64,000 nt of DNA from Streptacidiphilus jiangxiensis (GTDB lineage Bacteria; Actinomycetota; Actinomycetes; Streptomycetales; Streptomycetaceae), in assembly GCF_900109465.1 (NCBI RefSeq), contig NZ_FOAZ01000020.1, positions 124,001 to 188,000 on the forward strand, written 5' to 3'. The notes under the pieces were generated by a model. The model searched no databases and was not told the origin of the DNA. It worked only from the letters and a program-made list of their open reading frames with translations. Shown one piece after another: positions 1 through 64,000 of this stretch; position 1 is the first letter of the stretch; the number at the start of each line of letters is the position of its first letter. The position numbers were made by a program, and so were the translations under genes.

Positions 1-2
1 GC

Positions 3-360
3 GGGGCGGACCCGCGGACTGCCGCTGCCCGACACCACTTCCCGTACATCTCGGTCGCGGACACGGGGATGGCAGCAGAGGAGCCGGTCACTTTCCACCC
101 CTACCATCCGGACCTGTGGGAAGTCGTCTACGAAGGCAACCAGGAGACCTTCGACCAGAGCACCTTCTTGGACTGGCAGTGCCCTCGGCACGGACAGTCC
201 AGTGTCTACCCGCGGCTGGTGCCAGACCGCGAGTAAGAAGAGCGGCACTCGCGGATCAGCTTCCACGATGCGGTGACCAACCAGATCGACCTGGTCGAAG
301 GCGACATTCACAAGCTGCGCGGACTCACCGCACGCGGCGACTCCACCTACTACGTCGACC
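3..360 (+). pseudogene. Broken unidentified reading frame (runs off left edge)
   Basis: Frame 3 is open from the window edge and reads like real protein (for example YHPDLWEVVYEGN and later QIDLVEGDIHKLR), but it is cut by a TAA at 234-236 and then continues with coding character in the same frame to about 360. There it gives way to a GH3 fragment in another frame. I do not recognise the family. The in-frame stop and the junction suggest a decayed, rearranged gene; a sequencing error at the TAA is the alternative. Confidence 0.35.
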
Positions 361-510
361 TCGGTCGTGGTCAACGCTGGCGCCCCCATCCTGATGCCGT
401 GGCGTGACCAGGTCGCCGCGATCCTCCTCACCTGGTTCCCCGGCCAGGAAGGCGGCCCGGCCCTGGCCGACGTCCTGCTCGGCCACCGCGAACCCCAGGG
501 GATGCTCTAG
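361..510 (+). pseudogene. GH3 beta-glucosidase fragment
   Basis: Frame 1 from about 361 to the TAG at 508-510 reads VVVNAGAPILMPWRDQV followed by LTWFPGQEGGPALADVLLG. This is the conserved stretch of the second domain of actinobacterial family 3 beta-glucosidases, around the region that contributes to the active site. Intact enzymes are 700-900 residues and continue with a PGGRLP-type segment; here the frame stops after about 50 residues and nothing N-terminal is nearby. It is a remnant joined to the unrelated broken frame on its left. Confidence 0.72.
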
Positions 511-520
511 GCTCGGCCAC

Positions 521-925
521 GTGATCTTCGACAGGTTCCCGTTGGTCGGCGGCTTCAAGGAACTGGAGTACGGCAGGCCGGACGCGCCGCCGATCCTGAC
601 CGCGGTGCGGGCGACCGCGGCGGAGCGCGAGGACGATCTGGTTCGGTACCTGCGTGCTGGGACGGTCCTGGTCGCCACGCCCTCGGCTGTGCCCGACGTG
701 CTGAGCGAGACCGGCGCGCTCATCGGAGGGCTGCACCTGCTGACCGATGGGCAGTGGCTGTGGTACTCCGACCTGGCTCACTACGTGGGGTGCTACCACG
801 TGGAGCTCGACCCAGTGTTCATCGAGCACGCGCACGGCAACAACTGGGCCGTTCCGCAGGTCGGCGACGAGCACCTTGAGGCGATGGTGGCGTTGCTCAT
901 TGGAGACGAAGACCAGTCGAACTGA
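521..925 (+). CDS. Hypothetical protein (134 aa)
   Basis: This is a soluble acidic protein of about 134 residues with no family I recognise. I prefer the GTG at 521 over the frame's first ATG at 404, because residues encoded upstream of 521 are the out-of-frame shadow of the GH3 fragment. No strong Shine-Dalgarno sequence is visible. Composition is normal for a globular protein (core FPLVGGFKELEYG, then TDGQWLWYSDLAHYVGCYHVEL). It sits alone between debris, and its stop codon lies at the edge of an IS5 remnant, so it may be a resident gene the IS landed beside. Confidence 0.5.
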   Translation: MIFDRFPLVGGFKELEYGRPDAPPILTAVRATAAEREDDLVRYLRAGTVLVATPSAVPDVLSETGALIGGLHLLTDGQWLWYSDLAHYVGCYHVELDPVFIEHAHGNNWAVPQVGDEHLEAMVALLIGDEDQSN

Positions 926-945
926 TATCGCTGGCCGCGCCACGA

Positions 946-1224
946 TCACACCGAAGTTCGGGTCAACGGACGCGGACCCGAACGCGAAGCCGGCGTTGCC
1001 CGGGTCAGTCGCCGGACCATGATGCCGATCATCGCCCAGCGGATCATGGTCTCCGACCGCGCCGGGCTGGCCTCGTCGTCCCTAGCCAGAAGTCGGTGGG
1101 CGGTCAGCCACGAGAAGGTACCTGCTACCACCCAGCGCTTCGACTGGACTTGGAAGCCCCGTTGTTCAGGGTCCTTGCGGACGATCTGCCTCCATCCGGC
1201 GCGAACGTTCGGGCGCCTGCTCAC
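946..1224 (-). pseudogene. IS5-family transposase, C-terminal remnant
   Basis: The minus strand encodes about 75 residues matching the end of IS5-family DDE transposases: KDPEQRGFQVQSKRWVV, then TFSWLTAHRLLARD and MIRWAMIGIMVRRL. In intact enzymes the segment after RRWVVE carries the last catalytic Glu; here the text reads WVVAGTFSW, so the usual E-R is replaced and this copy would be inactive even if complete. The catalytic Asp residues and the N-terminus are missing. It directly abuts the stop codon of the LAL regulator on its right. An N-terminal IS5 remnant in the same orientation lies at 30753-31259. Confidence 0.75.
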
Positions 1225-3983
1225 GCGCTCGTACGGTCGGGAAGTTTCTCCAGCGCATCGCGCAGTGCCGCGCGCGAGGAGACGCCCAGCTTGGGAAAGA
1301 CCCGATAGAGATGTGAGCTGACGGTGCGGGGGGAGAGATGGGTCCGCTCGCCGATCTCCTTGTTGGTCAAGCCGCTGGCAGCAAGATCGGCGATCCGACG
1401 TTCCTGCCAGGTCAGCGAGGTCACCGGGAGTGCCGAGGCGCGGGCGGGCAGGTCGATCGCGCAGAGCTCGGCAAGCGCTCGCTCGGTCCAGGCGGTGGCG
1501 CCGAGCAGCTCGAACGAGGCCGCCGCGCGGCTGAGCAACTGACGTGAGGCCCGGCGGCCATGAAGCTGCCGAAGACGGATGCCGCGGGCCAGTTGGATCC
1601 GCGCCAGCTCGAACGGGAAGGTCGCACTCGTCGGATGTGCTTCGGCGCGGGCGTACATCTCGGCGGCCTCCTGCTCGTCCTCCGCGGTCATCGACAGGAC
1701 TCCGTAAGTCAGCAGGGCCAGCCGTGGTGAGATGTACGGAAGTCCGGCGGCCTGGGCAGCCAGCGCGTGGTCTCGGGCCTGTTGGGTGCGTCCCGTGTGC
1801 AGGGCAGCCTCGACCAGGTCGAGAAGTGTCTGCGAGGCCTGGTGCTGGTACGGCTCGAAGCTGCCCGGCCGGGTGATGCCGATCGCGTGGAGGTAGGCCG
1901 CCTCGTAGTCCCCCTCGCTCAGCGCGGCGATCGTGCCCGCGGTGTCGGCGAGCTGGGTCAGCAGCCCGATTCCGCGCGGGCGCGCCCAGGAGTCGACCTG
2001 GGCCTGGAGCTCACGTGCCCGCTCCAGCCGGCCCCGCATGGCCGCGAGGACGGCCAGGTACGCGCGGCTCTGGTAGGAGAAGAGGGTGAGCCCGCGGGCT
2101 GTGGCCAGCTCCAGGCTGCGCTCTCCCGATTCTTCCGCGGCTGCCCAGTCCCCGCTGGCCACCTGATCGAGATGGTTCAGGTGGAGCATGGCGATCCCAC
2201 TGGCCCTGGTCCCGCCGGCCCTCTCCCGGTCCAATGCCCGGCGGAGCTGGGAGCGGTACTGGCCCAGGGTGTCTACTCGGTGGGCGGCCCCGCAGAGCAG
2301 GGCGACATCCCATGGTTCGAATGGCGGAGTGTCCACGAAAGCGCGGTCCACGCGCTCGGCCAGCCCGGCGCCGCGCCGCACGACGTCGCTCCAGGCATCG
2401 TGGTGGAGACGCGAGTTCGCCGGGACCAGATCGCCGAGAGAGGTCAGGACCCGGTCGGTCTCCTCCCACATGTCGCGGTTGCTCGCGTACTGGCTGATCA
2501 CGAGCAGGGTGTTCACCACACGGGCGAGCGTCTCGGGCGGGCCGCCCGTGGTGCCGTCACGCAGGCTCTCGACCGCGCCGACCAGCTGACGGTGGGTGGA
2601 GCGCACCTCTCCGTCCCCATACAGGGCGACGTACGCGGACGCGAGGACGGCGGCGGGGGAGTCCGTGCCGGGCGAGATGCCGACGTGGACGAGGTGCTGT
2701 GCCTGGTCCAGGAGGCCTGCCTGTCCGGCGACGAACGCCGCGTCACCGAGCCTGCGGGAGCGGTCCTCCCGGCTCTCGCTCAGCTCCGCTGCGCGGGTCA
2801 GCCACGCCACGGCGGCGGCTGATCCGCCGCGTCGTCGCGCCGAGGCGGACGCCGCCTCCAGGGTGGCCGCGACCTGCTCGTCCGGGTCGACGGTCGCGGC
2901 CGCGAGGTGGGTCGCGTGCCGTTCGACGTCGTGCCGGTGCACGTGTGCCAGGACGGCGTGCGCGGCCTGGCGTTCGTTGGGGGTGGCCAGCTGGACCACG
3001 GTGGAACGGACGAGTGGATGACGGAAGACGAAGTCACCGCTCACTGGGTCCACGTCGAGCAGTCCGCAGGTCGCGGCCTCCTCGGCGTCCAGCATCCGGT
3101 ACCCCACCGCACGCGTCGGCCCGGAACCCGCCCCCGCGCCCACGCCGTCCAGGGCGCCACGCAGGAGTTCGGCGCGCACGTCCGGGGTCAGCGCCGCGAT
3201 GCGCGTGCCGTAGACGTGCTGGAAGCGATGACGGAAGGAGCCCCCTCCCGATCGGGACCCCCCGTCCAGGCCGTGTCCGGGATAGGCGCTGCCTAGCAGC
3301 GGTGGTAGTTCGACGAGTGCCAGCGGGACTCCCAGGGCCTCCGCCAGGACGCGCTCCCTCAGTTGCGGGTCGAGGTCGGGGTAGCGGCCGTCGAGGACCT
3401 GCTCCGCGGCCTGCCGCGACAGGGGTGGCACAGGTGCCTCGGGAAGTGCGGCGGCGTCGAAGGCCGAAGGGACACCGGAGCGCATGCCGAGCAGGAGCCT
3501 CACGGCGCTGCCGGCCAGGCGTCGGCCGACGAACCCGCAGACCTCGGCGCTGGCGATGTCCAGCCAGTGACCGTCGTCGACCACCAGGAGCAGCGGCTTC
3601 GACGTCGTCGCGAGGGAGAGCAGATCGAGGACCGCGATGCCGAGCGTCATCGTCGACGGCGGTGTTCCGTCGCCTCCGCTGAACGCGGCTTCGAGGACCG
3701 CCCGGTGAGCGCCGTCGAGCTGTTCGGCGTCGGGGAGCAGCGGGTAGAGCAGCTGGTGCAGTCCGGCGAAGGGGAGCTTCGACTCGGCCTCGGCTCCGAC
3801 CGCGCGGATCACCCGATGGCCGGTCGTGGTCGCGAGCTCCGACGCGTGGTCCAGGAGTGTGCTCTTGCCGACTCCCGTCTCTCCTCGGAGGATCAGGGCC
3901 CGCCGGTCGGGCGAGGTCAGGTAGGTCGAGAGGACCTGCAGCTCGATCTCGCGGCCCACCAGGGCGTCCGCTCGGGACTCCAT
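1221..3983 (-). CDS. LAL-family LuxR transcriptional regulator (paralog 1)
   Basis: This is a 920-residue ATP-dependent transcriptional activator of the large LuxR (LAL) type. The N-terminal AAA/NACHT-like ATPase has Walker A GETGVGKST at residues 34-42 and Walker B LLLVVDD at about 131-137. A long helical TPR-like middle follows, and a LuxR HTH occupies about 857-920 (TNKEIGERTHLSPRTVSSHL). The ATG at 3983 has an AAAGGGGG ribosome site. LALs usually activate catabolic or secondary-metabolite operons on binding a small ligand. The HTH is nearly identical to that of the second LAL at 7245-10037, so the two should read the same DNA sites. It lies downstream of the TetR gene with an 81-nt gap and may be co-transcribed with it. 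The target is not identified. Confidence 0.9.
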   Translation of the reverse strand: MESRADALVGREIELQVLSTYLTSPDRRALILRGETGVGKSTLLDHASELATTTGHRVIRAVGAEAESKLPFAGLHQLLYPLLPDAEQLDGAHRAVLEAAFSGGDGTPPSTMTLGIAVLDLLSLATTSKPLLLVVDDGHWLDIASAEVCGFVGRRLAGSAVRLLLGMRSGVPSAFDAAALPEAPVPPLSRQAAEQVLDGRYPDLDPQLRERVLAEALGVPLALVELPPLLGSAYPGHGLDGGSRSGGGSFRHRFQHVYGTRIAALTPDVRAELLRGALDGVGAGAGSGPTRAVGYRMLDAEEAATCGLLDVDPVSGDFVFRHPLVRSTVVQLATPNERQAAHAVLAHVHRHDVERHATHLAAATVDPDEQVAATLEAASASARRRGGSAAAVAWLTRAAELSESREDRSRRLGDAAFVAGQAGLLDQAQHLVHVGISPGTDSPAAVLASAYVALYGDGEVRSTHRQLVGAVESLRDGTTGGPPETLARVVNTLLVISQYASNRDMWEETDRVLTSLGDLVPANSRLHHDAWSDVVRRGAGLAERVDRAFVDTPPFEPWDVALLCGAAHRVDTLGQYRSQLRRALDRERAGGTRASGIAMLHLNHLDQVASGDWAAAEESGERSLELATARGLTLFSYQSRAYLAVLAAMRGRLERARELQAQVDSWARPRGIGLLTQLADTAGTIAALSEGDYEAAYLHAIGITRPGSFEPYQHQASQTLLDLVEAALHTGRTQQARDHALAAQAAGLPYISPRLALLTYGVLSMTAEDEQEAAEMYARAEAHPTSATFPFELARIQLARGIRLRQLHGRRASRQLLSRAAASFELLGATAWTERALAELCAIDLPARASALPVTSLTWQERRIADLAASGLTNKEIGERTHLSPRTVSSHLYRVFPKLGVSSRAALRDALEKLPDRTSA

Positions 3984-4064
3984 CGCCGGTACCCCCTTTC
4001 CGGTGGGATCGGCCGTGCCGATCCCGGCCAGTCGCGCGTCCCGTTCCGGGACGTCGCAGGAAAC

Positions 4065-4751
4065 TCAGTCGGCGGGGCGGCGGTACGCGCCGTACCAGAA
4101 GATCCGCCCCAGCTCCCGGGCGAACGCGGCGTCGCCGCTCCCGTCGTCCGTGCCGATGTGACGCGCCATCGCCCCGCCGACACCCCAAATGATGATCTTG
4201 CTTGCGTTGGCGGCGTCGAGGTCGGCCGGTGCCGAGCCGGCGGCCTTCTCCGACAGCAGCAACGAGCGGATCAACTCGTCGAAGGTCTCCAGGTCGTCGC
4301 TGTAGAAGTCGCCCACGCCGGGGTCGTAGGAAGCCGCCACGCGGACGGCCGCCATGATGCTGTGACTGGCCCGCTGGGCCGTGATGATCTCCAGCCAGTA
4401 CTGGGCGTACCGCTCGGCACCGTCCTCCTCCCCGAGCGTCGGGTCCCAGGCCTGGGCCCGAGCGAGCTGTTGCTCTCTCAGCCGGTCCGCCAGGCACACG
4501 AGTACGTCGGACTTGGTGCGGAAGTGTGCGTAGAAGGTGGCGCGAGAGACCCCGGCTTCCTCGATGAGCCGCTGGACGGTGATGTCCGTGAAGGACTCAC
4601 CCGCATCGAGCAGATCCTCCATGGCCGCAAGGAGCTTGGCCTGCGTCGCGGCCGAACGGGCGGCGTGGTAGCGGGCCTGCCGCCCGGTCATGGGTCGCAC
4701 GTGCACCTTCAGGTCGATCGTGTTCCGGATGTCGTCGACGAACATCACCAT
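4065..4751 (-). CDS. TetR/AcrR-family transcriptional regulator
   Basis: This 228-residue repressor-type protein has a TetR HTH at about residues 33-80 (ITVQRLIEEAGVSRATFYAHF) and a helical ligand domain ending RIFWYGAYRRPAD. The start may be ATG 4751 or 4745, or the later ATG at 4691 that would give a more typical short N-terminus. It follows the HTH-NB-ARC-TPR gene by 21 nt on the same strand, so the two are probably one transcript. A TTCAGTCAC sequence lies just upstream of its start and resembles the palindromes found in promoters of the enzyme block at 14-26 kb, making it a candidate regulator of that block; this is inference. Confidence 0.88.
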   Translation of the reverse strand: MVMFVDDIRNTIDLKVHVRPMTGRQARYHAARSAATQAKLLAAMEDLLDAGESFTDITVQRLIEEAGVSRATFYAHFRTKSDVLVCLADRLREQQLARAQAWDPTLGEEDGAERYAQYWLEIITAQRASHSIMAAVRVAASYDPGVGDFYSDDLETFDELIRSLLLSEKAAGSAPADLDAANASKIIIWGVGGAMARHIGTDDGSGDAAFARELGRIFWYGAYRRPAD

Positions 4752-4776
4752 ACACAGTGTTCAGTCACTCTGTCAG
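4751..4776. promoter_or_regulatory. Candidate operator upstream of TetR gene
   Basis: The bases between the TetR start and the preceding gene contain TACACAGTGTTCAGTCAC followed by TCTGTCA. This is an imperfect inverted arrangement (CAGTG against CACTC-TG) carrying TCAGTCAC, which also occurs at 19139 and 25917. Autoregulation is plausible but unproven. Confidence 0.35.
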
Positions 4777-7019
4777 GTCACGTTGTCCGCGCGTGCCCGC
4801 ATCTCCTCGGCGCGCGCGTTTCCGCTCCCGCTCAGCAGATCAGCGGCCCGCAGCCAGCTCGCGCGGGCCGCGCCACCGTCCCCGAGGGCCACGTGGACCT
4901 CTGCCAGATGATCGAGTACCTCCGCCTGGTTGTACGGGTTGAGGACCTCCTCGTAGAGGCGCAGGGCGTTCTCGAAGTGGCGTACGGCGTCGTGGTACTC
5001 GCCCAGGTGGTACAGGGCGTAGCCGATGCTGTCCCAGGTCGCGGCCTCGCTGAAGCGGTTGCCGGTCTGCTGGAGCAACGGCAGCGCCTCCCGGCAGCTG
5101 GCCACCGCTTCGGGGTGCCTGCCGAGCAGGGTCAGGTACCAGCCCACGGCGTTGAGTTCGCGTGCGACGAGATCGGGGTCCGCCAGGGTCCGGTAGATCG
5201 CGAGCGCGGCACTGGCGTGGTCGAGGGCCTCCTGGTGACGACGCTGCCGCCCTCGCACCCAGCCGATGCTGCGTTGGGCCTGGGCCTGCTTCAGAAGGGG
5301 CAGCCGGTTCAGGTGTTGCTCGATCAGGTCGATCAGCTGGTCGGCCTCCTCGCCCCGACCGATCTCGGCCAGTGCCCGTGCCAGGGCGGCGGCGGCGTTG
5401 CCGACCTCCACGGCGTCGTCGAGCAGGAGAGCGGCGTCGAGGGCCAGCCGCTGCATCGTGATCTCGTCGGCCCACTGCCCCTGCGCGGAGAAGTACGGGA
5501 TGCAGTCCTGGGCGAGCCCCAGGCGGAAGTGGAGCAGCCTCGGGTCGTCGGTCGTGCGCACGGCGGTCAGGATGGTGCGCTCCTCCTGGCGGAACCAGGC
5601 GAGGGCCTGCTCGCGGTTGTCGAACGGGAGCAGCACGACCCCGGCGTTCGGCTCCTGGTCCAGATCGACGATGTGGCGGGTCTCCAGCACCTGGACCGCC
5701 GCACGGGCGTTGTGGCGGAGGTACCCGAGAAGCCGGAGTTCGGCGGCGTGTCGGTCATCCCCCTCCTGCCCGAGCAGGTCGGCGGCGTACTCCCGGACGA
5801 GGTCGTGCAGGACGAAGTTCCCGTCCGCGTCCCGGGTCAGCAGGCTCGCTGCGGTGAGGGAGTGCAGCAGACGACGTGCGGAGGCCAGGGGCTCGCCCGC
5901 GGTCGAGGCCGCCGCGGCGGCGGAGAACACCGGGCCCGGGAGCACGGGGAGATGACGGAACAGGCGTGCGCTCGCCGGATCGAGCGCCCGGCAGGACCAG
6001 GAGAAGACGGCCCGCAGGTCCGTATGGGGGTCGTCCGTGCTGAAGGCGTCCAATCGGGGTTGGGTGCCGGCCAGTTCGTCGGCCGCGACGCGCAGCGACA
6101 GCGTGGCCTGGGCGGCGAGGTGCGCGCCGAGGATGGCCACCGCCAGCGGCAGCCCGCCGCACAACTTTGTCAACATGGCGGCGCTGGCCGGCTCGGCGAC
6201 CGTGCGCTCGGCGCCGATGCGTGCGGAGAGCACGTCGACCGCCTCGTTGCCGGTCCACGGGCCCAGGTCGACCAGCTCGGCCTCCTCGCTCGCGGCGAGG
6301 GCAGTCAGCTGGTTCCGGGAGGTGATGACGGTGAGGCAGCCCGGGGTCCTCGGAAGCAGCGGACGCACCTGCCGGGAGTCGCGGGCGTTGTCGAGGACCA
6401 CGACCATCCGGAGGTTCGCGACCCGTGCCCGGAACAGGGCGCTGCGCTCCTCGGTCCCGGTGGGGAGCGAGGGCCCGGGGACGCCGAGCGCGATGAGGAA
6501 TCCGCCCAGGGCCTCGTGCGGGTCCAGCGGTTCGGCCGAGGGGTCGAAGCCACGGAGGTTCACGTAGAGCTGGCCGTCCGGGAACCGGTCGGCGACCCGA
6601 TGGGCCCAGTGGACGGCCAGGCTGGTCTTGCCCACCCCGGCCATGCCGCCGATCGCGGCGACCGGCGGATGTCCCGTGCCTGCGTCGTCACCCGGGGAGC
6701 CGATCCGCAGGACCCGTGCCAGCGCGTCCTGACGCCCACGGAACGTGCGCAGGTCGGGCGGCAGTTGGCGGGGCACGTGGTGGGCGGGGGCCGGACCGTT
6801 GCCGTGTGCGGCCGACTCCAGCCTCCGGCGCCCGGCCTCGTCGAGGTCCAACGCGTTCAACAGCTCCGAGAGCGTGCTCTGCCGAGGGAGGCTGCGACCG
6901 CGTTCCATGTCGCCGATCGCGCGCACGCTGACGCCGGACGCGGCGGCGAGTCCGTCGAGTGTGAGCCCGCTGCGCTTGCGCCCCTGCCGCAGCAGCTCAC
7001 CGAAGGTCGTCTGCTCCAA
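4773..7019 (-). CDS. HTH-NB-ARC-TPR regulator (STAND NTPase)
   Basis: This 748-residue protein has an N-terminal XRE-type HTH (about 5-65, ASGVSVRAIGDMERGRS), an NB-ARC ATPase with Walker A GGMAGVGKT at 124-132 and a Walker B-like MVVVLD at about 205-210, then C-terminal tetratricopeptide repeats (about 500-740). It resembles the ATPase-TPR half of AfsR-type proteins but has an XRE domain in place of the SARP DNA-binding domain. STAND proteins use ATP-gated oligomerisation to switch on when their repeat sensor binds a ligand. It is divergent from the second LAL regulator and appears to head a transcript with the TetR gene and perhaps LAL 1. Confidence 0.88.
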   Translation of the reverse strand: MEQTTFGELLRQGRKRSGLTLDGLAAASGVSVRAIGDMERGRSLPRQSTLSELLNALDLDEAGRRRLESAAHGNGPAPAHHVPRQLPPDLRTFRGRQDALARVLRIGSPGDDAGTGHPPVAAIGGMAGVGKTSLAVHWAHRVADRFPDGQLYVNLRGFDPSAEPLDPHEALGGFLIALGVPGPSLPTGTEERSALFRARVANLRMVVVLDNARDSRQVRPLLPRTPGCLTVITSRNQLTALAASEEAELVDLGPWTGNEAVDVLSARIGAERTVAEPASAAMLTKLCGGLPLAVAILGAHLAAQATLSLRVAADELAGTQPRLDAFSTDDPHTDLRAVFSWSCRALDPASARLFRHLPVLPGPVFSAAAAASTAGEPLASARRLLHSLTAASLLTRDADGNFVLHDLVREYAADLLGQEGDDRHAAELRLLGYLRHNARAAVQVLETRHIVDLDQEPNAGVVLLPFDNREQALAWFRQEERTILTAVRTTDDPRLLHFRLGLAQDCIPYFSAQGQWADEITMQRLALDAALLLDDAVEVGNAAAALARALAEIGRGEEADQLIDLIEQHLNRLPLLKQAQAQRSIGWVRGRQRRHQEALDHASAALAIYRTLADPDLVARELNAVGWYLTLLGRHPEAVASCREALPLLQQTGNRFSEAATWDSIGYALYHLGEYHDAVRHFENALRLYEEVLNPYNQAEVLDHLAEVHVALGDGGAARASWLRAADLLSGSGNARAEEMRARADNVT

Positions 7020-7091
7020 GCCGCCACTCCCTGGGTGCCCGTTTTGTGGAGATCATCGCACTGCGCGTGCCGATGGGCGAAGCCGCCTGCG

Positions 7092-7111
7092 AACTGCCTG
7101 CCAACTGCCTG
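7092..7111. promoter_or_regulatory. Two direct repeats, 11-bp period, in divergent promoter
   Basis: AACTGCCTG occurs at 7092-7100 and again at 7103-7111, an 11-bp period (one helical turn), between the divergent starts at 7019 and 7245. Helically phased direct repeats are the usual form of activator sites in streptomycetes. The cognate protein is unknown. Confidence 0.35.
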
Positions 7112-7244
7112 GTCCCGGAGGCACGGGATGACCATGCTGAGGTGGCATGGGAGCGCTCTCCGGCCCCGGAAGGCGAGCAGGCCCCGAAGTCGCCGCGAGC
7201 GCCGCCGTGACCAGCCGACCATTCGGGAGAGGAGCAACAGAACT

Positions 7245-10037
7245 GTGGAGTCCCTCACCACACGCCTCGTCGGTCGGGAGTCCGAACGATCGGTCCTGGC
7301 CTCCTTCCTGGCGTCACCGCAGGGGCAGGCCCTGGTCCTCAAGGGTGAGACCGGCGTCGGGAAGAGCGCGTTGCTCGACCAGCTCTCCGGGCAGGCGGCG
7401 GAGGCCGGTTGCAGGGTCCTGCGAGCGGCCGGCGTCGAGGCCGAGTCGAACCTCCCGTTCGCCGGCCTGCACCAGCTGCTCTTCCCGCTGCTCCCGCACG
7501 CGGAGCGGCTGGACAGGGCGCACCGGGCCGTGTTCGATGTGGTCTTCGGACACGGTCGCGACCAGGCTCCCTCCGTCATGGCGCTCGGCATCGCGGTCCT
7601 CGACCTGATGACGGTCGCGGCCTCCCACGAACAACTCCTGCTGGTGCTCGACGACGGCCAATGGCTGGACGCGGCCAGCACCGAGGTCTGCGGCTTCGTC
7701 GGTCGCCGCCTCGGAGGCAACGGCGTGAAGCTGGTCGTCGCCCTGCGCCCCGAGCAGTCTTCGGGCTTCGACACGGCGGCCCTTCCCGTCCTGCCGGTGC
7801 CGCCGTTGTCGAAGGACGCCGCGGCGCGACTGCTCGACGCGCGCCATCCGCACGTGGATCCGCACGTCCGCAGCGTGACCCTCGACCAGGCACAGGGCAA
7901 CCCGCTCGCCCTCGTGGAACTCCCGCCGTACCTGGCCGTGCAGGACCTCCAGGGTCCCGGTGGGCACCTGGAGGCCCGACTCGTGCCGCTGCCGGACCGG
8001 TTCCGGCAGGTCTACGGGGCGCGGATCACCGCTCTCGCGCCGGAGTCGCGCGCCGAACTGCTGCGCGGCGCGCTGGACGGCGTCCACGCCGGAGCGGTGG
8101 CCGCGCCCCTGCGAACCGTGCGCTACCGCATGAGGGGCGTGGACGAGGCGGCGGCGGTGGGGCTTCTGGACCTGGACGCCGTCAGCGGGGAGTACGTGTT
8201 CCGGCATCCTCTCGTGCGCTCGACGGTCGTGCGGTCGGCGACCCCGAACGAGCGCCGGGCGGCCCACGCCGTGCTGGCTCAGGTGCACCGGGACGACGTC
8301 GAGCGTCGGGCCACACACCTGGCGGCCGCCACAGTCGATCCGGACGAGGAAGTGGCCGCCGCCCTGGAGGTGGCCGCCGCGTCGGCGACCCGCCGCGGCG
8401 GCGCGGCTGCGGCGCTGACCTGGCTGACCCGCGCGGCGGAACTGAGCCCCGATCCGGCCGACCGGTCCCGACGCCTCGGGGACGCCGCGTTCGTCGCGGG
8501 GTTCGCCGGCCTTCTCGACCAGGCCCAGCGCCTCGCCGACACCGAGGACCTGCCGGGTGGATCCGGGAGCCCGGCCGCCGTCGTGGCCTTCGCCTACGGA
8601 GCCCTGTACCAGGACGGCGACGTCCGGTCCTCGCACCGCCAGGTCGCGGCGGCCGTCGAGAGGATCCGGGACCGGGGGAGCGCCGAGCCGAGCCCCGAGC
8701 TCACCCGGCTGCTGAACCTGCTCGTCGCCGTCAGCCAGTTCGCGGGTGACCGCGCGTCATGGCAGCGAACTCATCACCTGCTCGACTCCCTGGGGGACGT
8801 CGTTCCCTCGGAGACGCGCATCTACCAGGATGCCTGGTGCGACGTGGTCCGCCGCGGCGCCGGCGTCGGGGAACGCGTCGCGGAGGCGTTCGCCGCCTTT
8901 CCGAACCTGGACCCGTGGGACGTCACCCGGCTCGGTGTCGCCGCCTACCACGTCGACACCCTGCACCACTACCGCGCCCACCTGGTACGGAGCGTGGAGC
9001 GTGAACTCCGGACCGGCGCGGTGGGCGCCGCCATGACCATGCTCCACCTGATCATGCTGGACCAGATCGGCTCGGGCGAATGGGACGCCGCCGAGCAGAC
9101 CGGCCAACGGGTCCTGGAACTGACGCAGGCGCACGGTCACGTGCTCTTCGTCCACCAGAGCCACGCCTATCTGGGGCTGGTCGCGGCTCTGCGCGGGGAC
9201 GTCGACCGCGCCCGGGACCTGCGGGCCGTCGTCGAACGGTGGGCCAGGCCGCGCGGGATCGGCTTCCTGATCCAGATCGCGGAGGCCGTCGCCGCCACCG
9301 CTGCCTTGGGGGCAGGGGACTACGAGACGGCCTACCTCCATGCGTCGAGGATCACCGCTCCGGAGTCGTTCGAGCCCTGCTCGCACCAGGCCGCGCGCAC
9401 CCTGCTCGACCTCGTGGAAGCGGCCCTGCACACGGGGCGCACCGAGATCGCCCGCCGGCACGCCCTGGCGGCGCAGGCCGCGGGCCTGCCGGAACTGTCG
9501 CCCCGACTCGCGCTGGTGACCTTCGGGGCCCTGTCCATGACGGCCGGGGACGACGAGGAGGCGGTCGAGATGTTCCGGCGTGCCGAGGCGCATCCGGCGG
9601 CCGTGGACTTCCCCTTCGAGCTGGCCCGCATCCGCCTGGCGCACGGCGTCCGGCTGCGCCACGGCCCCGGGCCCAAGTCCGCCCGGCCGGTGCTGAGCGA
9701 GGCCGCGGAGACGTTCCAGCGCCTGGGCGCCGCAGGCTGGGTCGGGCGGGCGCTCGCCGAGTTGCGCGCCTGCGGCGGGGCGGCCGCCGCCACCGCCGCG
9801 AGCCCGACCGCGAACGTGGGGGCGCTGACCTGGCAGGAGCGCCGGATCGCCGACCTCGCCGCCAGCGGCCTGACCAACAAGGAGATCGGCGAGCGGACCC
9901 ACCTGTCCCCACGGACCGTCAGCTCGCACCTCTACCGGGTCTTCCCGAAGCTCGGCGTCACCTCACGGGCAGCCCTGCGCGACGCCCTGGCGGCGGCACC
10001 CGGCGCCACCGGGCCGGACTCATCGAACCGGCGGTAG
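7245..10037 (+). CDS. LAL-family LuxR transcriptional regulator (paralog 2)
   Basis: This 930-residue LAL regulator is paralogous to the one at 1221-3983. Walker A GETGVGKS is at 34-41, a Walker B LLLVLDDGQW follows, then a TPR-like middle and a LuxR HTH at about 861-915. The frame stays open far upstream, so the start was chosen as the GTG at 7245, preceded by a GGGAGAGGAG ribosome site and followed directly by the conserved LVGRESE opening of the ATPase domain. The HTH core differs from paralog 1 by one visible residue (GVTSRAA against GVSSRAA), while the sensor regions diverge more. The pair therefore probably shares operators while answering to different signals. Confidence 0.9.
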   Translation: MESLTTRLVGRESERSVLASFLASPQGQALVLKGETGVGKSALLDQLSGQAAEAGCRVLRAAGVEAESNLPFAGLHQLLFPLLPHAERLDRAHRAVFDVVFGHGRDQAPSVMALGIAVLDLMTVAASHEQLLLVLDDGQWLDAASTEVCGFVGRRLGGNGVKLVVALRPEQSSGFDTAALPVLPVPPLSKDAAARLLDARHPHVDPHVRSVTLDQAQGNPLALVELPPYLAVQDLQGPGGHLEARLVPLPDRFRQVYGARITALAPESRAELLRGALDGVHAGAVAAPLRTVRYRMRGVDEAAAVGLLDLDAVSGEYVFRHPLVRSTVVRSATPNERRAAHAVLAQVHRDDVERRATHLAAATVDPDEEVAAALEVAAASATRRGGAAAALTWLTRAAELSPDPADRSRRLGDAAFVAGFAGLLDQAQRLADTEDLPGGSGSPAAVVAFAYGALYQDGDVRSSHRQVAAAVERIRDRGSAEPSPELTRLLNLLVAVSQFAGDRASWQRTHHLLDSLGDVVPSETRIYQDAWCDVVRRGAGVGERVAEAFAAFPNLDPWDVTRLGVAAYHVDTLHHYRAHLVRSVERELRTGAVGAAMTMLHLIMLDQIGSGEWDAAEQTGQRVLELTQAHGHVLFVHQSHAYLGLVAALRGDVDRARDLRAVVERWARPRGIGFLIQIAEAVAATAALGAGDYETAYLHASRITAPESFEPCSHQAARTLLDLVEAALHTGRTEIARRHALAAQAAGLPELSPRLALVTFGALSMTAGDDEEAVEMFRRAEAHPAAVDFPFELARIRLAHGVRLRHGPGPKSARPVLSEAAETFQRLGAAGWVGRALAELRACGGAAAATAASPTANVGALTWQERRIADLAASGLTNKEIGERTHLSPRTVSSHLYRVFPKLGVTSRAALRDALAAAPGATGPDSSNRR

Positions 10038-10045
10038 CGTCTGCA

Positions 10046-10237
10046 TCAGAGCAGGCTGCCGCACCAGGCGTTCCGGGCCAGCCACTCGTCGTGGTCGAAC
10101 GAGTCCCGGCCGGGACTCGGCGTCGACGCAGGTACGGAGACGAACGTGTCCTCCAGCCGGATCCGCTGCGGCAGCGTGCGGAAGCGGGCCCGTCCGGCCT
10201 CGACCGCAGGATCGACGTGGTCTTCGCGAGGCTCCAC
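10046..10237 (-). CDS. Small hypothetical protein (63 aa)
   Basis: A 63-codon frame starts at GTG 10237 with a well-spaced GGGGAGG ribosome site. The product is charged at the N-terminus and ends DHDEWLARNAWCGSLL. I recognise no family. It lies 36 nt downstream of the wHTH regulator gene on the same strand and converges on the LAL gene. The good ribosome site supports translation, but the frame could also be the tail of a lost gene. Confidence 0.4.
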   Translation of the reverse strand: MEPREDHVDPAVEAGRARFRTLPQRIRLEDTFVSVPASTPSPGRDSFDHDEWLARNAWCGSLL

Positions 10238-10272
10238 TGGGACCTCCCCGTCCTAGGAAGTGTGTCGCCCAG

Positions 10273-10782
10273 TCAAACGTGTGAGCGGCCGGACTGATTC
10301 CCCGGTCGCTTCACGAGGGTGTACGTCACCAACCGGTCGTCCTTGTGGCGCCGGACGTGCCCCTTGGCGACGAGCGATTCGAGGGTGTTCCGCACGACCT
10401 GCGGTGTGGGCTCGCGGTCCGGGTGCGTCCTCAGGAGGTCGTCGCGCAGGTCCTTCGCCGCACGGGGCTTGCTGTGGCCCGAGAGTAGTTCCAACAGCAG
10501 GTCGCCCAGCAGCGGCTGCTTTCCCTTCGCCACCGCCGCGGGCTTCGTGGTGGTCCGAGCGGCTCGAGCCGACGACGTGCCCTGCTCTGGGAGGGGGGAG
10601 GGCACCGTGTCGACCTGGTGCTGCTCGGCCAGCGCGATGATGTCGACCAGGAGTGTCTCCTCCTGGCGCAACATCCTCAGCTCCTCGGCCAGTTCCCGCT
10701 GGCGGCGGCGGTTCTCCTCCAGGTCCGCGGCGGCCTGGACGGCGTACCGCGAGCGGAGCGTGGCCGCTGGTTGGTTGGTCAC
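10273..10782 (-). CDS. Small coiled-coil / winged-helix regulatory protein
   Basis: This 169-residue protein has an N-terminal helical, Arg/Glu-rich coiled coil (about 15-55), a flexible Ala/Thr/Pro linker, and a C-terminal winged-helix-like domain (about 95-155) containing KDLRDDLLRTHPD, VVRNTLESLVAKGHV and a beta-hairpin RHKDDRLVTYTL. Streptomycetes carry many such regulators of unknown target. It is downstream of the ABC-F gene by 82 nt on the same strand, so it may be co-transcribed with it and take part in its control. The exact DNA target cannot be read from sequence. Confidence 0.65.
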   Translation of the reverse strand: MTNQPAATLRSRYAVQAAADLEENRRRQRELAEELRMLRQEETLLVDIIALAEQHQVDTVPSPLPEQGTSSARAARTTTKPAAVAKGKQPLLGDLLLELLSGHSKPRAAKDLRDDLLRTHPDREPTPQVVRNTLESLVAKGHVRRHKDDRLVTYTLVKRPGNQSGRSHV

Positions 10783-10864
10783 ATTCGGTCACTCCTCCGT
10801 GAAGATGGTGCTGCGCATGTTACCTCCGCGCAGCGCACACCTTCTGAGGCATCTCCGGTCGGAC

Positions 10865-12499
10865 TCACACGTCGGGCACGCCCTGTTCCGCGAGGGACCC
10901 GTCCGCCAGCCGCAGCCAGCGGTTCACGCCGATGCCGGCCAGAAACCTCTCGTCGTGGCTGACCACCACGAACGCCCCCTGGTAGGACTCGAGCGCGCTC
11001 TCCAGTTGGCCGACGCCGACCAGGTCGAGATTGTTCGTCGGTTCGTCCAGCAGGAGCAGATGCGGTGCGGGCTCACCGCACAGGACGCAGGCGAGGGTGG
11101 CGCGCAGCCGTTCGCCCCCGGAGAGCGCCCCGACCGGGAGGTGGGCACGGGCGCCCCGGAAGAGAAAGCGGGCCAGCAGGTTCATCCGCTCGACCGGCGG
11201 CAGGTCGGGGGCGGCGAGGGCGAAGTTCTCCGCCACGGTCAGGTCCGGGTCCAACAGGTCCAGACGCTGCGAGAGATAGGCGACACGGCCGTCCGCGCGC
11301 CTGATCCGTCCCCCTTCGGGGGTGAGATCGCCGACAAGCAGGCGCAGCAGCGTGGTCTTACCAGACCCGTTGGGGCCGGTCAGCGCGATCCGCTCGGGGC
11401 CCCGGACCGTCAGACCGACGCCGTCGCCCGCGAACAGCGGAGTGCCCTCGCGCAAAACCTGAAGGTTCTCGCCGATGAAGAGGTCACGCCCGGCCGGCAC
11501 CCGGCTGCCGGGAAGGTCCAGGATCAGCCGCGCCTCATCGCGCAGCGCGCGCTCCGCCTCGTCGAGTCGGGCCTGGGCCTCCCCGACCCGGGCCGAGTGC
11601 GTCTGTCCGGCGCGTCCCGCGGACTCCTGGGCGCCGCGCTTCATGGTTCCGGCGAAGATCCTCGGCAGACCGGCGTTCTTGAGATTGCGGGCGGCGTTGC
11701 TCGCGCGCCGGTCGGCGCGCTCCCGCGCCTGCTGCAGTTCCCGCTTCTCCCGCTTCAGCTCCTGCTCGGCGTTGCGGACGTTCTTCTCGGCGACCTCCCG
11801 CTCGGCCTGCACGGCCTGCTCGTACGCCGTGAAATTGCCTCCGTACACCCGCAGTTCACTGACGTCCAGCTCGGCGATCCGGTCCATCCGGTCGAGCAGG
11901 GCACGGTCATGGCTGACCAGCAGCAGGCAGCCGGAGTAGTCCTCCAGTACGGCGTGGAGCCGTTCGCGCGCGTCGGCGTCGAGGTTGTTGGTGGGTTCGT
12001 CGAGCAGCAGCACATCGGGGCGCTTGAGCAGCTGCGCCGCGAGGCCGAGCTGGATGATCTGCCCGCCGCTGAGCGTGCCGAGCCCCCGGTCGAGCCGCAC
12101 GTCGCCGAGGCCGAGGCGTTCGAGCTGGGTCCGACTGCGTTCCTCGACGTCCCAGTCGTCGCCGATGGTGGCGAAGTGCTCCTCGGCCACGTCGCCCGAT
12201 TCCACGGCGTCGAGGGCCCGGATCACCTCCGCGACGCCGAGCACGTCGGCGACGGTGAGGTCCGCCGTCAGCGGCAGGTCCTGCGGCAGGTGGGCGGGTA
12301 CGCCACTGACCGTCAACGAGCCGGCGCTCGGCCGGAGTTCGCCGGAGATGAGCCTCAGCAGCGTGGTCTTGCCCGAACCGTTGGGGGCGACGAGGCCGGT
12401 ACGGCCGGTGCCGAAGGAGAAGGACAGGTCCTGGAAGACAGGGGTGTCGTCGGGCCAGGAGAAGGACAGGCGGGAGCAGACGACGGACGCGTCGGACAT
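10865..12499 (-). CDS. ABC-F family ATPase (ribosome-protection type)
   Basis: This 544-residue cytosolic protein has two ABC nucleotide-binding domains and no membrane segments. Walker A motifs are APNGSGKTT (about 38-46) and TGPNGSGKTT (about 373), signatures LSGGQ and LSGGE, and both Walker B segments read LLLLDEPTNNLD or close to it. The highly charged helical linker between them (about 240-300) is the arm that enters the ribosomal tRNA exit site. ABC-F proteins displace bound antibiotics or rescue stalled ribosomes. Several streptomycete homologues confer macrolide, lincosamide or pleuromutilin resistance, but the substrate is not predictable here. A stem-loop lies in the leader, compatible with attenuation control. 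Confidence 0.92.
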   Translation of the reverse strand: MSDASVVCSRLSFSWPDDTPVFQDLSFSFGTGRTGLVAPNGSGKTTLLRLISGELRPSAGSLTVSGVPAHLPQDLPLTADLTVADVLGVAEVIRALDAVESGDVAEEHFATIGDDWDVEERSRTQLERLGLGDVRLDRGLGTLSGGQIIQLGLAAQLLKRPDVLLLDEPTNNLDADARERLHAVLEDYSGCLLLVSHDRALLDRMDRIAELDVSELRVYGGNFTAYEQAVQAEREVAEKNVRNAEQELKREKRELQQARERADRRASNAARNLKNAGLPRIFAGTMKRGAQESAGRAGQTHSARVGEAQARLDEAERALRDEARLILDLPGSRVPAGRDLFIGENLQVLREGTPLFAGDGVGLTVRGPERIALTGPNGSGKTTLLRLLVGDLTPEGGRIRRADGRVAYLSQRLDLLDPDLTVAENFALAAPDLPPVERMNLLARFLFRGARAHLPVGALSGGERLRATLACVLCGEPAPHLLLLDEPTNNLDLVGVGQLESALESYQGAFVVVSHDERFLAGIGVNRWLRLADGSLAEQGVPDV

Positions 12500-12521
12500 G
12501 TGAGCACAACCCGTGGGTGAG

Positions 12522-12541
12522 CGGGCGGATACAGCTCCGCC
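12522..12541 (-). promoter_or_regulatory. Stem-loop in leader of ABC-F gene
   Basis: A perfect 7-bp stem (GGGCGGA at 12522-12528, TCCGCCC at 12535-12541) with a 6-nt loop lies 22 nt upstream of the ABC-F start codon on the transcribed strand. No T-run follows, so a simple terminator is unlikely; a translational or attenuation element is possible. Confidence 0.4.
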
Positions 12542-12779
12542 CGTGAGTGAACAGGGGAACGGGTACGACGAACCGAGCCGCGGCGCTGGGGCGCTCAGCG
12601 CCCGCCGGCGGCTTCAGGGCCGGGTATCACCCGGAGATGTCGTCGTCACCAACCATGTTCGCGATCCACGCTTCCACTCATGGGTTTCTGGCTGCCCCAG
12701 CGTAGCACCCACACCTGCGAACCTCGCGTCTACGCGGTCCGACACGTCTTGACTCCGGCGCGAGATGGATGCCACTCTC

Positions 12780-12800
12780 GTAACCGTTCAGAACGGTTAC
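12780..12800. promoter_or_regulatory. Perfect 21-bp palindromic operator
   Basis: GTAACCGTTC (12780-12789) and GAACGGTTAC (12791-12800) form perfect 10-bp arms around a single A. The site is 28 nt upstream of the molybdopterin oxidoreductase start and downstream of a TTGACT at 12749-12754, so a bound protein would block transcription. The same outer half-sites and central TCAGA recur at 28934-28954. Confidence 0.7.
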
Positions 12801-12828
12801 TCGAACTCGTTCGTGGTGCGGGGAAGAC

Positions 12829-13545
12829 ATGTCAGACGAACACGAGCAGCACATCGAGGGAGCTCCGGTGGGGCGGCGGACGCTCCTGGGCACCTTGGCG
12901 GCGGGCATCGCCGGATTCGCCGTCGCGCCGTCCGTGCAACGAGGTTGGGAGGGATTCCTGGCCGCCGCCTCCCAGCACGACCCGACCGGGCTCACCGGCC
13001 TGCTGCCGGATCCGGGCGGGTTCCGCTACTACAGCGTGGTGGGCTCGGTGCCGCAGAAGGACGACACAGACTACGCCCTGCGTATCGACGGCCTCGTCGA
13101 CCGGCCACACACCTACACCCTGCCGGAGCTGCGCGCTCTCCCGCAGACCCGCCTCGTCCGGGACGTGATGTGCACCGACGGCTGGCGGGTGGACAGCACT
13201 CCCTTCCAGGGAGTGCTGCTGGCCGACCTGCTCGACGCCGCGGGGGTGCGCGCGGAGGGCAGGGCGCTGCGCTTCACCTGCTTCGACGGCGTGTACAGCG
13301 AGAGCCTGACGCTGGAACAGGCGGGCCGTCCCGACGTCCTGGTGGCGCTGACCATGCAGGACAAGCCGATCAGCCACGCGCACGGCGGCCCGGCCCGCCT
13401 CTACGTGGCGCCGATGTACTTCTACAAGTCGGCCAAGTGGCTGTCCGGCATCACCGTCACCGACCGGGTCATCCCCGGCTACTGGGAGGGGTACGGGTAT
13501 GACGTCGACGGCTGGCTCGACGGTGCCGACCGCGGGGCCGCCTGA
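12829..13545 (+). CDS. Tat-exported molybdopterin oxidoreductase (SUOX/YedY-like)
   Basis: This 238-residue protein is of the sulfite-oxidase / MsrP (YedY) fold. An N-terminal GRRTLLGTLAAGIAGFAV is a twin-arginine-type signal. The probable molybdenum-ligating cysteine is in RDVMCTDGWRV, followed by the conserved segments FQGVLLADLLDAAGV and FTCFDG-YSESL. Such proteins act outside the membrane as catalytic subunits. The substrate is unknown; repair of oxidised methionine or sulfoxide reduction are family precedents. The next gene, a cytochrome b-type membrane protein, overlaps its end by 47 nt, matching an MsrP-MsrQ-like or SorAB-like pair. A perfect palindromic operator precedes it. Confidence 0.85.
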   Translation: MSDEHEQHIEGAPVGRRTLLGTLAAGIAGFAVAPSVQRGWEGFLAAASQHDPTGLTGLLPDPGGFRYYSVVGSVPQKDDTDYALRIDGLVDRPHTYTLPELRALPQTRLVRDVMCTDGWRVDSTPFQGVLLADLLDAAGVRAEGRALRFTCFDGVYSESLTLEQAGRPDVLVALTMQDKPISHAHGGPARLYVAPMYFYKSAKWLSGITVTDRVIPGYWEGYGYDVDGWLDGADRGAA

Positions 13546-14107
13546 AAGGGTCGGCCGGGTACGCCGGTTCGGCCGGGTCCCACGCCTGGTCCACCGCTCG
13601 ACCGGATTGCTGATGCTGGTCTGTCTGACCACCGCGGCCTGCCTCTACCTCGGCCCGCTCGCGCAACTCGTGGGGCGACGGCGGCTCGTGGTCACTCTTC
13701 ACGAGTGGTCGGGCCTGCTGCTCCCCGTCCCGCTCCTGCTCGGCCTGCTCTCCCGCGAACTGCGCGCCGACCTGCGGCGGCTGAACCGCCTGGCTGCGGG
13801 TAAGTTCAACGCCGGGCAGAAGCTCTACTCGGGCTGGATCGCCGGAGCCGTACTGATCATGCTGTCCACCGGACTGCTGATGTGGTTCACCCATCTGCTG
13901 CCGTTCCTCTCGCGCACCAGCGCGATCTTCGTCCATGACTGCCTGGCCGGGGTCATGTGCGCCGGGCTGACGGAGCACACCCGCCGTGCACTCCGGGATC
14001 CGGAGGCACGCAGGGGCATGCGCACCGGCTACGTCAGCCGGCACTGGGCGCGCAGGCAGCACCCGCGGTGGCTGACAGGCTCCGACGGCCGGGACACGGT
14101 CGAATGA
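13499..14107 (+). CDS. Cytochrome b561-type membrane subunit
   Basis: This 202-residue integral membrane protein has four predicted helices (about 31-58, 70-88, 113-131, 143-158). Histidines occur in or beside them (LVHRSTGLL, TLHEWSGLL, FVHDCLAG, TEHTRR), as in di-heme cytochrome b561 and formate dehydrogenase gamma-like subunits. It should pass quinol electrons to the exported molybdoenzyme encoded just upstream, whose gene it overlaps by 47 nt. The N-terminal 30 residues and C-terminal 40 are Arg-rich and cytosolic. The pairing rests on gene overlap plus family precedent. Confidence 0.8.
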   Translation: MTSTAGSTVPTAGPPERVGRVRRFGRVPRLVHRSTGLLMLVCLTTAACLYLGPLAQLVGRRRLVVTLHEWSGLLLPVPLLLGLLSRELRADLRRLNRLAAGKFNAGQKLYSGWIAGAVLIMLSTGLLMWFTHLLPFLSRTSAIFVHDCLAGVMCAGLTEHTRRALRDPEARRGMRTGYVSRHWARRQHPRWLTGSDGRDTVE

Positions 14108-14187
14108 CCCAAGTGTGCCTGGTGGTCCGACCAATGACGGCCGCTCGAGACCGGGTGACACCCACACGCCTGAAGGCGTCACCCGCC

Positions 14188-14197
14188 GTCAACTGAC
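14188..14197. promoter_or_regulatory. GTCAACTGAC element upstream of tannase
   Basis: GTCAACTGAC is followed immediately by TGATGTGTCATC, about 95 nt upstream of the tannase-family gene. The identical decamer is found at 19199 and 29036, each time in a promoter region of the enzyme block. Confidence 0.4.
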
Positions 14198-14291
14198 TGA
14201 TGTGTCATCCCCTTGCCCGAACCAGTGTGGAGCCTGTCAGCCCGGCTCGACCGGCACACACCCAACCAACTCCCTCCTTGGACGGATCTTG

Positions 14292-15905
14292 ATGAAGCGA
14301 TTCCTGACGCTCGCCGCCGCCGCGGTGCCCTTGACGGCCGCCCTGGTCTACGCTCCGAACGCCCTGGCCACGGCGGGCGCCTCGGCGCCCTCCCTCACCT
14401 GCGCCGGTCCCGTGGTGAAGGCTCCGGCCGGAACCAGGGTCGAGAGCGTGACCGCTGTCGCCCACGCGGCGGGCACCGTGAACGTGCCCCCGGTGTTCCC
14501 GCTGGACGGCTACCCGGTTCCCGACGTCCCGGCCTTCTGCGACGTGACGGTCACCCTGACCCACGCGGGCCAGGGCGACCACGCCAAGACGCAGGTCTGG
14601 TTGCCGCTGCAGCACTGGAACGGCCGCCTGCAGACCGTCGGTGGCAGCGCCTACGCCGCCGGGGACTACGGCGGCGGCCTGGCCGCCGCGGTCAAGGGCG
14701 GCTACGCCGCGGCCACCACCGACGCCGGGGTGCGCACCTACGTGGACACCAGCTGGGCGCTGACCAGCAGCGGCAAGGTCAACCGGACGCTGCTGACGAA
14801 CTTCGCCTCCCGGTCCGAGCACGAGACGGCCGTGGTCGCCAAGGAGGTCATCTCCGGCTTCTACGACCGGCCCGCGTCCTACGCGTACTTCAACGGTTGT
14901 TCCACCGGCGGCCGCCAGGGCTATGCCGAGGCCCAGAACTACCCCACCGACTACAACGGCATCCTCGCCGACGCGCCCGCCGTCAACTGGCCCCGGTTCG
15001 AGGTCGCCACGTTGTGGCCGCAGGTGGTGATGAACCAGGAGAAGACCTACCCCACCGCCTGCGAGTTCGACGCCTTCACCAACGCCGCGATCAAGGCCTG
15101 CGACGGGCTCGACGGCGCCGAGGACGGACTGATCGGCAACCCCGACGCGTGCCACTTCGACCCGCGCCGGCTGGTCGGCACCACCATCGAGTGCAACGGC
15201 AAGCAGGTGACCATCACGGCGGCCGACGCGGCGGTGGTCCGCAAGATCTGGGACGGCCCGCGGACCGCCTCGGGCCGGAAGCTGTGGCCCGGCGTGCCGG
15301 TCGGCGCCGACCTGACCGGCCTGGCGGGCACCAAGACCGACGCGACGACCGGCAAGACAGTGGGCTTCCCGTTCCCGGTCCCGGCCGAGTGGGTGGCCTC
15401 GTGGGTGGAGAAGAAGCCCACCTTCGACGTCTCGACCATCACCTACAGTCAGTTCACCAAGCTGTTCCAGCAGTCCGAGGCCGAGTACGACACGGTGATC
15501 GGCACCGACAACCCGAACCTCACAGCCTTCCGCAACGCCGGAGGCAAGCTCCTCACCTGGCACGGACTGGCCGACCAGTACATCCCCACGGACGGCACGG
15601 TGCAGTACCGCGAGCAGGTCGAGCGGCAGATGGGCGGCGCCAAGAAGGTCAACGACTTCTACCGTCTCTTCCTGGCGCCCGGCGCCTCCCACTGCCTCCT
15701 CGGTGGTGGCCACGACCTCGCGGCGCTGACCGACTGGGTCGAGCACGGCAAGGCTCCGCAGACGCTGTCCGCGACCGTGACGAACACTGCGGGCCGGACG
15801 GTCGGCCGGAACCTGTGCGCGTTCCCCGAGGTCCTGCGCTACAAGGGTCACGGCGACCTTGCCGACGCCTCCAGCTTCCGCTGCGGCCCGGCGTCCCGGC
15901 ACTGA
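14292..15905 (+). CDS. Secreted tannase / feruloyl esterase family hydrolase
   Basis: This 537-residue secreted esterase starts at ATG 14292 with a Sec signal peptide (MKRFLTLAAAAVPLTAALVY, cleavage near ALA-TAG). The nucleophile elbow is NGCSTGGRQG, with Ser next to a Cys. A late GASHCLLGGG provides the catalytic His next to another Cys, so the family's CS-D-HC disulfide arrangement is present. Members hydrolyse gallate, ferulate, chlorogenate or related plant phenolic esters, and some hydrolyse synthetic diesters. The upstream frame from 14115 is only an open extension. A strong terminator hairpin follows at 15926-15952, so the gene is monocistronic. Confidence 0.9.
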   Translation: MKRFLTLAAAAVPLTAALVYAPNALATAGASAPSLTCAGPVVKAPAGTRVESVTAVAHAAGTVNVPPVFPLDGYPVPDVPAFCDVTVTLTHAGQGDHAKTQVWLPLQHWNGRLQTVGGSAYAAGDYGGGLAAAVKGGYAAATTDAGVRTYVDTSWALTSSGKVNRTLLTNFASRSEHETAVVAKEVISGFYDRPASYAYFNGCSTGGRQGYAEAQNYPTDYNGILADAPAVNWPRFEVATLWPQVVMNQEKTYPTACEFDAFTNAAIKACDGLDGAEDGLIGNPDACHFDPRRLVGTTIECNGKQVTITAADAAVVRKIWDGPRTASGRKLWPGVPVGADLTGLAGTKTDATTGKTVGFPFPVPAEWVASWVEKKPTFDVSTITYSQFTKLFQQSEAEYDTVIGTDNPNLTAFRNAGGKLLTWHGLADQYIPTDGTVQYREQVERQMGGAKKVNDFYRLFLAPGASHCLLGGGHDLAALTDWVEHGKAPQTLSATVTNTAGRTVGRNLCAFPEVLRYKGHGDLADASSFRCGPASRH

Positions 15906-15925
15906 CTCGGCCCCCGGCCACCTGC

Positions 15926-15952
15926 GGCCCGCACCCTGCCAGGGTGCGGGCC
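15926..15952 (+). terminator. Terminator after tannase gene
   Basis: A perfect 12-bp GC stem (GGCCCGCACCCT at 15926-15937, AGGGTGCGGGCC at 15941-15952) with a 3-nt loop starts 20 nt after the stop codon. There is no U-tract, which is usual for streptomycete terminators. Confidence 0.8.
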
Positions 15953-16011
15953 GTACGGCTTCGGCGGTGCGCGCGGCAGCGGTGGTCCCGGACGTCCGTA
16001 CGCGGTCACAT

Positions 16012-16027
16012 TCAGTCAATCGACTGA
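16012..16027. promoter_or_regulatory. Palindrome TCAGTC-N4-GACTGA
   Basis: TCAGTC (16012-16017) and GACTGA (16022-16027) form perfect arms about 80 nt upstream of the hydrolase start at 16106. It belongs to the TCAGTCA group of sites seen through the enzyme block. Confidence 0.5.
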
Positions 16028-16105
16028 TCCCCCGAGCGGGTGTGTGGCCGAAGCTGGTGGGGTCGCCACGTGGCGGTGGTCGTCGTCGTGCTCGGAGGAC
16101 CCGCT

Positions 16106-16900
16106 GTGACCCGAACTCCCGTCGTGTTCATCCATGGCGCGTGGCTGCACGCGCTGTCCTGGGAGTGCTGGGAAGACTCCTTCGCGGGCCGGGGCTTCCT
16201 CACCTGCGCGCCGGGGTGGCCCGGCGAGGCGGCCACGGCACGCGAGGCACGCGCTCGCTCCGCCCCCGGGCCCGACATCGGCCTGGAGGCGCTCACGACG
16301 TACTTCGCGGAGGTCGTGCGCTCCTTCGAGGTGCCCCCGGTCATCATCGGGCACTCGGTCGGCGGGCTGGTCGCCCAGCACCTGGTCGGTGTCGAACTGG
16401 GACAGGCGGCCGTCGCCATCGCCCCCGTGCCCATCAACTCGATCGCGCTGGAGGAGGGTTACCAGCTCGTCGGTGGCGGCCCGGTCGATGCCCCCGTCCT
16501 GCTCTCCGCCGAGCGCTTCCGCGAGGACTTCGCTAACGCCGTCAGCGCGGAGGAGTCGGACCGGCTCTACGAGAGGTACGTGGTTCCCACGCCGGGCCGC
16601 CTGCTCAGGGATCTCGGCTGTGGTGGCGGTCCGAGGCATCCGGGCGTGCGGGTGGACACCGGCAACATGACGCGCGGGCCACTGCTGCTGGTGTCGGGTC
16701 AGGAGGATTTCCTGGTGCCCGACCGGGTCACGCGCGCCGTCTACAAGGAGTACGGCGACTCCAGGGCGCTGACGGAGCTCAAGCAGTTCGCCGACCGCGG
16801 TCACTCCCTGGTGGTCGACAGCGGTTGGCAGTTCATCGCCCGTTACGTGCTCGGCTGGCTCGACGAGCGGGGGATCCGCCCCACCGACCTGAGGCGGTGA
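16106..16900 (+). CDS. Alpha/beta hydrolase
   Basis: This cytosolic alpha/beta hydrolase has 264 residues from the GTG at 16106, which has a CGGAGGA ribosome site; the longer frame from 16040 adds a non-conserved tail. Oxyanion-loop VVFIHGAWL is near the N-terminus, the nucleophile Ser is in IIGHSVGGLV, and the last catalytic His is in DRGHSLVVDSGW, with a likely acid in SGQEDFLVPD. It resembles general esterase or lactonase-type proteins, and the substrate cannot be assigned. It is one of five alpha/beta hydrolases in this block. Confidence 0.85.
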   Translation: MTRTPVVFIHGAWLHALSWECWEDSFAGRGFLTCAPGWPGEAATAREARARSAPGPDIGLEALTTYFAEVVRSFEVPPVIIGHSVGGLVAQHLVGVELGQAAVAIAPVPINSIALEEGYQLVGGGPVDAPVLLSAERFREDFANAVSAEESDRLYERYVVPTPGRLLRDLGCGGGPRHPGVRVDTGNMTRGPLLLVSGQEDFLVPDRVTRAVYKEYGDSRALTELKQFADRGHSLVVDSGWQFIARYVLGWLDERGIRPTDLRR

Positions 16901-16965
16901 GCGCCCCCGAAGTCACCACGTCGACCGCGTCCCACACGTGTTCGAACAGGACGAGGAGATCCGAG

Positions 16966-17859
16966 GTGGTGGTCTTCGTGCAGGGCCCCTTGAAGAGCAG
17001 CAACCCGATTCTCTCGCGTGCCGCGCTCATGCGAGAGGGCGGTCTGAAGACCGTCGCGGCCGGCGACCTGACGGTTCGGGCGGCCCTTGGAACGGACCGG
17101 GACGGTGGCGCCCGGGAGCCGCTGCCGCATCGACCCGGCCCGGGCCTTCCCCCGCTCGTGACGGGCGACCTGCTGACCCTCGACGCCGTGGTTCGCCGGG
17201 CCGCGGCGACCCTGGCGGTCGCTGTGGTCGCGGCGGGGCTGACGTGGGCGTTCCGGCCTGCGGACATCCGTGTCGGGTACGTGGCAGCGGGCTGCCCCGG
17301 GCTCGTGGCGGCGCTCCTCACGGTCGTCCAACGCCGTCGCGGTACCCCGTCGGCTGCGTTGGCGTTCGCCTTCGCGTCGGCCGAGGGGGCGTTCCTGGGC
17401 CTGCTCTCGGGCGCCGCGTCGCTGCAGACGTCGTCGGGCGCCGCCGTCCAGACCGTCCTCGGCACCATGACCGGCTCGGTCGGCGTGCTGATCGCCTACC
17501 GGGCACGCGTCGTACGGATGAGCCGGAGATTCAGGGGCTACGCGGCGGCGGGCGCCCTCGGAGCCGTCCTGCTCGCGAGCACGGACCGGCTCGTCGCCCT
17601 CCTGCTGGGCCCCGGCAGCCTGGGCCTCGTGAGCGAGGAGAGTTGGATCATCGGCGCCCTCTGCGGCCTGGCAGGCCTCCTCCTGGCCACACCGGCCATG
17701 TCCGTCCACATCCAACGGATCGAGGAGGTGATCGCCGAGGGCGCACCGGCCCGCCTGGCGTGGACGGCCGCCTTCGGCCTGACCCTGACGCTGGTGTGGC
17801 TGTACGTGGAGGCTCTGCGCGTCTCCACCCTGGTCGGCGACGAGGAGCTCTGGCTGTAG
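16966..17859 (+). CDS. Bax inhibitor-1 / YccA-like membrane protein
   Basis: This is a membrane protein of about 297 residues. The core is very hydrophobic with about seven helices from residue 65 on, typical of the BI-1/YccA family (an early KSSNPILSR segment, later GAFLGLLSGA and a TMTGSVGVLIAYRARVVR stretch). The GTG at 16966 has a GAGGAG ribosome site and avoids reading the tail of the previous gene. Two later in-frame starts (GTG 16978, TTG 16990) would place the KSSNP motif nearer the N-terminus, as in relatives. Bacterial members are poorly understood; some act as pH-sensitive calcium leak channels. Confidence 0.75.
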   Translation: MVVFVQGPLKSSNPILSRAALMREGGLKTVAAGDLTVRAALGTDRDGGAREPLPHRPGPGLPPLVTGDLLTLDAVVRRAAATLAVAVVAAGLTWAFRPADIRVGYVAAGCPGLVAALLTVVQRRRGTPSAALAFAFASAEGAFLGLLSGAASLQTSSGAAVQTVLGTMTGSVGVLIAYRARVVRMSRRFRGYAAAGALGAVLLASTDRLVALLLGPGSLGLVSEESWIIGALCGLAGLLLATPAMSVHIQRIEEVIAEGAPARLAWTAAFGLTLTLVWLYVEALRVSTLVGDEELWL

Positions 17860-17890
17860 CGGTCTCCGCGCCCTCCGGGCGGAGGGGACG

Positions 17891-17947
17891 TGGTTCTGCC
17901 CCGCACGCGGCCGGCACGGAGCCGGAACCACGGGCGGGGCAGAACCA
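17891..17947. terminator. Bidirectional terminator
   Basis: Perfect 14-bp arms (TGGTTCTGCCCCGC at 17891-17904 and its complement at 17934-17947) enclose a 29-nt loop that itself contains a CCGGC/GCCGG stem. It lies between convergent genes ending at 17859 and 17963. Confidence 0.85.
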
Positions 17948-17962
17948 GGACGGGGGCGCCCG

Positions 17963-19030
17963 TCAGAAGTGGTCCACGTCCACAACGGCCTGGGCGAAGG
18001 CGGTGGGCGCCTCCTGGGGCAGGTTGTGGCCGATGCCCGCGAGCGTCCGGTGCTCGTACGCCCCGGTGAACTTGGCACGGTAGGCGGCGCCGTCGCCCGG
18101 AGGGGTGAACGGGTCCAGGGCCGCGTCGAGGGTGATGGTGGGCACGCCGATGGTCGGGGCCTTGGCCAGCAGGTCCTCGTACCGGTCGTAGCGGTGCTGG
18201 CCCTCCTCGATGCTGAGCCGCCAGCGGTAGTTGTGGATCACGATCGCGGCGTAGTCGGGGTTGTCGAAGGCAGCCTCGGTACGCTCGAAAGTGGCGTCGT
18301 CGAAATTCCAGCTGGGGGAGACGAGTTGCCAGACGAGGCGGGTCAGATCGTGGCGCAGGTCCTTGCTCTCCATGGCCAGCTTGCCGCGCTCGGTGGCGAA
18401 GTAGTACTGGTACCACCAGGTGTGCTCGGCGGCCGGCGCGATCGGTTCCAGCTGCGCCTTGCGGTTGGTGATGAGGTAGCCGCTCACCGACACGAGGGCC
18501 TTGACCCGCTCAGGCCACAGCGCCGCGAGGATGTCGCCGGTCCGTGACCCCCAGTCGAAGCCGGCCACCACGGCCCGGTCGATCCGCAGGGCGTCCAGCA
18601 GGGCGATGATGTCCAGCGCGATGGCGGACTGCTGGCCGTTGCGGAAGGTCCGCGGCGACAGGAAGCACGTGGTGCCGTGGCCGCGCAGGTAGGGGACGAT
18701 CACGCGGTAGCCGAGGTCGGCCAGGAGCGGGGCCACGTCGACGTAGCTGTGGATGTCGTACGGCCAGCCGTGCAGGCACAGCACGACCGGGCCGTGGGCC
18801 GGGCCCATCTCGGCGTATCCGACGTTCAGCAGTCCGGCGTCGACCTGCTTGAGGGAGGGGAAGGAGGTGTGGGTGCCCGAGGCGATGGTCGGCACGACCG
18901 GAGCCGTGCCGGAGCGGTGCGGCGTCGGCGCCGACGTGGCGCCGGCGACGCCCTGCAGGCCGGCCAGCGAGACGGCGGCCGCCCCCGCGCCGAGCCCCAG
19001 CGTCTTGGTGAAGGTACGCCTGTCGATCAT
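17963..19030 (-). CDS. Secreted epoxide-hydrolase-like alpha/beta hydrolase
   Basis: This 355-residue exported hydrolase starts at ATG 19030; MIDRRTFTKTLGLGAGAAAV is a twin-arginine signal. The catalytic elbow GFDWGSRTG has Asp in the nucleophile position, as in epoxide hydrolases and haloalkane dehalogenases, preceded by the oxyanion segment HGWPYDIHSY. The final His is in GIGHNLPQEAP. It probably opens epoxides or related electrophiles outside the cell; no substrate can be assigned. It is divergent from the SsgA-like gene, with several TCAGTCA/GTCAACTGAC palindromes between them. Confidence 0.85.
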   Translation of the reverse strand: MIDRRTFTKTLGLGAGAAAVSLAGLQGVAGATSAPTPHRSGTAPVVPTIASGTHTSFPSLKQVDAGLLNVGYAEMGPAHGPVVLCLHGWPYDIHSYVDVAPLLADLGYRVIVPYLRGHGTTCFLSPRTFRNGQQSAIALDIIALLDALRIDRAVVAGFDWGSRTGDILAALWPERVKALVSVSGYLITNRKAQLEPIAPAAEHTWWYQYYFATERGKLAMESKDLRHDLTRLVWQLVSPSWNFDDATFERTEAAFDNPDYAAIVIHNYRWRLSIEEGQHRYDRYEDLLAKAPTIGVPTITLDAALDPFTPPGDGAAYRAKFTGAYEHRTLAGIGHNLPQEAPTAFAQAVVDVDHF

Positions 19031-19138
19031 GTGAAGCCTTCCGTGGGATGGGGGTTCCCCTGAGCGGGGCAGACCGACCGCCAGGTCGCTGCCCCGGTCG
19101 GTGCACCTCACTCTTCCGTTCGCGCGGAGCCCGCCACA

Positions 19139-19154
19139 TCAGTCACGTGACGGT
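19139..19154. promoter_or_regulatory. Operator-like site TCAGTCACGTGACGGT
   Basis: This 16-mer contains the perfect palindrome GTCACGTGAC and differs by one base from the site at 25917-25932. It lies 109 nt upstream of the epoxide-hydrolase-like gene on the minus strand and 126 nt upstream of the SsgA-like gene. Confidence 0.55.
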
Positions 19155-19198
19155 CGTGGCGTGTCGGACGACTCCGCGATGACTGATCCACGCCGGTC

Positions 19199-19208
19199 GT
19201 CAACTGAC
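19199..19208. promoter_or_regulatory. GTCAACTGAC element
   Basis: This is the second copy of the GTCAACTGAC decamer, about 70 nt upstream of the SsgA-like gene, with a related ATGACTGATC at about 19179-19188 beside it. Confidence 0.4.
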
Positions 19209-19279
19209 TCATGGCCCGCTCCGGCGTGTGAGGAAGAGTCAGGCGGACGAAGTCGCTCGTGGAGAAGGGGGAGCCGTCC

Positions 19280-19753
19280 GTGAACGGCGAACAGTCCGGC
19301 TTCCGGGACTACGGAACGACGCCCCGGGACGTGCCCGCGCTCACGCTGGTCGTCAAGCGGGTGCTCGGTGCGCACGCGTGGCAGCCCGTCCGGGCGCGGT
19401 TCGGGTTCGACCCGGCCGCTCCCATGCTCGTGTGCCTCACGCTGGCCGCGCCCCGGGGACCGAGCGTGACCTGGCGCGTCGGTCGGGAGTTGCTGTACCG
19501 AGGCCTCTTCGAGGAGAGCGGCGAAGGCGACGTGCAGGTCTGGCCCAGCCTGGGGCAGGAGAGTGAGATCGCCTTCCTGCTGCTGGACTCGGGGGAGTCA
19601 AGCGCAGTCCTGGAGCTGCCGGTGCCGGAGCTGGTGGACTGGCTCGAGGGCACCTACGCGCTCGTGCCGGCGGAGGCGGAGGCCGAGGCGGTCGACTGGG
19701 AGGGCACCATCGCCGCGCTGCTCGACCCCGCGCGTCGGCGGGCGCAGGACTGA
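19280..19753 (+). CDS. SsgA-like sporulation/cell-division regulator (SALP)
   Basis: This protein of about 157 residues is of the actinomycete-specific SsgA family. The domain is visible as VRARFGFDPAAPMLVCLTL, VTWRVGRELLYRGLFEESGEGDVQVWP, and a C-terminal VPELVDWLEGTYALVP helix. SALPs guide septum and peptidoglycan remodelling in sporulating actinomycetes. The GTG at 19280 has an AAGGGGGA ribosome site; GTG 19259 is an alternative. Most SALP genes are scattered and not in operons with metabolic genes, and this one also stands alone. Its presence supports a Streptomyces-like host. Confidence 0.8.
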   Translation: MNGEQSGFRDYGTTPRDVPALTLVVKRVLGAHAWQPVRARFGFDPAAPMLVCLTLAAPRGPSVTWRVGRELLYRGLFEESGEGDVQVWPSLGQESEIAFLLLDSGESSAVLELPVPELVDWLEGTYALVPAEAEAEAVDWEGTIAALLDPARRRAQD

Positions 19754-19814
19754 CAGGGGTCGCGCCCGGGGCAGGGACGTTGCACATTGCTCCGTCACTG
19801 GTCAGAATGGTGAT

Positions 19815-20369
19815 GTGATTCATGCCTTTCCGTGCGGAACGCTGCCTCTCGACTTCGTCGGCACCCTGCGTGCGCGGCGCAACGAGGCGCCGATCGAAAA
19901 GCTGGCCGTTCCCGGGCAGCTCGGCGCGTGGTTCGTCGAGGCGGGCATGCTCGACGCCGCACCGGCTGCGGACGAGACCGACGTCGCCATCGCTGTCGAG
20001 CTGCGGGAGTCGATCTACTCGTTGGTCGCCGCGCGCCTGGACGGGCAACCGATGCCGCCCCGGGCGATCGCCGAGGTGAACAGGCACGCGGCGGGCCTGC
20101 CCGTCACCCTGCGCCTGCACGGCGAGGGCGCGTCCAGGACCGGCACCGTGGCCCAGGGGCTGACCGCGCTCGCGCGCGAGGCCGTCGACATGCTCGGCGG
20201 CGACGACGCGGCCCTGCTCCGCGAGTGCGCCCGCCCGGAGTGCACCCAGGTGTACCTCGACCGCTCGCGCGGCCACCGGCGCGAGTGGTGCGCCATGAAG
20301 ACCTGCGGCAATCGCGTCAAGGCCGCCAGCTACCGCGCCCGCCAGCACAGCGGGGACGGGAAGGGCTGA
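19815..20369 (+). CDS. CGNR zinc-finger / ABATE-domain regulator
   Basis: This 184-residue protein starts at GTG 19815. The N-terminal region (about 10-130) resembles the ABATE (stress-response ligand-binding) domain, and the C-terminus carries the CGNR zinc finger with cysteines in ECARPECTQVYLD and EWCAMKTCGNRVKA. CGNR proteins are predicted DNA-binding one-component stress regulators in actinobacteria. It follows the SsgA-like gene by 61 nt on the same strand and converges on the GMC oxidoreductase. The ligand and targets are unknown. Confidence 0.85.
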   Translation: MIHAFPCGTLPLDFVGTLRARRNEAPIEKLAVPGQLGAWFVEAGMLDAAPAADETDVAIAVELRESIYSLVAARLDGQPMPPRAIAEVNRHAAGLPVTLRLHGEGASRTGTVAQGLTALAREAVDMLGGDDAALLRECARPECTQVYLDRSRGHRREWCAMKTCGNRVKAASYRARQHSGDGKG

Positions 20370-20420
20370 GCGCCCTTCTCCGTCCCCTCGGCGGAGCTCG
20401 GTATGGACCCCCCGGTGTGA

Positions 20421-21935
20421 TCAGCGGCGCAGCAGGTCCGCCGCACGCTCCGCGATCGCGTAGACGGTCGCGTTGGTGTTGCCGGACGGGATCGCCGGTA
20501 TGACCGAGGCGTCCGCGACGCGCAGGCCGTCGATCCCTCGGACACGCAGCTCGGAGTCGACGACCGCCGTCTCGCTCTCACCCATGGCGCAGGTCCCGAC
20601 GGGGTGGCAGTAGGAGGTCCGGTGACGGCGGACGAAGTCCCCGAGTGCGTCGTCGTCCACGACGCCCGGCCCGGGGGACACCTCCGCTCCCCTCCACGCG
20701 GCGAGCGCGGGGGAGCGGGCGATCTCGCGCGCTGCGGCGATGCCGGACAGCACGGCCCGCACGTCCTCCTCGGCGGTGAAGTACCCGGGGTCCAGCACCG
20801 GGGGCGTGGTGGGGTCGCTCGAGGTGATGCGCAGGGTGCCGCGACTGACCGGACGCATCGGCGAGACGCCGATGGTGAAGCCGCGCGCCACCGTGGCGGC
20901 CGGGTTCGGCACCGGGATGTCGATGAAGATGATCTGCAGGTCCGGCCCGGTGAGTTCCGGCGCGCTCCGCAGCAGGCCGAGGATCTCGCCGTGGTTGTTG
21001 CGGGCGGGTGGCACGGGGACCTGCGTCTCGTGGACGAGGTTGACGCGCGGGTGGTCGTGGAGGTTGCGTCCCACTCCCGGGAGGTCGTGCACGACGTCCA
21101 CGTCGGCGGGACGAAGCTCGTCCGCCGGGCCGACGCCGGAGCGCAGCAGCAGCTGGGCCGAGCCGATGGTGCCTGCGGTGAGCACCACCTCCCGCGTGGC
21201 GGTCGCGGTGTGCGTCCGGCCGTCCGCGAGGTAGCGAACTCCGGTGCAGCGGCCGTCCTTCAGGATGAGCCGGTCGGCCAGGGCGTCCGTGACGACTGTG
21301 AGACCCGGCCGGTCCAGCGCCGGGAGGAGGTAGGCGTCCGCCGCGCTCTGCCGACGCCCGGCCACGATGTTGAGATCGACGGGGGCGAAGCCCTCCTCCA
21401 GCCCGCCGCTGATGTCGTGGGCCCGGCGGTGGCCGGACTGGACCGCGGCGGCGAGGCAGGCGAGCAGCACGGCGTTGGGGCGGGCGGCCGGGGCCACGGT
21501 CAGTGGCCCGTTGGTGCCACGGCCTGGGGCGCAGCCGAGCGCGGTCTCGCTGCGTTGGAAGTACGGCAGCAGGTCGTCGAAGGACCAGCCCTTGGCGCCA
21601 AGATCCGCCCAACTGTCGTAGCTGGTGCGGTGGCCACGGGCGAAGACCATCGCGTTGACGGCTGAGGACCCGCCGAGCCCGCGTCCGCGCGGCAGCGCGA
21701 CGGGGCTGCCGTCCGGCCCCTGGGGAACCGTCATGTCGCCCCAGTTCGCCGGCGTGGCACCGAGGGTGGGCCAGGCCGGCGGCTCCGCCACGGCGCTCGG
21801 CAGCGCGCTGGTCGAAGGGCCCGCCTCCAGGAGGAGGACCCGGAGGTCCGGGTCCTGGGTCAGGCGTGCGGCGAGGACGCAGCCGGCGGTGCCGCCGCCC
21901 ACCAGGATGATGTCGTAGTCGGGTCGAGCCTTCAC
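20421..21935 (-). CDS. GMC-family FAD oxidoreductase
   Basis: This 504-residue glucose-methanol-choline oxidoreductase starts at GTG 21935, with a GAGGGAA ribosome site. The FAD Rossmann motif ILVGGGTAGCVLAARL is near the N-terminus. GMC signatures follow (PRGRGLGGSSAVNAMVFARG and a later TAGTIGSAQLLLRSGVGP), with the catalytic His near HPVGTCAMG. Family members oxidise alcohols or choline-like substrates; this one resembles choline dehydrogenase-type enzymes, but the substrate is open. It is last in a same-strand series of five genes from 25822 downward, separated from the Ohr gene by a terminator hairpin. Confidence 0.9.
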   Translation of the reverse strand: MKARPDYDIILVGGGTAGCVLAARLTQDPDLRVLLLEAGPSTSALPSAVAEPPAWPTLGATPANWGDMTVPQGPDGSPVALPRGRGLGGSSAVNAMVFARGHRTSYDSWADLGAKGWSFDDLLPYFQRSETALGCAPGRGTNGPLTVAPAARPNAVLLACLAAAVQSGHRRAHDISGGLEEGFAPVDLNIVAGRRQSAADAYLLPALDRPGLTVVTDALADRLILKDGRCTGVRYLADGRTHTATATREVVLTAGTIGSAQLLLRSGVGPADELRPADVDVVHDLPGVGRNLHDHPRVNLVHETQVPVPPARNNHGEILGLLRSAPELTGPDLQIIFIDIPVPNPAATVARGFTIGVSPMRPVSRGTLRITSSDPTTPPVLDPGYFTAEEDVRAVLSGIAAAREIARSPALAAWRGAEVSPGPGVVDDDALGDFVRRHRTSYCHPVGTCAMGESETAVVDSELRVRGIDGLRVADASVIPAIPSGNTNATVYAIAERAADLLRR

Positions 21936-21984
21936 GGAGTTCCCTCCTCGGTGCGGCGCCGTCGGTCGGGTCGCAGAAGTGGCC

Positions 21985-22020
21985 CGCCCGGGCCGTCGGC
22001 GCCTCACGGCGGCCCGGGCG
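21985..22020 (-). terminator. Terminator downstream of Ohr gene
   Basis: Perfect 11-bp arms CGCCCGGGCCG (21985-21995) and CGGCCCGGGCG (22010-22020) lie 18 nt beyond the Ohr stop codon on the transcribed strand, and would separate it from the GMC gene. Confidence 0.7.
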
Positions 22021-22038
22021 GAGACGTGCGCGGCTGCG

Positions 22039-22470
22039 TCAGCCGGTGACGGCCGTGGCGATGATGGTGACCGGGATGTTGCCGCGGGTGGCCTTGGAGT
22101 AGGGGCAGAGCTGGTGGGCGGCGTTGGCGAGCTCGGTCGCGGTCGGCTGGTCGACTCCGCCGAGGTCGAGGGTGAGGACGGCGCTGAGCCCGAACTCGTC
22201 GTCGTCGCCGTGGGTCAGGGTGGCCTCGACGGTGATGGCGGTGCTGGTCAGGTGGAGCTTGCGCTGGGCGGCGGCGCGGCGGACCGCCCCGAGGAAGCAG
22301 GCGCCCCAGCCCGCCGCGAACAACTGCTCGGGGTTGGTGGCGCCGCCGGCGCCGCCCAGCTCCTTCGGGATGGCGAGCGAGGTGGTCAGGTGCCCGTCGC
22401 TGGCGGCGATCTGACCGCCGTTGCGGCCCTCTCCCGTCACCGTGACCACACCGGTGTAGCTGACTGCCAT
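22039..22470 (-). CDS. ohr: Organic hydroperoxide resistance protein (Ohr/OsmC family)
   Basis: This 143-residue thiol peroxidase reduces organic hydroperoxides in the cytosol. The two catalytic cysteines are in AAGWGACFLGAV and QLCPYSKATRG, the standard Ohr spacing, with TNPEQLFAAGW preceding the first. Length is full for the family. The upstream region carries ATAACCGTTCG, a half-site of the palindrome at 12780, so it may share that regulator. Ohr is often regulated by a MarR protein OhrR, but none is adjacent here. Confidence 0.92.
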   Translation of the reverse strand: MAVSYTGVVTVTGEGRNGGQIAASDGHLTTSLAIPKELGGAGGATNPEQLFAAGWGACFLGAVRRAAAQRKLHLTSTAITVEATLTHGDDDEFGLSAVLTLDLGGVDQPTATELANAAHQLCPYSKATRGNIPVTIIATAVTG

Positions 22471-22538
22471 GGTCTGTCTCCTTGCGTAGGTCGAACGGTT
22501 ATCCGATGAGGCGCTCCGCCGTCACCGGTTCAACTGGT

Positions 22539-23402
22539 TCAGCGGGTCGCCCTGGCGGCTTCCTCGATCACCTCGGCTACGAGGCCCGGGCGGGAGACGG
22601 CGACCGAGTGCGAGGCCGCGACCTCCGTGATGTGCGCGTGGGCGCGCCGGGCCATGTAGAGCTGGACGGCCTGCGGGATGTTCAGGTCCTCCGTCGTCAC
22701 GACGTCCCAACTCGGCTTCTGCATCCAGGCGGCGACGGTGGCCGGCTCCTGCAGGGCGCTCTGGGCGATCGGGCGCTGTGTGGCCGCCATCAGGGCGGCC
22801 TGACGCGCCGGGACGTCGGCGGCGAACTGGTGGCGGAAGGCGTTCAGCCGGATGTACAGGTCCGTCGTGCGGGCGCCGCCGGGGAGGGAGTAGGTGACCG
22901 GGTCCAGAGCGCCTCCCAGCGTGGATCCGGGGAACTTGCCGGTCAGCCCGAGCGCCGTCTCCCCGGGGGCCGGGAGGAAGGCGGCCACGTACACCAGGGC
23001 CTTGACCTGCGGTTCGTTGGCCCCGGCCTCGCTGATGACGGAGCCTCCGTAGGAGTGGCCCACGAGGATCTTCGGTCCCGGGATGTGGTCGATCACGCTG
23101 CGCAGCACGGCCGCGTCGGCGGCCGGGCCCCGGAGCGGGTCGGCGGGCGCGACGACCGGGTAGCCGTCGGCCTCCAGCCGCTTGATCACGGCGTCCCAAC
23201 TGGACGCGTCGGCGAACGCGCCGTGCTCCAGGATGATCGTCGGCTTGGCGCCGGCGTTCGCGTTCGCGCTGACGGGGACGGGCGACGGTGCGCTCGCGCT
23301 CGCCGTTCCGCCGACCACCGCCGTGGCCACCGTGAGGGTCGCCGCCGCCCACACCACCGCGGTCGTCAGCCGGCGGTTGCGGTTGCGCTTGTCTGTCGTC
23401 AT
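22539..23402 (-). CDS. Secreted alpha/beta hydrolase
   Basis: This 287-residue exported hydrolase has an N-terminal Arg-rich stretch and hydrophobic segment (about 1-35, ending TASASAPS), consistent with a Sec signal. The oxyanion loop ILEHGAFADASSWD, nucleophile LVGHSYGGSVI and late VAASHSVAVSRP mark the catalytic Ser and His. It resembles salicylate-esterase/EstC-like hydrolases acting on small esters. The neighbouring hydrolase gene ends 57 nt upstream and both run on the minus strand, probably as part of one transcript. Confidence 0.87.
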   Translation of the reverse strand: MTTDKRNRNRRLTTAVVWAAATLTVATAVVGGTASASAPSPVPVSANANAGAKPTIILEHGAFADASSWDAVIKRLEADGYPVVAPADPLRGPAADAAVLRSVIDHIPGPKILVGHSYGGSVISEAGANEPQVKALVYVAAFLPAPGETALGLTGKFPGSTLGGALDPVTYSLPGGARTTDLYIRLNAFRHQFAADVPARQAALMAATQRPIAQSALQEPATVAAWMQKPSWDVVTTEDLNIPQAVQLYMARRAHAHITEVAASHSVAVSRPGLVAEVIEEAARATR

Positions 23403-23459
23403 GGGGAAGTCCTCTCGTGGATACGTGTTTCGGGGTTTCGGTGCGTCGACACAGCCCGT

Positions 23460-25916
<2,457 letters not shown>

Positions 25917-25932
25917 TCAGTCACATGACGGT
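25917..25932. promoter_or_regulatory. Operator-like site TCAGTCACATGACGGT
   Basis: This 16-mer is one base different from the site at 19139-19154. It lies 95 nt upstream of the flavin oxidoreductase start and 155 nt upstream of the divergent regulator gene. Confidence 0.55.
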
Positions 25933-25949
25933 CAAACCTGACAGCGCGT

Positions 25950-25962
25950 GTGACTGAGTCAC
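25950..25962. promoter_or_regulatory. Palindrome GTGACTGAGTCAC
   Basis: This is a perfect 13-bp palindrome (GTGACT-G-AGTCAC), 18 bp after the preceding TCAGTCAC site, in the same divergent promoter. Confidence 0.55.
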
Positions 25963-26086
25963 GACTGTGCCCGGCCGGTGCGGTGTACGTGTGCGCGCCG
26001 ACGACGGCGTGCGCCACCTGGCGGACGAATGCCCCGTGCCGTCACCTACGCCACGTATGGTTCGAGTGTCCGGGGAGGGAGAACTG

Positions 26087-28351
26087 GTGTCTGGAGCGTC
26101 GTTCGGGGTCGTGTTGCGTGACCTGCGGCAGCGGGCCGGGTGGACGATCGAGGAGCTCGCCGAGGCATCCGGGGTCAGTGTCCGGGCCATCGGTGACATG
26201 GAGCGAGGGCACAGCCGCGTTCCGCGCCGACGCACCGTGGCGGCGCTGGCCGACGGGCTGGGCCTGGCCGACGCGGAGCGGGAGGCGCTGGTGGAGGCCG
26301 CGGTCGCGGGCCGACCGAAGGCCCTGACGGAGGCGCTGGGCGCGACGGCCGCGACCGCCGTCCCGCCGAGGTCGGTGCGGGACTTCACCGGGCGCGTGCC
26401 GGAGTTGGCCCGGCTTCGCGAGGCCGCCCGGAGGGCGGGCACGGGCGCGGGGACGTGCGCGATGGTGGTCTCGGGACCTCCCGGGTGCGGGAAGACGACG
26501 CTGGCGCTGAGGGCGGCGGCGGACCTGGGAGCGGAGTTTCCTGACGGATGCCTCTTGGTGGACCTGCACGGGGTGGACGGTCCCGTGGACCCCGGCGAGG
26601 CGCAGTTGCGGCTGTTGAAGGCACTCGGGGTGTCGGACGGGCGGCTGGCGGCGGAGGACACGCCCGGCCGCGCGGGCCTGCTGCGAGCGCTCCTGGCCGA
26701 GCGCCGCTGCCTGGTGGTACTGGACAACGCCCGCGACGAGGCGCAGGTGCGTGCGTTGCTGCCCGCAAGCGGGTCCAGTCTGGTGCTGGTGACCAGCCGC
26801 CGCCCGCTGACCGGCCTGGAGGACGTCGATCGGCTGGCACTGGCGGAGATGACGCAGCCGGAGGCGGTCGAGCTGCTGCGCGCGATCATCGGCGCGGAGC
26901 GTGCGGACGCGGAGGCCGAGGCGGTCGCGCAGGTGGCGCAGCTGTGCGGATGCCTGCCGTTGGCGCTGCGGGTGGCGGCGAACTGGCTGACGGTGCGTTC
27001 GGGGTGGAGTGTCGACCACCTCGTGCGGCGCCTGGCGGACGAGGAACGCCGCCTGGGCGCTCTCACCGCCGGGGACGTACGGGTGGAGGCGGCGTTCGAA
27101 CTGTCCTACCGGCAGCTGACCGCTCAGGCGGCCCGGATGATGCGCCTGCTCAGCCTGGCGCCCGGCCCCGATTTCACCTCGCCCTACGGCGCCGCGCTCA
27201 CCGGCACCGACCTGTTCGAGGCCGAGGACGTGCTGGAGGAACTGCTGGAGGCCGGGCTGCTCCGGGCCACCTTCGCCGGCCGTTACCAACTCCACGATCT
27301 GCTGCGGCTCTTCGCGCGCCAGCACCTGGCCGGCGAGGAGAGCCGCGGCGAGCGGGAGGCGGCCGAGGGCCGGCTGCGCAGCTGGCTGCTGGACACCGCC
27401 GTTGCCGCCGGGCGCTGGTTCACGCCCGACGTCACCGCTCCGCCCCCGCCCGGGCACGGCCTGGTCCGCCTGGAGACCGCCGAGCAGGCGCGTGCCTGGC
27501 TGGAGAGCGAAACCCCGGCCTGGTACGCCGCGCTGCGGAACTCAGCAGCCCGGGGCGAACACCGCCGAGTGGTGGAAACCGCGGGGACGCTGTTCTCCTT
27601 CGGCGACCTCTGCCCCTGCTGGGGACAGTGGACGGAGGTCTTCCGCCTGTCCAGCGAGGCCGCCACCGCGCTCGCCGACCCCCGTCTGCGGGCCGTCCAC
27701 CTCAACCACCACGCCTGGGCGCTGGGCAACGAGCACCGGTTCCGGGAGGCCGTCGAGCGGACCGAGGAGGCGTTGGCGCTCGCCCGTCGCGCCGGGGACA
27801 TCTGCGAGCAGGCGAGGGCCCTGGTGCTGGCCGGATGGCCGCACAAGCAGCTCGGCCAGATGCAGGAGCGCTACGACAAGGTCAGCGCCGCCGTCGACCT
27901 GTTCGAAGCCGCCGGTGACCATGTGGGCTGGCTCAACGCCGTGCAGTCCTTCCGGGCCTGCCTGCGCGATGCCGGCCGCACCGAGGAGGCGCTGGGTCTG
28001 TACGAGCGTACGGTCGCCTTCCTGGACGCCCCCGACTGCCCCGTCAGCGGGTACAACGCCGACTACATCCGTGCCCGGGCCATCTGCGGACTCGGTCGCG
28101 ACGTCGCCGCGGCTGGGCGCTGGCGGGAGGCGGCCGACCACTCACGCGGCGGACTGCTCCTGATGCGGCAGCTGGGTTTCGCCGGCGGGGAGGCCGAAGC
28201 GCTGATCGACCTGGGGCGGGCCCTGATCGAACTGGGAGAGACGGCGGAGGCCCGCTCCTGCTTCCGCGAGGCCCTCGCTGTCGGCGATGCGGCGGACAGC
28301 AGGAGCCTGGGGGTGGCGCAGCGCATTCTCGACTCACTCCCTGCCGAGTGA
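26087..28351 (+). CDS. HTH-NB-ARC-TPR regulator (STAND NTPase), second copy
   Basis: This protein of about 754 residues has the same architecture as the one at 4773-7019: XRE-type HTH (about 5-60, ASGVSVRAIGDMERGHS), NB-ARC ATPase (Walker A GPPGCGKTT at about 130-138, Walker B-like CLVVLDNARD), and C-terminal TPR repeats. The GTG at 26087 has a GGGGAGGGA ribosome site; ATG 26057 is an in-frame alternative. Its divergence from the oxidoreductase-hydrolase series suggests it regulates that series. Its HTH closely resembles the first copy, so the two may recognise similar DNA. The gene ends one base short of the convergent SnoaL-like gene. Confidence 0.88.
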   Translation: MSGASFGVVLRDLRQRAGWTIEELAEASGVSVRAIGDMERGHSRVPRRRTVAALADGLGLADAEREALVEAAVAGRPKALTEALGATAATAVPPRSVRDFTGRVPELARLREAARRAGTGAGTCAMVVSGPPGCGKTTLALRAAADLGAEFPDGCLLVDLHGVDGPVDPGEAQLRLLKALGVSDGRLAAEDTPGRAGLLRALLAERRCLVVLDNARDEAQVRALLPASGSSLVLVTSRRPLTGLEDVDRLALAEMTQPEAVELLRAIIGAERADAEAEAVAQVAQLCGCLPLALRVAANWLTVRSGWSVDHLVRRLADEERRLGALTAGDVRVEAAFELSYRQLTAQAARMMRLLSLAPGPDFTSPYGAALTGTDLFEAEDVLEELLEAGLLRATFAGRYQLHDLLRLFARQHLAGEESRGEREAAEGRLRSWLLDTAVAAGRWFTPDVTAPPPPGHGLVRLETAEQARAWLESETPAWYAALRNSAARGEHRRVVETAGTLFSFGDLCPCWGQWTEVFRLSSEAATALADPRLRAVHLNHHAWALGNEHRFREAVERTEEALALARRAGDICEQARALVLAGWPHKQLGQMQERYDKVSAAVDLFEAAGDHVGWLNAVQSFRACLRDAGRTEEALGLYERTVAFLDAPDCPVSGYNADYIRARAICGLGRDVAAAGRWREAADHSRGGLLLMRQLGFAGGEAEALIDLGRALIELGETAEARSCFREALAVGDAADSRSLGVAQRILDSLPAE

Positions 28352-28352
28352 A

Positions 28353-28814
28353 CTACCGCGGGCGCAGGTGGCGACTGACGTTGCCGACGAGGTTGATGAC
28401 GACTCGCCGCTCCACGAACCGCCAGCAGCCGGCCCGCCGTTCGAAACGGTCGTGGTAGCGGCCGCCGGCGATGGGCTGAAGTGGCAGGTCGGGTAGCGAC
28501 TGCAGGACCGTGACGTACGAACGGGCGACAGCCCGGTCGTTCTGCTCGTCGACCTCGACAGCCACGTTGGTGACGACATGCTGCGTGCGCGGGGTGCCGT
28601 CGGCGTAGACGATCAACGTGTCCTGGAACATCTCGGTGATCGCGTCGGCGCCGCTGACGGGCTCGCTGCTGCCCACGAAGGTGGCGTCGGCGAGGAGGTC
28701 GCCGAGTCCGACGAAATCGCCGTCGTCCACGAGTTCGGCGTAACGGGCGATCAGGTTCCCGACGGCGCGGTGGCTCGGCGTCGCGTCGTCGGGGGCGTTG
28801 GTGGATTCGGACAT
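28353..28814 (-). CDS. SnoaL-like / NTF2-fold protein
   Basis: This 153-residue small-cone protein starts at ATG 28814, with a GGAGGAG ribosome site. The NTF2-like fold is indicated by VGNLIARYAELVDDGDFVGLGDLLADATFVG and a C-terminal GGRYHDRFERRAGCWRF. Family members are cyclases, isomerases, dehydratases or ring-hydroxylating dioxygenase small subunits. No conserved catalytic set is clear, so only the fold is assigned. It is divergent from an SRPBCC gene, with a palindrome between them. Confidence 0.8.
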   Translation of the reverse strand: MSESTNAPDDATPSHRAVGNLIARYAELVDDGDFVGLGDLLADATFVGSSEPVSGADAITEMFQDTLIVYADGTPRTQHVVTNVAVEVDEQNDRAVARSYVTVLQSLPDLPLQPIAGGRYHDRFERRAGCWRFVERRVVINLVGNVSRHLRPR

Positions 28815-28933
28815 GTTCTCCTCCGGGTTCGCGGCGTGCTGGTGGGCCTCGACAAGTATGGCCCGTAGGGCAGTGGCACACGTATGACGGAGCAGGATCC
28901 TGCGACCGGCCTCCTTGCCTTGCTCTCTGTCGC

Positions 28934-28954
28934 GTAACCTGTCAGAGTGGTTAC
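28934..28954. promoter_or_regulatory. Palindromic operator GTAACC-N9-GGTTAC
   Basis: GTAACC (28934-28939), TGTCAGAGT, GGTTAC (28949-28954) has the same length, outer half-sites and central TCAGA as the perfect palindrome at 12780-12800. It lies 120 nt upstream of the SnoaL-like gene, in the region divergent to the SRPBCC gene. Confidence 0.65.
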
Positions 28955-29035
28955 GTGCTTCGAATCTCCAGCTCGAAGTGGGATTTGCAGCATGCGGCAG
29001 CACCGCATGACGGCGGAGTTCAGTCCCCGTCAGCG

Positions 29036-29045
29036 GTCAACTGAC
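29036..29045. promoter_or_regulatory. GTCAACTGAC element
   Basis: This is the third copy of the decamer seen at 14188 and 19199, here 96 nt upstream of the SRPBCC gene. Confidence 0.4.
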
Positions 29046-29140
29046 GGAGGCGATCCGTCGCCGCCGCGACCAGAGTCAGTGCTGCCGGCAAAACCCGGCG
29101 CGCCGCCCAGCGACCTTGTGCCCACACACCTGGAGTTCCC

Positions 29141-29569
29141 ATGACCGTCGTCGACTTCCATCTCGTCTCCTCGCTGAGCCCCGCCGGCGTACTGGAGGTG
29201 CTCACCGACTTCAGCCCGGCCCGAACGCAGGCCTGGCCCAGCATCGACACCGAACACTTCGAGGTCCACGGCCGGGGCGAGAACTGGGCCGAGGTGACCG
29301 AGGGCACCAGCGCTGCCTGGGAGCGGGCGCGCTACGACTGGGAACCCGAGGGGAACGAGGTCGTCATCACCACCCTCGAATCCAAGCTGTTCGGCCCCGG
29401 CGGCGGTTGGGTGTTCCGGATGACCCCGCAGGCCGACGGCACCCGCGTCGACGTGCGGTTGACCAGAACGCCGAGCTCCCTGAAGGGCAAGCTTCTGGCG
29501 TCGCTGCTCCCCGTTGTCGGCCCGTCGTCCCTGCGCAAGTCGTTCGCCGGCCCGCTCCAGGCCCGATGA
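29141..29569 (+). CDS. SRPBCC (START-like) family protein
   Basis: This 142-residue protein has the START/polyketide-cyclase-like helix-grip fold: a VLEVLTDFSPARTQAWPSI N-terminal strand-helix, central strands (NEVVITTLESKLFG) and a C-terminal helix KGKLLASLLPVVGPSSLRKSF. The fold binds hydrophobic ligands, and some members act as cyclases or ligand-transfer proteins. No catalytic residues can be named. It is the first of two plus-strand genes, followed after 52 nt by an alpha/beta hydrolase, and may act with it on a hydrophobic substrate. Confidence 0.8.
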   Translation: MTVVDFHLVSSLSPAGVLEVLTDFSPARTQAWPSIDTEHFEVHGRGENWAEVTEGTSAAWERARYDWEPEGNEVVITTLESKLFGPGGGWVFRMTPQADGTRVDVRLTRTPSSLKGKLLASLLPVVGPSSLRKSFAGPLQAR

Positions 29570-29621
29570 CGTCGGAACGTCGTCGGCGCCAGCAGCTACC
29601 TCACACCCACGGGAGACGACC

Positions 29622-30536
29622 ATGACCCGCACCCGCGTGACCTTCGACAGCGCCGGCATCGAGATCGCCGCTCACCTCTACCTCCCGGACGGCCGGGCCT
29701 CGGGCCCGCACCCCACCCTCGTGGTCGGTCACCCCGGCGCCGGTGTCAAGGAGCAGGCATCCGGCCTGTACGCCCGGCAGTTGGCGGACCGCGGCTACGT
29801 CACCCTGGCGTTCGACGCCGCCTACCAGGGGGAGTCCGGCGGGTCGCCCCGCGGCCTGGAGGATCCGAGTCAACGGGTGGAGGACTTCAAGGCCGCCGTC
29901 TCGTACCTCAACACCCTCGACTACGTCGACGATGACCGCATCGGACTGCTCGGCATCTGCGCCTCCGGCGGGTACGCCCTGAGCGCGGCGGGCGGTGACC
30001 ACCGCGTGAAGGCCGTCGCCACCGTGTCCGGGGTCGACGTGGCCCGCCAGTTCCGCCTCGGTGCCGACGGGACACAGGACCCGGCGGTCTTCCAGAGCCT
30101 GCTCGACGCGGCTGCCCGCGCCCGCACCTCCGCGGCCCGAGGCGAGGACCCGGGAGCCCTGCCGATCTTCCCTGCGACCGCCGAGGAGGCGGCCGCACTC
30201 GGGGGAGCGCATGCCGTGGAGGGGTTCGAGTACTACTGCACCGCGCGAGGGCGGCACGAGCGCTCCGCCGCGACGTTCGCCTGGTCGAGCATCGACAAGC
30301 TGGCCTTCTTCGACGCCTTCCACGCGGTTCCGCTGATCGGCCCGCGACCTGTGCTTCAGATCGTCGGCACGCGTGCCGTCACCGCTTGGATGGCCCTCGA
30401 CGTCCACCAGAGGGCGACTGGCCCCAAGGAACTGCACTGGATCGAGGCCGCCTCCCACGTCGACCTCTATGACCAGCAGGAGTACGTCGACCAGGCGGTC
30501 GACAGGCTGGCCGAGTTTTTCGGCAAGAACCTGTAG
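29622..30536 (+). CDS. Alpha/beta hydrolase, dienelactone hydrolase-like
   Basis: This 304-residue cytosolic hydrolase starts at ATG 29622. It has VVGHPGAGVKEQASGLYARQ near the oxyanion hole, the nucleophile LLGICASGGYA, and a C-terminal His in EAASHVDLYDQQEYV. The closest family is the YcjY/dienelactone-hydrolase-type group of large-substrate esterases. The PGAGVKEQ segment, where others have HGxG, is characteristic of that subgroup. It ends the enzyme block; IS5 debris begins about 200 nt further on. Confidence 0.85.
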   Translation: MTRTRVTFDSAGIEIAAHLYLPDGRASGPHPTLVVGHPGAGVKEQASGLYARQLADRGYVTLAFDAAYQGESGGSPRGLEDPSQRVEDFKAAVSYLNTLDYVDDDRIGLLGICASGGYALSAAGGDHRVKAVATVSGVDVARQFRLGADGTQDPAVFQSLLDAAARARTSAARGEDPGALPIFPATAEEAAALGGAHAVEGFEYYCTARGRHERSAATFAWSSIDKLAFFDAFHAVPLIGPRPVLQIVGTRAVTAWMALDVHQRATGPKELHWIEAASHVDLYDQQEYVDQAVDRLAEFFGKNL

Positions 30537-30752
30537 CCGGGCCATGGCGACACGAACAGCCGTCGGGCCGGGGGCGACCCCTCCCAATGCCCCGAGGTGG
30601 ACGTGGGCGTGGGTATCGCTGGACCCGGTCGTCCGTTCCACGATGCTCTCGCAGGCCTCGACGCGTGGGGAGTTGGACGGCTACGCCGACCTCACGTGGC
30701 TCGCCGCCGGACACCTTCCGGCGGCGTCCCCGTGTGCATTCCGTGCATGAGC

Positions 30753-31259
30753 TCAATCCTTGACCACGCCGGGGTGCTGGGCGGCGACTTGGTCGAGGGC
30801 CCGCCGTCCGCTTTCGGGGTCCTGGATGGAGGCGGCGGTGACGATGACTGCGAGCAGGAGGCCGAGGGTGTCGGTCACCAGGCGGCGCTTGCGGCCCTTG
30901 ATCTTCTTGGCCGCGTCGATGCCCTGGTCGGCCTCGGCGACGTTGCTCGAGGTCTTCACGCTCTGGGCGTCGAGGACGGCGGCGGCCTCCCACTTCGCGT
31001 AGTAGTCGTAGACCGTCTTGTAGGGCGGGAGGTCGTGCGGCAGGTACTCCCACGGGATGCCGGTGCGGTTCACGTAAAGGATCGCGTTCACGATCTCGCG
31101 CAGGTCGTGAACGCGAGCGGAGACACCCGGGCCACTGCGAGCCGCCCGCCAGGCCGTGAACGCGGGCTCCATCAGGGCCCAGCGGGCATCGGACACATCG
31201 CTGCGAACGGGCGCCGAGAGCTCACGAGACGTGCAACGAGCCATCCTCGCCGCAGTCAC
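30753..31259 (-). pseudogene. IS5-family transposase, N-terminal remnant
   Basis: The 168-residue frame covers the N-terminal half of an IS5-family transposase: DVSDARWALMEPAF, DLREIVNAILYVNRTGIPW, the first catalytic Asp in VLDAQSVKTSSN, and TDTLGLLLAVIVTAAS. Between YAKWE and AAAVLDAQ about 20-25 residues of the usual protein are missing, and the frame stops at HPGVVKD where intact enzymes continue with the second catalytic Asp region. The start side retains the likely terminal repeat (GATCAGTTGCCCTCTTAACG at about 31281-31300). A C-terminal IS5 remnant in the same orientation lies at 946-1224. Confidence 0.82.
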
Positions 31260-31317
31260 CCAAACCGCCCAATACCTAGATCAGTTGCCCTCTTAACGTC
31301 CTCTGAGGGGCGCCTGC

Positions 31318-32055
31318 TCACGAGTCCCAGGGATACTCCGGCGGCCAGCGGTAGCCGAGCTTCTCCGCGGCCGTCTGCGAACCGCCCCAAACCTGCGCCG
31401 TAGCACGGGGATCTTCGGCAGTCAGCCGGGCTTCGAGTTGGTCTGCCTGGCCGGCCGGGTCGTCCGCGGAGATCGGCAGCCTGATCCCGAACTGGAGCCA
31501 GTGGTCCTCGCGCTCGTCACAATCGCGGGGATGGCGCAGCACGACGTCGATCCAGTCGGGTTCGTTCCAACTGTCCCAGATCGCTTCGAGCTCGCAGTCC
31601 CACGCGGCCAGCCCGCTGCCGTCTGCCGTCAGCTTCGCTTCGAGCAGGTCGGCGACCACGGTGCCGGGCCACTGCCACCTGCGGTCCGCTTCGGCCCGGG
31701 CGACCTCGGCGTCGTACTGGGCGGCGGAGAACCGGCAGTCGGCCAGGCTGAAATCCTTGTCCATCGGATTGCGCCAGCCTGTCCAGAGCACGTGCTCCAT
31801 CTCGCGCCTGATCGTCACGTGGACGGCGCCGCAGCACTCCTCCACGCATCCGGTCTTGGCGATGCGGACCTCGCGAGGGGTGGCCGTTGCCCGCAGTAGC
31901 GTGGCCGAACCCAGCAGGTGCCTTGGGCTGAGGCTCCGGTAGGGGGAGTCGGCGAACAGGTCCCGTCCGCCGACGATCGGGCGGACCTCCAGCCCGACCT
32001 CGGCGGCTGGCGGGCAGATGATGCGCAGTTCCAGAACGTCCACGGTTTCGGCCAC
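31318..32055 (-). CDS. Hypothetical protein (245 aa)
   Basis: This is a soluble acidic protein with no family I recognise. It starts at GTG 32055 with no clear ribosome site. The N-terminal part (LELRIICPPAAEVGLEV) is beta-rich, a CVEECC cysteine cluster occurs near residue 70, and the C-terminal half is Trp-rich (DSWNEPDWIDVVLRHP, then YRWPPEYPWDS). Codon use is normal for the window. It stands alone between IS5 debris and a gene-poor stretch. Confidence 0.6.
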   Translation of the reverse strand: MAETVDVLELRIICPPAAEVGLEVRPIVGGRDLFADSPYRSLSPRHLLGSATLLRATATPREVRIAKTGCVEECCGAVHVTIRREMEHVLWTGWRNPMDKDFSLADCRFSAAQYDAEVARAEADRRWQWPGTVVADLLEAKLTADGSGLAAWDCELEAIWDSWNEPDWIDVVLRHPRDCDEREDHWLQFGIRLPISADDPAGQADQLEARLTAEDPRATAQVWGGSQTAAEKLGYRWPPEYPWDS

Positions 32056-32818
32056 CGACCGATGATGGTCGACCGGGCCGCCGCTGTCACCCGAATTGCC
32101 GCGGCCTGCGAATGAAGGGCTGGTGCGTGACCCGTGTCGGCGTGGTGGTGGACTTCACGTCGAAGATCAGAACCCCGGCCAGGAACTCGTGGGCACGCCG
32201 CCGATGCGGAGCTCCAGACCCCGGCCGACTCCTCGGGCTGACGCAGGGCCTACTCGGGGGAGGCGTTCCGGGGCGTTCGGCGAGAGGGACAGCTGTGTCG
32301 TTCCGTTGCAGTTCATCAATATCGCGGACACGGACCCTGTGGGTGCCGAATATTGCGTCCATGCAGGTCAAAGTGCTCTTGTGCTCCGGACTGCGCACGT
32401 GCGAGTTGAACGCTTTCCGTGGCTGCTCCCAACCAGCGGAGAGCAGTTCGCCTGCTTCTGCTCGAGATTCGAATTGCTTTCTTATGTGCCATTGTTGACA
32501 AGATATCTGTTTTATGACCAGCCTTCGGGGAGTGAAGGCTCGCCGACGTCGGCCAGCTCGGTGGCATCATCAATAAGTACCTACGTGCTGCTTGATCTGC
32601 GCGGATGAGGATATTGGCAGGCCCAGTCGACCGACGCCCACGGCCATCGCCACGACCACCACGGCCACCAGCCCGGTCACGGTGACCATGACGAGTGACG
32701 CGCACGATCTGCGGATGCCCGGCTCGGCCGATGCGCAGATCAGTGACCGGACGGAGGAGCCCGTGATGTCACGCCAACCTCTCGGGAACCCGTTGCCGCC
32801 GGGTTCCGTCCCAGAGGC
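32056..32818. other. Gene-poor stretch with a lower-GC patch
   Basis: No convincing gene was found in these 760 bases; the open frames are short and low in coding character. Around 32440-32600 the sequence is clearly lower in GC than its surroundings (GACAAGATATCTGTTTTATG and neighbouring runs), including a TTGACA at 32495-32500 but no matched -10 box. A minus-strand frame at about 32570-32690 encodes one hydrophobic helix (MVTVTGLVAVVVVAMAVGVG) without a ribosome site. This looks like decayed or foreign DNA. Confidence 0.45.
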
Positions 32819-33334
32819 ATGCGAAGACTGGCGTGCGTAGGAAGCGTCGTAGCGGCGGCGGCGATGGTGGGCACGTTGATGACCGCGGCCCCGGCCCATG
32901 CGTCCTGTGCCGCTCCGGCAGCCGCCTCGGCAAGCCAGTTCACCGGGCAGGTGCTCTCCACAAGCCGCTCCGGGCGGGACGCCCAAGTGCGCACCCTCGC
33001 GGGCACCGTGGTGGAGGTGATCGGCACCCCGGCAGACGATGGGCAATTCACGAGTGTGGACCGTGCCTACCAGGTCGGTACGTGGTACGTCTTCGACCCG
33101 GACAACGCCTCCAGTCCCTTCCGCGACAACCTCTGCACCGCCACCCACGCCCTCCCAGCAGGTTGGACCCCGCCCGGTCGGACAGCGCCCGGGGGCGCGG
33201 CCCGCCAGACTGCGACACTGACCCAGCCGTCCGGCGGTTCCGCGACCTGGCCCTGGGCGGCCGCCGGTGCGGCAGCGGTACTCGTCCTGCTGGGAGCGTT
33301 TCGGTGGGTCCGCACCTCGCGCCGCCGAAGCTGA
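32819..33334 (+). CDS. Secreted, membrane-anchored hypothetical protein
   Basis: This 171-residue protein has a Sec signal peptide (MRRLACVGSVVAAAAMVGTL, cleavage near AHA-SCA). An extracellular domain of about 100 residues contains two further cysteines (CAAPAAAS and DNLCTATH), followed by a Pro/Thr/Gly linker and a C-terminal helix WPWAAAGAAAVLVLLGAF with an RTSRRRS tail. That layout is common for surface proteins of streptomycetes. It has a weak AGAGG ribosome site. Its whole length is antisense to the altered C-terminal part of the TetR frame at 33067-33828. The function is unknown. Confidence 0.75.
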   Translation: MRRLACVGSVVAAAAMVGTLMTAAPAHASCAAPAAASASQFTGQVLSTSRSGRDAQVRTLAGTVVEVIGTPADDGQFTSVDRAYQVGTWYVFDPDNASSPFRDNLCTATHALPAGWTPPGRTAPGGAARQTATLTQPSGGSATWPWAAAGAAAVLVLLGAFRWVRTSRRRS

Positions 33335-33828
33335 CCCCGAGCGCCTGCGCGCGAGGTGGCCAGTTCCTCCGGGGAGGTGTCCTCGCGAAGACCCCCGGTC
33401 GCGGCGACGTCGGCGACCAGGTCTCGGAAGAGGTCGACGAGCTGCTGCTCGGCCCGGTCCATGGGTTCGCCGCGGTGGACCAGGGTGGAGATCTCACCGC
33501 CGTGCCGCGCGCGGTGGTGGCAGATCAGCGCATACGCGCCCAGAACCGATTCCAGGCGTTCAGCCGGAGTCCCGGCCTGGTCGCGCAGCAGCGCGAGTTG
33601 CGCGAGGTGTTCCTCGACGTGGCGCTGGTGGCGGGCGATCAGGATCGACTCGACGTCGGGGAAGTACTTGTACAGCGTCGCCCGGCCGATGCCCGCCTGC
33701 TCCGCGATCTGGGACATCTTCACGGCCGCGATCCCGTGCTCGACCGCGAGAGCGGCGGTGGTCTCCATGATTGCGTCGCGCACCGCGTGGGGGTGCGCTT
33801 CGACCGTCTCGTTCCACAGCTTCGGCAC
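33067..33828 (-). CDS. TetR-family regulator with replaced C-terminus
   Basis: The first about 158 residues are a clear TetR protein: HTH QIAEQAGIGRATLYKYF at about 40-58 and a ligand domain with HHRARHGGEISTLVHRGEPMDRAEQQLVDLF. After TSPEELA (near 33360) the frame loses all family resemblance and becomes Arg/Pro-rich, because it runs antisense through the secreted-protein gene. Normal relatives have about 40 more family-like residues there. The 3' end was therefore probably lost in a rearrangement; the N-terminal HTH may still work. It is divergent from the methyltransferase at 33892, its likely target, with TATCGATA between them. Confidence 0.7.
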   Translation of the reverse strand: MPKLWNETVEAHPHAVRDAIMETTAALAVEHGIAAVKMSQIAEQAGIGRATLYKYFPDVESILIARHQRHVEEHLAQLALLRDQAGTPAERLESVLGAYALICHHRARHGGEISTLVHRGEPMDRAEQQLVDLFRDLVADVAATGGLREDTSPEELATSRAGARGQLRRREVRTHRNAPSRTSTAAAPAAAQGQVAEPPDGWVSVAVWRAAPPGAVRPGGVQPAGRAWVAVQRLSRKGLEALSGSKTYHVPTW

Positions 33829-33843
33829 GACAGAGACAAAGTG

Positions 33844-33851
33844 TATCGATA
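33844..33851. promoter_or_regulatory. TATCGATA palindrome between TetR and methyltransferase genes
   Basis: An 8-bp palindrome, extending to ATCGATAAA, lies in the 63-nt divergent promoter. A second ATCGATAAA lies near 34538-34546, just before the DUF2218 gene. It may be the TetR operator. Confidence 0.35.
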
Positions 33852-33891
33852 AAGCTTGAGGGGTCGATCAGGATGAGGAAGTGAGGCTCCC

Positions 33892-34524
33892 GTGTCCGAC
33901 GTGTCATCCGCCCATGCCGCCACCACCGCGTCGGGACCGCAGTCGTTGGACGCGCTGTATGTCGCTCCGCCGCCGTGGGACATCGGCCGCCCGCAGCCCG
34001 CTCTACTCGACCTCGCCGAGAGCGGTGTGCTGCGCGGCCGGGTGCTCGACGCAGGCTGCGGGACGGGCGAACACGCGCTGATGGCCGCCGCGCTAGGCCT
34101 GAATGCGACCGGTGTCGACCTCGCCGTGGCAGCCCTGGCCGGCGCCGAACGCAAGGCTCGGCAGCGCGGCCTGACCGCCCGCTTTCTGCGCTACGACGCG
34201 CTCGACCTGGCCGCACTCGGTGAGGAGTTCGACACCGTGCTCGACTCCCTGGTCTTCCACGGGTTCGACGGCGCGGACCGCGCCCGCTACGTCGAAGGCC
34301 TGCGCGCCGCGACCGTGTCTGGAGGCCGCTGCTTCCTGCTGTCGTTCCGCGACGAACCGCCGAACCGCTCTGCACGAGTGCACGCGGTCACGCCCGAGGA
34401 GCTTCGCGCCGCCTTCGCCGAAGGACGGCGGATCGACGCCATCGACCCGGTGAGGGTGGACAGCTCCCTGCCAGACCTGGCCAGCGGGATCCGAGGTTGG
34501 CGCACCTCCCTGACCCGAATTTGA
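33892..34524 (+). CDS. Class I SAM-dependent methyltransferase
   Basis: This 210-residue methyltransferase starts at GTG 33892. SAM-binding motif I is VLDAGCGTGEHALMA, followed by ATGVDLAVAALAGAERKA, and the later acidic loop is FDTVLDSLVFHGFD. The small size and PPPWDIGRPQPAL N-terminus match thiopurine-methyltransferase-like or tellurite-resistance TehB-like proteins that methylate small molecules. It is divergent from a TetR gene, an arrangement typical of inducible detoxification. The acceptor is unknown. Confidence 0.87.
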   Translation: MSDVSSAHAATTASGPQSLDALYVAPPPWDIGRPQPALLDLAESGVLRGRVLDAGCGTGEHALMAAALGLNATGVDLAVAALAGAERKARQRGLTARFLRYDALDLAALGEEFDTVLDSLVFHGFDGADRARYVEGLRAATVSGGRCFLLSFRDEPPNRSARVHAVTPEELRAAFAEGRRIDAIDPVRVDSSLPDLASGIRGWRTSLTRI

Positions 34525-34565
34525 CGCACGTCCCCGCATCGATAAACCCTGCGACAGGAGCGGTC

Positions 34566-35240
34566 ATGCCGACCGCCGAAGCCCATCTGGTGACCGCCCG
34601 CGCGAGCCGCTACCTCGTCCAACTCTGCCGCCATCTTGGCCAGATGACCCGCCTGAGCCACCGGCCGCGCGGCGGTCACGGCGGGGGCCGGACGCCGCCC
34701 GCCGTGCAGCACGTCGACTGGACAGACACCCACGGCACCGTCCGCTTCGCCGACGGGCAGTGGACCTTGGAGGCCACCACCGATCAGCTCACCCTGCGCG
34801 TGGAAGCCGGCGACGAGGAAGCCTTGCAGCGGCTCCAGGACGGAATTGCCGCGCGCATCGAGAAGATCGGCCGACGCGACGGCCTCCAGGTCCACCGGCA
34901 GCGACCCGAGACCGGCGATCTGCCGCCGACCGAACCCGCCGACGGGACGAGCCCCACTCCCGGGAAGGGGACTGCGCCACGCCGCACGCGTGGCACCACC
35001 CTCGGCCTGATAGCAGGCGGGGCAGTGATCGTCGCCGTTCATCTCGGGATCGGAGGCGCGGCACTCGCCGGTGCGGCGTGGACCGGTTGGGCCGCCAACG
35101 CCGTCCTGGTCCTGATCCTGATGAAACTCCTCTTCATGGGCGGCCACCTGTTCCTCGGGCGCGCAGCGCTCCGACGCGGAATCAGGCTCCGGCACGGGCG
35201 GAAGCAGAGAGCGCGGTCCGGTGCCGATGCCGCGGGCTGA
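34566..35240 (+). CDS. DUF2218 protein with membrane anchor
   Basis: This 224-residue protein starts at ATG 34566. Residues about 1-100 form a DUF2218 domain (LVTARASRYLVQLCRHLGQM, then VRFADGQWTLEATTDQLTLRVE, ending IEKIGRRDGLQV). A Pro/Thr linker leads to two hydrophobic helices (about 145-170 and 178-200) and a basic tail. DUF2218 proteins are often small and free-standing near metal or siderophore genes; the membrane extension is less common. It follows the methyltransferase by 41 nt on the same strand, probably as an operon. Confidence 0.8.
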   Translation: MPTAEAHLVTARASRYLVQLCRHLGQMTRLSHRPRGGHGGGRTPPAVQHVDWTDTHGTVRFADGQWTLEATTDQLTLRVEAGDEEALQRLQDGIAARIEKIGRRDGLQVHRQRPETGDLPPTEPADGTSPTPGKGTAPRRTRGTTLGLIAGGAVIVAVHLGIGGAALAGAAWTGWAANAVLVLILMKLLFMGGHLFLGRAALRRGIRLRHGRKQRARSGADAAG

Positions 35241-35291
35241 ACGGTCGCACGCCCGCGAGGCGCGCACAGGCAAGGCAGGCGAGTGGGCGGC

Positions 35292-36146
35292 TCAGGGCTG
35301 AGGGTTCCGGGCGGTCACCAGCCAAGCGGCAGCGGCGAGTTGCACGCCGTCCGTACCACTCTGGTGCGGGGCGAGGGCGGCGATGAGTGCCTCCCTGGCC
35401 GCTGCCACGTCCTGTGCTGTGGCCCGGGAGAGCAGGAAGCGGCCGGGGCCGGAGCTCATCAGGAAGTCGGCCGCGTCCGTTGCGTCGTCCCCGAAACGCA
35501 TCGGTGCCTCGACCAGTTCGGCGTTGACCTGCTCGTAGCCCGCCTGCGCCAGGACACGGCGGAAGGTCTCCGGGTCGGCGAGCGAGAACATGCCCGGTTG
35601 TCCGACGGTGAAGTCCGGCACCGGCAGGTGCGGCCGGGTCGCGGCGAGCGCCTGGACCCACTCGACGCGGGACGGGTCCGCCATCGTCAGGACGGCCAGC
35701 CGCCCACCGGGCCGCAGCGCGGCGCGGATGTTGACGAACGCTGCTACCGGGTCGGCGAAGAACATGATCCCGAAGCGGCTGATCGCCACGTCGAACGAGC
35801 CCGGCGGCAGCGGGTGGGTCTGGGCGTCGCCGCGTTCGAACGTGAGCCGTGTCAGTCCCTCCGCGGCGGCTCGCTCCCGCGCGCGGGCCAGCTCGGGTGC
35901 GGAAAGGTCCAGTCCCAGCACCTGCCCCGCGGCCACGGCGCGGGCCGCGAGTCGAGAGGTCTGGCCGGCCCCGCAGCCGACGTCGAGCACCCTCAGTCCC
36001 GGGGTGAGGGCGGCCGCTCGCAGCAGCGGCTCGTTGAAGCCGGCGTTGACGGCGTTCCAGCGGTCGTCGTGCTCGGCCCAGTGCTCGCCCTCGTAGCCGT
36101 TCCAGGCCGCTTCCTGCTCGGTGTTGACGACAGCGACGGAACCCAT
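35292..36146 (-). CDS. Class I SAM-dependent methyltransferase (UbiE-like)
   Basis: This 284-residue methyltransferase starts at ATG 36146 with a GAAGGAGG ribosome site. Motif I is VLDVGCGAGQTSRLAARA, with LGLDLSAPELARARERA and the post-motif FDVAISRFGIMFFADPVAAF. It has the common methyltransferase 11/25 architecture, and the substrate is not predictable. It is divergent from a TetR gene with two perfect palindromes between them, so it is very probably the target of that repressor. Confidence 0.88.
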   Translation of the reverse strand: MGSVAVVNTEQEAAWNGYEGEHWAEHDDRWNAVNAGFNEPLLRAAALTPGLRVLDVGCGAGQTSRLAARAVAAGQVLGLDLSAPELARARERAAAEGLTRLTFERGDAQTHPLPPGSFDVAISRFGIMFFADPVAAFVNIRAALRPGGRLAVLTMADPSRVEWVQALAATRPHLPVPDFTVGQPGMFSLADPETFRRVLAQAGYEQVNAELVEAPMRFGDDATDAADFLMSSGPGRFLLSRATAQDVAAAREALIAALAPHQSGTDGVQLAAAAWLVTARNPQP

Positions 36147-36164
36147 GTGAGCCTCCTTCGTCAA

Positions 36165-36210
36165 GTATGGGCAAGCGCCCATACTTCAATGTATGGGCAG
36201 ATGCCCATAC
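36165..36210. promoter_or_regulatory. Pair of perfect 20-bp palindromic operators
   Basis: GTATGGGC-N4-GCCCATAC occurs at 36165-36184 (spacer AAGC) and again at 36191-36210 (spacer AGAT), with centres 26 bp apart. The first is 19 nt upstream of the methyltransferase start and the second 38 nt upstream of the TetR start. This is the classic layout for a TetR repressor controlling itself and a divergent gene. Confidence 0.85.
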
Positions 36211-36247
36211 CCACAAGGGTGGGTGCTTTGCGCTTAGGATCGGGGCC

Positions 36248-36826
36248 ATGTCACCACGGGGAGTCGCCATCACCGGAGTGCGCGAGCTCTTGTTCGACGC
36301 CGCCGAGCGCGTGCTCGCGCGCGAGGGGCCGGCGGGGCTGACCAGTAGGGCGATCACCGAGGAGGCCGGGCGCGCCAAGGGCCTGCTGCATCTCCACTTC
36401 GCCGACCTCGACGACTTCGTCGCGCAGCTGGTCCTGCACCGTTTCGCCGCGATCGCCGCTCGGGTCGCCGATCTGCCCGCGGCCGCGGGCACCCGCACGC
36501 CGGCCGCGAACCTGGGCGACGCCGGGCGAGCCCTCCTTGGCGCGCCCGGCCCGGCGATCGCCGCCGCGGCCATGACCCGCACGGGCGCCGCACAGCGCGT
36601 CGCCGACGCCTGGGCGCACGGCGCCCCGGGCCTCGGCACGATCCAGTCCTCGATCGCCGACTACCTGCGGGCCGAGCAGGGGCTGGGCCGCATCACGGCA
36701 GATCGGGACTGCGAGGCACTGGCCCTCGCCTTCGTCGGCACCGCCCACCATCTCCTGCTCACCACCGGGCCGGGCGGCCCGGATCCGTACGGGCAACTGG
36801 AGCGCGTCGTTTCGACGTTGATCTGA
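36248..36826 (+). CDS. TetR-family repressor
   Basis: This 192-residue TetR protein starts at ATG 36248. The HTH is LTSRAITEEAGRAKGLLHLHF at about residues 31-51, with a helical ligand domain in the rest. It is compact and complete for the family. The two palindromes between it and the divergent methyltransferase are its probable operators. Its inducer is unknown and is probably the substrate or product of the methyltransferase. Confidence 0.88.
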   Translation: MSPRGVAITGVRELLFDAAERVLAREGPAGLTSRAITEEAGRAKGLLHLHFADLDDFVAQLVLHRFAAIAARVADLPAAAGTRTPAANLGDAGRALLGAPGPAIAAAAMTRTGAAQRVADAWAHGAPGLGTIQSSIADYLRAEQGLGRITADRDCEALALAFVGTAHHLLLTTGPGGPDPYGQLERVVSTLI

Positions 36827-37009
36827 ACCAAGCCTTCACCTGCGCTGCGCTGAGCAGCAAGATGGCCGCGTCGTCCACCGGGCCAACGCGACGTCGACAT
36901 CCAGACGCAGTTGCACGGCCTGCTCCCGAGCGCGCTGCCATTGCCGATCCGAGCAACTGTGCGCCTACCGAGAATGTCATCCGCCCAGGTCAGAGGCTGC
37001 TTGGGGTTG

Positions 37010-37258
37010 CGGCAAAATGATCACTCGTTTCATCATGGAGCGATGGGTGCAGACCTGCCGCCACGAACTCCTTGACCGGACCCTTATCTGGAACGAAAGC
37101 CACCTACGCCGTGCACTTCGCGAGTTCGAGCAACATCACAACGCCCACCGGCCCCACCAAGCCATGAACCAAGCGGCACCACTACGCCCGGTGCCTGAAC
37201 CGCTCAACGTAGGGCAGATCACCCACCTGGACACACGCCGGAGAGACCGCCTCGGCGG
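37010..37258 (+). pseudogene. IS3-type integrase-domain transposase, C-terminal remnant
   Basis: The plus strand reads MERWVQTCRHELLDRTLIWN, HLRRALREFEQHHNAHRPHQ and finally THLDTRRRDRLGG. This is the end of the retroviral-integrase-like core of actinobacterial IS3-group transposases. The upstream catalytic residues are missing, and the last codons (relatives end with a short acidic/His-rich tail) are cut exactly where the IS256-type element begins. It shows an older IS that was itself used as a landing site. Confidence 0.72.
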
Positions 37259-37263
37259 GTTGT

Positions 37264-38681
37264 GTCCTTTGAGGTGGTGTACGGGTTCTGCCTGATCCGG
37301 GGGTTTGCTTCGGCGTCGGAGTGAGTCCTGGGATAGAAGAACGGCCACCGGCTGATCCTTCAAGACGACCAAGTCACGAAGGAGTTCAGCACGATGACCG
37401 CATCTGACAGTGTGCCTCTGCATGCCCTCACCGAGGAGAACATCGCGTCGGCGAGTCCGGATCTGCTGCGCGCGATGGTGAAGACGTTCGCGGACGCGTT
37501 GATGTCCGCGGAGGCCGACGCGGTCTGCAATGCGGAGTACGGGCAGGTCAGCGACGAACGCGTCAACCACCGCAATGGGTATCGCCCGCGCGAGTGGGAC
37601 ACCCGCGCCGGCACGATCGAACTCGCAATTCCGAAGCTGAGGCGGGGCAGCTACTTCCCGTCGTGGCTGCTAGAACGGCGTCGGCGGGCCGAGCAGGCCT
37701 TGATCTCGGTGGTTGCCACCGCCTACCTGCTCGGCGTCTCCACCCGCCGGGTCGAGAAGCTCGCCGAGAGCCTGGGCGTCACCCAGCTGTCGAAGTCGCA
37801 GGTCTCGGCCATGGCCCGGCACCTGGACGAGCAGGTCGCCGCCTTCCGCAACAGGCCTCTGGACGCCGGCCCGTATGCGTTCGTGTGGGTCGATGCGCTG
37901 ACCCAGAAGGTCCGCGAGGGCGGCCGGATCATCAACGTCCACGCGCTGATCGCGGTCGGCGTCAACGCGGACGGACACCGGGAGATCCTCGGCATCGACG
38001 TGGCCACCGCCGAGGACGGCGCCGGCTGGCTCGCGTTCCTGCGGTCGCTGGTCGCCCGCGGCCTGTCCGGCGTCCAGCTCGTTGTCTCCGATGCCCACTG
38101 CGGTCTGGTCAACGCGGTCGGCGCGGTCCTGCCCGGCGCCGCCTGGCAGCGCTGCCGCACCCACTACGCCCGCGCGCTGCTGACGCAGGTGCCCAAGTCC
38201 GCCCAGCCCTGGGTCGCCACCCTGCTGCGGACGGTCTTCGAGCAGCCCGACGCCGACGCGGTCCAGTCCCAGATGACACACGTCCTGGACGCGCTGCAGG
38301 CCAAGTTCCCCCGCGCGGCCGAGCACCTGGACGCCGCCCGGACGGACCTGCTTGCGTTCACCCCGTTCCCGCGCGAGATCTGGCGGCAGATCTGGTCCAA
38401 CAACCCGCAGGAGCGACTGAACAAGGAGATCCGCCGCCGCACCGACGTCGTCGGCATCTTCCCCGATCGCCCGGCCGTGATCCGCCTGGTCGGGGCGGTG
38501 CTGGCCGAGCAGAACGACGAGTGGACCGAAGCCCGCCGCTACATGGGTCGCGACCTCCTCGCCAAGGCCCGGCTCCACCCGATCGAGTCAGAAACCGACG
38601 ACTCCCAGCTGCCGACCGAACTCACCGCATAACCTCAAAACTGGATCACCGAGTGGCCACCGCTACACCACTCCCAAGGAC
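37264..38681 (+). mobile_element. IS256-family insertion sequence, apparently complete
   Basis: The element is delimited by imperfect terminal inverted repeats. GTCCTTTGAGGTGGTGTA starts at 37264, and the complement of the right end reads GTCCTTGGGAGTGGTGTA ending at 38681, so 15 of 18 positions match. Between them is one intact transposase gene. No clear 8-9 bp target duplication was found, and the IS3 remnant on the left does not resume on the right, which implies a deletion or recombination at the right side after insertion. Confidence 0.72.
37394..38632 (+). CDS. IS256-family transposase
   Basis: This full-length 412-residue mutator/IS256-type DDE transposase has catalytic residues in FVWVDALTQKVREG, LVVSDAHCGLVNAV and the NNPQERLNKEIRRR helix. 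An N-terminal NHRNGYRPREW segment and the IELAIPKLRRGSYFPSWL motif are family hallmarks. The start at ATG 37394 leaves a leader of about 130 nt after the left terminal repeat. No frameshift or stop is seen, so it is probably active. Confidence 0.95.
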   Translation: MTASDSVPLHALTEENIASASPDLLRAMVKTFADALMSAEADAVCNAEYGQVSDERVNHRNGYRPREWDTRAGTIELAIPKLRRGSYFPSWLLERRRRAEQALISVVATAYLLGVSTRRVEKLAESLGVTQLSKSQVSAMARHLDEQVAAFRNRPLDAGPYAFVWVDALTQKVREGGRIINVHALIAVGVNADGHREILGIDVATAEDGAGWLAFLRSLVARGLSGVQLVVSDAHCGLVNAVGAVLPGAAWQRCRTHYARALLTQVPKSAQPWVATLLRTVFEQPDADAVQSQMTHVLDALQAKFPRAAEHLDAARTDLLAFTPFPREIWRQIWSNNPQERLNKEIRRRTDVVGIFPDRPAVIRLVGAVLAEQNDEWTEARRYMGRDLLAKARLHPIESETDDSQLPTELTA

Positions 38682-38884
38682 GTGACCCAGGCCGCGTGAC
38701 CTCCACGACATGCTGCAGAACCAGGACAAGCACGTCCGCATCGCGCCTGCCGCGACGAGCTACAGCAGGTCGCTGACGGGGACGAGGTAGGCGAACGGTG
38801 GAAATGCCTGAGCGGTGCCACGAGCCGCCATGTGACCCTGAGGTCGCCCGAGGGCGGACCGCTGGACCATCGCAGGAGTGAGCA
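38682..38884. other. Intergenic debris right of IS256 element
   Basis: About 200 bases separate the element from the next gene. A plus-strand reading of roughly 45 codons ending at the start of the next gene (CRDELQQVADGDEVGERWKC) looks mildly protein-like but has no start or family. It is probably a remnant. Confidence 0.3.
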
Positions 38885-39364
38885 ATGAAGTATGTCGATC
38901 TCGATGCCCGAGTCGGCGAACTGACCGGGGTCCTCGACCCTGGCCCCTACCTTGAGCTCCTGCCTGCGCTGAGCACCAGCCTGCCCCCGGGCGCCAGGGC
39001 GTTCGCCACCGACCCGAGCCACTACGACCTCACCGGGCGGCGCTGCGTCAAGGACCTGGCGCTCCACCAGGCGACCTTCCTCCACGAAGGTCAAGCCCTC
39101 GACCTCCGCCTCCGTCACAACTGCTGGAAGCACGAGGAAGACCTGATCATTCGATATGCGGGGGTGGCAACCGTCCAGATCAGCACTCCGAACGAGCCCT
39201 CAACCTGGGACAACCTCGGCACGCTGATCCTGGACGAGATCCTTCCGCACGACCAGGGCTGCACTCACGAGATGGCCTTCAGGCCCGGGTCGGTCATCGT
39301 CACCTGCAACGACATCACCGCTACCTGGGTCACAGCGCACTGCCCCGAAGCCCACGGAGACTGA
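38885..39364 (+). CDS. Hypothetical protein (159 aa)
   Basis: This soluble protein of 159 residues starts at ATG 38885 with an AGGAG ribosome site. It is beta-rich with VKDLALHQATFLHEGQALDLRLRHN and a C-terminal GSVIVTCNDITATWVTAHC, and contains four cysteines. I do not recognise the family. Small proteins of this kind next to IS elements are often immunity proteins or immune-system accessories, but nothing in the sequence proves that here. Confidence 0.65.
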   Translation: MKYVDLDARVGELTGVLDPGPYLELLPALSTSLPPGARAFATDPSHYDLTGRRCVKDLALHQATFLHEGQALDLRLRHNCWKHEEDLIIRYAGVATVQISTPNEPSTWDNLGTLILDEILPHDQGCTHEMAFRPGSVIVTCNDITATWVTAHCPEAHGD

Positions 39365-39558
39365 ACAAGCTCAGCGCCTCACCCACAAGTCTTGACCATT
39401 GCTCCCGCTCGTCAACGGCCCCGCCGTACCCGGGTGAGGTGGGCCGGGTGCCGGTCACGTTCGGCGCGCGGGAGCGGTGGCGGCGGACAAGGGGATCCTG
39501 GGGCTCCCGGGCAGCGGCACGCCGAGGCGACGCGACCTGTGCCGGGCGGCGCCCGGGT

Positions 39559-40389
39559 TCAGCTTCCCTTGCGGGCGAGGGCGGTGAGGTCACGTCCCGG
39601 GGTGGCGGAGGCTGGCGGGGCGAGGCGGAGGTCGACGGCGGCCTCCAGGTAGGCGCAGAAGGCGCGCGTCGCGCTACGCGCGCGGAGCAGTGCGACGTAC
39701 CAGAGGGTGACTCCGGCGACTGCGCCGAGCCACCACACGGAGCCGGTGCACAGGAGGAGCAGCGCCCAGCCACCGAGGACGAAGGAGTGCCGCCACGCCA
39801 CCGCCAGGGTCCGCAGGTCCTCGCGGGTCCGCGGCGCCATCTCCAGCCACAGGTGGGGCAGGGCCACCGCGAGGTCGAGTTCGTGTTCGGCGTCGGTGCG
39901 GCTGCGCAGGGCGGCGACCTGATCGGCCATCCAGGTGGGGCGGGCCGGCTCGGCGAGGCAGATGGCGTTGCGCCGGGCGGCATGGCGTAGCGCCGCAACG
40001 GTGTCGCCGCGTGCCTCCGCCGCGGCTGCGGCGGCGTCGGCGGCACGCCAGGAGCGTTGGCGGCGGGCGGTCAGGGGGGCGCCGATGACCGGCAGTCGGC
40101 GCGGTACCCAGACGGCGCGGGTCAGGGCGGCCGCAGCGCTCGCCGCCGCGCAGGCGGCGAGCGTCGCCAGGACGAGGGCCAGCAGGGCGAAGAGCACGCT
40201 CGTCCCACCTCCGCGTCCGAACCACCGCATGGCGGCCACGAGATGAGGGAGCAAGGCGGTGGGTTCGGCTCGCCGGCGTCGGCCGAGAACGAGTCCGACG
40301 GCGAGGAAGGAGAGCCAGAGCAGGGCCGGGGCGACGAACGCCGCGGCGGTCTCCCGTGCCCGCGGCGAGACAGGCAGCTCAGCATCCAT
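39559..40389 (-). CDS. Multi-pass membrane protein, unknown
   Basis: This 276-residue membrane protein has hydrophobic segments at about residues 18-36, 65-92 and 205-232. A cytosolic helical domain of about 100 residues (RAADAAAAAAEARGDTVAALRHAARR and TDAEHELDLAVALPHLW) lies between the second and third. No family is recognised. It starts 5 nt after the stop of the kinase-like gene on the same strand, so the two are almost certainly co-translated. The arrangement suggests the kinase-like protein works at the membrane. Confidence 0.65.
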   Translation of the reverse strand: MDAELPVSPRARETAAAFVAPALLWLSFLAVGLVLGRRRRAEPTALLPHLVAAMRWFGRGGGTSVLFALLALVLATLAACAAASAAAALTRAVWVPRRLPVIGAPLTARRQRSWRAADAAAAAAEARGDTVAALRHAARRNAICLAEPARPTWMADQVAALRSRTDAEHELDLAVALPHLWLEMAPRTREDLRTLAVAWRHSFVLGGWALLLLCTGSVWWLGAVAGVTLWYVALLRARSATRAFCAYLEAAVDLRLAPPASATPGRDLTALARKGS

Positions 40390-40394
40390 GCGAA

Positions 40395-42113
40395 TCAGCG
40401 CCGCCCTCGTTCAAGGGCCATCGGCCCACCTGCGGAGCCACCGGATGGCTGGTCGTCGGCGGACAGGTGGCACACGGGACGGCGGATGCCCGGAGTGCGG
40501 CGCTCGCGGCGGTCGCAGGCCAGGGGGAGCGGGCAGACGTACGACTCTCCGGGGCCTGCGGCGTCGGTGAGGCCCGGAAGGCCCAGGCGCGGATCAAGCT
40601 CTGGTCCGCCGAGGCGCCGGACCAGAGCGGCGTAGTCGGCCGTGCGGTCCTCGGCGCGCAGGGCCGCGCGGCACAGGTCGGCGATCGTGTTCTCGTCGGC
40701 GCGCGTGGCCGCGTCCAGGATGTGGGGCAGGTCGGCGCAGAGGGCGGCGACCCAGGCGCCGGTGGCCCCGGCCCCGGAGGGGACGAGGTCCGGGCGGACC
40801 GGGTCCAGCGCAGGGGCCTGGTCCAGGTGCGGGGCGGGTGCGGCGCGGTTCGGGACCCCTCGTCGTGGTGCCGCCGGGGTCTGCGCGAGGACTGCAGGGG
40901 GAGCGGTGTCGCGGGGGAGGCCGGACCTACCCGGTCGCGGCGTTTCCTCGTCCAGGCGTGCGTACCTATCCGCCGCACTCGCGGCCAGCCAGAGGAACCA
41001 GGCCCGGTCCTCGGGCCGGGTCGAGCTGCGCCCGTACAGGGTCAACGCATGTTCCACCAGGGCAAGGAGCCGCTGGGCGGGCCAGACGAAATCGACACCG
41101 AACCGGCCCAACCATGTGTCGACCGTGGGCTCCACCGCCTCGACCGTCTGACGGAGCCAGCCGGGGAGCTCGCCGAGGGCGCGCTCGGTCGCGCCGAGCG
41201 GTCCGTCGCGCATGACGGCGAGGAGGGCACTGCGGGCGGCCGGGGAGAGCTCGCCGAGGGTGCGCGCGGCCAAGTGCAGCAGCAGGTGCAGCGGGTCGTG
41301 GGCGAGTGACCCTTCGCTGACGGACTTGGCCAGGTCGATCAGGACGTAGTCCGGCACCTCGATGCACGGGGTCGTCGGCAGAAGCACGTTCTCCATGTGC
41401 AGGTCACCGTGGACGACCCCGGTCGCGATGCGTACGGGCCGCTCCGACGCCGGCGCGGTGCCGCGGACGAGCGCGAAGGGATTGGCCAGCGCCACCTGCT
41501 CGTCCGCGAACCGGATCGTCTCTTCGCGATACTGCGCGGCGGCTCGCTGGAGCGGTCCGCCAGGGGCGAAGCGGGCGCGCAGCCCGCGCCCGAGGAGCGC
41601 GGCCGCGGTGGTGGACTCGACCTTCGGCTGCTGCACCCAGCCGGTGAGCATGCCGTGCACGACCTCGCGGCAGCCGCGGGCGAAGGCGGTGGGGTCGTCG
41701 GCTTCGCGGAGGGAGGCCAGCGAGTCGTGGCGGTAAAGGCTGCCAGCGACCTTCTGGAACACGATCCAGGTGCTGTCCCCGACGCGCACGGGGCCCTCGT
41801 CCAGCGGTTCGGCGAGATGGCGGCGGAAGTCGGCCGGTGCGTCGCGGTAGGCCAGGCGGTGCCGCATGTGCTCGGTGCCCGTGTAGTCGGGGTCGCCGCG
41901 CCCGGGCTCCACCGGGACCCTGTCGTGCTTCAGGACGACCGCGCGGGAGCCGTGGCCGACATTGTCGTGGTCCAGGACCGCCGCGACGAAGGCGGAACTA
42001 CGGCCGCTGGTGTAGATCTTGACAAACTCGTAGCGGTGTCCGCGGTGCGCCCCCCACTCGGCCAGCGCGCGGGCGGCGGCCGGATCGAGACCCTGATCGG
42101 GCGCGTCGTCCAC
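40395..42113 (-). CDS. APH-fold kinase-like protein with Cys-containing tail
   Basis: This protein of about 572 residues starts at GTG 42113 with a GGGAGA ribosome site. The N-terminal half has the phosphotransferase (APH/choline-kinase-like) fold: glycine-containing loop region SGRSSAFVAAVLDHD, Lys in AVVLKHDRVP, catalytic loop VVHGDLHMENVLLP, and metal-binding YVLIDLAKS. A helical middle and a Pro-rich linker follow. The tail reads YVCPLPLACDRRERRTPG and later PVCHL, a Cys set that could bind zinc. From memory, kinase-like ternary-complex-associated (TCAD) proteins of predicted NTP-dependent conflict systems look similar; this needs a profile search. It is co-operonic with a membrane protein and divergent from a STAND NTPase. 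Confidence 0.72.
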   Translation of the reverse strand: MDDAPDQGLDPAAARALAEWGAHRGHRYEFVKIYTSGRSSAFVAAVLDHDNVGHGSRAVVLKHDRVPVEPGRGDPDYTGTEHMRHRLAYRDAPADFRRHLAEPLDEGPVRVGDSTWIVFQKVAGSLYRHDSLASLREADDPTAFARGCREVVHGMLTGWVQQPKVESTTAAALLGRGLRARFAPGGPLQRAAAQYREETIRFADEQVALANPFALVRGTAPASERPVRIATGVVHGDLHMENVLLPTTPCIEVPDYVLIDLAKSVSEGSLAHDPLHLLLHLAARTLGELSPAARSALLAVMRDGPLGATERALGELPGWLRQTVEAVEPTVDTWLGRFGVDFVWPAQRLLALVEHALTLYGRSSTRPEDRAWFLWLAASAADRYARLDEETPRPGRSGLPRDTAPPAVLAQTPAAPRRGVPNRAAPAPHLDQAPALDPVRPDLVPSGAGATGAWVAALCADLPHILDAATRADENTIADLCRAALRAEDRTADYAALVRRLGGPELDPRLGLPGLTDAAGPGESYVCPLPLACDRRERRTPGIRRPVCHLSADDQPSGGSAGGPMALERGRR

Positions 42114-42237
42114 GGCGTCTCCCTCGTCCTGTCCGACCGCTGACGTTCCATCGTGACACAGTCGTTCCGATCGCCATGCTATGGAAGACTTGTCGCCTGC
42201 GCTGCGGTTTCCGCGGCAGACCGGGCGGGGAGGCGGC

Positions 42238-44655
42238 ATGCAGGACGACTCCGAGGCGGGCGGAGTGGGCTCGCTCGGCCGTGCGGAGTTGGACACCGTC
42301 GCCACCGTCGCGGACTTCGGGCGGGCGCTCACCCGGCTGCGGGCTGGAGCCGGGCTCAGCATCCGCGGTGTGGCGGAGCGGTCGCAGGTCTCGCTCAGCA
42401 CCCTGAGCGGGTACTTCGCGGGGACACATCTGCCCGGGCCGGCGCACGCGGCCAAGCTGCGGCGCGTGTTGGCGGTCTGCGGGGTCACCGACGGGCCGGA
42501 GATGGACCGTTGGCACGAGGCGTGGATCCGGTTACGGCACGAGGGCGGCGGGCCGCGGCCGGTCGCGGAACCGGCCGCCCCGACGACCTTACCGACACCC
42601 GCCGCATCTGTCGGCCTGGTCGGGCCGCGCGCGGCCGAGGCGGTGCGGCCGGTGGCCCGCCCGGCCCGGCACGTGCTGCCGAGCATCCGTCCACCGTTGG
42701 AACGGCTCGCCCGGGAGCCGAGGGTGCGGGGGCGGGACGCGCTCGTGGGACGTCTCGCGGACGCGCTGCGCCCGGGGGCGTCACCGCGCGTGCACGTGCT
42801 GCACGGGCTGGCCGGGGTGGGTAAGAGCACGGTGGCGCTCGCGGTCGCCGGGCTCGCCCAGGGGCGCGGGGCCCGGGTCTGGTGGGCCGGAGCCCGCACT
42901 GCCGACGCGACCGCCGACGCGATGTACGCGCTGGCCGCCGAACTCGGGGCGTCCCGCCAGCAGTTGGAGCACGCCAGTCTGCCCGACCTGGTGTGGCGGC
43001 TGCTGGGCGCGCAGCGCGGGCCGTGGCTGCTGGTGTTCGACGGGGCCGACGACACCGACACGGTGCTCGCGCCGGGCAGCGGCCCCGCCGCGGACGGCAC
43101 GGGGTGGGTCCGCGCGGCGCCCACAGGGCAGGGCACGGTGCTGCTGACCACCAGTGACGGCCACACCTGGCTGGGGGCGCGGTCCAGCGTGTCGGCGCGG
43201 CGCGGCTGGTTCACCACCCACCGGGTGCACCCCCTGGACTCGGGCGATGCCGCCCGCGTCCTGCGAGAGTTGGCACCGGACGCGGGCGACGCGGCCGAGG
43301 CCGAGGCACTGGCCCGGCGCTTGGGCGGTCTGCCGCTGGGGCTGCGCCTGGTCGGTGGCGCGCTGGCTGCGGCGGCCCGGGTGCCCGCCGGGTTCGCCGA
43401 TCAGGCGACCCCGCGCACCTTCGCGGCCTACGCGGCCGCCCTGGACGGCGGCGCGCTGGGCGGCTCCGGCGCCTGGCCGGGCTTCGAGGGGACGGGCGTG
43501 GGCTGGCGGGTGGCACTGGCACAGTTGGAACGTCGCGGCCACTTCGCCGCGCGGCCCCTGCTGCACCTGCTGGCGTGCCTGGCGCCCGGTCCCGTCTCGT
43601 GGGCGGCACTGCTGCGGCCACACCTGCTGGCGGCCTCCCCACTGTTCCCGGGGTTGACGGCGCTCGGGCTGTGCGAGGTCCTGGACGCCCTGACCGATGT
43701 GGGGCTCGTGACCCGCTACCGGGAGCAGCCGGACGAGCTGGTGGAGGTGCCGCCGCTGGTGCGGCGCTGCTTCCGCGACGCACCCGAGGTGCGCGGACAG
43801 CTGGATGCCCATGTCGCGCTGTTGACGGCCCTGCTGGTGGCGGCCGGGGGCCAGCGCGACGGCCGCGACCCGCAGTCCTGGCCCGGGCTGGAGGCGCTGG
43901 CTGGGCAGGAACGGGCGGCACTGGACCTGCTCGCCGACGCTGACGCGTCAGGTCTGGTCCGCCTGCCCGACCAGCTGCTGGCACCGGTGCTGCTGGCCGG
44001 ACGGCACCGCCGGGCCGCCGGGCGGCTGCGGGATGCCGAACGGATGCTGGCCCAGGGGCTGGCGGACGGCCGACGGCTGCTGGGCCGCGACCACGCGGAC
44101 GTGCTCGCCCTGGAGCACGAGCTCGGCCGCGTCCGGCTGGGCCGAGGGGACGCCGAACGGGCGGAGCGCGAACTGCGCGCCGTGCTGGACGCCAGGGTCC
44201 GCCTGCTCGGCCCCGACCACCCCGACACCCTGACCACGCAGCACTATCTCGGCCGGGCGCTGGTCGAGCGGGGCCGGCTCCCGGAGGCGCACGCCTGGTT
44301 CTCCCGGACGCTGCGGGCCCGGGAGCGGGTGCTGGGCCCCGCGCACCGGGACACCCTGACCAGTCGCAACAACATCGGCCTCGTGCTGGTCGAGCAGCGT
44401 CGGTACGACGAGGCCAGGACAGTGCTGGAGCAGGTGCTGGCCGAGCGGGTCGCCGCGCTCGGCGACGGCCACCCGGCCACCCTGGTGACCCGTCAGCACC
44501 TCGCCCGGCTCACCGCGGACACGCGGGGCGCCGGGCCCGGCCGTGAGGCCTACCGGGCGCTGCTGGCCGACTGCCGCCGGGTGCTGGGCCCGGACCATCC
44601 GCGCACCGCGGCCGCGCGGGCCGCGCTCACCGCGTTGTCGCCGCCGCAGGAGTGA
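42238..44655 (+). CDS. HTH-STAND-TPR NTPase
   Basis: This protein of about 805 residues starts at ATG 42238, which has a GGCGGGGAGG ribosome site; ATG 42181 is the longest alternative. An XRE-type HTH (about 26-85, LSIRGVAERSQVSLSTLSGYF) is followed by a Pro/Ala linker, a STAND/NB-ARC ATPase with Walker A GLAGVGKST at 190-198 and Walker B LLVFDGAD at about 264-271, and C-terminal TPRs (about 610-790) of the kinesin-light-chain type with repeated LGPDHPDTL and LGPAHRDTL. The NTPase should oligomerise on ligand sensing. It converges on the terpenoid operon, overlapping the last gene by 106 nt, and is divergent from the kinase-like gene. Confidence 0.88.
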   Translation: MQDDSEAGGVGSLGRAELDTVATVADFGRALTRLRAGAGLSIRGVAERSQVSLSTLSGYFAGTHLPGPAHAAKLRRVLAVCGVTDGPEMDRWHEAWIRLRHEGGGPRPVAEPAAPTTLPTPAASVGLVGPRAAEAVRPVARPARHVLPSIRPPLERLAREPRVRGRDALVGRLADALRPGASPRVHVLHGLAGVGKSTVALAVAGLAQGRGARVWWAGARTADATADAMYALAAELGASRQQLEHASLPDLVWRLLGAQRGPWLLVFDGADDTDTVLAPGSGPAADGTGWVRAAPTGQGTVLLTTSDGHTWLGARSSVSARRGWFTTHRVHPLDSGDAARVLRELAPDAGDAAEAEALARRLGGLPLGLRLVGGALAAAARVPAGFADQATPRTFAAYAAALDGGALGGSGAWPGFEGTGVGWRVALAQLERRGHFAARPLLHLLACLAPGPVSWAALLRPHLLAASPLFPGLTALGLCEVLDALTDVGLVTRYREQPDELVEVPPLVRRCFRDAPEVRGQLDAHVALLTALLVAAGGQRDGRDPQSWPGLEALAGQERAALDLLADADASGLVRLPDQLLAPVLLAGRHRRAAGRLRDAERMLAQGLADGRRLLGRDHADVLALEHELGRVRLGRGDAERAERELRAVLDARVRLLGPDHPDTLTTQHYLGRALVERGRLPEAHAWFSRTLRARERVLGPAHRDTLTSRNNIGLVLVEQRRYDEARTVLEQVLAERVAALGDGHPATLVTRQHLARLTADTRGAGPGREAYRALLADCRRVLGPDHPRTAAARAALTALSPPQE

Positions 44656-45719
44656 GCAGTCCCGTCCGGCAGGGCGGCGTCCAGGTAGTGGGCGGGCAGA
44701 CGGGCCAGCAGCCGCGCGGCCGGGTCGGCGAACCCCTCGTCGACCAGCGCCCGCCGGGCCCGCTCCGCCCAGGCCCGGGCGACGGCCACCGCCGGCGGCA
44801 CGCCGAGCCGTCGCACGGTCTCGTAGGCGTGCGCAGTCTCGGCGTCGCCCGCGTCCTCCCGTAGCACCCCGGCGAGCCCGGACCCGCCGGCGCCGCGGGC
44901 GGCCAGCAGGACCGGCAGGGTGTAGACGCCGCGCGGGATGTCCTGCCGCACAGGCTTGCCGCAGCTCTCCGGTGTGGCCAGGACGTCGGCCAGGTCGTCG
45001 GCTATCTGGAACACGACACCGAAGCAGGCTCCGTAGCGGGCCAGCGCCCGGGCGGCGCCCGGTCCGGACGTCGTGCCGCCGCGCCGCGTGCCGCCCGCGG
45101 CCTCCCGCACCGGCAGGGCGCCGAGCACGCAGGCGGCGCTGATCAGCGCCGCCGTCTTGCCGTGGACCTGGCGCAGGTATGCGGCGGGCGTGCCGAGGCG
45201 GTGGCGCTGGGCGGTCTCCAGGGCCTGGCCGTCGCACATGGCCAGGAACGCCTGGTGCCAGACCCGGTGTACCTCCGGTCCGGCGTCCGCGAGCAGCAGG
45301 CCGGCCGCCGCCAGCAGGCGGTCCCCGCCCACGACGGCGCCCTCGGCGCGGTGCGTGGCGTAGACGGTCGGCGCGCCGCCGCGCACGTGGGAGCGGTCCA
45401 TCAGGTCGTCGTGGACCAGGGAGCCCAGGTGCAGCAGTTCCACGGCGGCCGCCCGGCGCAGCAGTGCCGGCTCCGCGGCAGTGCCCGTGAGCTCGGCGAC
45501 GGCCAGCAACAGCCCGGGCCGCAGCCGTTTGCTGGGACGCCGCACGGTGCGGGCCAGGGCTTCGGCCAGGTCAGGCGAGGGGCTGGCGGCGGCCTCGGCC
45601 AGCAGCTCCTCCAGCGCCGCGGCGGTGGGCGCGGGCAGCGCCAGGGGGCCGAGCACCTCGGCCGGGGAGGCGGGGCGCGGCGCCGGGACGATCGGCCCGG
45701 CCGTCGTCGTCCAGGTCAC
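44550..45719 (-). CDS. Polyprenyl (E) diphosphate synthase
   Basis: This protein of about 389 residues starts at GTG 45719 with a GGGAGG ribosome site. It is a trans-isoprenyl diphosphate synthase: GRKRL-like RRPSKRLRPGLLL, first aspartate-rich motif LGSLVHDDLMD, the GDRLLAAA segment, a GKTAALISAA helix, and second aspartate motif VFQIADDLADV followed by GKPVRQD. It should make a C15-C25 or longer prenyl diphosphate for the UbiA enzyme encoded just upstream, whose stop codon overlaps its start by 4 nt. The C-terminal 40 residues lie beyond the usual domain and are antisense to the end of the STAND gene. Confidence 0.92.
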   Translation of the reverse strand: MTWTTTAGPIVPAPRPASPAEVLGPLALPAPTAAALEELLAEAAASPSPDLAEALARTVRRPSKRLRPGLLLAVAELTGTAAEPALLRRAAAVELLHLGSLVHDDLMDRSHVRGGAPTVYATHRAEGAVVGGDRLLAAAGLLLADAGPEVHRVWHQAFLAMCDGQALETAQRHRLGTPAAYLRQVHGKTAALISAACVLGALPVREAAGGTRRGGTTSGPGAARALARYGACFGVVFQIADDLADVLATPESCGKPVRQDIPRGVYTLPVLLAARGAGGSGLAGVLREDAGDAETAHAYETVRRLGVPPAVAVARAWAERARRALVDEGFADPAARLLARLPAHYLDAALPDGTAHSCGGDNAVSAARAAAVRGWSGPSTRRQSASSAR

Positions 45720-46912
45720 GGCCGCCTCCCTTCGGCCATGGTCCGTGCCGACCGGCGGGCAGCCCGCCGGGTATGGACGGCGCGCAGCCGGGCCAGCGCC
45801 AGCACGGCCGCGAACCACGCTGCGACGGCGGACGCCATCAGGGCGGCGGAGCGGCCGGGCAGCACCGCGGCGCAGCCCAGCAGGAAGGCGAGAGTGTTCC
45901 CGAACGACCAGCCGCCGTTGCGCAGCCAGCCGGGCGGCAGTTGCCCGCGACGCGACGGTGCGGACAGCTCGGAGCGGGAGACGTCGGCGAAGGGGCCGGC
46001 CCCCCGGAGCAGCCGGGCCAGGCCGACGGTCGAGGCCATCGCGAGCACGTCGGCGGCCGACGCCAGCCAGGTCTGGCGGGCCGTCCAGCCGTCGGCGGCC
46101 AGCACCGCCGTCGCCGCGGTGACCGCGGCGACCACTCCCGCCTGGGCGGACAGCACGAAGGCCAGGTAGCGGCGCGGGAAGTGGAAGGCGCCGTCGCGCG
46201 TGGGGTGGACCCCGAGGACCAGGGCGGTCGTGCGCGACCCGGCCGAGCGGTCGGTGGCGATGTCCTTGAGGTTTCCCACCGAGCTGTTGGTGGCGACCAT
46301 GTGGAACAGGAAGGCGACCGCCATCAGGCAGGCGGCCGCGCCCGGCCGCACCCCCCTGGCCAGCGCCACGAGCGGGAGCGGCGCGGCCATGGCGACGCCG
46401 AAGAGGTAGTCCCACAGCAGGGGCGAGCCCGGCCCCTGGGCCTTCTGCAGGATGTTGAGCCAGGCCGTGAGCACCACGACGCCCGCGAGCCCGACCCGGG
46501 CGGCCGCGCCGTGCGCGAAGGCCCAGTCTGCGGCGACGAGCACGGCCGCCTCGGTGGCCGCCCAGCCGGCCACGACCGCGGGGGTGACCTCGCCCCGCAC
46601 GAGCGGGCTGCGGACCCGGGCCGGGTTGATCCGGTCCGAGGCGACGTCGGTGACGTCGTTGACGTGGCAGGCGAAGGCCTGGAGCAGTGTCCCGGCGGCG
46701 ACGAGCAGGGCCCAGCCCGCCCAGGTGAGGCCCGGCGCGAGCAGCCCGCCGACGACATAGGGCAGCCAGGTGAAGACCGCGACGGGAAGACGGGACAGGA
46801 CGACGTAGTGCCGGACGGGCGCGGCCGTGGCGGTGGCCGGGCCGCCCGGTCGGTGCGGTGCGGGCCGGGACCGGCGCGCGGGCCGCTCCTCCCAGGCCTG
46901 GTCAGTGGTCAT
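45716..46912 (-). CDS. UbiA-family membrane prenyltransferase
   Basis: This 398-residue integral membrane protein starts at ATG 46912. It has about eight to nine helices and the two UbiA aspartate motifs: HVNDVTDVASDR with the NPARVRSPLVRGE extension, and GNLKDIATDRSAGSRT. UbiA enzymes move a prenyl group from its diphosphate to an aromatic ring, a quinone precursor or, in archaeal lipid synthesis, a glycerol derivative; some cyclise the prenyl chain instead. No aromatic-acceptor gene is present in the operon, while lipid-type genes are, so a glycerol-like or terpenoid acceptor is my inference. It overlaps both neighbours (11 nt and 4 nt). Confidence 0.9.
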   Translation of the reverse strand: MTTDQAWEERPARRSRPAPHRPGGPATATAAPVRHYVVLSRLPVAVFTWLPYVVGGLLAPGLTWAGWALLVAAGTLLQAFACHVNDVTDVASDRINPARVRSPLVRGEVTPAVVAGWAATEAAVLVAADWAFAHGAAARVGLAGVVVLTAWLNILQKAQGPGSPLLWDYLFGVAMAAPLPLVALARGVRPGAAACLMAVAFLFHMVATNSSVGNLKDIATDRSAGSRTTALVLGVHPTRDGAFHFPRRYLAFVLSAQAGVVAAVTAATAVLAADGWTARQTWLASAADVLAMASTVGLARLLRGAGPFADVSRSELSAPSRRGQLPPGWLRNGGWSFGNTLAFLLGCAAVLPGRSAALMASAVAAWFAAVLALARLRAVHTRRAARRSARTMAEGRRP

Positions 46913-47885
46913 CGGGTCCTCCTGAGGGCAGGGTCGCGCCGAGTGGCGCGACCTCGAAGAAGGGGAAGCGTGTGGCCAGGGCCGTGCGGCCGCGGCGGAG
47001 CAGGCCGGGCACGGGCGCGGGCAACGCCCGGGTGGCGTGCTCGAATACGGCGCCAACGACCACGCCGGCGTGGAAGAGGACCAGCCAGGCCAGCAGCGTC
47101 CGGTGCCGATGGCCCGGCCCGCGTCCGTAGAAGGCCGTCAGGTCGCGGCGGGCGACGGCGAACCGGTGGCCCGCCTCGGCCAGGGCGGCGGGCAGCGGGC
47201 CGACCAGCGAGACGCGGCCGTCCGCGCGGTCCTCCAGGCGGTCCTCCAGGTCGTCCATGTACTGGAGGTACGACCCGAACGAGCGCAGGGCGCGTTCCTC
47301 CTCGGCGCCGAAGGCCGGGTTGACGGCGGCGAAGTACAGGCACACCGAGTGGTGGCCCTTGTCGCGGGTCAGCTCGGCCAGGGCCGCCGATGGCAGGTCC
47401 GGCGCCTGCGTCTGGGCCTGCGAGCGCCGCTGGGTGGTGATCATCCGCTCCAGGTGCGCCCGGATCGCGGCCGGGTCCGCGACCGACTGCCAGCAACGGG
47501 CGGCGAGTTCGCCCAGGACGCTTTCCCAGGGGTCGTCCGGGTCGGGCCGCCGGGTACCGAGGACCACCTCCTCCAGCGCGTCCAACTGCCGCGCCGATGC
47601 GGCGCGTCGGTCGTAGGCGTGGTCGAGCAGGTGGGTGACGGCGCCGAGCAGGACGCCCAGGCGGGTGTCGTGGGGCGCGCGGCGCACGGTGGCGTACAGG
47701 AACAGCAGCGCGTTGATCCGTTGGACGGTGTGGGTGAGGTGACGCTCCTCGGCGTCGTCGAGGTACAAGTCCAGGCGATGCAGCAAGGACGTCCGAAGGA
47801 GCGTCAGCTCTGCGGCGGCACTGGCGCATTCGTGGTTGGCGGTGCGCCAGGGCAGGGTGCGGGGGGTCGGGCCGGGGCCGGTCAT
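46902..47885 (-). CDS. Class I isoprenoid-fold protein A
   Basis: This 327-residue all-helical protein is of the class I isoprenoid enzyme fold, in a divergent subfamily. Acidic residues sit where the two metal-binding motifs of prenyl synthases lie: LLDHAYDRRA in the first half and YLQYMDDLEDRLEDRAD in the second. The first motif is weaker than in its two relatives in this operon. It could be a terpene synthase or a head-to-head condensing enzyme acting on a prenyl diphosphate. ATG 47885 overlaps the stop of the preceding gene by 4 nt. Confidence 0.72.
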   Translation of the reverse strand: MTGPGPTPRTLPWRTANHECASAAAELTLLRTSLLHRLDLYLDDAEERHLTHTVQRINALLFLYATVRRAPHDTRLGVLLGAVTHLLDHAYDRRAASARQLDALEEVVLGTRRPDPDDPWESVLGELAARCWQSVADPAAIRAHLERMITTQRRSQAQTQAPDLPSAALAELTRDKGHHSVCLYFAAVNPAFGAEEERALRSFGSYLQYMDDLEDRLEDRADGRVSLVGPLPAALAEAGHRFAVARRDLTAFYGRGPGHRHRTLLAWLVLFHAGVVVGAVFEHATRALPAPVPGLLRRGRTALATRFPFFEVAPLGATLPSGGPDDH

Positions 47886-48904
47886 CGGATCACCTCGCGG
47901 CGGGCGAAGAGGGTGGGGACGGAGGGCGGCCGGACCGGCCGCTCCGGGGCGGGCACCGCGCCTCGGCCGACCAGCCGGGCCAGCGCGGTCAGGTACAGCC
48001 AGCAGGTCAGGCCGTCGACGAAGGGCCTGGCCCGGCGCGGGCCGTACAGTGACGTCAGGCGCCGGTCGAGGGCGTCCAGTTCCTCGTGGAGCAGCCGTAG
48101 CGGCAGGGCGTCGAGGGTGGCCGCGGTCATCACCCCGGCCCGCAGGTCGACGGCCCGGTCCTGGTAGTCGTCGACGAGCTGGAGAAAGGCGCCGAGGGCC
48201 AGCAGGGCTTCGCGCTGGGCCGCGGACGGTGCGTGCTGCACCAGGCCGCCGAGCACGAGCATGCCCAGGCCGCCCTTCGTGCGCGAGGCGTCGAGCAGCG
48301 CTGCCGCGTCGGCGCGGCCCGCGGCGTCGCGTCCGTTCGCCGTGAGGCGGACGGAGGCGAGCTGGGCGGCGTGCAGGGCCGGCAGCGCGGCGTAGGCGGT
48401 GCGGTGGCGGTCCGGGTCGGTCCGAGCGCGCAGCGCCCGGAACAGGGACGCGGCGGCGCGGGCGGCGCCGGGTCCGGGCGCCGGGCCGGGCAAGGGCGCG
48501 TCGGCGGCGGCCGGGGCTGCGAGCCAGTCGTTTACGAGGTCCGCGGCCGACGGACCGGCGTGCTCGTCCAGAGCGTCGTCGTACAGGCGGGTGAACGCGC
48601 CCGCGAGCACCGCCGTCGCCGGGTCCACGGTGTGACCGGTCAGCCGTGCGTGACGGACGAGCAGCAGTCCGCCCTGGACGGCCCAGGGCAGAAGCCGGTC
48701 GGCGAGGCGCGGATCGCCGCCCTCGGGCAGCAGCGGTGCCACGGTCCCGGTGTAGGCGGCGGCCAGGGCGTCGCAGTCGGCGTTGACGCCGGGCAGCGCG
48801 GGCAGCAGCCGGACGGCCAGCCCCGGGAGACGCAGAAGCCGGCGCACGTTCCCGCGCACGTTCCGGCGCGCGGCGTCGGTGCCGGGGCGGTCAGCGGCGC
48901 TCAT
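47882..48904 (-). CDS. Class I isoprenoid-fold protein B
   Basis: This 340-residue all-helical protein has the class I isoprenoid synthase motif pair: FTRLYDDALDE at about residue 105 and FLQLVDDYQDRAVD at about 250. Both fit DDxxD. Sequence outside the motifs differs from ordinary prenyl synthases, and no KxxxR-type FARM neighbourhood was seen, so activity could be terpene cyclisation rather than chain elongation. It resembles protein C at 54046-55152 in both motifs. It overlaps the GT2 gene by 14 nt and protein A by 4 nt. Confidence 0.75.
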   Translation of the reverse strand: MSAADRPGTDAARRNVRGNVRRLLRLPGLAVRLLPALPGVNADCDALAAAYTGTVAPLLPEGGDPRLADRLLPWAVQGGLLLVRHARLTGHTVDPATAVLAGAFTRLYDDALDEHAGPSAADLVNDWLAAPAAADAPLPGPAPGPGAARAAASLFRALRARTDPDRHRTAYAALPALHAAQLASVRLTANGRDAAGRADAAALLDASRTKGGLGMLVLGGLVQHAPSAAQREALLALGAFLQLVDDYQDRAVDLRAGVMTAATLDALPLRLLHEELDALDRRLTSLYGPRRARPFVDGLTCWLYLTALARLVGRGAVPAPERPVRPPSVPTLFARREVIR

Positions 48905-49652
48905 ACCAGTAGCCGCATCGCGTCAGGTCGGTCCTGGCCCGCCGGGAGACCGCCATCAGGGCGTAGGTGGACAGCATCCCGCCGCGGTGGAAACCGCGCG
49001 GCGAGGCGTGCACGGTGATGCCGTCCAACTGCGCCCACCGGGCCCGGCCGCGGCGGGCGTCGGCCCGCAACTGCTCCAGGAAGGCGACGTCCTCGTAGGC
49101 GTACAGATCCTCCCGGTAACCGCCGACCGAGGCGAAGTAGCCGGCGCGCACCGCCAGCACGCCGAAGGACATCCGCTTGACCCGGGTGAGCAGGCGCAGC
49201 GCGCCGTGCGCGCACAAGCGGGTGAGCGGATCGATCTCGGCGGGTTCGAGCTCCACGCGCACCCCGGCGGCGGTCAACGTGGGCTCGGCGCCGAAGCGGG
49301 CGGTGATCCCGGTCAGGAAGCCGAGCGGGACCCGGTAGTCCGCGTCCACGAAGACCAGCAGGTCGCCGCGGGCGGCGCGGGCGCCGGCGTTGCGGGCGCG
49401 GGCGACGCCGCGCCGCGGCACTTGGACCACCCGCGCGCCGAACGCGCGCGCCGTTTCGGCGGTGGCGTCCGTGCTGGCGTTGTCGGCGACGACTATCTCG
49501 CAGCTCACGGCGCCGCCGATGTCGGCCAAGCGCAGTGCGGAGTGGTGCAGCGAGCCCAGGCAGCGCGGCAGGAAGCACGCCTCGTTGAAGGCAGGGACGA
49601 CGACGGACACGTGCGGCCGGTCCGTTTCGCCGGTTGCCGTAGGGGAGTTCAC
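48891..49652 (-). CDS. Family 2 glycosyltransferase
   Basis: This 253-residue GT-A enzyme starts at GTG 49652 with an AAGGAAGG ribosome site. It has SVVVPAFNEACFLPRCL, VADNASTDATAETA, RRGVARARNAGA, and the metal-binding LVFVDADYRVP. A later GGYREDLYAYEDVAFLEQLRAD is a typical acceptor-side acidic segment. No membrane helices are present. GT2 enzymes transfer sugar from a nucleotide donor to lipids, prenols or other sugars. In this operon it probably glycosylates the prenylated product. Confidence 0.9.
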   Translation of the reverse strand: MNSPTATGETDRPHVSVVVPAFNEACFLPRCLGSLHHSALRLADIGGAVSCEIVVADNASTDATAETARAFGARVVQVPRRGVARARNAGARAARGDLLVFVDADYRVPLGFLTGITARFGAEPTLTAAGVRVELEPAEIDPLTRLCAHGALRLLTRVKRMSFGVLAVRAGYFASVGGYREDLYAYEDVAFLEQLRADARRGRARWAQLDGITVHASPRGFHRGGMLSTYALMAVSRRARTDLTRCGYWYERR

Positions 49653-51166
49653 GCGGGGCCTTCCTTTCTGAGCAGGACGCGGTGGTGCCCGGCGAGCGGG
49701 AGAAGGCGGTGCAGCATCCCGGAGGCGACCTCCAGCGGCAGGACGAGCGCGACGGCCACGGCGGCGGCCAGGCAGCCGGCCGTGGCCCGTACGGCGCCGA
49801 GCCGGCGCCGCTGGTGCGGGTGGGGCAACGCGGCCTCGAACAGCAGCGCGGCCGAGGCGGCGTACTCGCCGGGCAGGTAGACCGGCCGGGAAGCCAGCAC
49901 GCGCGCCCCCGGACAGGCGCGGCGCAGCGTCGCCGCGAGCGAGGCGGGAGAGTGGACGTGCCGGTGGAAGGGAGGCAGCAGCGGAAACCAGCGCGAGCCG
50001 AACAGGCGCCCGGCCAGCCCGCCGGTCACCGGTGTCTCCACGCACAGCACGCCGCCCGGCACCAGCAGGTCGACGGCGCGGCGCAGCACGGCCTCGGGGT
50101 CGGCGACGTGCTCGACGACGTGGAACAGGGTGACGGCGTCGTAGCGGTCGCTGGTGCGGAACCGCGCGAAGTCGCCGTCGTGCACGGCGAGCCCGGCGCG
50201 GCGCGCCTGGCCCGCGAGCGCCGGGTCGACCTCGACGCCCTCGCCCTCCGCGCCCGTCGCGGCCAGCGCGCGCAGCAGACCCCCGGTGCCGCAGCCCACG
50301 TCGAGGACGCGCCTGCCCTGGCCGAGTCGGTGGCGGCGGGCAAGCCAGCGGGCTCGCGGCCGGTAGACCAGGCGGGCCACCGCGGGGCTGTCCATGACCG
50401 CGGTGACGAAGGGGAGTTGGGGCTCGGCCAGGATGACCGGCCCGTCGTTGTGCGTGGCCTTGTCCGCTCCGCCGTCCGGCTCCAGCCGGCGGAGGTGACC
50501 GCAGTGCGGGCAGCCGGCGTAGCGGCTCAGCGCGCCGCTGCCGAAGGCGCGGTCGGTGGCGGTGAACGCTTGCCGGTCGTCGACCGGGAGACGGCATCCG
50601 GGGCACGGCTCGTGCCGCGCGCCCGCGTCGCTGCGCAGCAGCACCAGGGCACGCGGGCGCGGCGCGGCGCTCAGCAGCCCGCCCAGCCGGTCCGGCCGCA
50701 GCCGGTCCGCGAACAGGCCGCGCCACTGCGCGAGGCTCAGGCCGCCCGGTCCGATGCGGCGGAAGCCGAACTCGCGGACCAGGTGCTGGGCGAGCCGCGG
50801 TCCGGTCACGCACAGGCTGGTACGGGCCTGCGGCAGGGCCGCCTCGAACAGCAACCGCGCCGTCCCGCGACCCCGGAACGCGGGGTGGACGTAGAGACCC
50901 GCGAGCTCCTGGGTGACGCCGTCGCGGTGCGGGACGCACAGCAGCCACCCGGCGGTCTCCCCGGACGCGGTGGTGGCCAGCAGCAGCCGGCCGGTGTCGC
51001 AGGCGCGAGCGAGCTGGGCGCGGCTGCGCGGGGCGAGGGCGGGATCGTCGCGCAGGGTGCGGTGGACGGTGGCCACCAGCGCCTGGCGGCGGTGCGGTTC
51101 GGCGGGTGCCGCGCTTACGGTGAGGGGTTCCGGTGCCGTGACGGGTGCGTGGCGGGGCGGGTTCAT
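49649..51166 (-). CDS. GNAT acetyltransferase - Zn ribbon - methyltransferase fusion
   Basis: This 505-residue fusion starts at ATG 51166. Residues about 20-150 form a GNAT domain (ELAGLYVHPAFRGRGTARLLFEAAL). A short zinc-ribbon-like segment has EPCPGCRLP and AGCPHCGHLRR. From about 280 there is a class I SAM methyltransferase with VLDVGCGTGGLLRALA, GVEVDPALAGQARRAG and VTLFHVVEHVADPEAVLRRA. The C-terminus has hydrophobic helices (LAAAVAVALVLPLEVASGML) that may tether it to membrane. The methyltransferase half resembles CxxC-containing sugar or lipid head-group methylases. The fusion implies N-acylation and methylation of one substrate; this is inference. Confidence 0.85.
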   Translation of the reverse strand: MNPPRHAPVTAPEPLTVSAAPAEPHRRQALVATVHRTLRDDPALAPRSRAQLARACDTGRLLLATTASGETAGWLLCVPHRDGVTQELAGLYVHPAFRGRGTARLLFEAALPQARTSLCVTGPRLAQHLVREFGFRRIGPGGLSLAQWRGLFADRLRPDRLGGLLSAAPRPRALVLLRSDAGARHEPCPGCRLPVDDRQAFTATDRAFGSGALSRYAGCPHCGHLRRLEPDGGADKATHNDGPVILAEPQLPFVTAVMDSPAVARLVYRPRARWLARRHRLGQGRRVLDVGCGTGGLLRALAATGAEGEGVEVDPALAGQARRAGLAVHDGDFARFRTSDRYDAVTLFHVVEHVADPEAVLRRAVDLLVPGGVLCVETPVTGGLAGRLFGSRWFPLLPPFHRHVHSPASLAATLRRACPGARVLASRPVYLPGEYAASAALLFEAALPHPHQRRRLGAVRATAGCLAAAVAVALVLPLEVASGMLHRLLPLAGHHRVLLRKEGPA

Positions 51167-52137
51167 CGAGGGTCTCCCGGGGTGCGCACGACGAGGACGA
51201 GGAGGCTGCGGAAGTAGCGGACCCGGTCGCCCACCAGCAGCGAGCGCCGGAGACGGTCGTCGGGCTTGAAGCGGTCGGCGAGGTCGGCGGGGACGTCCAG
51301 ACGTCGGTGCCGTGAGCCGGCCAGCACTCGGGCGCCCGGCGCGGCGGTGCGGGCGACCTCGGTGAGCAGCGCGTGCCAGCCGGGCCGGGTGACCCAGTCG
51401 GCGATGTTCGACAGGGCGAACCGGTCGACGCCGGCGTCGGGTTGGTCGCGGAGGTGATGGCGCAGGTCGGTGTGGACCAGCTGGATGCGGTGCGCGTGGG
51501 CGGACAGGGCCGGGTAGAGCTCCTCCGGCGGACAGGGCAGCAGCTCAGCCCTCTCGCCCGCGGCGTGACGACGCGTCAGCAGGGCCGAGCGGTCCGGGGA
51601 CCGCCAGGCGAGGGGCCGCCACAGCGGAGCCCCGGCGGTGGCGAGGCGCGGGACGGCCCCCTGCCAGACCAGCCCAGCGGTGATCATTCGGGCGTTCCGG
51701 TCCCAGAAGACGCGAGTGCCGACCGGGAGCGCGGGCCGTACCTCGTGGTAGGCGGCCAGGGCCGCATCGGGGTCCGGGGCGAGGCCGAGCAGGTCGCGGA
51801 ACCCCGGGTACGGCAGCTGCATGGCGGCGGTGCGCTTGAGTTCGGTCAGGTGGAGCTGGGCGGCGGACAGGTCGACGGCGGTGACCCGCCCGGGGGCGCG
51901 GCCCAGCAGCGCGAGCGGGATGTCGCCCCCGGAGGCGAGCGTGACCACGTGCTGGCCGGGGGCGACCGCGAGCGCGGTGTCGACGGTGCGCGGGTCCTCC
52001 AGCGTCGCCGAGAAGGCCACCGGGCTGACCAGCGCGTTGAGGCGTCGGTACAGGCGTCGCGAGGCCCGGAGCCGGTCGGGTCCGTGGTACCGCAGAGGCT
52101 GCGGGACGGTGGGCTCCGGTGTGGTGTCGGGTCTCAT
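51163..52137 (-). CDS. DUF3419 / BtaA-like aminocarboxypropyl transferase
   Basis: This 324-residue protein starts at ATG 52137 and resembles the DUF3419 family, whose best-known member BtaA transfers the 3-amino-3-carboxypropyl group of SAM to diacylglycerol in betaine-lipid synthesis. The SAM-binding strand reads VVTLASGGDIPLALLGRAPG and is followed by VTAVDLSAAQLHLTELKR. A family-like FWDRNARMITAGL segment and the late VDRFALSNIADWVT motif are present. It is shorter than BtaA but complete for the family. In this operon it suggests addition of a homoserine-like head group to a lipid or prenylated glycerol. Confidence 0.8.
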   Translation of the reverse strand: MRPDTTPEPTVPQPLRYHGPDRLRASRRLYRRLNALVSPVAFSATLEDPRTVDTALAVAPGQHVVTLASGGDIPLALLGRAPGRVTAVDLSAAQLHLTELKRTAAMQLPYPGFRDLLGLAPDPDAALAAYHEVRPALPVGTRVFWDRNARMITAGLVWQGAVPRLATAGAPLWRPLAWRSPDRSALLTRRHAAGERAELLPCPPEELYPALSAHAHRIQLVHTDLRHHLRDQPDAGVDRFALSNIADWVTRPGWHALLTEVARTAAPGARVLAGSRHRRLDVPADLADRFKPDDRLRRSLLVGDRVRYFRSLLVLVVRTPGDPR

Positions 52138-53030
52138 CGTCGTCCCTCGGGTCGGGCCGCGCCCCGGGCGGAGGCAGCGCTGGGGGCAGCGGCACGGGTG
52201 GCGTTCGCGGCGAGGGCGGCGAGCAGGCGCGGCCCCCGGTAGAGCGCGCGGTGGCCGCAGCGTTCGACGAGGCAGCCGTCCGGGTCGCCGAGCCCGAAGA
52301 AGTCGACGTAGGCGGGGCCGCCACCCTCGCGGCGGACCAGCACGTTCGGCAGGTACAGGCCGCGCCGGTCGGCGCGCGGGACCAGATCCAGACCGATGCC
52401 GTCGCGGTCGGCCATGAGCTGGGCCAGGCACAGCAGCACGGCGACCGCGGCGGCGGTGGCCGGATCGGGTTCCGCCGGAGCGAGCCGGACGGCCCGCGGG
52501 CCGGCGTCCTGCTGGAGCAGCGCGGGCACGTCGGCGACGCCCAGGTCCGGGAAGGACGCCACGGTCGGCCGGGACGGCTCCGGGACCAGCCCGAGTACCG
52601 GCCCATCGCCGAACGCGGCGGACACCACCATCCGCCGAAGACCGCCGGGCAGGCCGGGAACGGTGTGGCGCACGGCGGCTTCCGCCGTCTCCCGGGTGAC
52701 CGTGCCGAGAACCGCGACGGCGCGGTCGTGCCCACGACGCAGCCGGTCCGCGCGCGCCCGGTCCGGCCGGAACGGGTTGTCCGGCCATGGCGCCCGGCGC
52801 AGCGGCGCGGCCCAGCGCGGCTCGCGGAGCCCGCCTCCCGGAGCCGACCCCGACCGGGTCCGCAGGGCGCGCCGAAGGTCGTCCACCGCGAGGAACTTGA
52901 CGACCAGTCCGCACGCGAGACGCCCGAGGTAGGCGGTGGTGCCAGGCTGCCGCAGGGGCAGCGCGACCGTCACGGCCTGCGGGCCGGACGCCTCGATCAC
53001 GGCGCGCACTCGCAGCGGGTCCGGCGTCAT
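52134..53030 (-). CDS. Unknown operon protein (298 aa)
   Basis: This 298-residue soluble protein starts at ATG 53030. I do not recognise its family. Visible features are an opening VIEASGPQAVTVALPLRQPG, a central RLRRGHDRAVAVLGTVTRETAEAAVRH, and a C-terminal half with GPAYVDFFGLGDPDGCLVERCGHRALYRGP, containing two cysteines. It is fused into the operon by 4-nt overlaps on both sides, so it should be required for the pathway. It might be an acyl- or prenyl-handling partner of the acyltransferase encoded just upstream. Confidence 0.75.
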   Translation of the reverse strand: MTPDPLRVRAVIEASGPQAVTVALPLRQPGTTAYLGRLACGLVVKFLAVDDLRRALRTRSGSAPGGGLREPRWAAPLRRAPWPDNPFRPDRARADRLRRGHDRAVAVLGTVTRETAEAAVRHTVPGLPGGLRRMVVSAAFGDGPVLGLVPEPSRPTVASFPDLGVADVPALLQQDAGPRAVRLAPAEPDPATAAAVAVLLCLAQLMADRDGIGLDLVPRADRRGLYLPNVLVRREGGGPAYVDFFGLGDPDGCLVERCGHRALYRGPRLLAALAANATRAAAPSAASARGAARPEGRR

Positions 53031-54049
53031 CGTGTGCCCTCGGGACGCAGTTCCGCCGGGGCCGCGCGCCAGCCGGGGATCGCGCGCGCGGCGTTGTCCC
53101 GTGCCTCGGCCCAGATCCGGTGCAGCCGCGCGGTCAGCTCGACGGCCGTCGCCGCGCCGGTCGGCCCAGCTGGCGTCAACGCGTCCAGCGGGACGGGGGC
53201 GTCGGCGTAGACGTACGGGCCGGGGTCGGCGTAGGCCAGGCGCAGCCGGGCGGCGGCCCGAAGCGCGGAGCGCGGTCCGGGCAGCCGGGAGGCGAGCAGA
53301 TGGGCGTCCCGCACGCCGTAGACCATCGGCACCAGGTGCACCGGGCGTCCGCCGGGCTCGGCCGCCCTGGCCCGCAGCAGCAGTCGGACCAGGTGTCCGG
53401 CGCCCGGGCGCCAGGGCGCGTCCTGCTGCAGCGAGCCGCTCGGGAACAGGTGGACGCCGCCGCCCTCGCCCGCGATCAGCCGTGCCGCACAGGCGAGTTG
53501 GGCGGCGTTGGCGCGGCGGGCGGCGAAGTCGTCGCGGACCGGCCAGACCGCCTGCTCCACCGCCGCCAGCGTGCGGTCCCGCACGCCGCGCGGCGCCGGC
53601 CCCCCGCCTCCGGTGCGGGCCAGCGGCAGCACCATCCGGGCCAGGTGCGGGCCCACCGAGGCGACGAAGTCGCCGGCCAGGAAGTACACGTCCTCGCGCA
53701 CCAGGAGCGCGTTGAACAGGGCGGGCTCCAGCCCGCAGGCGTGGTTGCCGAAGGCGAGGAAGGGCTCCTCGGCCAGCACCTGCCAGGTGCGCGGGTGCAT
53801 CTCGTAGCGTGGTCGGACACCCCACTCTTCCAGCATCCGCCGCGAGCCCGCGCCGATGCCGTGGGCGCCGACGTCCGCGTCGTAGCGCAGCAGCGCCGTG
53901 CACAGCGCCCGCACCGGCACGAGGTTCTCCAGCGCCGCCGCGCCCGCCCTGGCCAACGGCCCTCGTTGCGTCGCTCGCTGGTAGGCGTTCGCGGCCTCGC
54001 GCAGCCCGCCCCGCCGGAACACGTCGATCAGCGCGTCGGTGGTCTTCAT
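53027..54049 (-). CDS. PlsC-like lysophospholipid acyltransferase
   Basis: This 340-residue acyltransferase starts at ATG 54049. A NH-x4-E variant of the PlsC catalytic block is at residues 102-108 (AFGNHACGLEPALF), with Glu where Asp is usual. A later GGGVHLFPSGSLQQD matches the FPEGTR-type block III. No strong membrane helix is seen. Enzymes of this group put a fatty acyl chain on a glycerol or glycolipid acceptor. In this operon it points to a lipid rather than a simple terpene as product. The Asp-to-Glu change in the motif is worth checking. Confidence 0.82.
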   Translation of the reverse strand: MKTTDALIDVFRRGGLREAANAYQRATQRGPLARAGAAALENLVPVRALCTALLRYDADVGAHGIGAGSRRMLEEWGVRPRYEMHPRTWQVLAEEPFLAFGNHACGLEPALFNALLVREDVYFLAGDFVASVGPHLARMVLPLARTGGGGPAPRGVRDRTLAAVEQAVWPVRDDFAARRANAAQLACAARLIAGEGGGVHLFPSGSLQQDAPWRPGAGHLVRLLLRARAAEPGGRPVHLVPMVYGVRDAHLLASRLPGPRSALRAAARLRLAYADPGPYVYADAPVPLDALTPAGPTGAATAVELTARLHRIWAEARDNAARAIPGWRAAPAELRPEGTR

Positions 54050-55152
54050 GCGCCTCTCCGGTCGGCGGGTGCGACGGCGCTGCGTCCCCGTAGCAGCAAC
54101 GCGGCCCACGCGTTGCCGGGCGTCCTGCCCGCGCTCCCGGGGGCGCCGGCCGCGTGGGACGGTGCGTCAGATCGGGCGGCGGCCCGCAACCGCGAAGCGG
54201 CCCGCCCCACCGTGCTCAGCAGCAGGAACACGTGGGCCTCGTCCACCACGCGGCGGGCGGCACGGGGTCCGTGCACCCCGGCCAGCCGGGCCTGGGCTGC
54301 CGCCAGGCGCTCGACGAGTCCGGCCGGGTCGCAGGCGCCGACGCCCGGCAGGGTGGCGATACCCAGCGCGGCGTCGGCGTCCCGGTCGTGGTGGTCGTCG
54401 CACAGTTGCAGGGCGGCGCCCAGTTCGGCGACGGCGGCTCGTTCCTGAGCCCCCATCCGCGGCCGGGCGAGGGAGAACAGGACGGTGAGTGTCGCCGCGC
54501 CCTTGCCCCAGGTGACCTCCTCCAGTTCGGCCCGGGTCACCAGCGGCGAGGTCTGGCGGGCGGAGCGGCACTGGTAGTAGTGCACGGCGGTCAGGGCCGC
54601 GTAGAGCGGGTCGTCGGGACGGCGCCCCAAGCGCCGCTCCAGGGTGTGGAACAGGTCACCGGCCAGGGCCTCCAGCGGGCCGGCCGGGGTCCACGGCCGA
54701 TGGGCGAAGAGGAGGCCCGCACGCTCGGCGAAGCCAGTGCCCGCAGAATCGTCCAGGAGATCGTCGTACAGGCGCGCGAACGCGCAGCCGAGGGCGGTCA
54801 CCTCGGCCGCGTGCCGGGTGAACGGCACGCCTGACGCCCGGCAGTAGGCGGCCACCAGGTGGCCGCCCTTGGCGCTCCACGCCCTCAGCGTGGCGTGCAG
54901 CCCGGCGTGGACGGTGTCCGTGTCCGGCTGCCGCGCCAGGACCGGGGCCACCGCCCGGTCGAACGCCCGGCCGCAGGCACCCGCGTCGCGTGCCGCCGCG
55001 AGCAGTACTGCGGGCGCCGCCCGCAACCCCCGCAGGGTGCTGCGGACTTGTGGGGGCCCGCCGCGACCGGCGGGCCCGCGCCCGGGAAGGGCGGCCCGGC
55101 ACGATCGGTGTGGCGGACGTATGGGAGAAACAGCGGACGGCTGCTGGGGCAC
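54046..55152 (-). CDS. Class I isoprenoid-fold protein C
   Basis: This protein of about 368 residues is the first gene of the operon. GTG 55152 has an AAGAGG ribosome site; GTG 55158 and a longer frame to 55206 are alternatives. The first about 45 residues are Pro/Arg-rich and weakly conserved in character. The fold motifs are FARLYDDLLDDSAG at about residue 120 and ALQLCDDHHDRDAD at about 250, two good DDxxD-like sites. It resembles protein B at 47882-48904. It is probably a prenyl diphosphate-using synthase or cyclase. Confidence 0.75.
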   Translation of the reverse strand: MPQQPSAVSPIRPPHRSCRAALPGRGPAGRGGPPQVRSTLRGLRAAPAVLLAAARDAGACGRAFDRAVAPVLARQPDTDTVHAGLHATLRAWSAKGGHLVAAYCRASGVPFTRHAAEVTALGCAFARLYDDLLDDSAGTGFAERAGLLFAHRPWTPAGPLEALAGDLFHTLERRLGRRPDDPLYAALTAVHYYQCRSARQTSPLVTRAELEEVTWGKGAATLTVLFSLARPRMGAQERAAVAELGAALQLCDDHHDRDADAALGIATLPGVGACDPAGLVERLAAAQARLAGVHGPRAARRVVDEAHVFLLLSTVGRAASRLRAAARSDAPSHAAGAPGSAGRTPGNAWAALLLRGRSAVAPADRRGA

Positions 55153-55290
55153 GGGCACGCACCTCTTCCGTGATGTCGACCGGCCCGGTCCGGCACCGTG
55201 TGCCACGGAGGCGACGCGCGGTGCGGTGACCGGGACCCGCCCATCACAGCGCGCCGCCGGGCTCGGACGGGAACACGGTCACGTCCGACT

Positions 55291-55343
55291 CGGACGCTCT
55301 CGGACGCTCTCGGACGTCCGGCGTCCGGCGTCCGGCGTCCGGC
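55291..55343 (-). repeat. Tandem repeats upstream of terpenoid operon
   Basis: CGGACGCTCT occurs twice (55291-55310) and runs into four exact copies of the heptamer GTCCGGC (55316-55343). CGGACG and CGTCCG are complementary, so several alternative hairpins can form. The array lies about 140-200 nt upstream of the first operon gene, between it and the CHAT gene stop at 55399, and could act as an operator or a phase-variable spacer. Confidence 0.6.
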
Positions 55344-55398
55344 GGGACGGTGCCCCGGTGTTCGGCGGCGCTGCGTTCGGCGGCCCGGCCGCGACGGC

Positions 55399-58300
55399 TC
55401 ACACGCCGAAGTGCAGATACGCCGCCCACAGCCGGGGGTTGGTCGGGTAGCGGTCACGCAGCGCCCGGACGCCGTGGTGGACCGCCTCGGCCGGGGTCCG
55501 GCCGGGCTCGGTCAGCAGCGGGTAGAGGGCGGAGGCGACCTCGTGCGACCAGTCGTCCCCGACCGGCCACAACGTGCCGATGACATGCCGGAAGCCGGCC
55601 AGTTGCAGGGCGGCGGCGATGTGCAGCGACTCGTCGGGCAACCGCGCGCCGCCGTAGGCACTGCGGCACGAGGACAGGTAGGCGAGGTGAGCCCCGGTCA
55701 GCCGGCCCTGCACCAGGTCCCGTACCGAGAGCGGTCCGTCGGGCAGCAGCAGGGCGCTCGCGGACGGGTCGGCCGGATCGGTCAGGCAGTGGCAGGCGAA
55801 ATGCGCCCAACTCGCCGCGACCAGTGCCTCGGACACCGCCGCCCGCGTCGCGGCGGCGTCGAGGAGGGGTGCGCGCACGGGCCGGCCGGCCGCACGCAGG
55901 TGGGCGTGCACGGCCTCGGCCTCCGGGGCAGCATGGGGGAGCGAGCGCTCACCGGGCACCTCGGTGACCCCGACCGCGAGCGCCGGTCCGGCGGCGGCGC
56001 CGAGGGAACCGGCCTGCTCCGGCGTGCGATCGTCGGCGGCGTGCGCCAGGACCCGCAGCGTCGGGGCGTACGAGGAGACCACGCGGTCCAGCACACTCGC
56101 CCCGACTTCGTCCGGGCCGTCCGCTCCGGCCGCGTGCAGCGGCAGCAGCGCGAGCGGGCCGGTCGGCACCCAGGTGACCCGTGGCCAGGCCGCTCCGGGC
56201 GGGGGCGGGCCGATGGCCCCGAGCGCGTCCAGGACCGGTTCGGCGACTCTCGTCCACAGGCCGGCGAGGACCGCGCGCAGCTTGCGCGACGTGTCCCAGT
56301 CGTCCGCGTCCACGGCGTCCAGCATGGTGTTCGCCCACGCCACGGCGTCGGCATGGGTGAGCTCGGGCAGGGGCACAGGCGTCACCGCGCCGTCGTCGGC
56401 CACCAGCAGGGCGGCGCAGCCGTGCCGGGAGGCGTTGACCACCGCCACGACGCCGCCCTTCGGCGCGGTGGGCCGCGCAGGCGTCCCTGCGGCCTCGGGA
56501 CCTGCCAGATCCTGCCAGGCGCGGGCGGCGGCGCGCCGCGGCGCCCAGGGGTCGGCCGTGCTGAGCGGGTGCAGCGGTCCCCCGAAGGGGTCCGCCAGCG
56601 GCGCGACATCGGTGCTCAGCACACGGCGGAAGTCCTCCAGGCGGTCCGTGGCCGTGCCGCTCTGCGGCCGGTAGTCCAGGCCCTGACCGAGCAGCACCCC
56701 GCGGGAGCGTTCGAGCAGGTCGACGGCGCGGGCCGGGTCCCCGAGCCGCAGGGCCACCGCCGCGGCGTCGGCTCCGAGCCCGGTGAGCCGGCGCAGCTGG
56801 GCCTGCGCGCTCACCCGGGCCAGGGCCCGGTGGGCGACCTGCGACAGCAGCGCGATCGCCCGTTCGTAGGCGGCCTGGGCCGCCGTCAGGTCTCCCCGCC
56901 GGACCTCGCACTGCGCCTGGGCCTGCGCGGCAGCGGCCCGCCACAGCGGGGTGGCGGTGTCGCTGTCGGCACACTCGGCGTAAGCGCGGACCGCCTCCTC
57001 GGCCGCGTCTTCGGCGCCGCCGTCCGGCTCGGCCTCCGCGGCCCGGTCCAGCGCGCGGGCGAGGTTCAGCAGATAGCCGGCCCGCGCGGGATCTCTGGGC
57101 AGCGCGGCGTCGACGGCCAACCGGCCCAGCGCCAGCGCCTCCGTCAGATCCTCGGGGGCACCAGCGAGTCGGTGGCGCGCGAGCAGCGGGCCCACCAGGT
57201 TGGACCGGAACCCGGCCAGCTGCGGGGAGGCGTCCCCGGCCGCGTCCAGGCAGGCCCGGCCGCAGGTGATGGCCGCGTTCAGGTCGTTGGGCGCGTCGGT
57301 GAGTTCGTGACGGCGGAACAGTGCCAGGCCGAGGTCGGCGAGGTGACCGGCGTAGGCGGGGCCGTCCGATCCGGCGGCATTGGCCGCCTCGCCGTGGGCG
57401 GCGATGGCCCGGTCGATGTCGCGCGGGTCGCCGACCGCCTCGAAGCGGCGGATCAGCAGTGCTCCCAGGTTGGCCAGGGCCAGTTCCCGGCGGGCGGCCG
57501 CACGCGAGGGGGCGGCGATCGAGGCGCGGACCAGCCCAATGGCCTCGTCGAGGTCGCCGACCTCGCGGTCGACCTCGAACCTGACCCGCAGGGCGTTGGC
57601 GAGGTTGTGCAACCGCGACGGGCGGGCGGTGGCCGTCTCGGGGGTGAGCGCGGCGGACCTCCGGGCCAGGGCCACGGCCTCGTCGAGCTGCCGCCGGTCG
57701 CCGGCGCGGTCGAAGGTGCGCAGCAGGGCCAGGCTGACCAGGGACGCGGTGCGTGCCTCCGGCGCGCCGCCGCGCGCAGACGCGGCCAACGCGGCCCGGC
57801 CGAGCGTCAGCGCCAGCTCCAGGTCGGCGGCCCGGCCGGTCGCGTCGTAGCGGGTGCGCAGCAGCGAGCAGAGCCGCCCCAGGTGCCGCGTCCGGCGCGG
57901 GCCGGCCCCGGCCAGCCGCACCGCCCGGCGCGCCGCGAGGACGCCACGGGCCAGGTCCCGATGCGAGCCGCCGTGGACGTAGCGCCGCCGCATCGCCTCC
58001 GCCAAGCCGGACTGCACCTCGGCCCGCAGCGCGTCGTCGGGCGCCGCGGCCTGCGCCGCAGCGAGGTGGTGCAGGGCCTCGTCCAGCACGTCCTGGCTGC
58101 CGCTGGTCTCGTACTCGTGCAGCAGGACCACGGCCAGGTTGTACCGGGCTGTGGCGGTCCCCCGGCCCGTCCCGGGTGCCGTCGCGACGGCGCGGCGTGC
58201 CCAGGACTGCGCCGCTGCCAGATCGGGTGCGGACGAACGCCTGCGGTACCGCTCGCGCAGGCACGCGGCCAGGTTCGCGGCCACCGGGAAGAGCACCGGG

Positions 58301-59223
58301 CCGTCGTCGAAGAGCGCGGCCACCTCCTCCGCGCGGCGCACGGCCTCGTCGAGCAGCGCGTCGTTCCTGTCGGTTCGGTGCAGGGTGAGCAGAACGGCCG
58401 CCAGTTCGGCGACCACCTGCGCCAGTTCGAGGCGTCGGCCCGGTTGCCGGGCGAGCGCACCGGCTGCGTCCCGCAGGAGGTCGGCGGCCTCCGCCAGGTC
58501 CTCCTCCGGAGGCGGCCCAGCCGCCTCGGCCGCACGGGCGCGCAGCGCGGCCGCCACGCGGGCGGCGGCCAGCGGCCGGTCCTGATGGTCGTCCGCGAGG
58601 GCGGCCAGCGCCGCACGGGCCCAGGCGATCACGGCGTCGTGGTCCGTCGTCCCGGCACGGCGCTGCATGGACGCCAGGGTCGACTCGATCGTGGCACGGT
58701 GGGGGCTGTCGGGCGGCGCCTCGGCCAGCGCCGCACGGCAGGCTGCGACCGCGGCCGCGGGGTCGCGCCGACCGATGACCACGGCGAGGTCGAGCCACAC
58801 CGCGCAGCGGTCGGGGTCGTCCGGCGGCAGCGCCATCAGCGCCTCCTCCAACCAGTCCCTCGCCTCGTCCCGCAACGCTTCCTCCTCGCCCGGCGCGCTG
58901 TGGCCGCGGTCGGCCGATGCGAGCAGCGCCAGCGCCAGGTTGGTGCAGGCTGTGGCATGAACGGGCCCTGCCGCCGGGCGCGCGGTGCAGGCCGCCCTGC
59001 CCGCCACGATGCTCAGCGCTGCCAACTCGGGCGTCTCGTCCCGGTGCGGCGACTCGAGGGATAGCCGGGCGAGCTCGGCTAGCAGCCTTTTGCGGCGTTC
59101 CCAGGCCTCCTCCTCAGCGGGTGCGGCGCGCGCGAGCAGCTCCAGGGCCTGTTCCATCACCTTCAGGTCCGAGGTGCCTGCCTGCCCGTCGCGGAGCTGG
59201 ACCAGATACTCGTAGGCCTCCAC
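55399..59223 (-). CDS. TPR-CHAT caspase-like protease
   Basis: This protein of about 1274 residues starts at GTG 59223; ATG 59157 is an alternative. Upstream reading frame is only CRISPR-repeat translation. About 900 residues of TPR-like helical repeats (many D-A-LEEA-type units such as LDEAVALARRSAAL) are followed by a C-terminal CHAT domain. The probable catalytic His is in WAHFACHCLTD (about residue 1145) and Cys in AYLSSCRSAYGG (about 1186), and the domain ends GTLWPVGDDWSHEVASALYP. The residue after the His is Cys where most CHAT proteases have Gly. CHAT proteases, related to separase and gasdermin-activating enzymes, act in bacterial conflict and cell death. Confidence 0.9.
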   Translation of the reverse strand: MEAYEYLVQLRDGQAGTSDLKVMEQALELLARAAPAEEEAWERRKRLLAELARLSLESPHRDETPELAALSIVAGRAACTARPAAGPVHATACTNLALALLASADRGHSAPGEEEALRDEARDWLEEALMALPPDDPDRCAVWLDLAVVIGRRDPAAAVAACRAALAEAPPDSPHRATIESTLASMQRRAGTTDHDAVIAWARAALAALADDHQDRPLAAARVAAALRARAAEAAGPPPEEDLAEAADLLRDAAGALARQPGRRLELAQVVAELAAVLLTLHRTDRNDALLDEAVRRAEEVAALFDDGPVLFPVAANLAACLRERYRRRSSAPDLAAAQSWARRAVATAPGTGRGTATARYNLAVVLLHEYETSGSQDVLDEALHHLAAAQAAAPDDALRAEVQSGLAEAMRRRYVHGGSHRDLARGVLAARRAVRLAGAGPRRTRHLGRLCSLLRTRYDATGRAADLELALTLGRAALAASARGGAPEARTASLVSLALLRTFDRAGDRRQLDEAVALARRSAALTPETATARPSRLHNLANALRVRFEVDREVGDLDEAIGLVRASIAAPSRAAARRELALANLGALLIRRFEAVGDPRDIDRAIAAHGEAANAAGSDGPAYAGHLADLGLALFRRHELTDAPNDLNAAITCGRACLDAAGDASPQLAGFRSNLVGPLLARHRLAGAPEDLTEALALGRLAVDAALPRDPARAGYLLNLARALDRAAEAEPDGGAEDAAEEAVRAYAECADSDTATPLWRAAAAQAQAQCEVRRGDLTAAQAAYERAIALLSQVAHRALARVSAQAQLRRLTGLGADAAAVALRLGDPARAVDLLERSRGVLLGQGLDYRPQSGTATDRLEDFRRVLSTDVAPLADPFGGPLHPLSTADPWAPRRAAARAWQDLAGPEAAGTPARPTAPKGGVVAVVNASRHGCAALLVADDGAVTPVPLPELTHADAVAWANTMLDAVDADDWDTSRKLRAVLAGLWTRVAEPVLDALGAIGPPPPGAAWPRVTWVPTGPLALLPLHAAGADGPDEVGASVLDRVVSSYAPTLRVLAHAADDRTPEQAGSLGAAAGPALAVGVTEVPGERSLPHAAPEAEAVHAHLRAAGRPVRAPLLDAAATRAAVSEALVAASWAHFACHCLTDPADPSASALLLPDGPLSVRDLVQGRLTGAHLAYLSSCRSAYGGARLPDESLHIAAALQLAGFRHVIGTLWPVGDDWSHEVASALYPLLTEPGRTPAEAVHHGVRALRDRYPTNPRLWAAYLHFGV

Positions 59224-59256
59224 ATGCCGCAGCCTAGCTAGACGGGCCACCGGACC

Positions 59257-61044
59257 GGGACCGTCCCCGCGGGCGGGGGAGCAGCGCTGGATCGCGTTCC
59301 AGGTCTTGTGCCACTGGGGACCATCCCCGCGGGCGCGGCGGGCAGAACATCGCCCACCACCCGCTGACCGTGGCCAAGGAACATCCCCGCGGGCGCGGGG
59401 AGCAGTGCGGTACTCCCAGACCTCCGGGCCGTCGTCGTGGACCATCCCCGCGGGCGCGGGGAGCAGGACAGCGACGGCAAGGGCGGGAAGGCGCTCACGG
59501 GACCATCCCCGCAGGCGCGGGGAGCAGGACAGCGACGGCAAGGGCGGGAAGGCGCTCACGGGACCATCCCCGCAGGCGCGGGGAGCAGATCCTCGTGGTG
59601 GGCTTCCTGTCCCGTCACCTGGGATCATCCCCGCGGGCGCGGGGAGCAGTCCTACGTCGCGGCCTGGGCGGCCGGGATCGCGGGACCATGCCCGCGGGCG
59701 CGGGGAGCAGTGTTCGTACGTCTCCCGAGTGCGACGCGACCCGGGACCATCCCCGCGGGCGCGGGGAGCAGAGCCGGGTGTCGACGGCGATGTCCTGTCC
59801 GAGGGGAGCATCCCCGCCGGCGCGGGGAGCAGAAGTACGGGCCGGCGGGCGCGGCGGCGGCCTGGGGACCATCCCCGCGGGCGCGGGGAGCAGTGGCGGG
59901 CCGACCTGTTCGCGATCGGCTACGAGGGACCATCCCCGCGCGCGGGAAGCAGCGGAGGACGAGACGGCTGATGCGGTCGGCGTAGGGACCATTCCCGCGG
60001 GCGCGGGGAGCAGTCCCACGCCCAGTGCCGTACCGGGTTGGACCAGGGACCATCCCCGCGGGCGCGGGGAGCAGGAGAGGGGGTCAACCATGTTCCGCCC
60101 CACCACGGGACCATCCCCGCAGGCGCGGGGAGCAGCTCGGCCGGACCCGGGACCTACCCCGGGGCCGGGACCATCCTCCCGGGCGCGGGGAGCAGTCGTC
60201 CCCCGGATTTGGGTGTTGGTCCGACGGGGGACCATCCCCGCGGGCGCGGAGAGCAGTTGGTCGAGCGTTGGGACGGCGAGCGGTGGACGAGACCATCCCC
60301 GCGGGCGCGGGGAGCAGCAGAACGTCCCTATGCTGCGCGGTGACCAGTGGGGACCATCCCCGCGGGCGCGGGGAGCAGCCGACTTGCAGCGCGCCCGGGC
60401 TTTCGCCGGCGGGACCATTCCCGCGGGCGCGGGGAGCAGTGGCCGCCGCCCGCGTAGATGCCCACGTGGCTGGGACCATCCCCGCGGGCGCGGGGAGCAG
60501 GGTCACGGCGCCGCCTCGGCGGCCCGGGCGGCGGGACCATCCCCGCGGGCGCGGGGAGCAGGTCAGGCGGAAGCCGTTCTCGTAGGCCTGCCGGGGACCA
60601 TCCCCGCGGGCGCGGGGAGCAGCAAGGACGACACGTTCGCCCAGTTGGTCACCGAGGGACCATCCCCGCGGGCGCGGGGAGCAGTGATTCGCGGGAGAGC
60701 GGTGGGCGCGACGGCCGGGACCATCCCCGCGGGCGCGGGGAGCAGATCGAAGGCCAGCTGAGCACGTTCGAAACGCAGGGACCATCCCCGCGGGCGCGGG
60801 GAGCAGCCGGTGAGCCACTGAACAACCAGCTTGATCGAGGGACCATCCCCGCGGGCGCGGGGAGCAGGCCGTGTGGGGCATGGTGGTTCCCCCGTGGGTG
60901 GGACCATCCCCGCGGGCGCGGGGAGCAGGTCATCGACACCGAGAACGACACGCCGGTCGAGGGACCATCCCCGCGGGCGCGGGGAGCAGGTGAGGGCGGC
61001 GGACGAACGCCGCCGGTCGGCGGGACCATCCCCGGGGCCGGGAG
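59257..61044 (-). CRISPR. Orphan type I-E-like CRISPR array, about 30 repeats
   Basis: Repeats of 29 nt with 61-nt period (about 32-nt spacers) run from 59257 to the truncated copy at 61022. On the plus strand the consensus begins GGGACCATCCCCGCGG and ends GCGCGGGGAGCAG; the reverse complement (CTGCTCCCCGCG... GGGGATGGTCCC) is the streptomycete type I-E form, so transcription is predicted on the minus strand with the leader on the right. Repeats at 59257, 59317 and 59377 and those at 59804 and 59926 are degenerate, as expected for the old trailer end. Repeats at 59499 and 59560 follow identical spacers. No cas gene is in the window. The leader-side repeat is broken at 61044 by an IS. Confidence 0.95.
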
Positions 61045-62463
61045 TGTCTGATCCTTTGTGGGTGATCAGGTGCTCGGTCTGGTCTAGCGGTCGGTGACGC
61101 GGTCGCCGTAGTAGCCGGCGAGGCTGTTGATGGCCTGCTTCCAGGACTGGGTCCGGCCGGTGACGTTGGCGTGGTTCTTGATCGGGTTCTGGATCACGAG
61201 GTAGAGGACTTTGAGGGCCGCGTCGTCGTCGGGGAAGTGCCCGCGGCGGCGTGAGGCCTGCCGGAACCTCGCGTTGAGGGACTCGATCATGTTGGTGGTG
61301 TAGACGACGCGGCGGATCGGGGCGGGGAACCGCATGAAGACGATCACGTGCTCCCAACTGCGGCGCCAGGTGTCGATCACGGCCGGGTAGCGCTCTCCCC
61401 ATTCCTCTTCGAAGCGGGCGAACCGCTGCTCGGCCTCGTCGGCGGTCTTGGCCGTGCAGACCTCCTTGAGCTGGCGGGCGATGGCGCCCCAGTGCTGCTT
61501 GGCCGCGTAACGCAGGCTCGTGCGGACCATGTGCACGACGCAGAGCTGGACATCGGTCTGGGGCCACACGTCGTTGATAGACTCCGGTAGGCCCTTCAAG
61601 CCGTCACAGCAGGCGATCAGGACGTCCTGGACGCCGCGGTTGCGCAGTTCGGTCAGCCAGGTCATCCACTGCTTGGCGCCCTCGCCGCCGGTGCCGACCC
61701 ACATGCCGAGCACGTCGCGGTCGCCGTCGAGGTTGATGCCGACCGCGATGTAGACGGGCTTGTTGGCCACGGCGCCGTCGCGGATCTTGATGTAGATGCA
61801 GTCGATCAGCAGGACCGCGTAGACCCGGTCGAGCGGGCGGGTGCGCCAAGCGGCCAGCTCCTGGGCGACCTGAGCGGTGGCGCGGGAGACCAGATCGCGC
61901 GAGACCTCGATGTCGTAGACCTCGGCGAGGTGGGCCTGGATCTCACCGGTCGTCAGCCCCTTGGCGTAGAGGGAGATGATGGTCTCGGAGAAGCCGTCGA
62001 CGCGGCGGGAGTGCTTGGGCACGATCTGTGGGTTGAAGTTGCCGGCCCGGTCGCGGGGGATATTGATCTGGACCGGGCCGACCTGGGAGAGCACGGTCTT
62101 GCGGCTGGTGCCGTTGCGGTGGTTGCCCGACCCGGCGCCGGCCGAATCGCCCTTCTCGTAGCCGAGATGTTCGGCCATCTCGGCTTCCAGGGCGCCTTCC
62201 AGGACCAGCTTCACCAGTCCGGTCAGCAGCCCGTTCTCCCCGACCAACTGCAGACACTCGCGGCGGGCGCGTTCGATCAGGTCTTCGGCCAGATCCCGGT
62301 TCTGCTCGGCCAGTGCTCGTGCCAACTCCGCCCCCGTCTGCACCTCGTGCTCGTTCTGGTGGGGGCTCTGCTCGTTCGTGGTGCCCATGGGTGATCCTTC
62401 CCGGCAGAGAGGTCATCTCATGCCATCTCGGGTCACACCAGACCAACCACAAAGTTCAGGACA
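61045..62463 (-). mobile_element. IS256-family insertion sequence at CRISPR leader end
   Basis: Imperfect inverted repeats are visible: TGTCTGATCCTTTGTGG from 61045, and the complement of the right end (TGTCCTGAACTTTGTGG) ending at 62463. They share TGTC and CTTTGTGG. A single intact transposase lies between. No target duplication is obvious, and the sequence right of the element does not look like a CRISPR leader, so the insertion seems to have come with loss of the leader. Confidence 0.7.
61084..62388 (-). CDS. IS256-family transposase
   Basis: This full-length 434-residue mutator-type DDE transposase has catalytic residues in VLLIDCIYIKIRDG, IACCDGLKGLPESIN and the TTNMIESLNARFR helix. 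The hallmark NHRNGTSRKTV, SLYAKGLTTGEIQAHL and CVVHMVRTSLRYA segments are intact. It is a different subgroup from the IS256-type transposase at 37394-38632 (little identity outside the motifs). No frameshift was seen. Confidence 0.95.
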   Translation of the reverse strand: MGTTNEQSPHQNEHEVQTGAELARALAEQNRDLAEDLIERARRECLQLVGENGLLTGLVKLVLEGALEAEMAEHLGYEKGDSAGAGSGNHRNGTSRKTVLSQVGPVQINIPRDRAGNFNPQIVPKHSRRVDGFSETIISLYAKGLTTGEIQAHLAEVYDIEVSRDLVSRATAQVAQELAAWRTRPLDRVYAVLLIDCIYIKIRDGAVANKPVYIAVGINLDGDRDVLGMWVGTGGEGAKQWMTWLTELRNRGVQDVLIACCDGLKGLPESINDVWPQTDVQLCVVHMVRTSLRYAAKQHWGAIARQLKEVCTAKTADEAEQRFARFEEEWGERYPAVIDTWRRSWEHVIVFMRFPAPIRRVVYTTNMIESLNARFRQASRRRGHFPDDDAALKVLYLVIQNPIKNHANVTGRTQSWKQAINSLAGYYGDRVTDR

Positions 62464-62556
62464 GTCCCGTGGGGCCTGCGGCCCGGAGCGCTCACGGCGT
62501 GGCAGGCCGGCGATATGTGCGGCCGCTCGGCATCGACCCGGAAGCCCGAGGGCTGT

Positions 62557-63414
62557 TCACGGCCACTTTGATGGAGGCGCGAGGGCTTGGCACGCGACAT
62601 CGCGTACGTTCGCATCCTCATCGGTCGCGAGCCTTTCGAGCGCGGCGCGGGCTTTGTGCGCCGGCCTTTGGGATAGCGCCAGTGCGGCCCAACACCGCAC
62701 CAGGCCATCAGCATCGCTCGCACACGCGAGAAGGGCATCGGTGGCCGCCTCATCTGTTTCGAACCAGAGGGACGACGCAGCTGCTCGTCGGACCTCGGGT
62801 GCGGCATCGGATGTGCCGGCGATGCGGATGGTCAGGGCTCGCGCGGGATCACCCAAGCCGAAGCTGGCGCCGAGGGTGATCATCACGTCGGCGCGCACCG
62901 CGGGGTCCGGGTCGCCGGCCGCCTCGGCGACCAGATCGAAGTACTTGGTCCCGAACAAGTCGAAGAAGCACATGCCCCACAAGCTGACTTTCCGCAGCCC
63001 CGGATCCTCTGAGGCCGTGTAGGCCATGGAGAGTTCCAATGCGGTCTCCGGCCAGGCCTCGAAGAGATCGATGACATCGCGTTCCAGCGTGTCCCCGTCT
63101 TCGTTGCGATCGGTCACCCGCGCGCGCAGCAAGGCGGGCAGGGCTTCTTGGCCACAGGCGCCGGCGAGGGCATGGGCGATGCGGTCCCGCGCGAAGGAAT
63201 CGTCCGCAGCAACGTAATGCGCGAGTCGCTGCTCCAGTTCCGGCTGCAGGAACGCCGCTGCCGGGGTCCGCAGCCTCTCCACCAACGGCGCGAGCCGACG
63301 GCGGTCCCCGAGCTCACGCTCGGCGCTTGCCAACAGTCCCGCATCCAGGTCGTCCAACGCACGGCGCAATGCGGCGCGCTCCGCGCTGTCCTCATCCCGA
63401 TCCATCCCCGGCAT
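62557..63414 (-). CDS. HEAT-repeat protein
   Basis: This protein of about 285 residues is built of HEAT/PBS-lyase-like helical repeats, for example DPDPAVRADVMITLGASFG, AAPEVRRAAASSLWF, and DADGLVRCWAALALSQRP ending ANVRDVACQALA. No enzyme motif is visible. Proteins like this act as scaffolds or sensors. ATG 63414 is chosen; GTG 63423 and ATG 63405 are alternatives. It is divergent from the aspartase stump, whose first codon lies 12 nt away, which suggests the gene and the stump were joined by rearrangement. Confidence 0.75.
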   Translation of the reverse strand: MPGMDRDEDSAERAALRRALDDLDAGLLASAERELGDRRRLAPLVERLRTPAAAFLQPELEQRLAHYVAADDSFARDRIAHALAGACGQEALPALLRARVTDRNEDGDTLERDVIDLFEAWPETALELSMAYTASEDPGLRKVSLWGMCFFDLFGTKYFDLVAEAAGDPDPAVRADVMITLGASFGLGDPARALTIRIAGTSDAAPEVRRAAASSLWFETDEAATDALLACASDADGLVRCWAALALSQRPAHKARAALERLATDEDANVRDVACQALAPPSKWP

Positions 63415-63426
63415 GCCGCTCACCCT

Positions 63427-63789
63427 ATGTCGATCACCATGGCTGCCGACAACGGCCAACTGCAGCTCAACGCGTTCGAGCCGCTCATCGCCCACCTCCT
63501 GCTGCAGAGCACCGCATGGCTCACCCACGGATGCGCGGTGCTGCGCACCCTGTGCGTGGACGGCATCACCGCCAACGAACGGCGCTTCGCCCAGCAGGCC
63601 ACCACATCGGTCGGCGCGGTCACCGCACTGACCCCGCACATCGGCTATGAGGCCGCAGCCAGCATCGCCAAGCAGGCACTGGCCACAGGGAACGCGGTCG
63701 CGGACCTAGTCGCCGCAGAGAGCCTCCTGGACCGGCACATCGCCGCGCGGCTCTTGTCCCAGGGCGTGCGGGCGATTGCTGGCGGGTAG
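63427..63789 (+). pseudogene. Aspartase/fumarase C-terminal fragment
   Basis: A 120-residue frame reads MAADNGQLQLNAFEPLIAH, then LRTLCVDGITANERR and ALTPHIGYEAAASIAKQAL. These are the conserved C-terminal segments of aspartate ammonia-lyase and class II fumarase. The whole N-terminal domain and the catalytic SS loop (about 350 residues) are absent, with no trace upstream, so this is a stump. The conserved text starts right at ITMAADNG, marking a sharp breakpoint near 63430. Confidence 0.82.
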
Positions 63790-64000
63790 CCCAGGCTGGC
63801 TGAGACCAGCCCTCCCTTTGGCTCATCGTGCCGAGACGGGCGGTGAGCCAGCCGGTTGTAGCCATTCCTTCCCAACGACGCTCTCGGCCTGCAGCGCGTC
63901 CGCGCCCTCACCCTCAACGCAGACGGCATCCGCCTTGCCGAGCAGGTCTCCGGGCAGCTCACGTCGAAGCTGTCGCCGAGCTTGGGAAGCCAACGGCGGG
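63790..64000. other. Right-edge stretch without recognised gene
   Basis: The last 211 bases hold no complete gene. A plus-strand frame from about 63868 to the edge (LPNDALGLQRVRALTLNADG and LAEQVSGQLTSKLSP) is mildly protein-like and open at the window end, so a gene fragment may continue to the right. Confidence 0.3.

Follow-up and report, generated by a model that had tools for sequence, protein, structure and literature searches.

A ten-gene candidate isoprenoid-lipid operon adjoining an NLR-like STAND NTPase gene in a soil actinomycete

The 64,000-nucleotide stretch of soil actinomycete DNA analysed here (the window) carries ten consecutive minus-strand genes, g1 to g10, whose reading frames overlap at all nine junctions. 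With moderate confidence, we consider these genes to represent a strain-specific isoprenoid-lipid pathway, transcribed as one unit with coupled translation, that is attached to an NLR-like STAND-NTPase module. Three of the encoded proteins belong to a class-I isoprenoid-synthase-like family that is, as far as can be told, undescribed. In other genomes, members of this family are found beside genes for NACHT NTPases.

Architecture and gene content of the operon

Re-reading of every start and stop yielded overlaps of 4 nt at seven of the nine junctions, 14 nt at g6/g7 and 11 nt at g8/g9, exactly as the original prediction had reported. In all ten genes GC3 (0.88-0.95) exceeds GC1, which in turn exceeds GC2, a pattern of the coding type. 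A purine-rich, SD-like stretch lies upstream of eight of the nine internal starts, the exception being g7. Given these SD-like sequences and the strong coding bias, the ten frames are not chance ORFs, and by such sequence criteria they form a genuine, single coupled operon. The span first proposed (44550-55206) is correct at the g10 end, whereas the likely start of g1 is GTG 55158 or 55152 instead of 55206; GGAAGAGG is located immediately 5' of 55152.

Table 1. Features of the operon and its flanks, in window coordinates
Feature	Coordinates	Strand	Evidence
TCAD9 protein	40395..42131	-	PF19974 7.4e-09, 35.7 bits (cut-off 40)
HTH - STAND/NACHT NTPase - TPR protein	42181..44655	+	PF13560 2.1e-10; PF05729 1.7e-05; TPR
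g10, trans-polyprenyl diphosphate synthase	44550..45719	-	PF00348 2.5e-43
g9, UbiA-superfamily membrane protein	45716..46912	-	PF01040 2.2e-12; motifs NDVTDVASD and KDIATD; 7 hydrophobic segments
g8, class-I paralogue, first motif DHAYD, second QYMDDLEDRLED	46902..47885	-	orphan-family HMM 3.6e-22
g7, class-I isoprenoid-synthase-like paralogue, DDALD ... QLVDDYQDRAVD	47882..48904	-	orphan-family HMM 2.6e-43
g6, soluble GT2 glycosyltransferase	48891..49652	-	PF00535 2.9e-23
g5, GNAT, two CxxC pairs, SAM methyltransferase (Methyltransf_23), hydrophobic C-terminal segment	49649..51166	-	PF13489 1.5e-22; PF00583 8.5e-07
g4, BtaA/DUF3419-type aminocarboxypropyl transferase homologue	51163..52137	-	PF11899 2.7e-35
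g3, protein without assigned family	52134..53030	-	
g2, PlsC/LPLAT-like acyltransferase, degenerate motifs HX4E and PSG	53027..54049	-	PF01553 E=0.0091
g1, class-I isoprenoid-synthase-like, DDLLD ... QLCDDHHDRDAD	54046..55158	-	orphan-family HMM 3.6e-68; AlphaFold; Foldseek
TPR-CHAT (caspase-like) protein	55399..58995	-	PF12770 1.3e-39; Csx29-like CHAT 4.1e-07

Family searches, which might have dissolved several of the originally proposed assignments, left most of them standing. The polyprenyl synthase, UbiA, BtaA/DUF3419, GT2 and GNAT-methyltransferase identifications are firm, and the PlsC assignment of g2 is weak: its score of 16.2 bits falls below the PF01553 cut-off of 23, and it carries HX4E in place of HX4D, which leaves it outside PlsC membership. 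The g10 protein is a member of the trans-isoprenyl diphosphate synthases, with DDxxD motifs at 104 and 241 and deca-, hexa- and nonaprenyl synthases as its top PDB matches. The small G/S residues ahead of its first DDxxD suggest a long-chain product of C25 or more. The Pfam match and two Asp-rich motifs of g9 place this protein in the UbiA superfamily, and we know of no sequence feature that distinguishes UbiA-type terpene cyclases from transferases.

Among the tailoring genes, g4 is a member of the DUF3419 domain family, and the methyltransferase domain of g5 weakly matches (1.5e-5) a methyltransferase adjoining a BtaA homologue at a locus elsewhere. The g6 protein scores 94 bits against TIGR04283, below the cut-off of 182. 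No Pfam or NCBIfam family, PDB match or convincing homologue among 346 genomes was found for g3, whose AlphaFold model (pLDDT 33) offers no usable fold; a kinase-like identity, raised by an N...DFFG pattern, found no support and was rejected.

Conserved synteny of the ordered set, which had been proposed as a check, failed, as no second genome among those searched carries the ten genes, and synteny therefore cannot show that all ten act jointly. The g7 gene is absent from 13 congeners and has only distant orphan relatives, in 4 of 298 family genomes. Matches to g4 occur in 7 of 346 class genomes; besides the window's own gene they are remote relatives of the BtaA type, and the operon is not present in the four g4-homologue contexts examined. 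A non-exhaustive genome-wide scan with one peptide pattern returned 13 loci, each with the class-I gene alone of the operon set. In a plasmid collection, g1, g2 and g7 had no match and g4, g5 and g9 had only remote ones. A Rhodococcus ruber plasmid locus where two UbiA genes accompany one for a class-I-like protein was rejected as a parallel cluster; that protein lies outside the g1/g7/g8 family by HMM and has no Pfam match. The claim that no described cluster contains this set agrees with our finding no match in family libraries and the literature (MIBiG being outside the comparison).

A single occurrence might signify that a horizontally acquired segment has left a decaying or chance assembly of overlapping genes that is not a working pathway. 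The 40-61 kb segment is indeed richer in G+C (~77%) than its surroundings (71%) and is bracketed by IS256-type transposases, and the first Asp motif is altered in g8. However, all ten frames are intact, with the coding bias and SD-like sequences described above, and key motifs are preserved in g1, g7, g9 and g10. The two transposases are only ~28% identical at the protein level, and we therefore rejected a composite transposon. We judge decay or chance to be very improbable.

An orphan class-I family and its NACHT-linked relatives

The original prediction of three class-I isoprenoid-fold proteins was borne out by the Asp-rich motifs and by the predicted fold of g1, and what it overlooked is that the three share one family and that the outside members of this family are linked to NACHT genes. 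HMM searches and a tree identify g1, g7 and g8 as paralogues. The AlphaFold model of g1 (pLDDT 78.5, pTM 0.77) retrieves class-I isoprenyl diphosphate synthases (IDSs) or terpene synthases as all of its top 50 Foldseek matches, with probabilities of about 1, a best E of 2.3e-3 and target TM values mostly of 0.45-0.62. The class-I fold is thus modelled for g1 and assigned to g7 and g8 by homology through the orphan-family HMM. Both Asp-rich motifs can be recognized in all three proteins and are intact in g1 and g7, whereas g8 is the most divergent paralogue, with a long branch.

None of the three matches a Pfam or NCBIfam model, and hence any known terpene or prenyl synthase family model. They resemble trans-IDSs and class-I terpene synthases in fold and in having two Asp-rich motifs, but they carry KG at a position where KT is usual in IDSs, and their second motif is not the NSE/DTE form known from canonical terpene synthases. 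This family, which has at least 15 members, lends itself directly to enzyme discovery regardless of how its association with switch-like proteins is interpreted.

In all 11 informative loci outside this genome, the class-I gene is paired with a gene for a membrane NACHT NTPase, and in eight of these the two are separated by a 4-nt overlap or a zero gap. The loci occur in Streptomyces, Nonomuraea, Actinophytocola and Actinacidiphila, representing at least three deep lineages. Streptomycetaceae genomes contain, on average, fewer than about one member of the NACHT family in question, and chance adjacency is therefore negligible. Most members of that NACHT family are without a class-I partner. As judged from these gene arrangements, the class-I gene outside this genome forms one half of a NACHT-linked pair. 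The window does not reproduce the pair: its STAND protein belongs to a different type, not orthologous to the class-I-paired NACHT proteins, and this genome contains no member of their family at E<=1e-25.

Flanking STAND and TCAD9 genes

The STAND gene is convergent with g10 and overlaps it by 106 nt, such that the final ~35 codons of g10 are antisense to the STAND 3' end. Its product scores 5.9e-61 against FxSxx_TPR, which is below the cut-off. The divergently oriented TCAD9 gene encodes an APH-kinase-like motif (HGDLH...NVLL...LIDLAK). STAND, HTH and TPR regulators are common in actinomycetes, and therefore their adjacency in the window is by itself weak evidence of association.

The original prediction overlooked that relatives of g9 share these flanking genes. 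A subfamily HMM detected this UbiA type in 11 of 346 actinomycete genomes, where it is limited to this strain and one other genus, apparently Frankia, and all 11 fall among the 14 genomes with a close TCAD9. In each of the nine loci examined from the Frankia-like genus, homologues of the STAND and TCAD9 genes adjoin the UbiA gene, which lies between them and is convergent with the STAND homologue. The window shows the same neighbourhood at 40395-46912, with g10 intervening between the STAND and UbiA genes. One Frankia TCAD9 protein examined carries a TIR domain, and one genome has the STAND-TCAD9 pair without UbiA. The Frankia loci constitute one inherited locus and thus count as approximately one independent case. 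Given the shared flanking genes, the system probably extends to about 40.4 kb. The TPR-CHAT gene, which lies ~240 nt upstream of g1 on the same strand, is an uncertain member.

These associations could also reflect an anti-phage or altruistic-death device, wherein the STAND/NACHT protein senses infection and activates the prenyl enzymes as an effector that consumes or modifies the polyprenyl lipid pool, so that growth stops. The invariant coupling of NACHT and class-I genes in the outside loci, the TIR domain in Frankia, the TPR-CHAT neighbour and a weak similarity of the NACHT proteins to the antiphage EruA model are all compatible with this possibility. However, only a portion of the NACHT region resembles EruA, as many as ten biosynthetic genes would be a large complement for a death effector, and none of the ten proteins tested matches a PADLOC defence model. 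We therefore consider such a device improbable.

Proposed pathway and comparison with known systems

In the pathway we favour, the HTH-STAND-TPR protein, with its kinase-like TCAD9 partner, would sense a signal and switch the operon. On the basis of family and motifs, g10 would then supply a long polyprenyl diphosphate that g1, g7, g8 and the membrane protein g9, judging from fold and motifs, may rearrange or transfer to an acceptor. Family assignments further suggest glycosylation by g6, acylation by g2, addition of an aminocarboxypropyl group from SAM by g4, and methylation and/or acetylation by g5, yielding a membrane-located prenyl lipid with a polar head. The putative product, a prenylated, acylated, glycosylated and aminocarboxypropylated lipid, is a sum of family activities and not a deduced structure. 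The raised G+C content of the 40-61 kb segment is also in line with the favoured reading.

Much of this chemistry could also belong to a terpenoid/meroterpenoid or glycolipid cluster that is novel but of an ordinary kind. In such a cluster, a C25-C35 diphosphate from g10 would be cyclised or transferred by g9 and/or g1, g7 and g8 and tailored by the other enzymes, and the STAND-HTH-TPR protein would simply be a cluster-situated regulator. The enzyme content fits, including the long-chain type of g10, as does the strain-specific, high-G+C segment with a g7 gene that 13 congeners lack. The literature mentions StsC, a UbiA-type sesterterpene cyclase of Streptomyces (PMC7693059). Weighing against this explanation, g1, g7 and g8 stand outside known terpene-synthase families, the operon is without an export or oxidising enzyme, and the same enzyme families accompany STAND/NACHT and TCAD9/TIR genes elsewhere. 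An ordinary cluster is a real possibility that we hold only tentatively. Because relatives of its key enzymes adjoin immune-receptor-like switch genes, the operon may instead be the output of a switch.

A broader proposal is that isoprenoid chemistry serves as an NLR-like switch output in actinomycetes. The class-I family would work with NACHT/STAND NTPases, and the operon would be an elaborated version, with three copies, a UbiA protein and lipid-tailoring enzymes, whose dedicated product, a lipid signal or toxin, would be made under the control of STAND and TCAD9. We regard this generalization as speculative and rather unlikely. Bacterial NLR-like proteins are known to act mainly through nucleases, NADases, proteases and pores, and if the coupling is functional, lipid/isoprenoid synthesis would be a new output type. 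The ten-gene operon is also a compact candidate for the source of a new polar prenyl lipid.

Several described systems share components with the operon. STAND/NACHT- and TCAD-containing conflict systems have STAND NTPase, TPR, TCAD, TIR and CHAT components in common with the window or homologous loci, and isoprenoid, prenyl or terpene components are mentioned in neither of the two reports (Kaur et al. 2020, 2021; PMC7159879, PMC8195603). The g9 protein has the PF01040 match, NDxxDxxxD and DxxxD motifs and seven hydrophobic segments of UbiA prenyltransferases and UbiA-type terpene cyclases, but its subfamily shows ~30-40% identity, and only to the Frankia loci and a Rhodococcus plasmid. As in betaine-lipid synthesis by BtaA and BtaB, a BtaA homologue (g4) is adjoined by a methyltransferase; however, BtaB stands alone, whereas g5 is a GNAT fusion of the UbiG/Methyltransf_23 type, and the remainder of the operon is isoprenoid in character. 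Moenomycin-type phosphoglycolipid clusters combine a prenyl group with glycosyltransferases and a methyltransferase around an unusual class-I prenyltransferase. The operon, although without a homologue of the GGGPS-like MoeO5 and with one glycosyltransferase among its ten genes, likewise groups prenyl, glycosyltransferase and methyltransferase components with unusual class-I proteins.

A coupled ten-gene operon

Ten intact minus-strand genes, designated g1 (first) to g10 (last), form a real, coupled operon in which each ORF overlaps the next: the nine overlaps measure 4 nt in seven cases, 14 nt at g6/g7 and 11 nt at g8/g9. GC3 is 0.88-0.95 in each of the ten genes, with GC3 > GC1 > GC2 throughout, and all but one of the nine internal starts have a purine-rich, Shine-Dalgarno-like stretch ahead of them. 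The original prediction described the gene number and overlap pattern correctly, and the sole change is to the start of g1, which more likely lies at 55158 or 55152 than at 55206. The C-terminal ~35 codons of g10 are antisense to the 3' end of the adjacent STAND gene, and where this tail finds a match in an apparent Frankia locus (L071), that match reads antisense to a conserved TPR region.

The spacer ahead of g1 carries short direct repeats (GCCGGAC, CGTCCGAGAG) that may serve as an operator. A segment of ~77% G+C, compared with ~71% on either side, contains the operon, its TCAD9, STAND and TPR-CHAT neighbours and a CRISPR-like array of ~29 repeat copies at ~61-nt spacing, whose reading frames yield repetitive ORFs of the PRARGDGP/HPRGRGEQ type. 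The two transposase genes that bracket this segment encode proteins with only ~28% identity.

Coordinates of the operon, its surroundings and two loci from other sources
Feature	Position	Strand
IS256-type Transposase_mut gene	37337-38629	+
High-G+C segment	40000-61000	
TCAD9 gene	40395-42131	-
STAND gene (HTH-STAND-TPR)	42181-44655	+
Ten-gene operon	44550-55158	-
g10	44550-45719	-
g10 portion antisense to STAND gene	44550-44655	-
g1	54046-55158	-
Spacer, TPR-CHAT to g1	55158-55399	
TPR-CHAT gene	55399-58995	-
CRISPR-like array	59252-60980	
IS256-type Transposase_mut gene	61087-62388	-
Class-I/NACHT unit, Streptomyces abyssalis (L028)	9866-12927	
UbiA pair, Rhodococcus ruber plasmid NZ_CP129900 (L053)	11806-15961	

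Enzyme families of the operon

The g10 product is a polyprenyl diphosphate synthase (family match 2.5e-43); among solved structures, deca-, hexa- and nonaprenyl synthases come closest to it. Small residues ahead of the first DDxxD motif point to a long product chain in such enzymes, and g10, which has them (HLGSLVHDD), is a prenyl synthase of the long-chain type. Both Asp-rich motifs are present in g9, a UbiA protein. The g4 product belongs to DUF3419/BtaA and that of g6 is a soluble GT2; in g5, a GNAT domain and a UbiG-like methyltransferase are fused in one protein that also has two CxxC pairs. The PlsC-like g2 scores under the curated cut-off and reads HX4E for HX4D and PSG for PEG. For g3, no family match, structure match or credible homologue was found, and its AlphaFold model has a pLDDT of 33.

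Searches of Pfam and NCBIfam gave g1, g7 and g8 no isoprenoid-family match. When an AlphaFold model of g1, built on a six-sequence alignment (pLDDT 78.5, pTM 0.77), was compared with the PDB, the top 50 matches were all class-I isoprenoid synthases (probability ~1, best E 2.3e-3), with target-normalised TM values mostly of 0.45-0.62. Because an HMM made solely from homologues outside the window matches all three proteins (g1, 3.6e-68; g7, 2.6e-43; g8, 3.6e-22), they are three paralogues of one class-I-fold family. Its motifs are RLYDDxxD, KG and QxxDDxxDxxxD, the first of which reads DHAYD in g8.

The ten enzymes probably work in a single pathway, whose product would be a prenyl lipid with a polar head. 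The fuller description originally offered, a prenylated, acylated, aminocarboxypropylated and glycosylated lipid, is reasonable as a guess at family level and is not a deduced structure.

Class-I genes and their NACHT partners

The class-I family was not found in 13 genomes of the host genus, and 4 of the 298 genomes covered elsewhere in the host's family have it. A non-exhaustive scan of the GTDB collection with a single peptide pattern located it at 13 loci, which belong to Streptomyces, Actinacidiphila, Nonomuraea, Actinophytocola and Amycolatopsis, the last with a fragment only; at none of the 13 was any other operon gene found. Conserved order had been proposed as a check on the operon, and a search of other genomes for the ordered ten-gene set found no second occurrence.

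Every one of the 11 informative outside loci has a membrane NACHT NTPase next to the class-I gene, a set that leaves out L029, which runs into a contig end, and the fragment L038. Six loci show a 4-nt overlap of the pair, two have the genes abutting and one has them divergent; in the remaining two the NACHT gene lies ~1 kb upstream. The conserved two-gene unit (L026-L037, in Actinacidiphila, Actinophytocola, Nonomuraea and Streptomyces) comprises the class-I gene followed by the NACHT gene. Several lineages branch deeply in the class-I tree, and the NACHT link is present in each. Given that the membrane NACHT family occurs in 99 of 249 Streptomycetaceae genomes, in up to four copies, adjacency at 11 of 11 loci cannot be chance. 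The link is not reciprocal, as sampled NACHT loci (L108-L134) are mostly devoid of a class-I partner.

UbiA neighbourhoods and comparison with known systems

An HMM of the UbiA subfamily (g9 and two Rhodococcus relatives), run on 346 actinomycete genomes, had hits at E<=1e-20 in the host and in ten others, all from a single genus, apparently Frankia. In all nine loci fetched from the latter (L065-L071, L102 and L103), UbiA is flanked by an HTH-STAND-TPR gene and, on the other side, a TCAD9 gene; where examined, the UbiA and STAND 3' ends overlap or nearly do so. These STAND and TCAD9 proteins are ~46-54% and ~36% identical, respectively, to those encoded beside the operon, and therefore the three-gene neighbourhood is common to the window and apparent Frankia. 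In the window version, g10 is inserted between the STAND and UbiA genes. A TIR domain is present in the TCAD9 protein of L066. Of the 346 genomes, 14 have a close TCAD9 relative, and every one of the 11 with the UbiA subfamily is among them; a neighbouring genus has STAND and TCAD9 in tandem without UbiA. The R. ruber plasmid locus, mostly unannotated in the gene table, has two g9-subfamily UbiA genes, and between them lie genes for a membrane protein and for a class-I-like protein of 299 aa, the latter with a 4-nt overlap.

Two of the operon's enzyme types, class-I and UbiA, are thus recurrently linked to STAND/NACHT genes elsewhere, and the STAND and TCAD9 genes may control the operon. We judge a STAND-coupled isoprenoid-lipid operon to be an evenly balanced proposition. 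A strong rival, to which we give tentative credence, is that this is a plain new cluster for a terpenoid or glycolipid and the STAND gene its regulator.

The NACHT/class-I pair has no PADLOC match, and the NACHT region is weakly similar to the antiphage protein EruA (NCBIfam). Neither of two conflict-system surveys (PMC7159879, PMC8195603) mentions an isoprenoid component. In line with the original prediction of no known pathway match, nothing of this composition was found among described clusters and systems in the libraries and open-access literature searched. The class-I family is apparently undescribed, and its NACHT pairing is more novel and better replicated than the ten-gene operon, which belongs to isoprenoid/lipid pathways, a known kind, and is itself new in composition.
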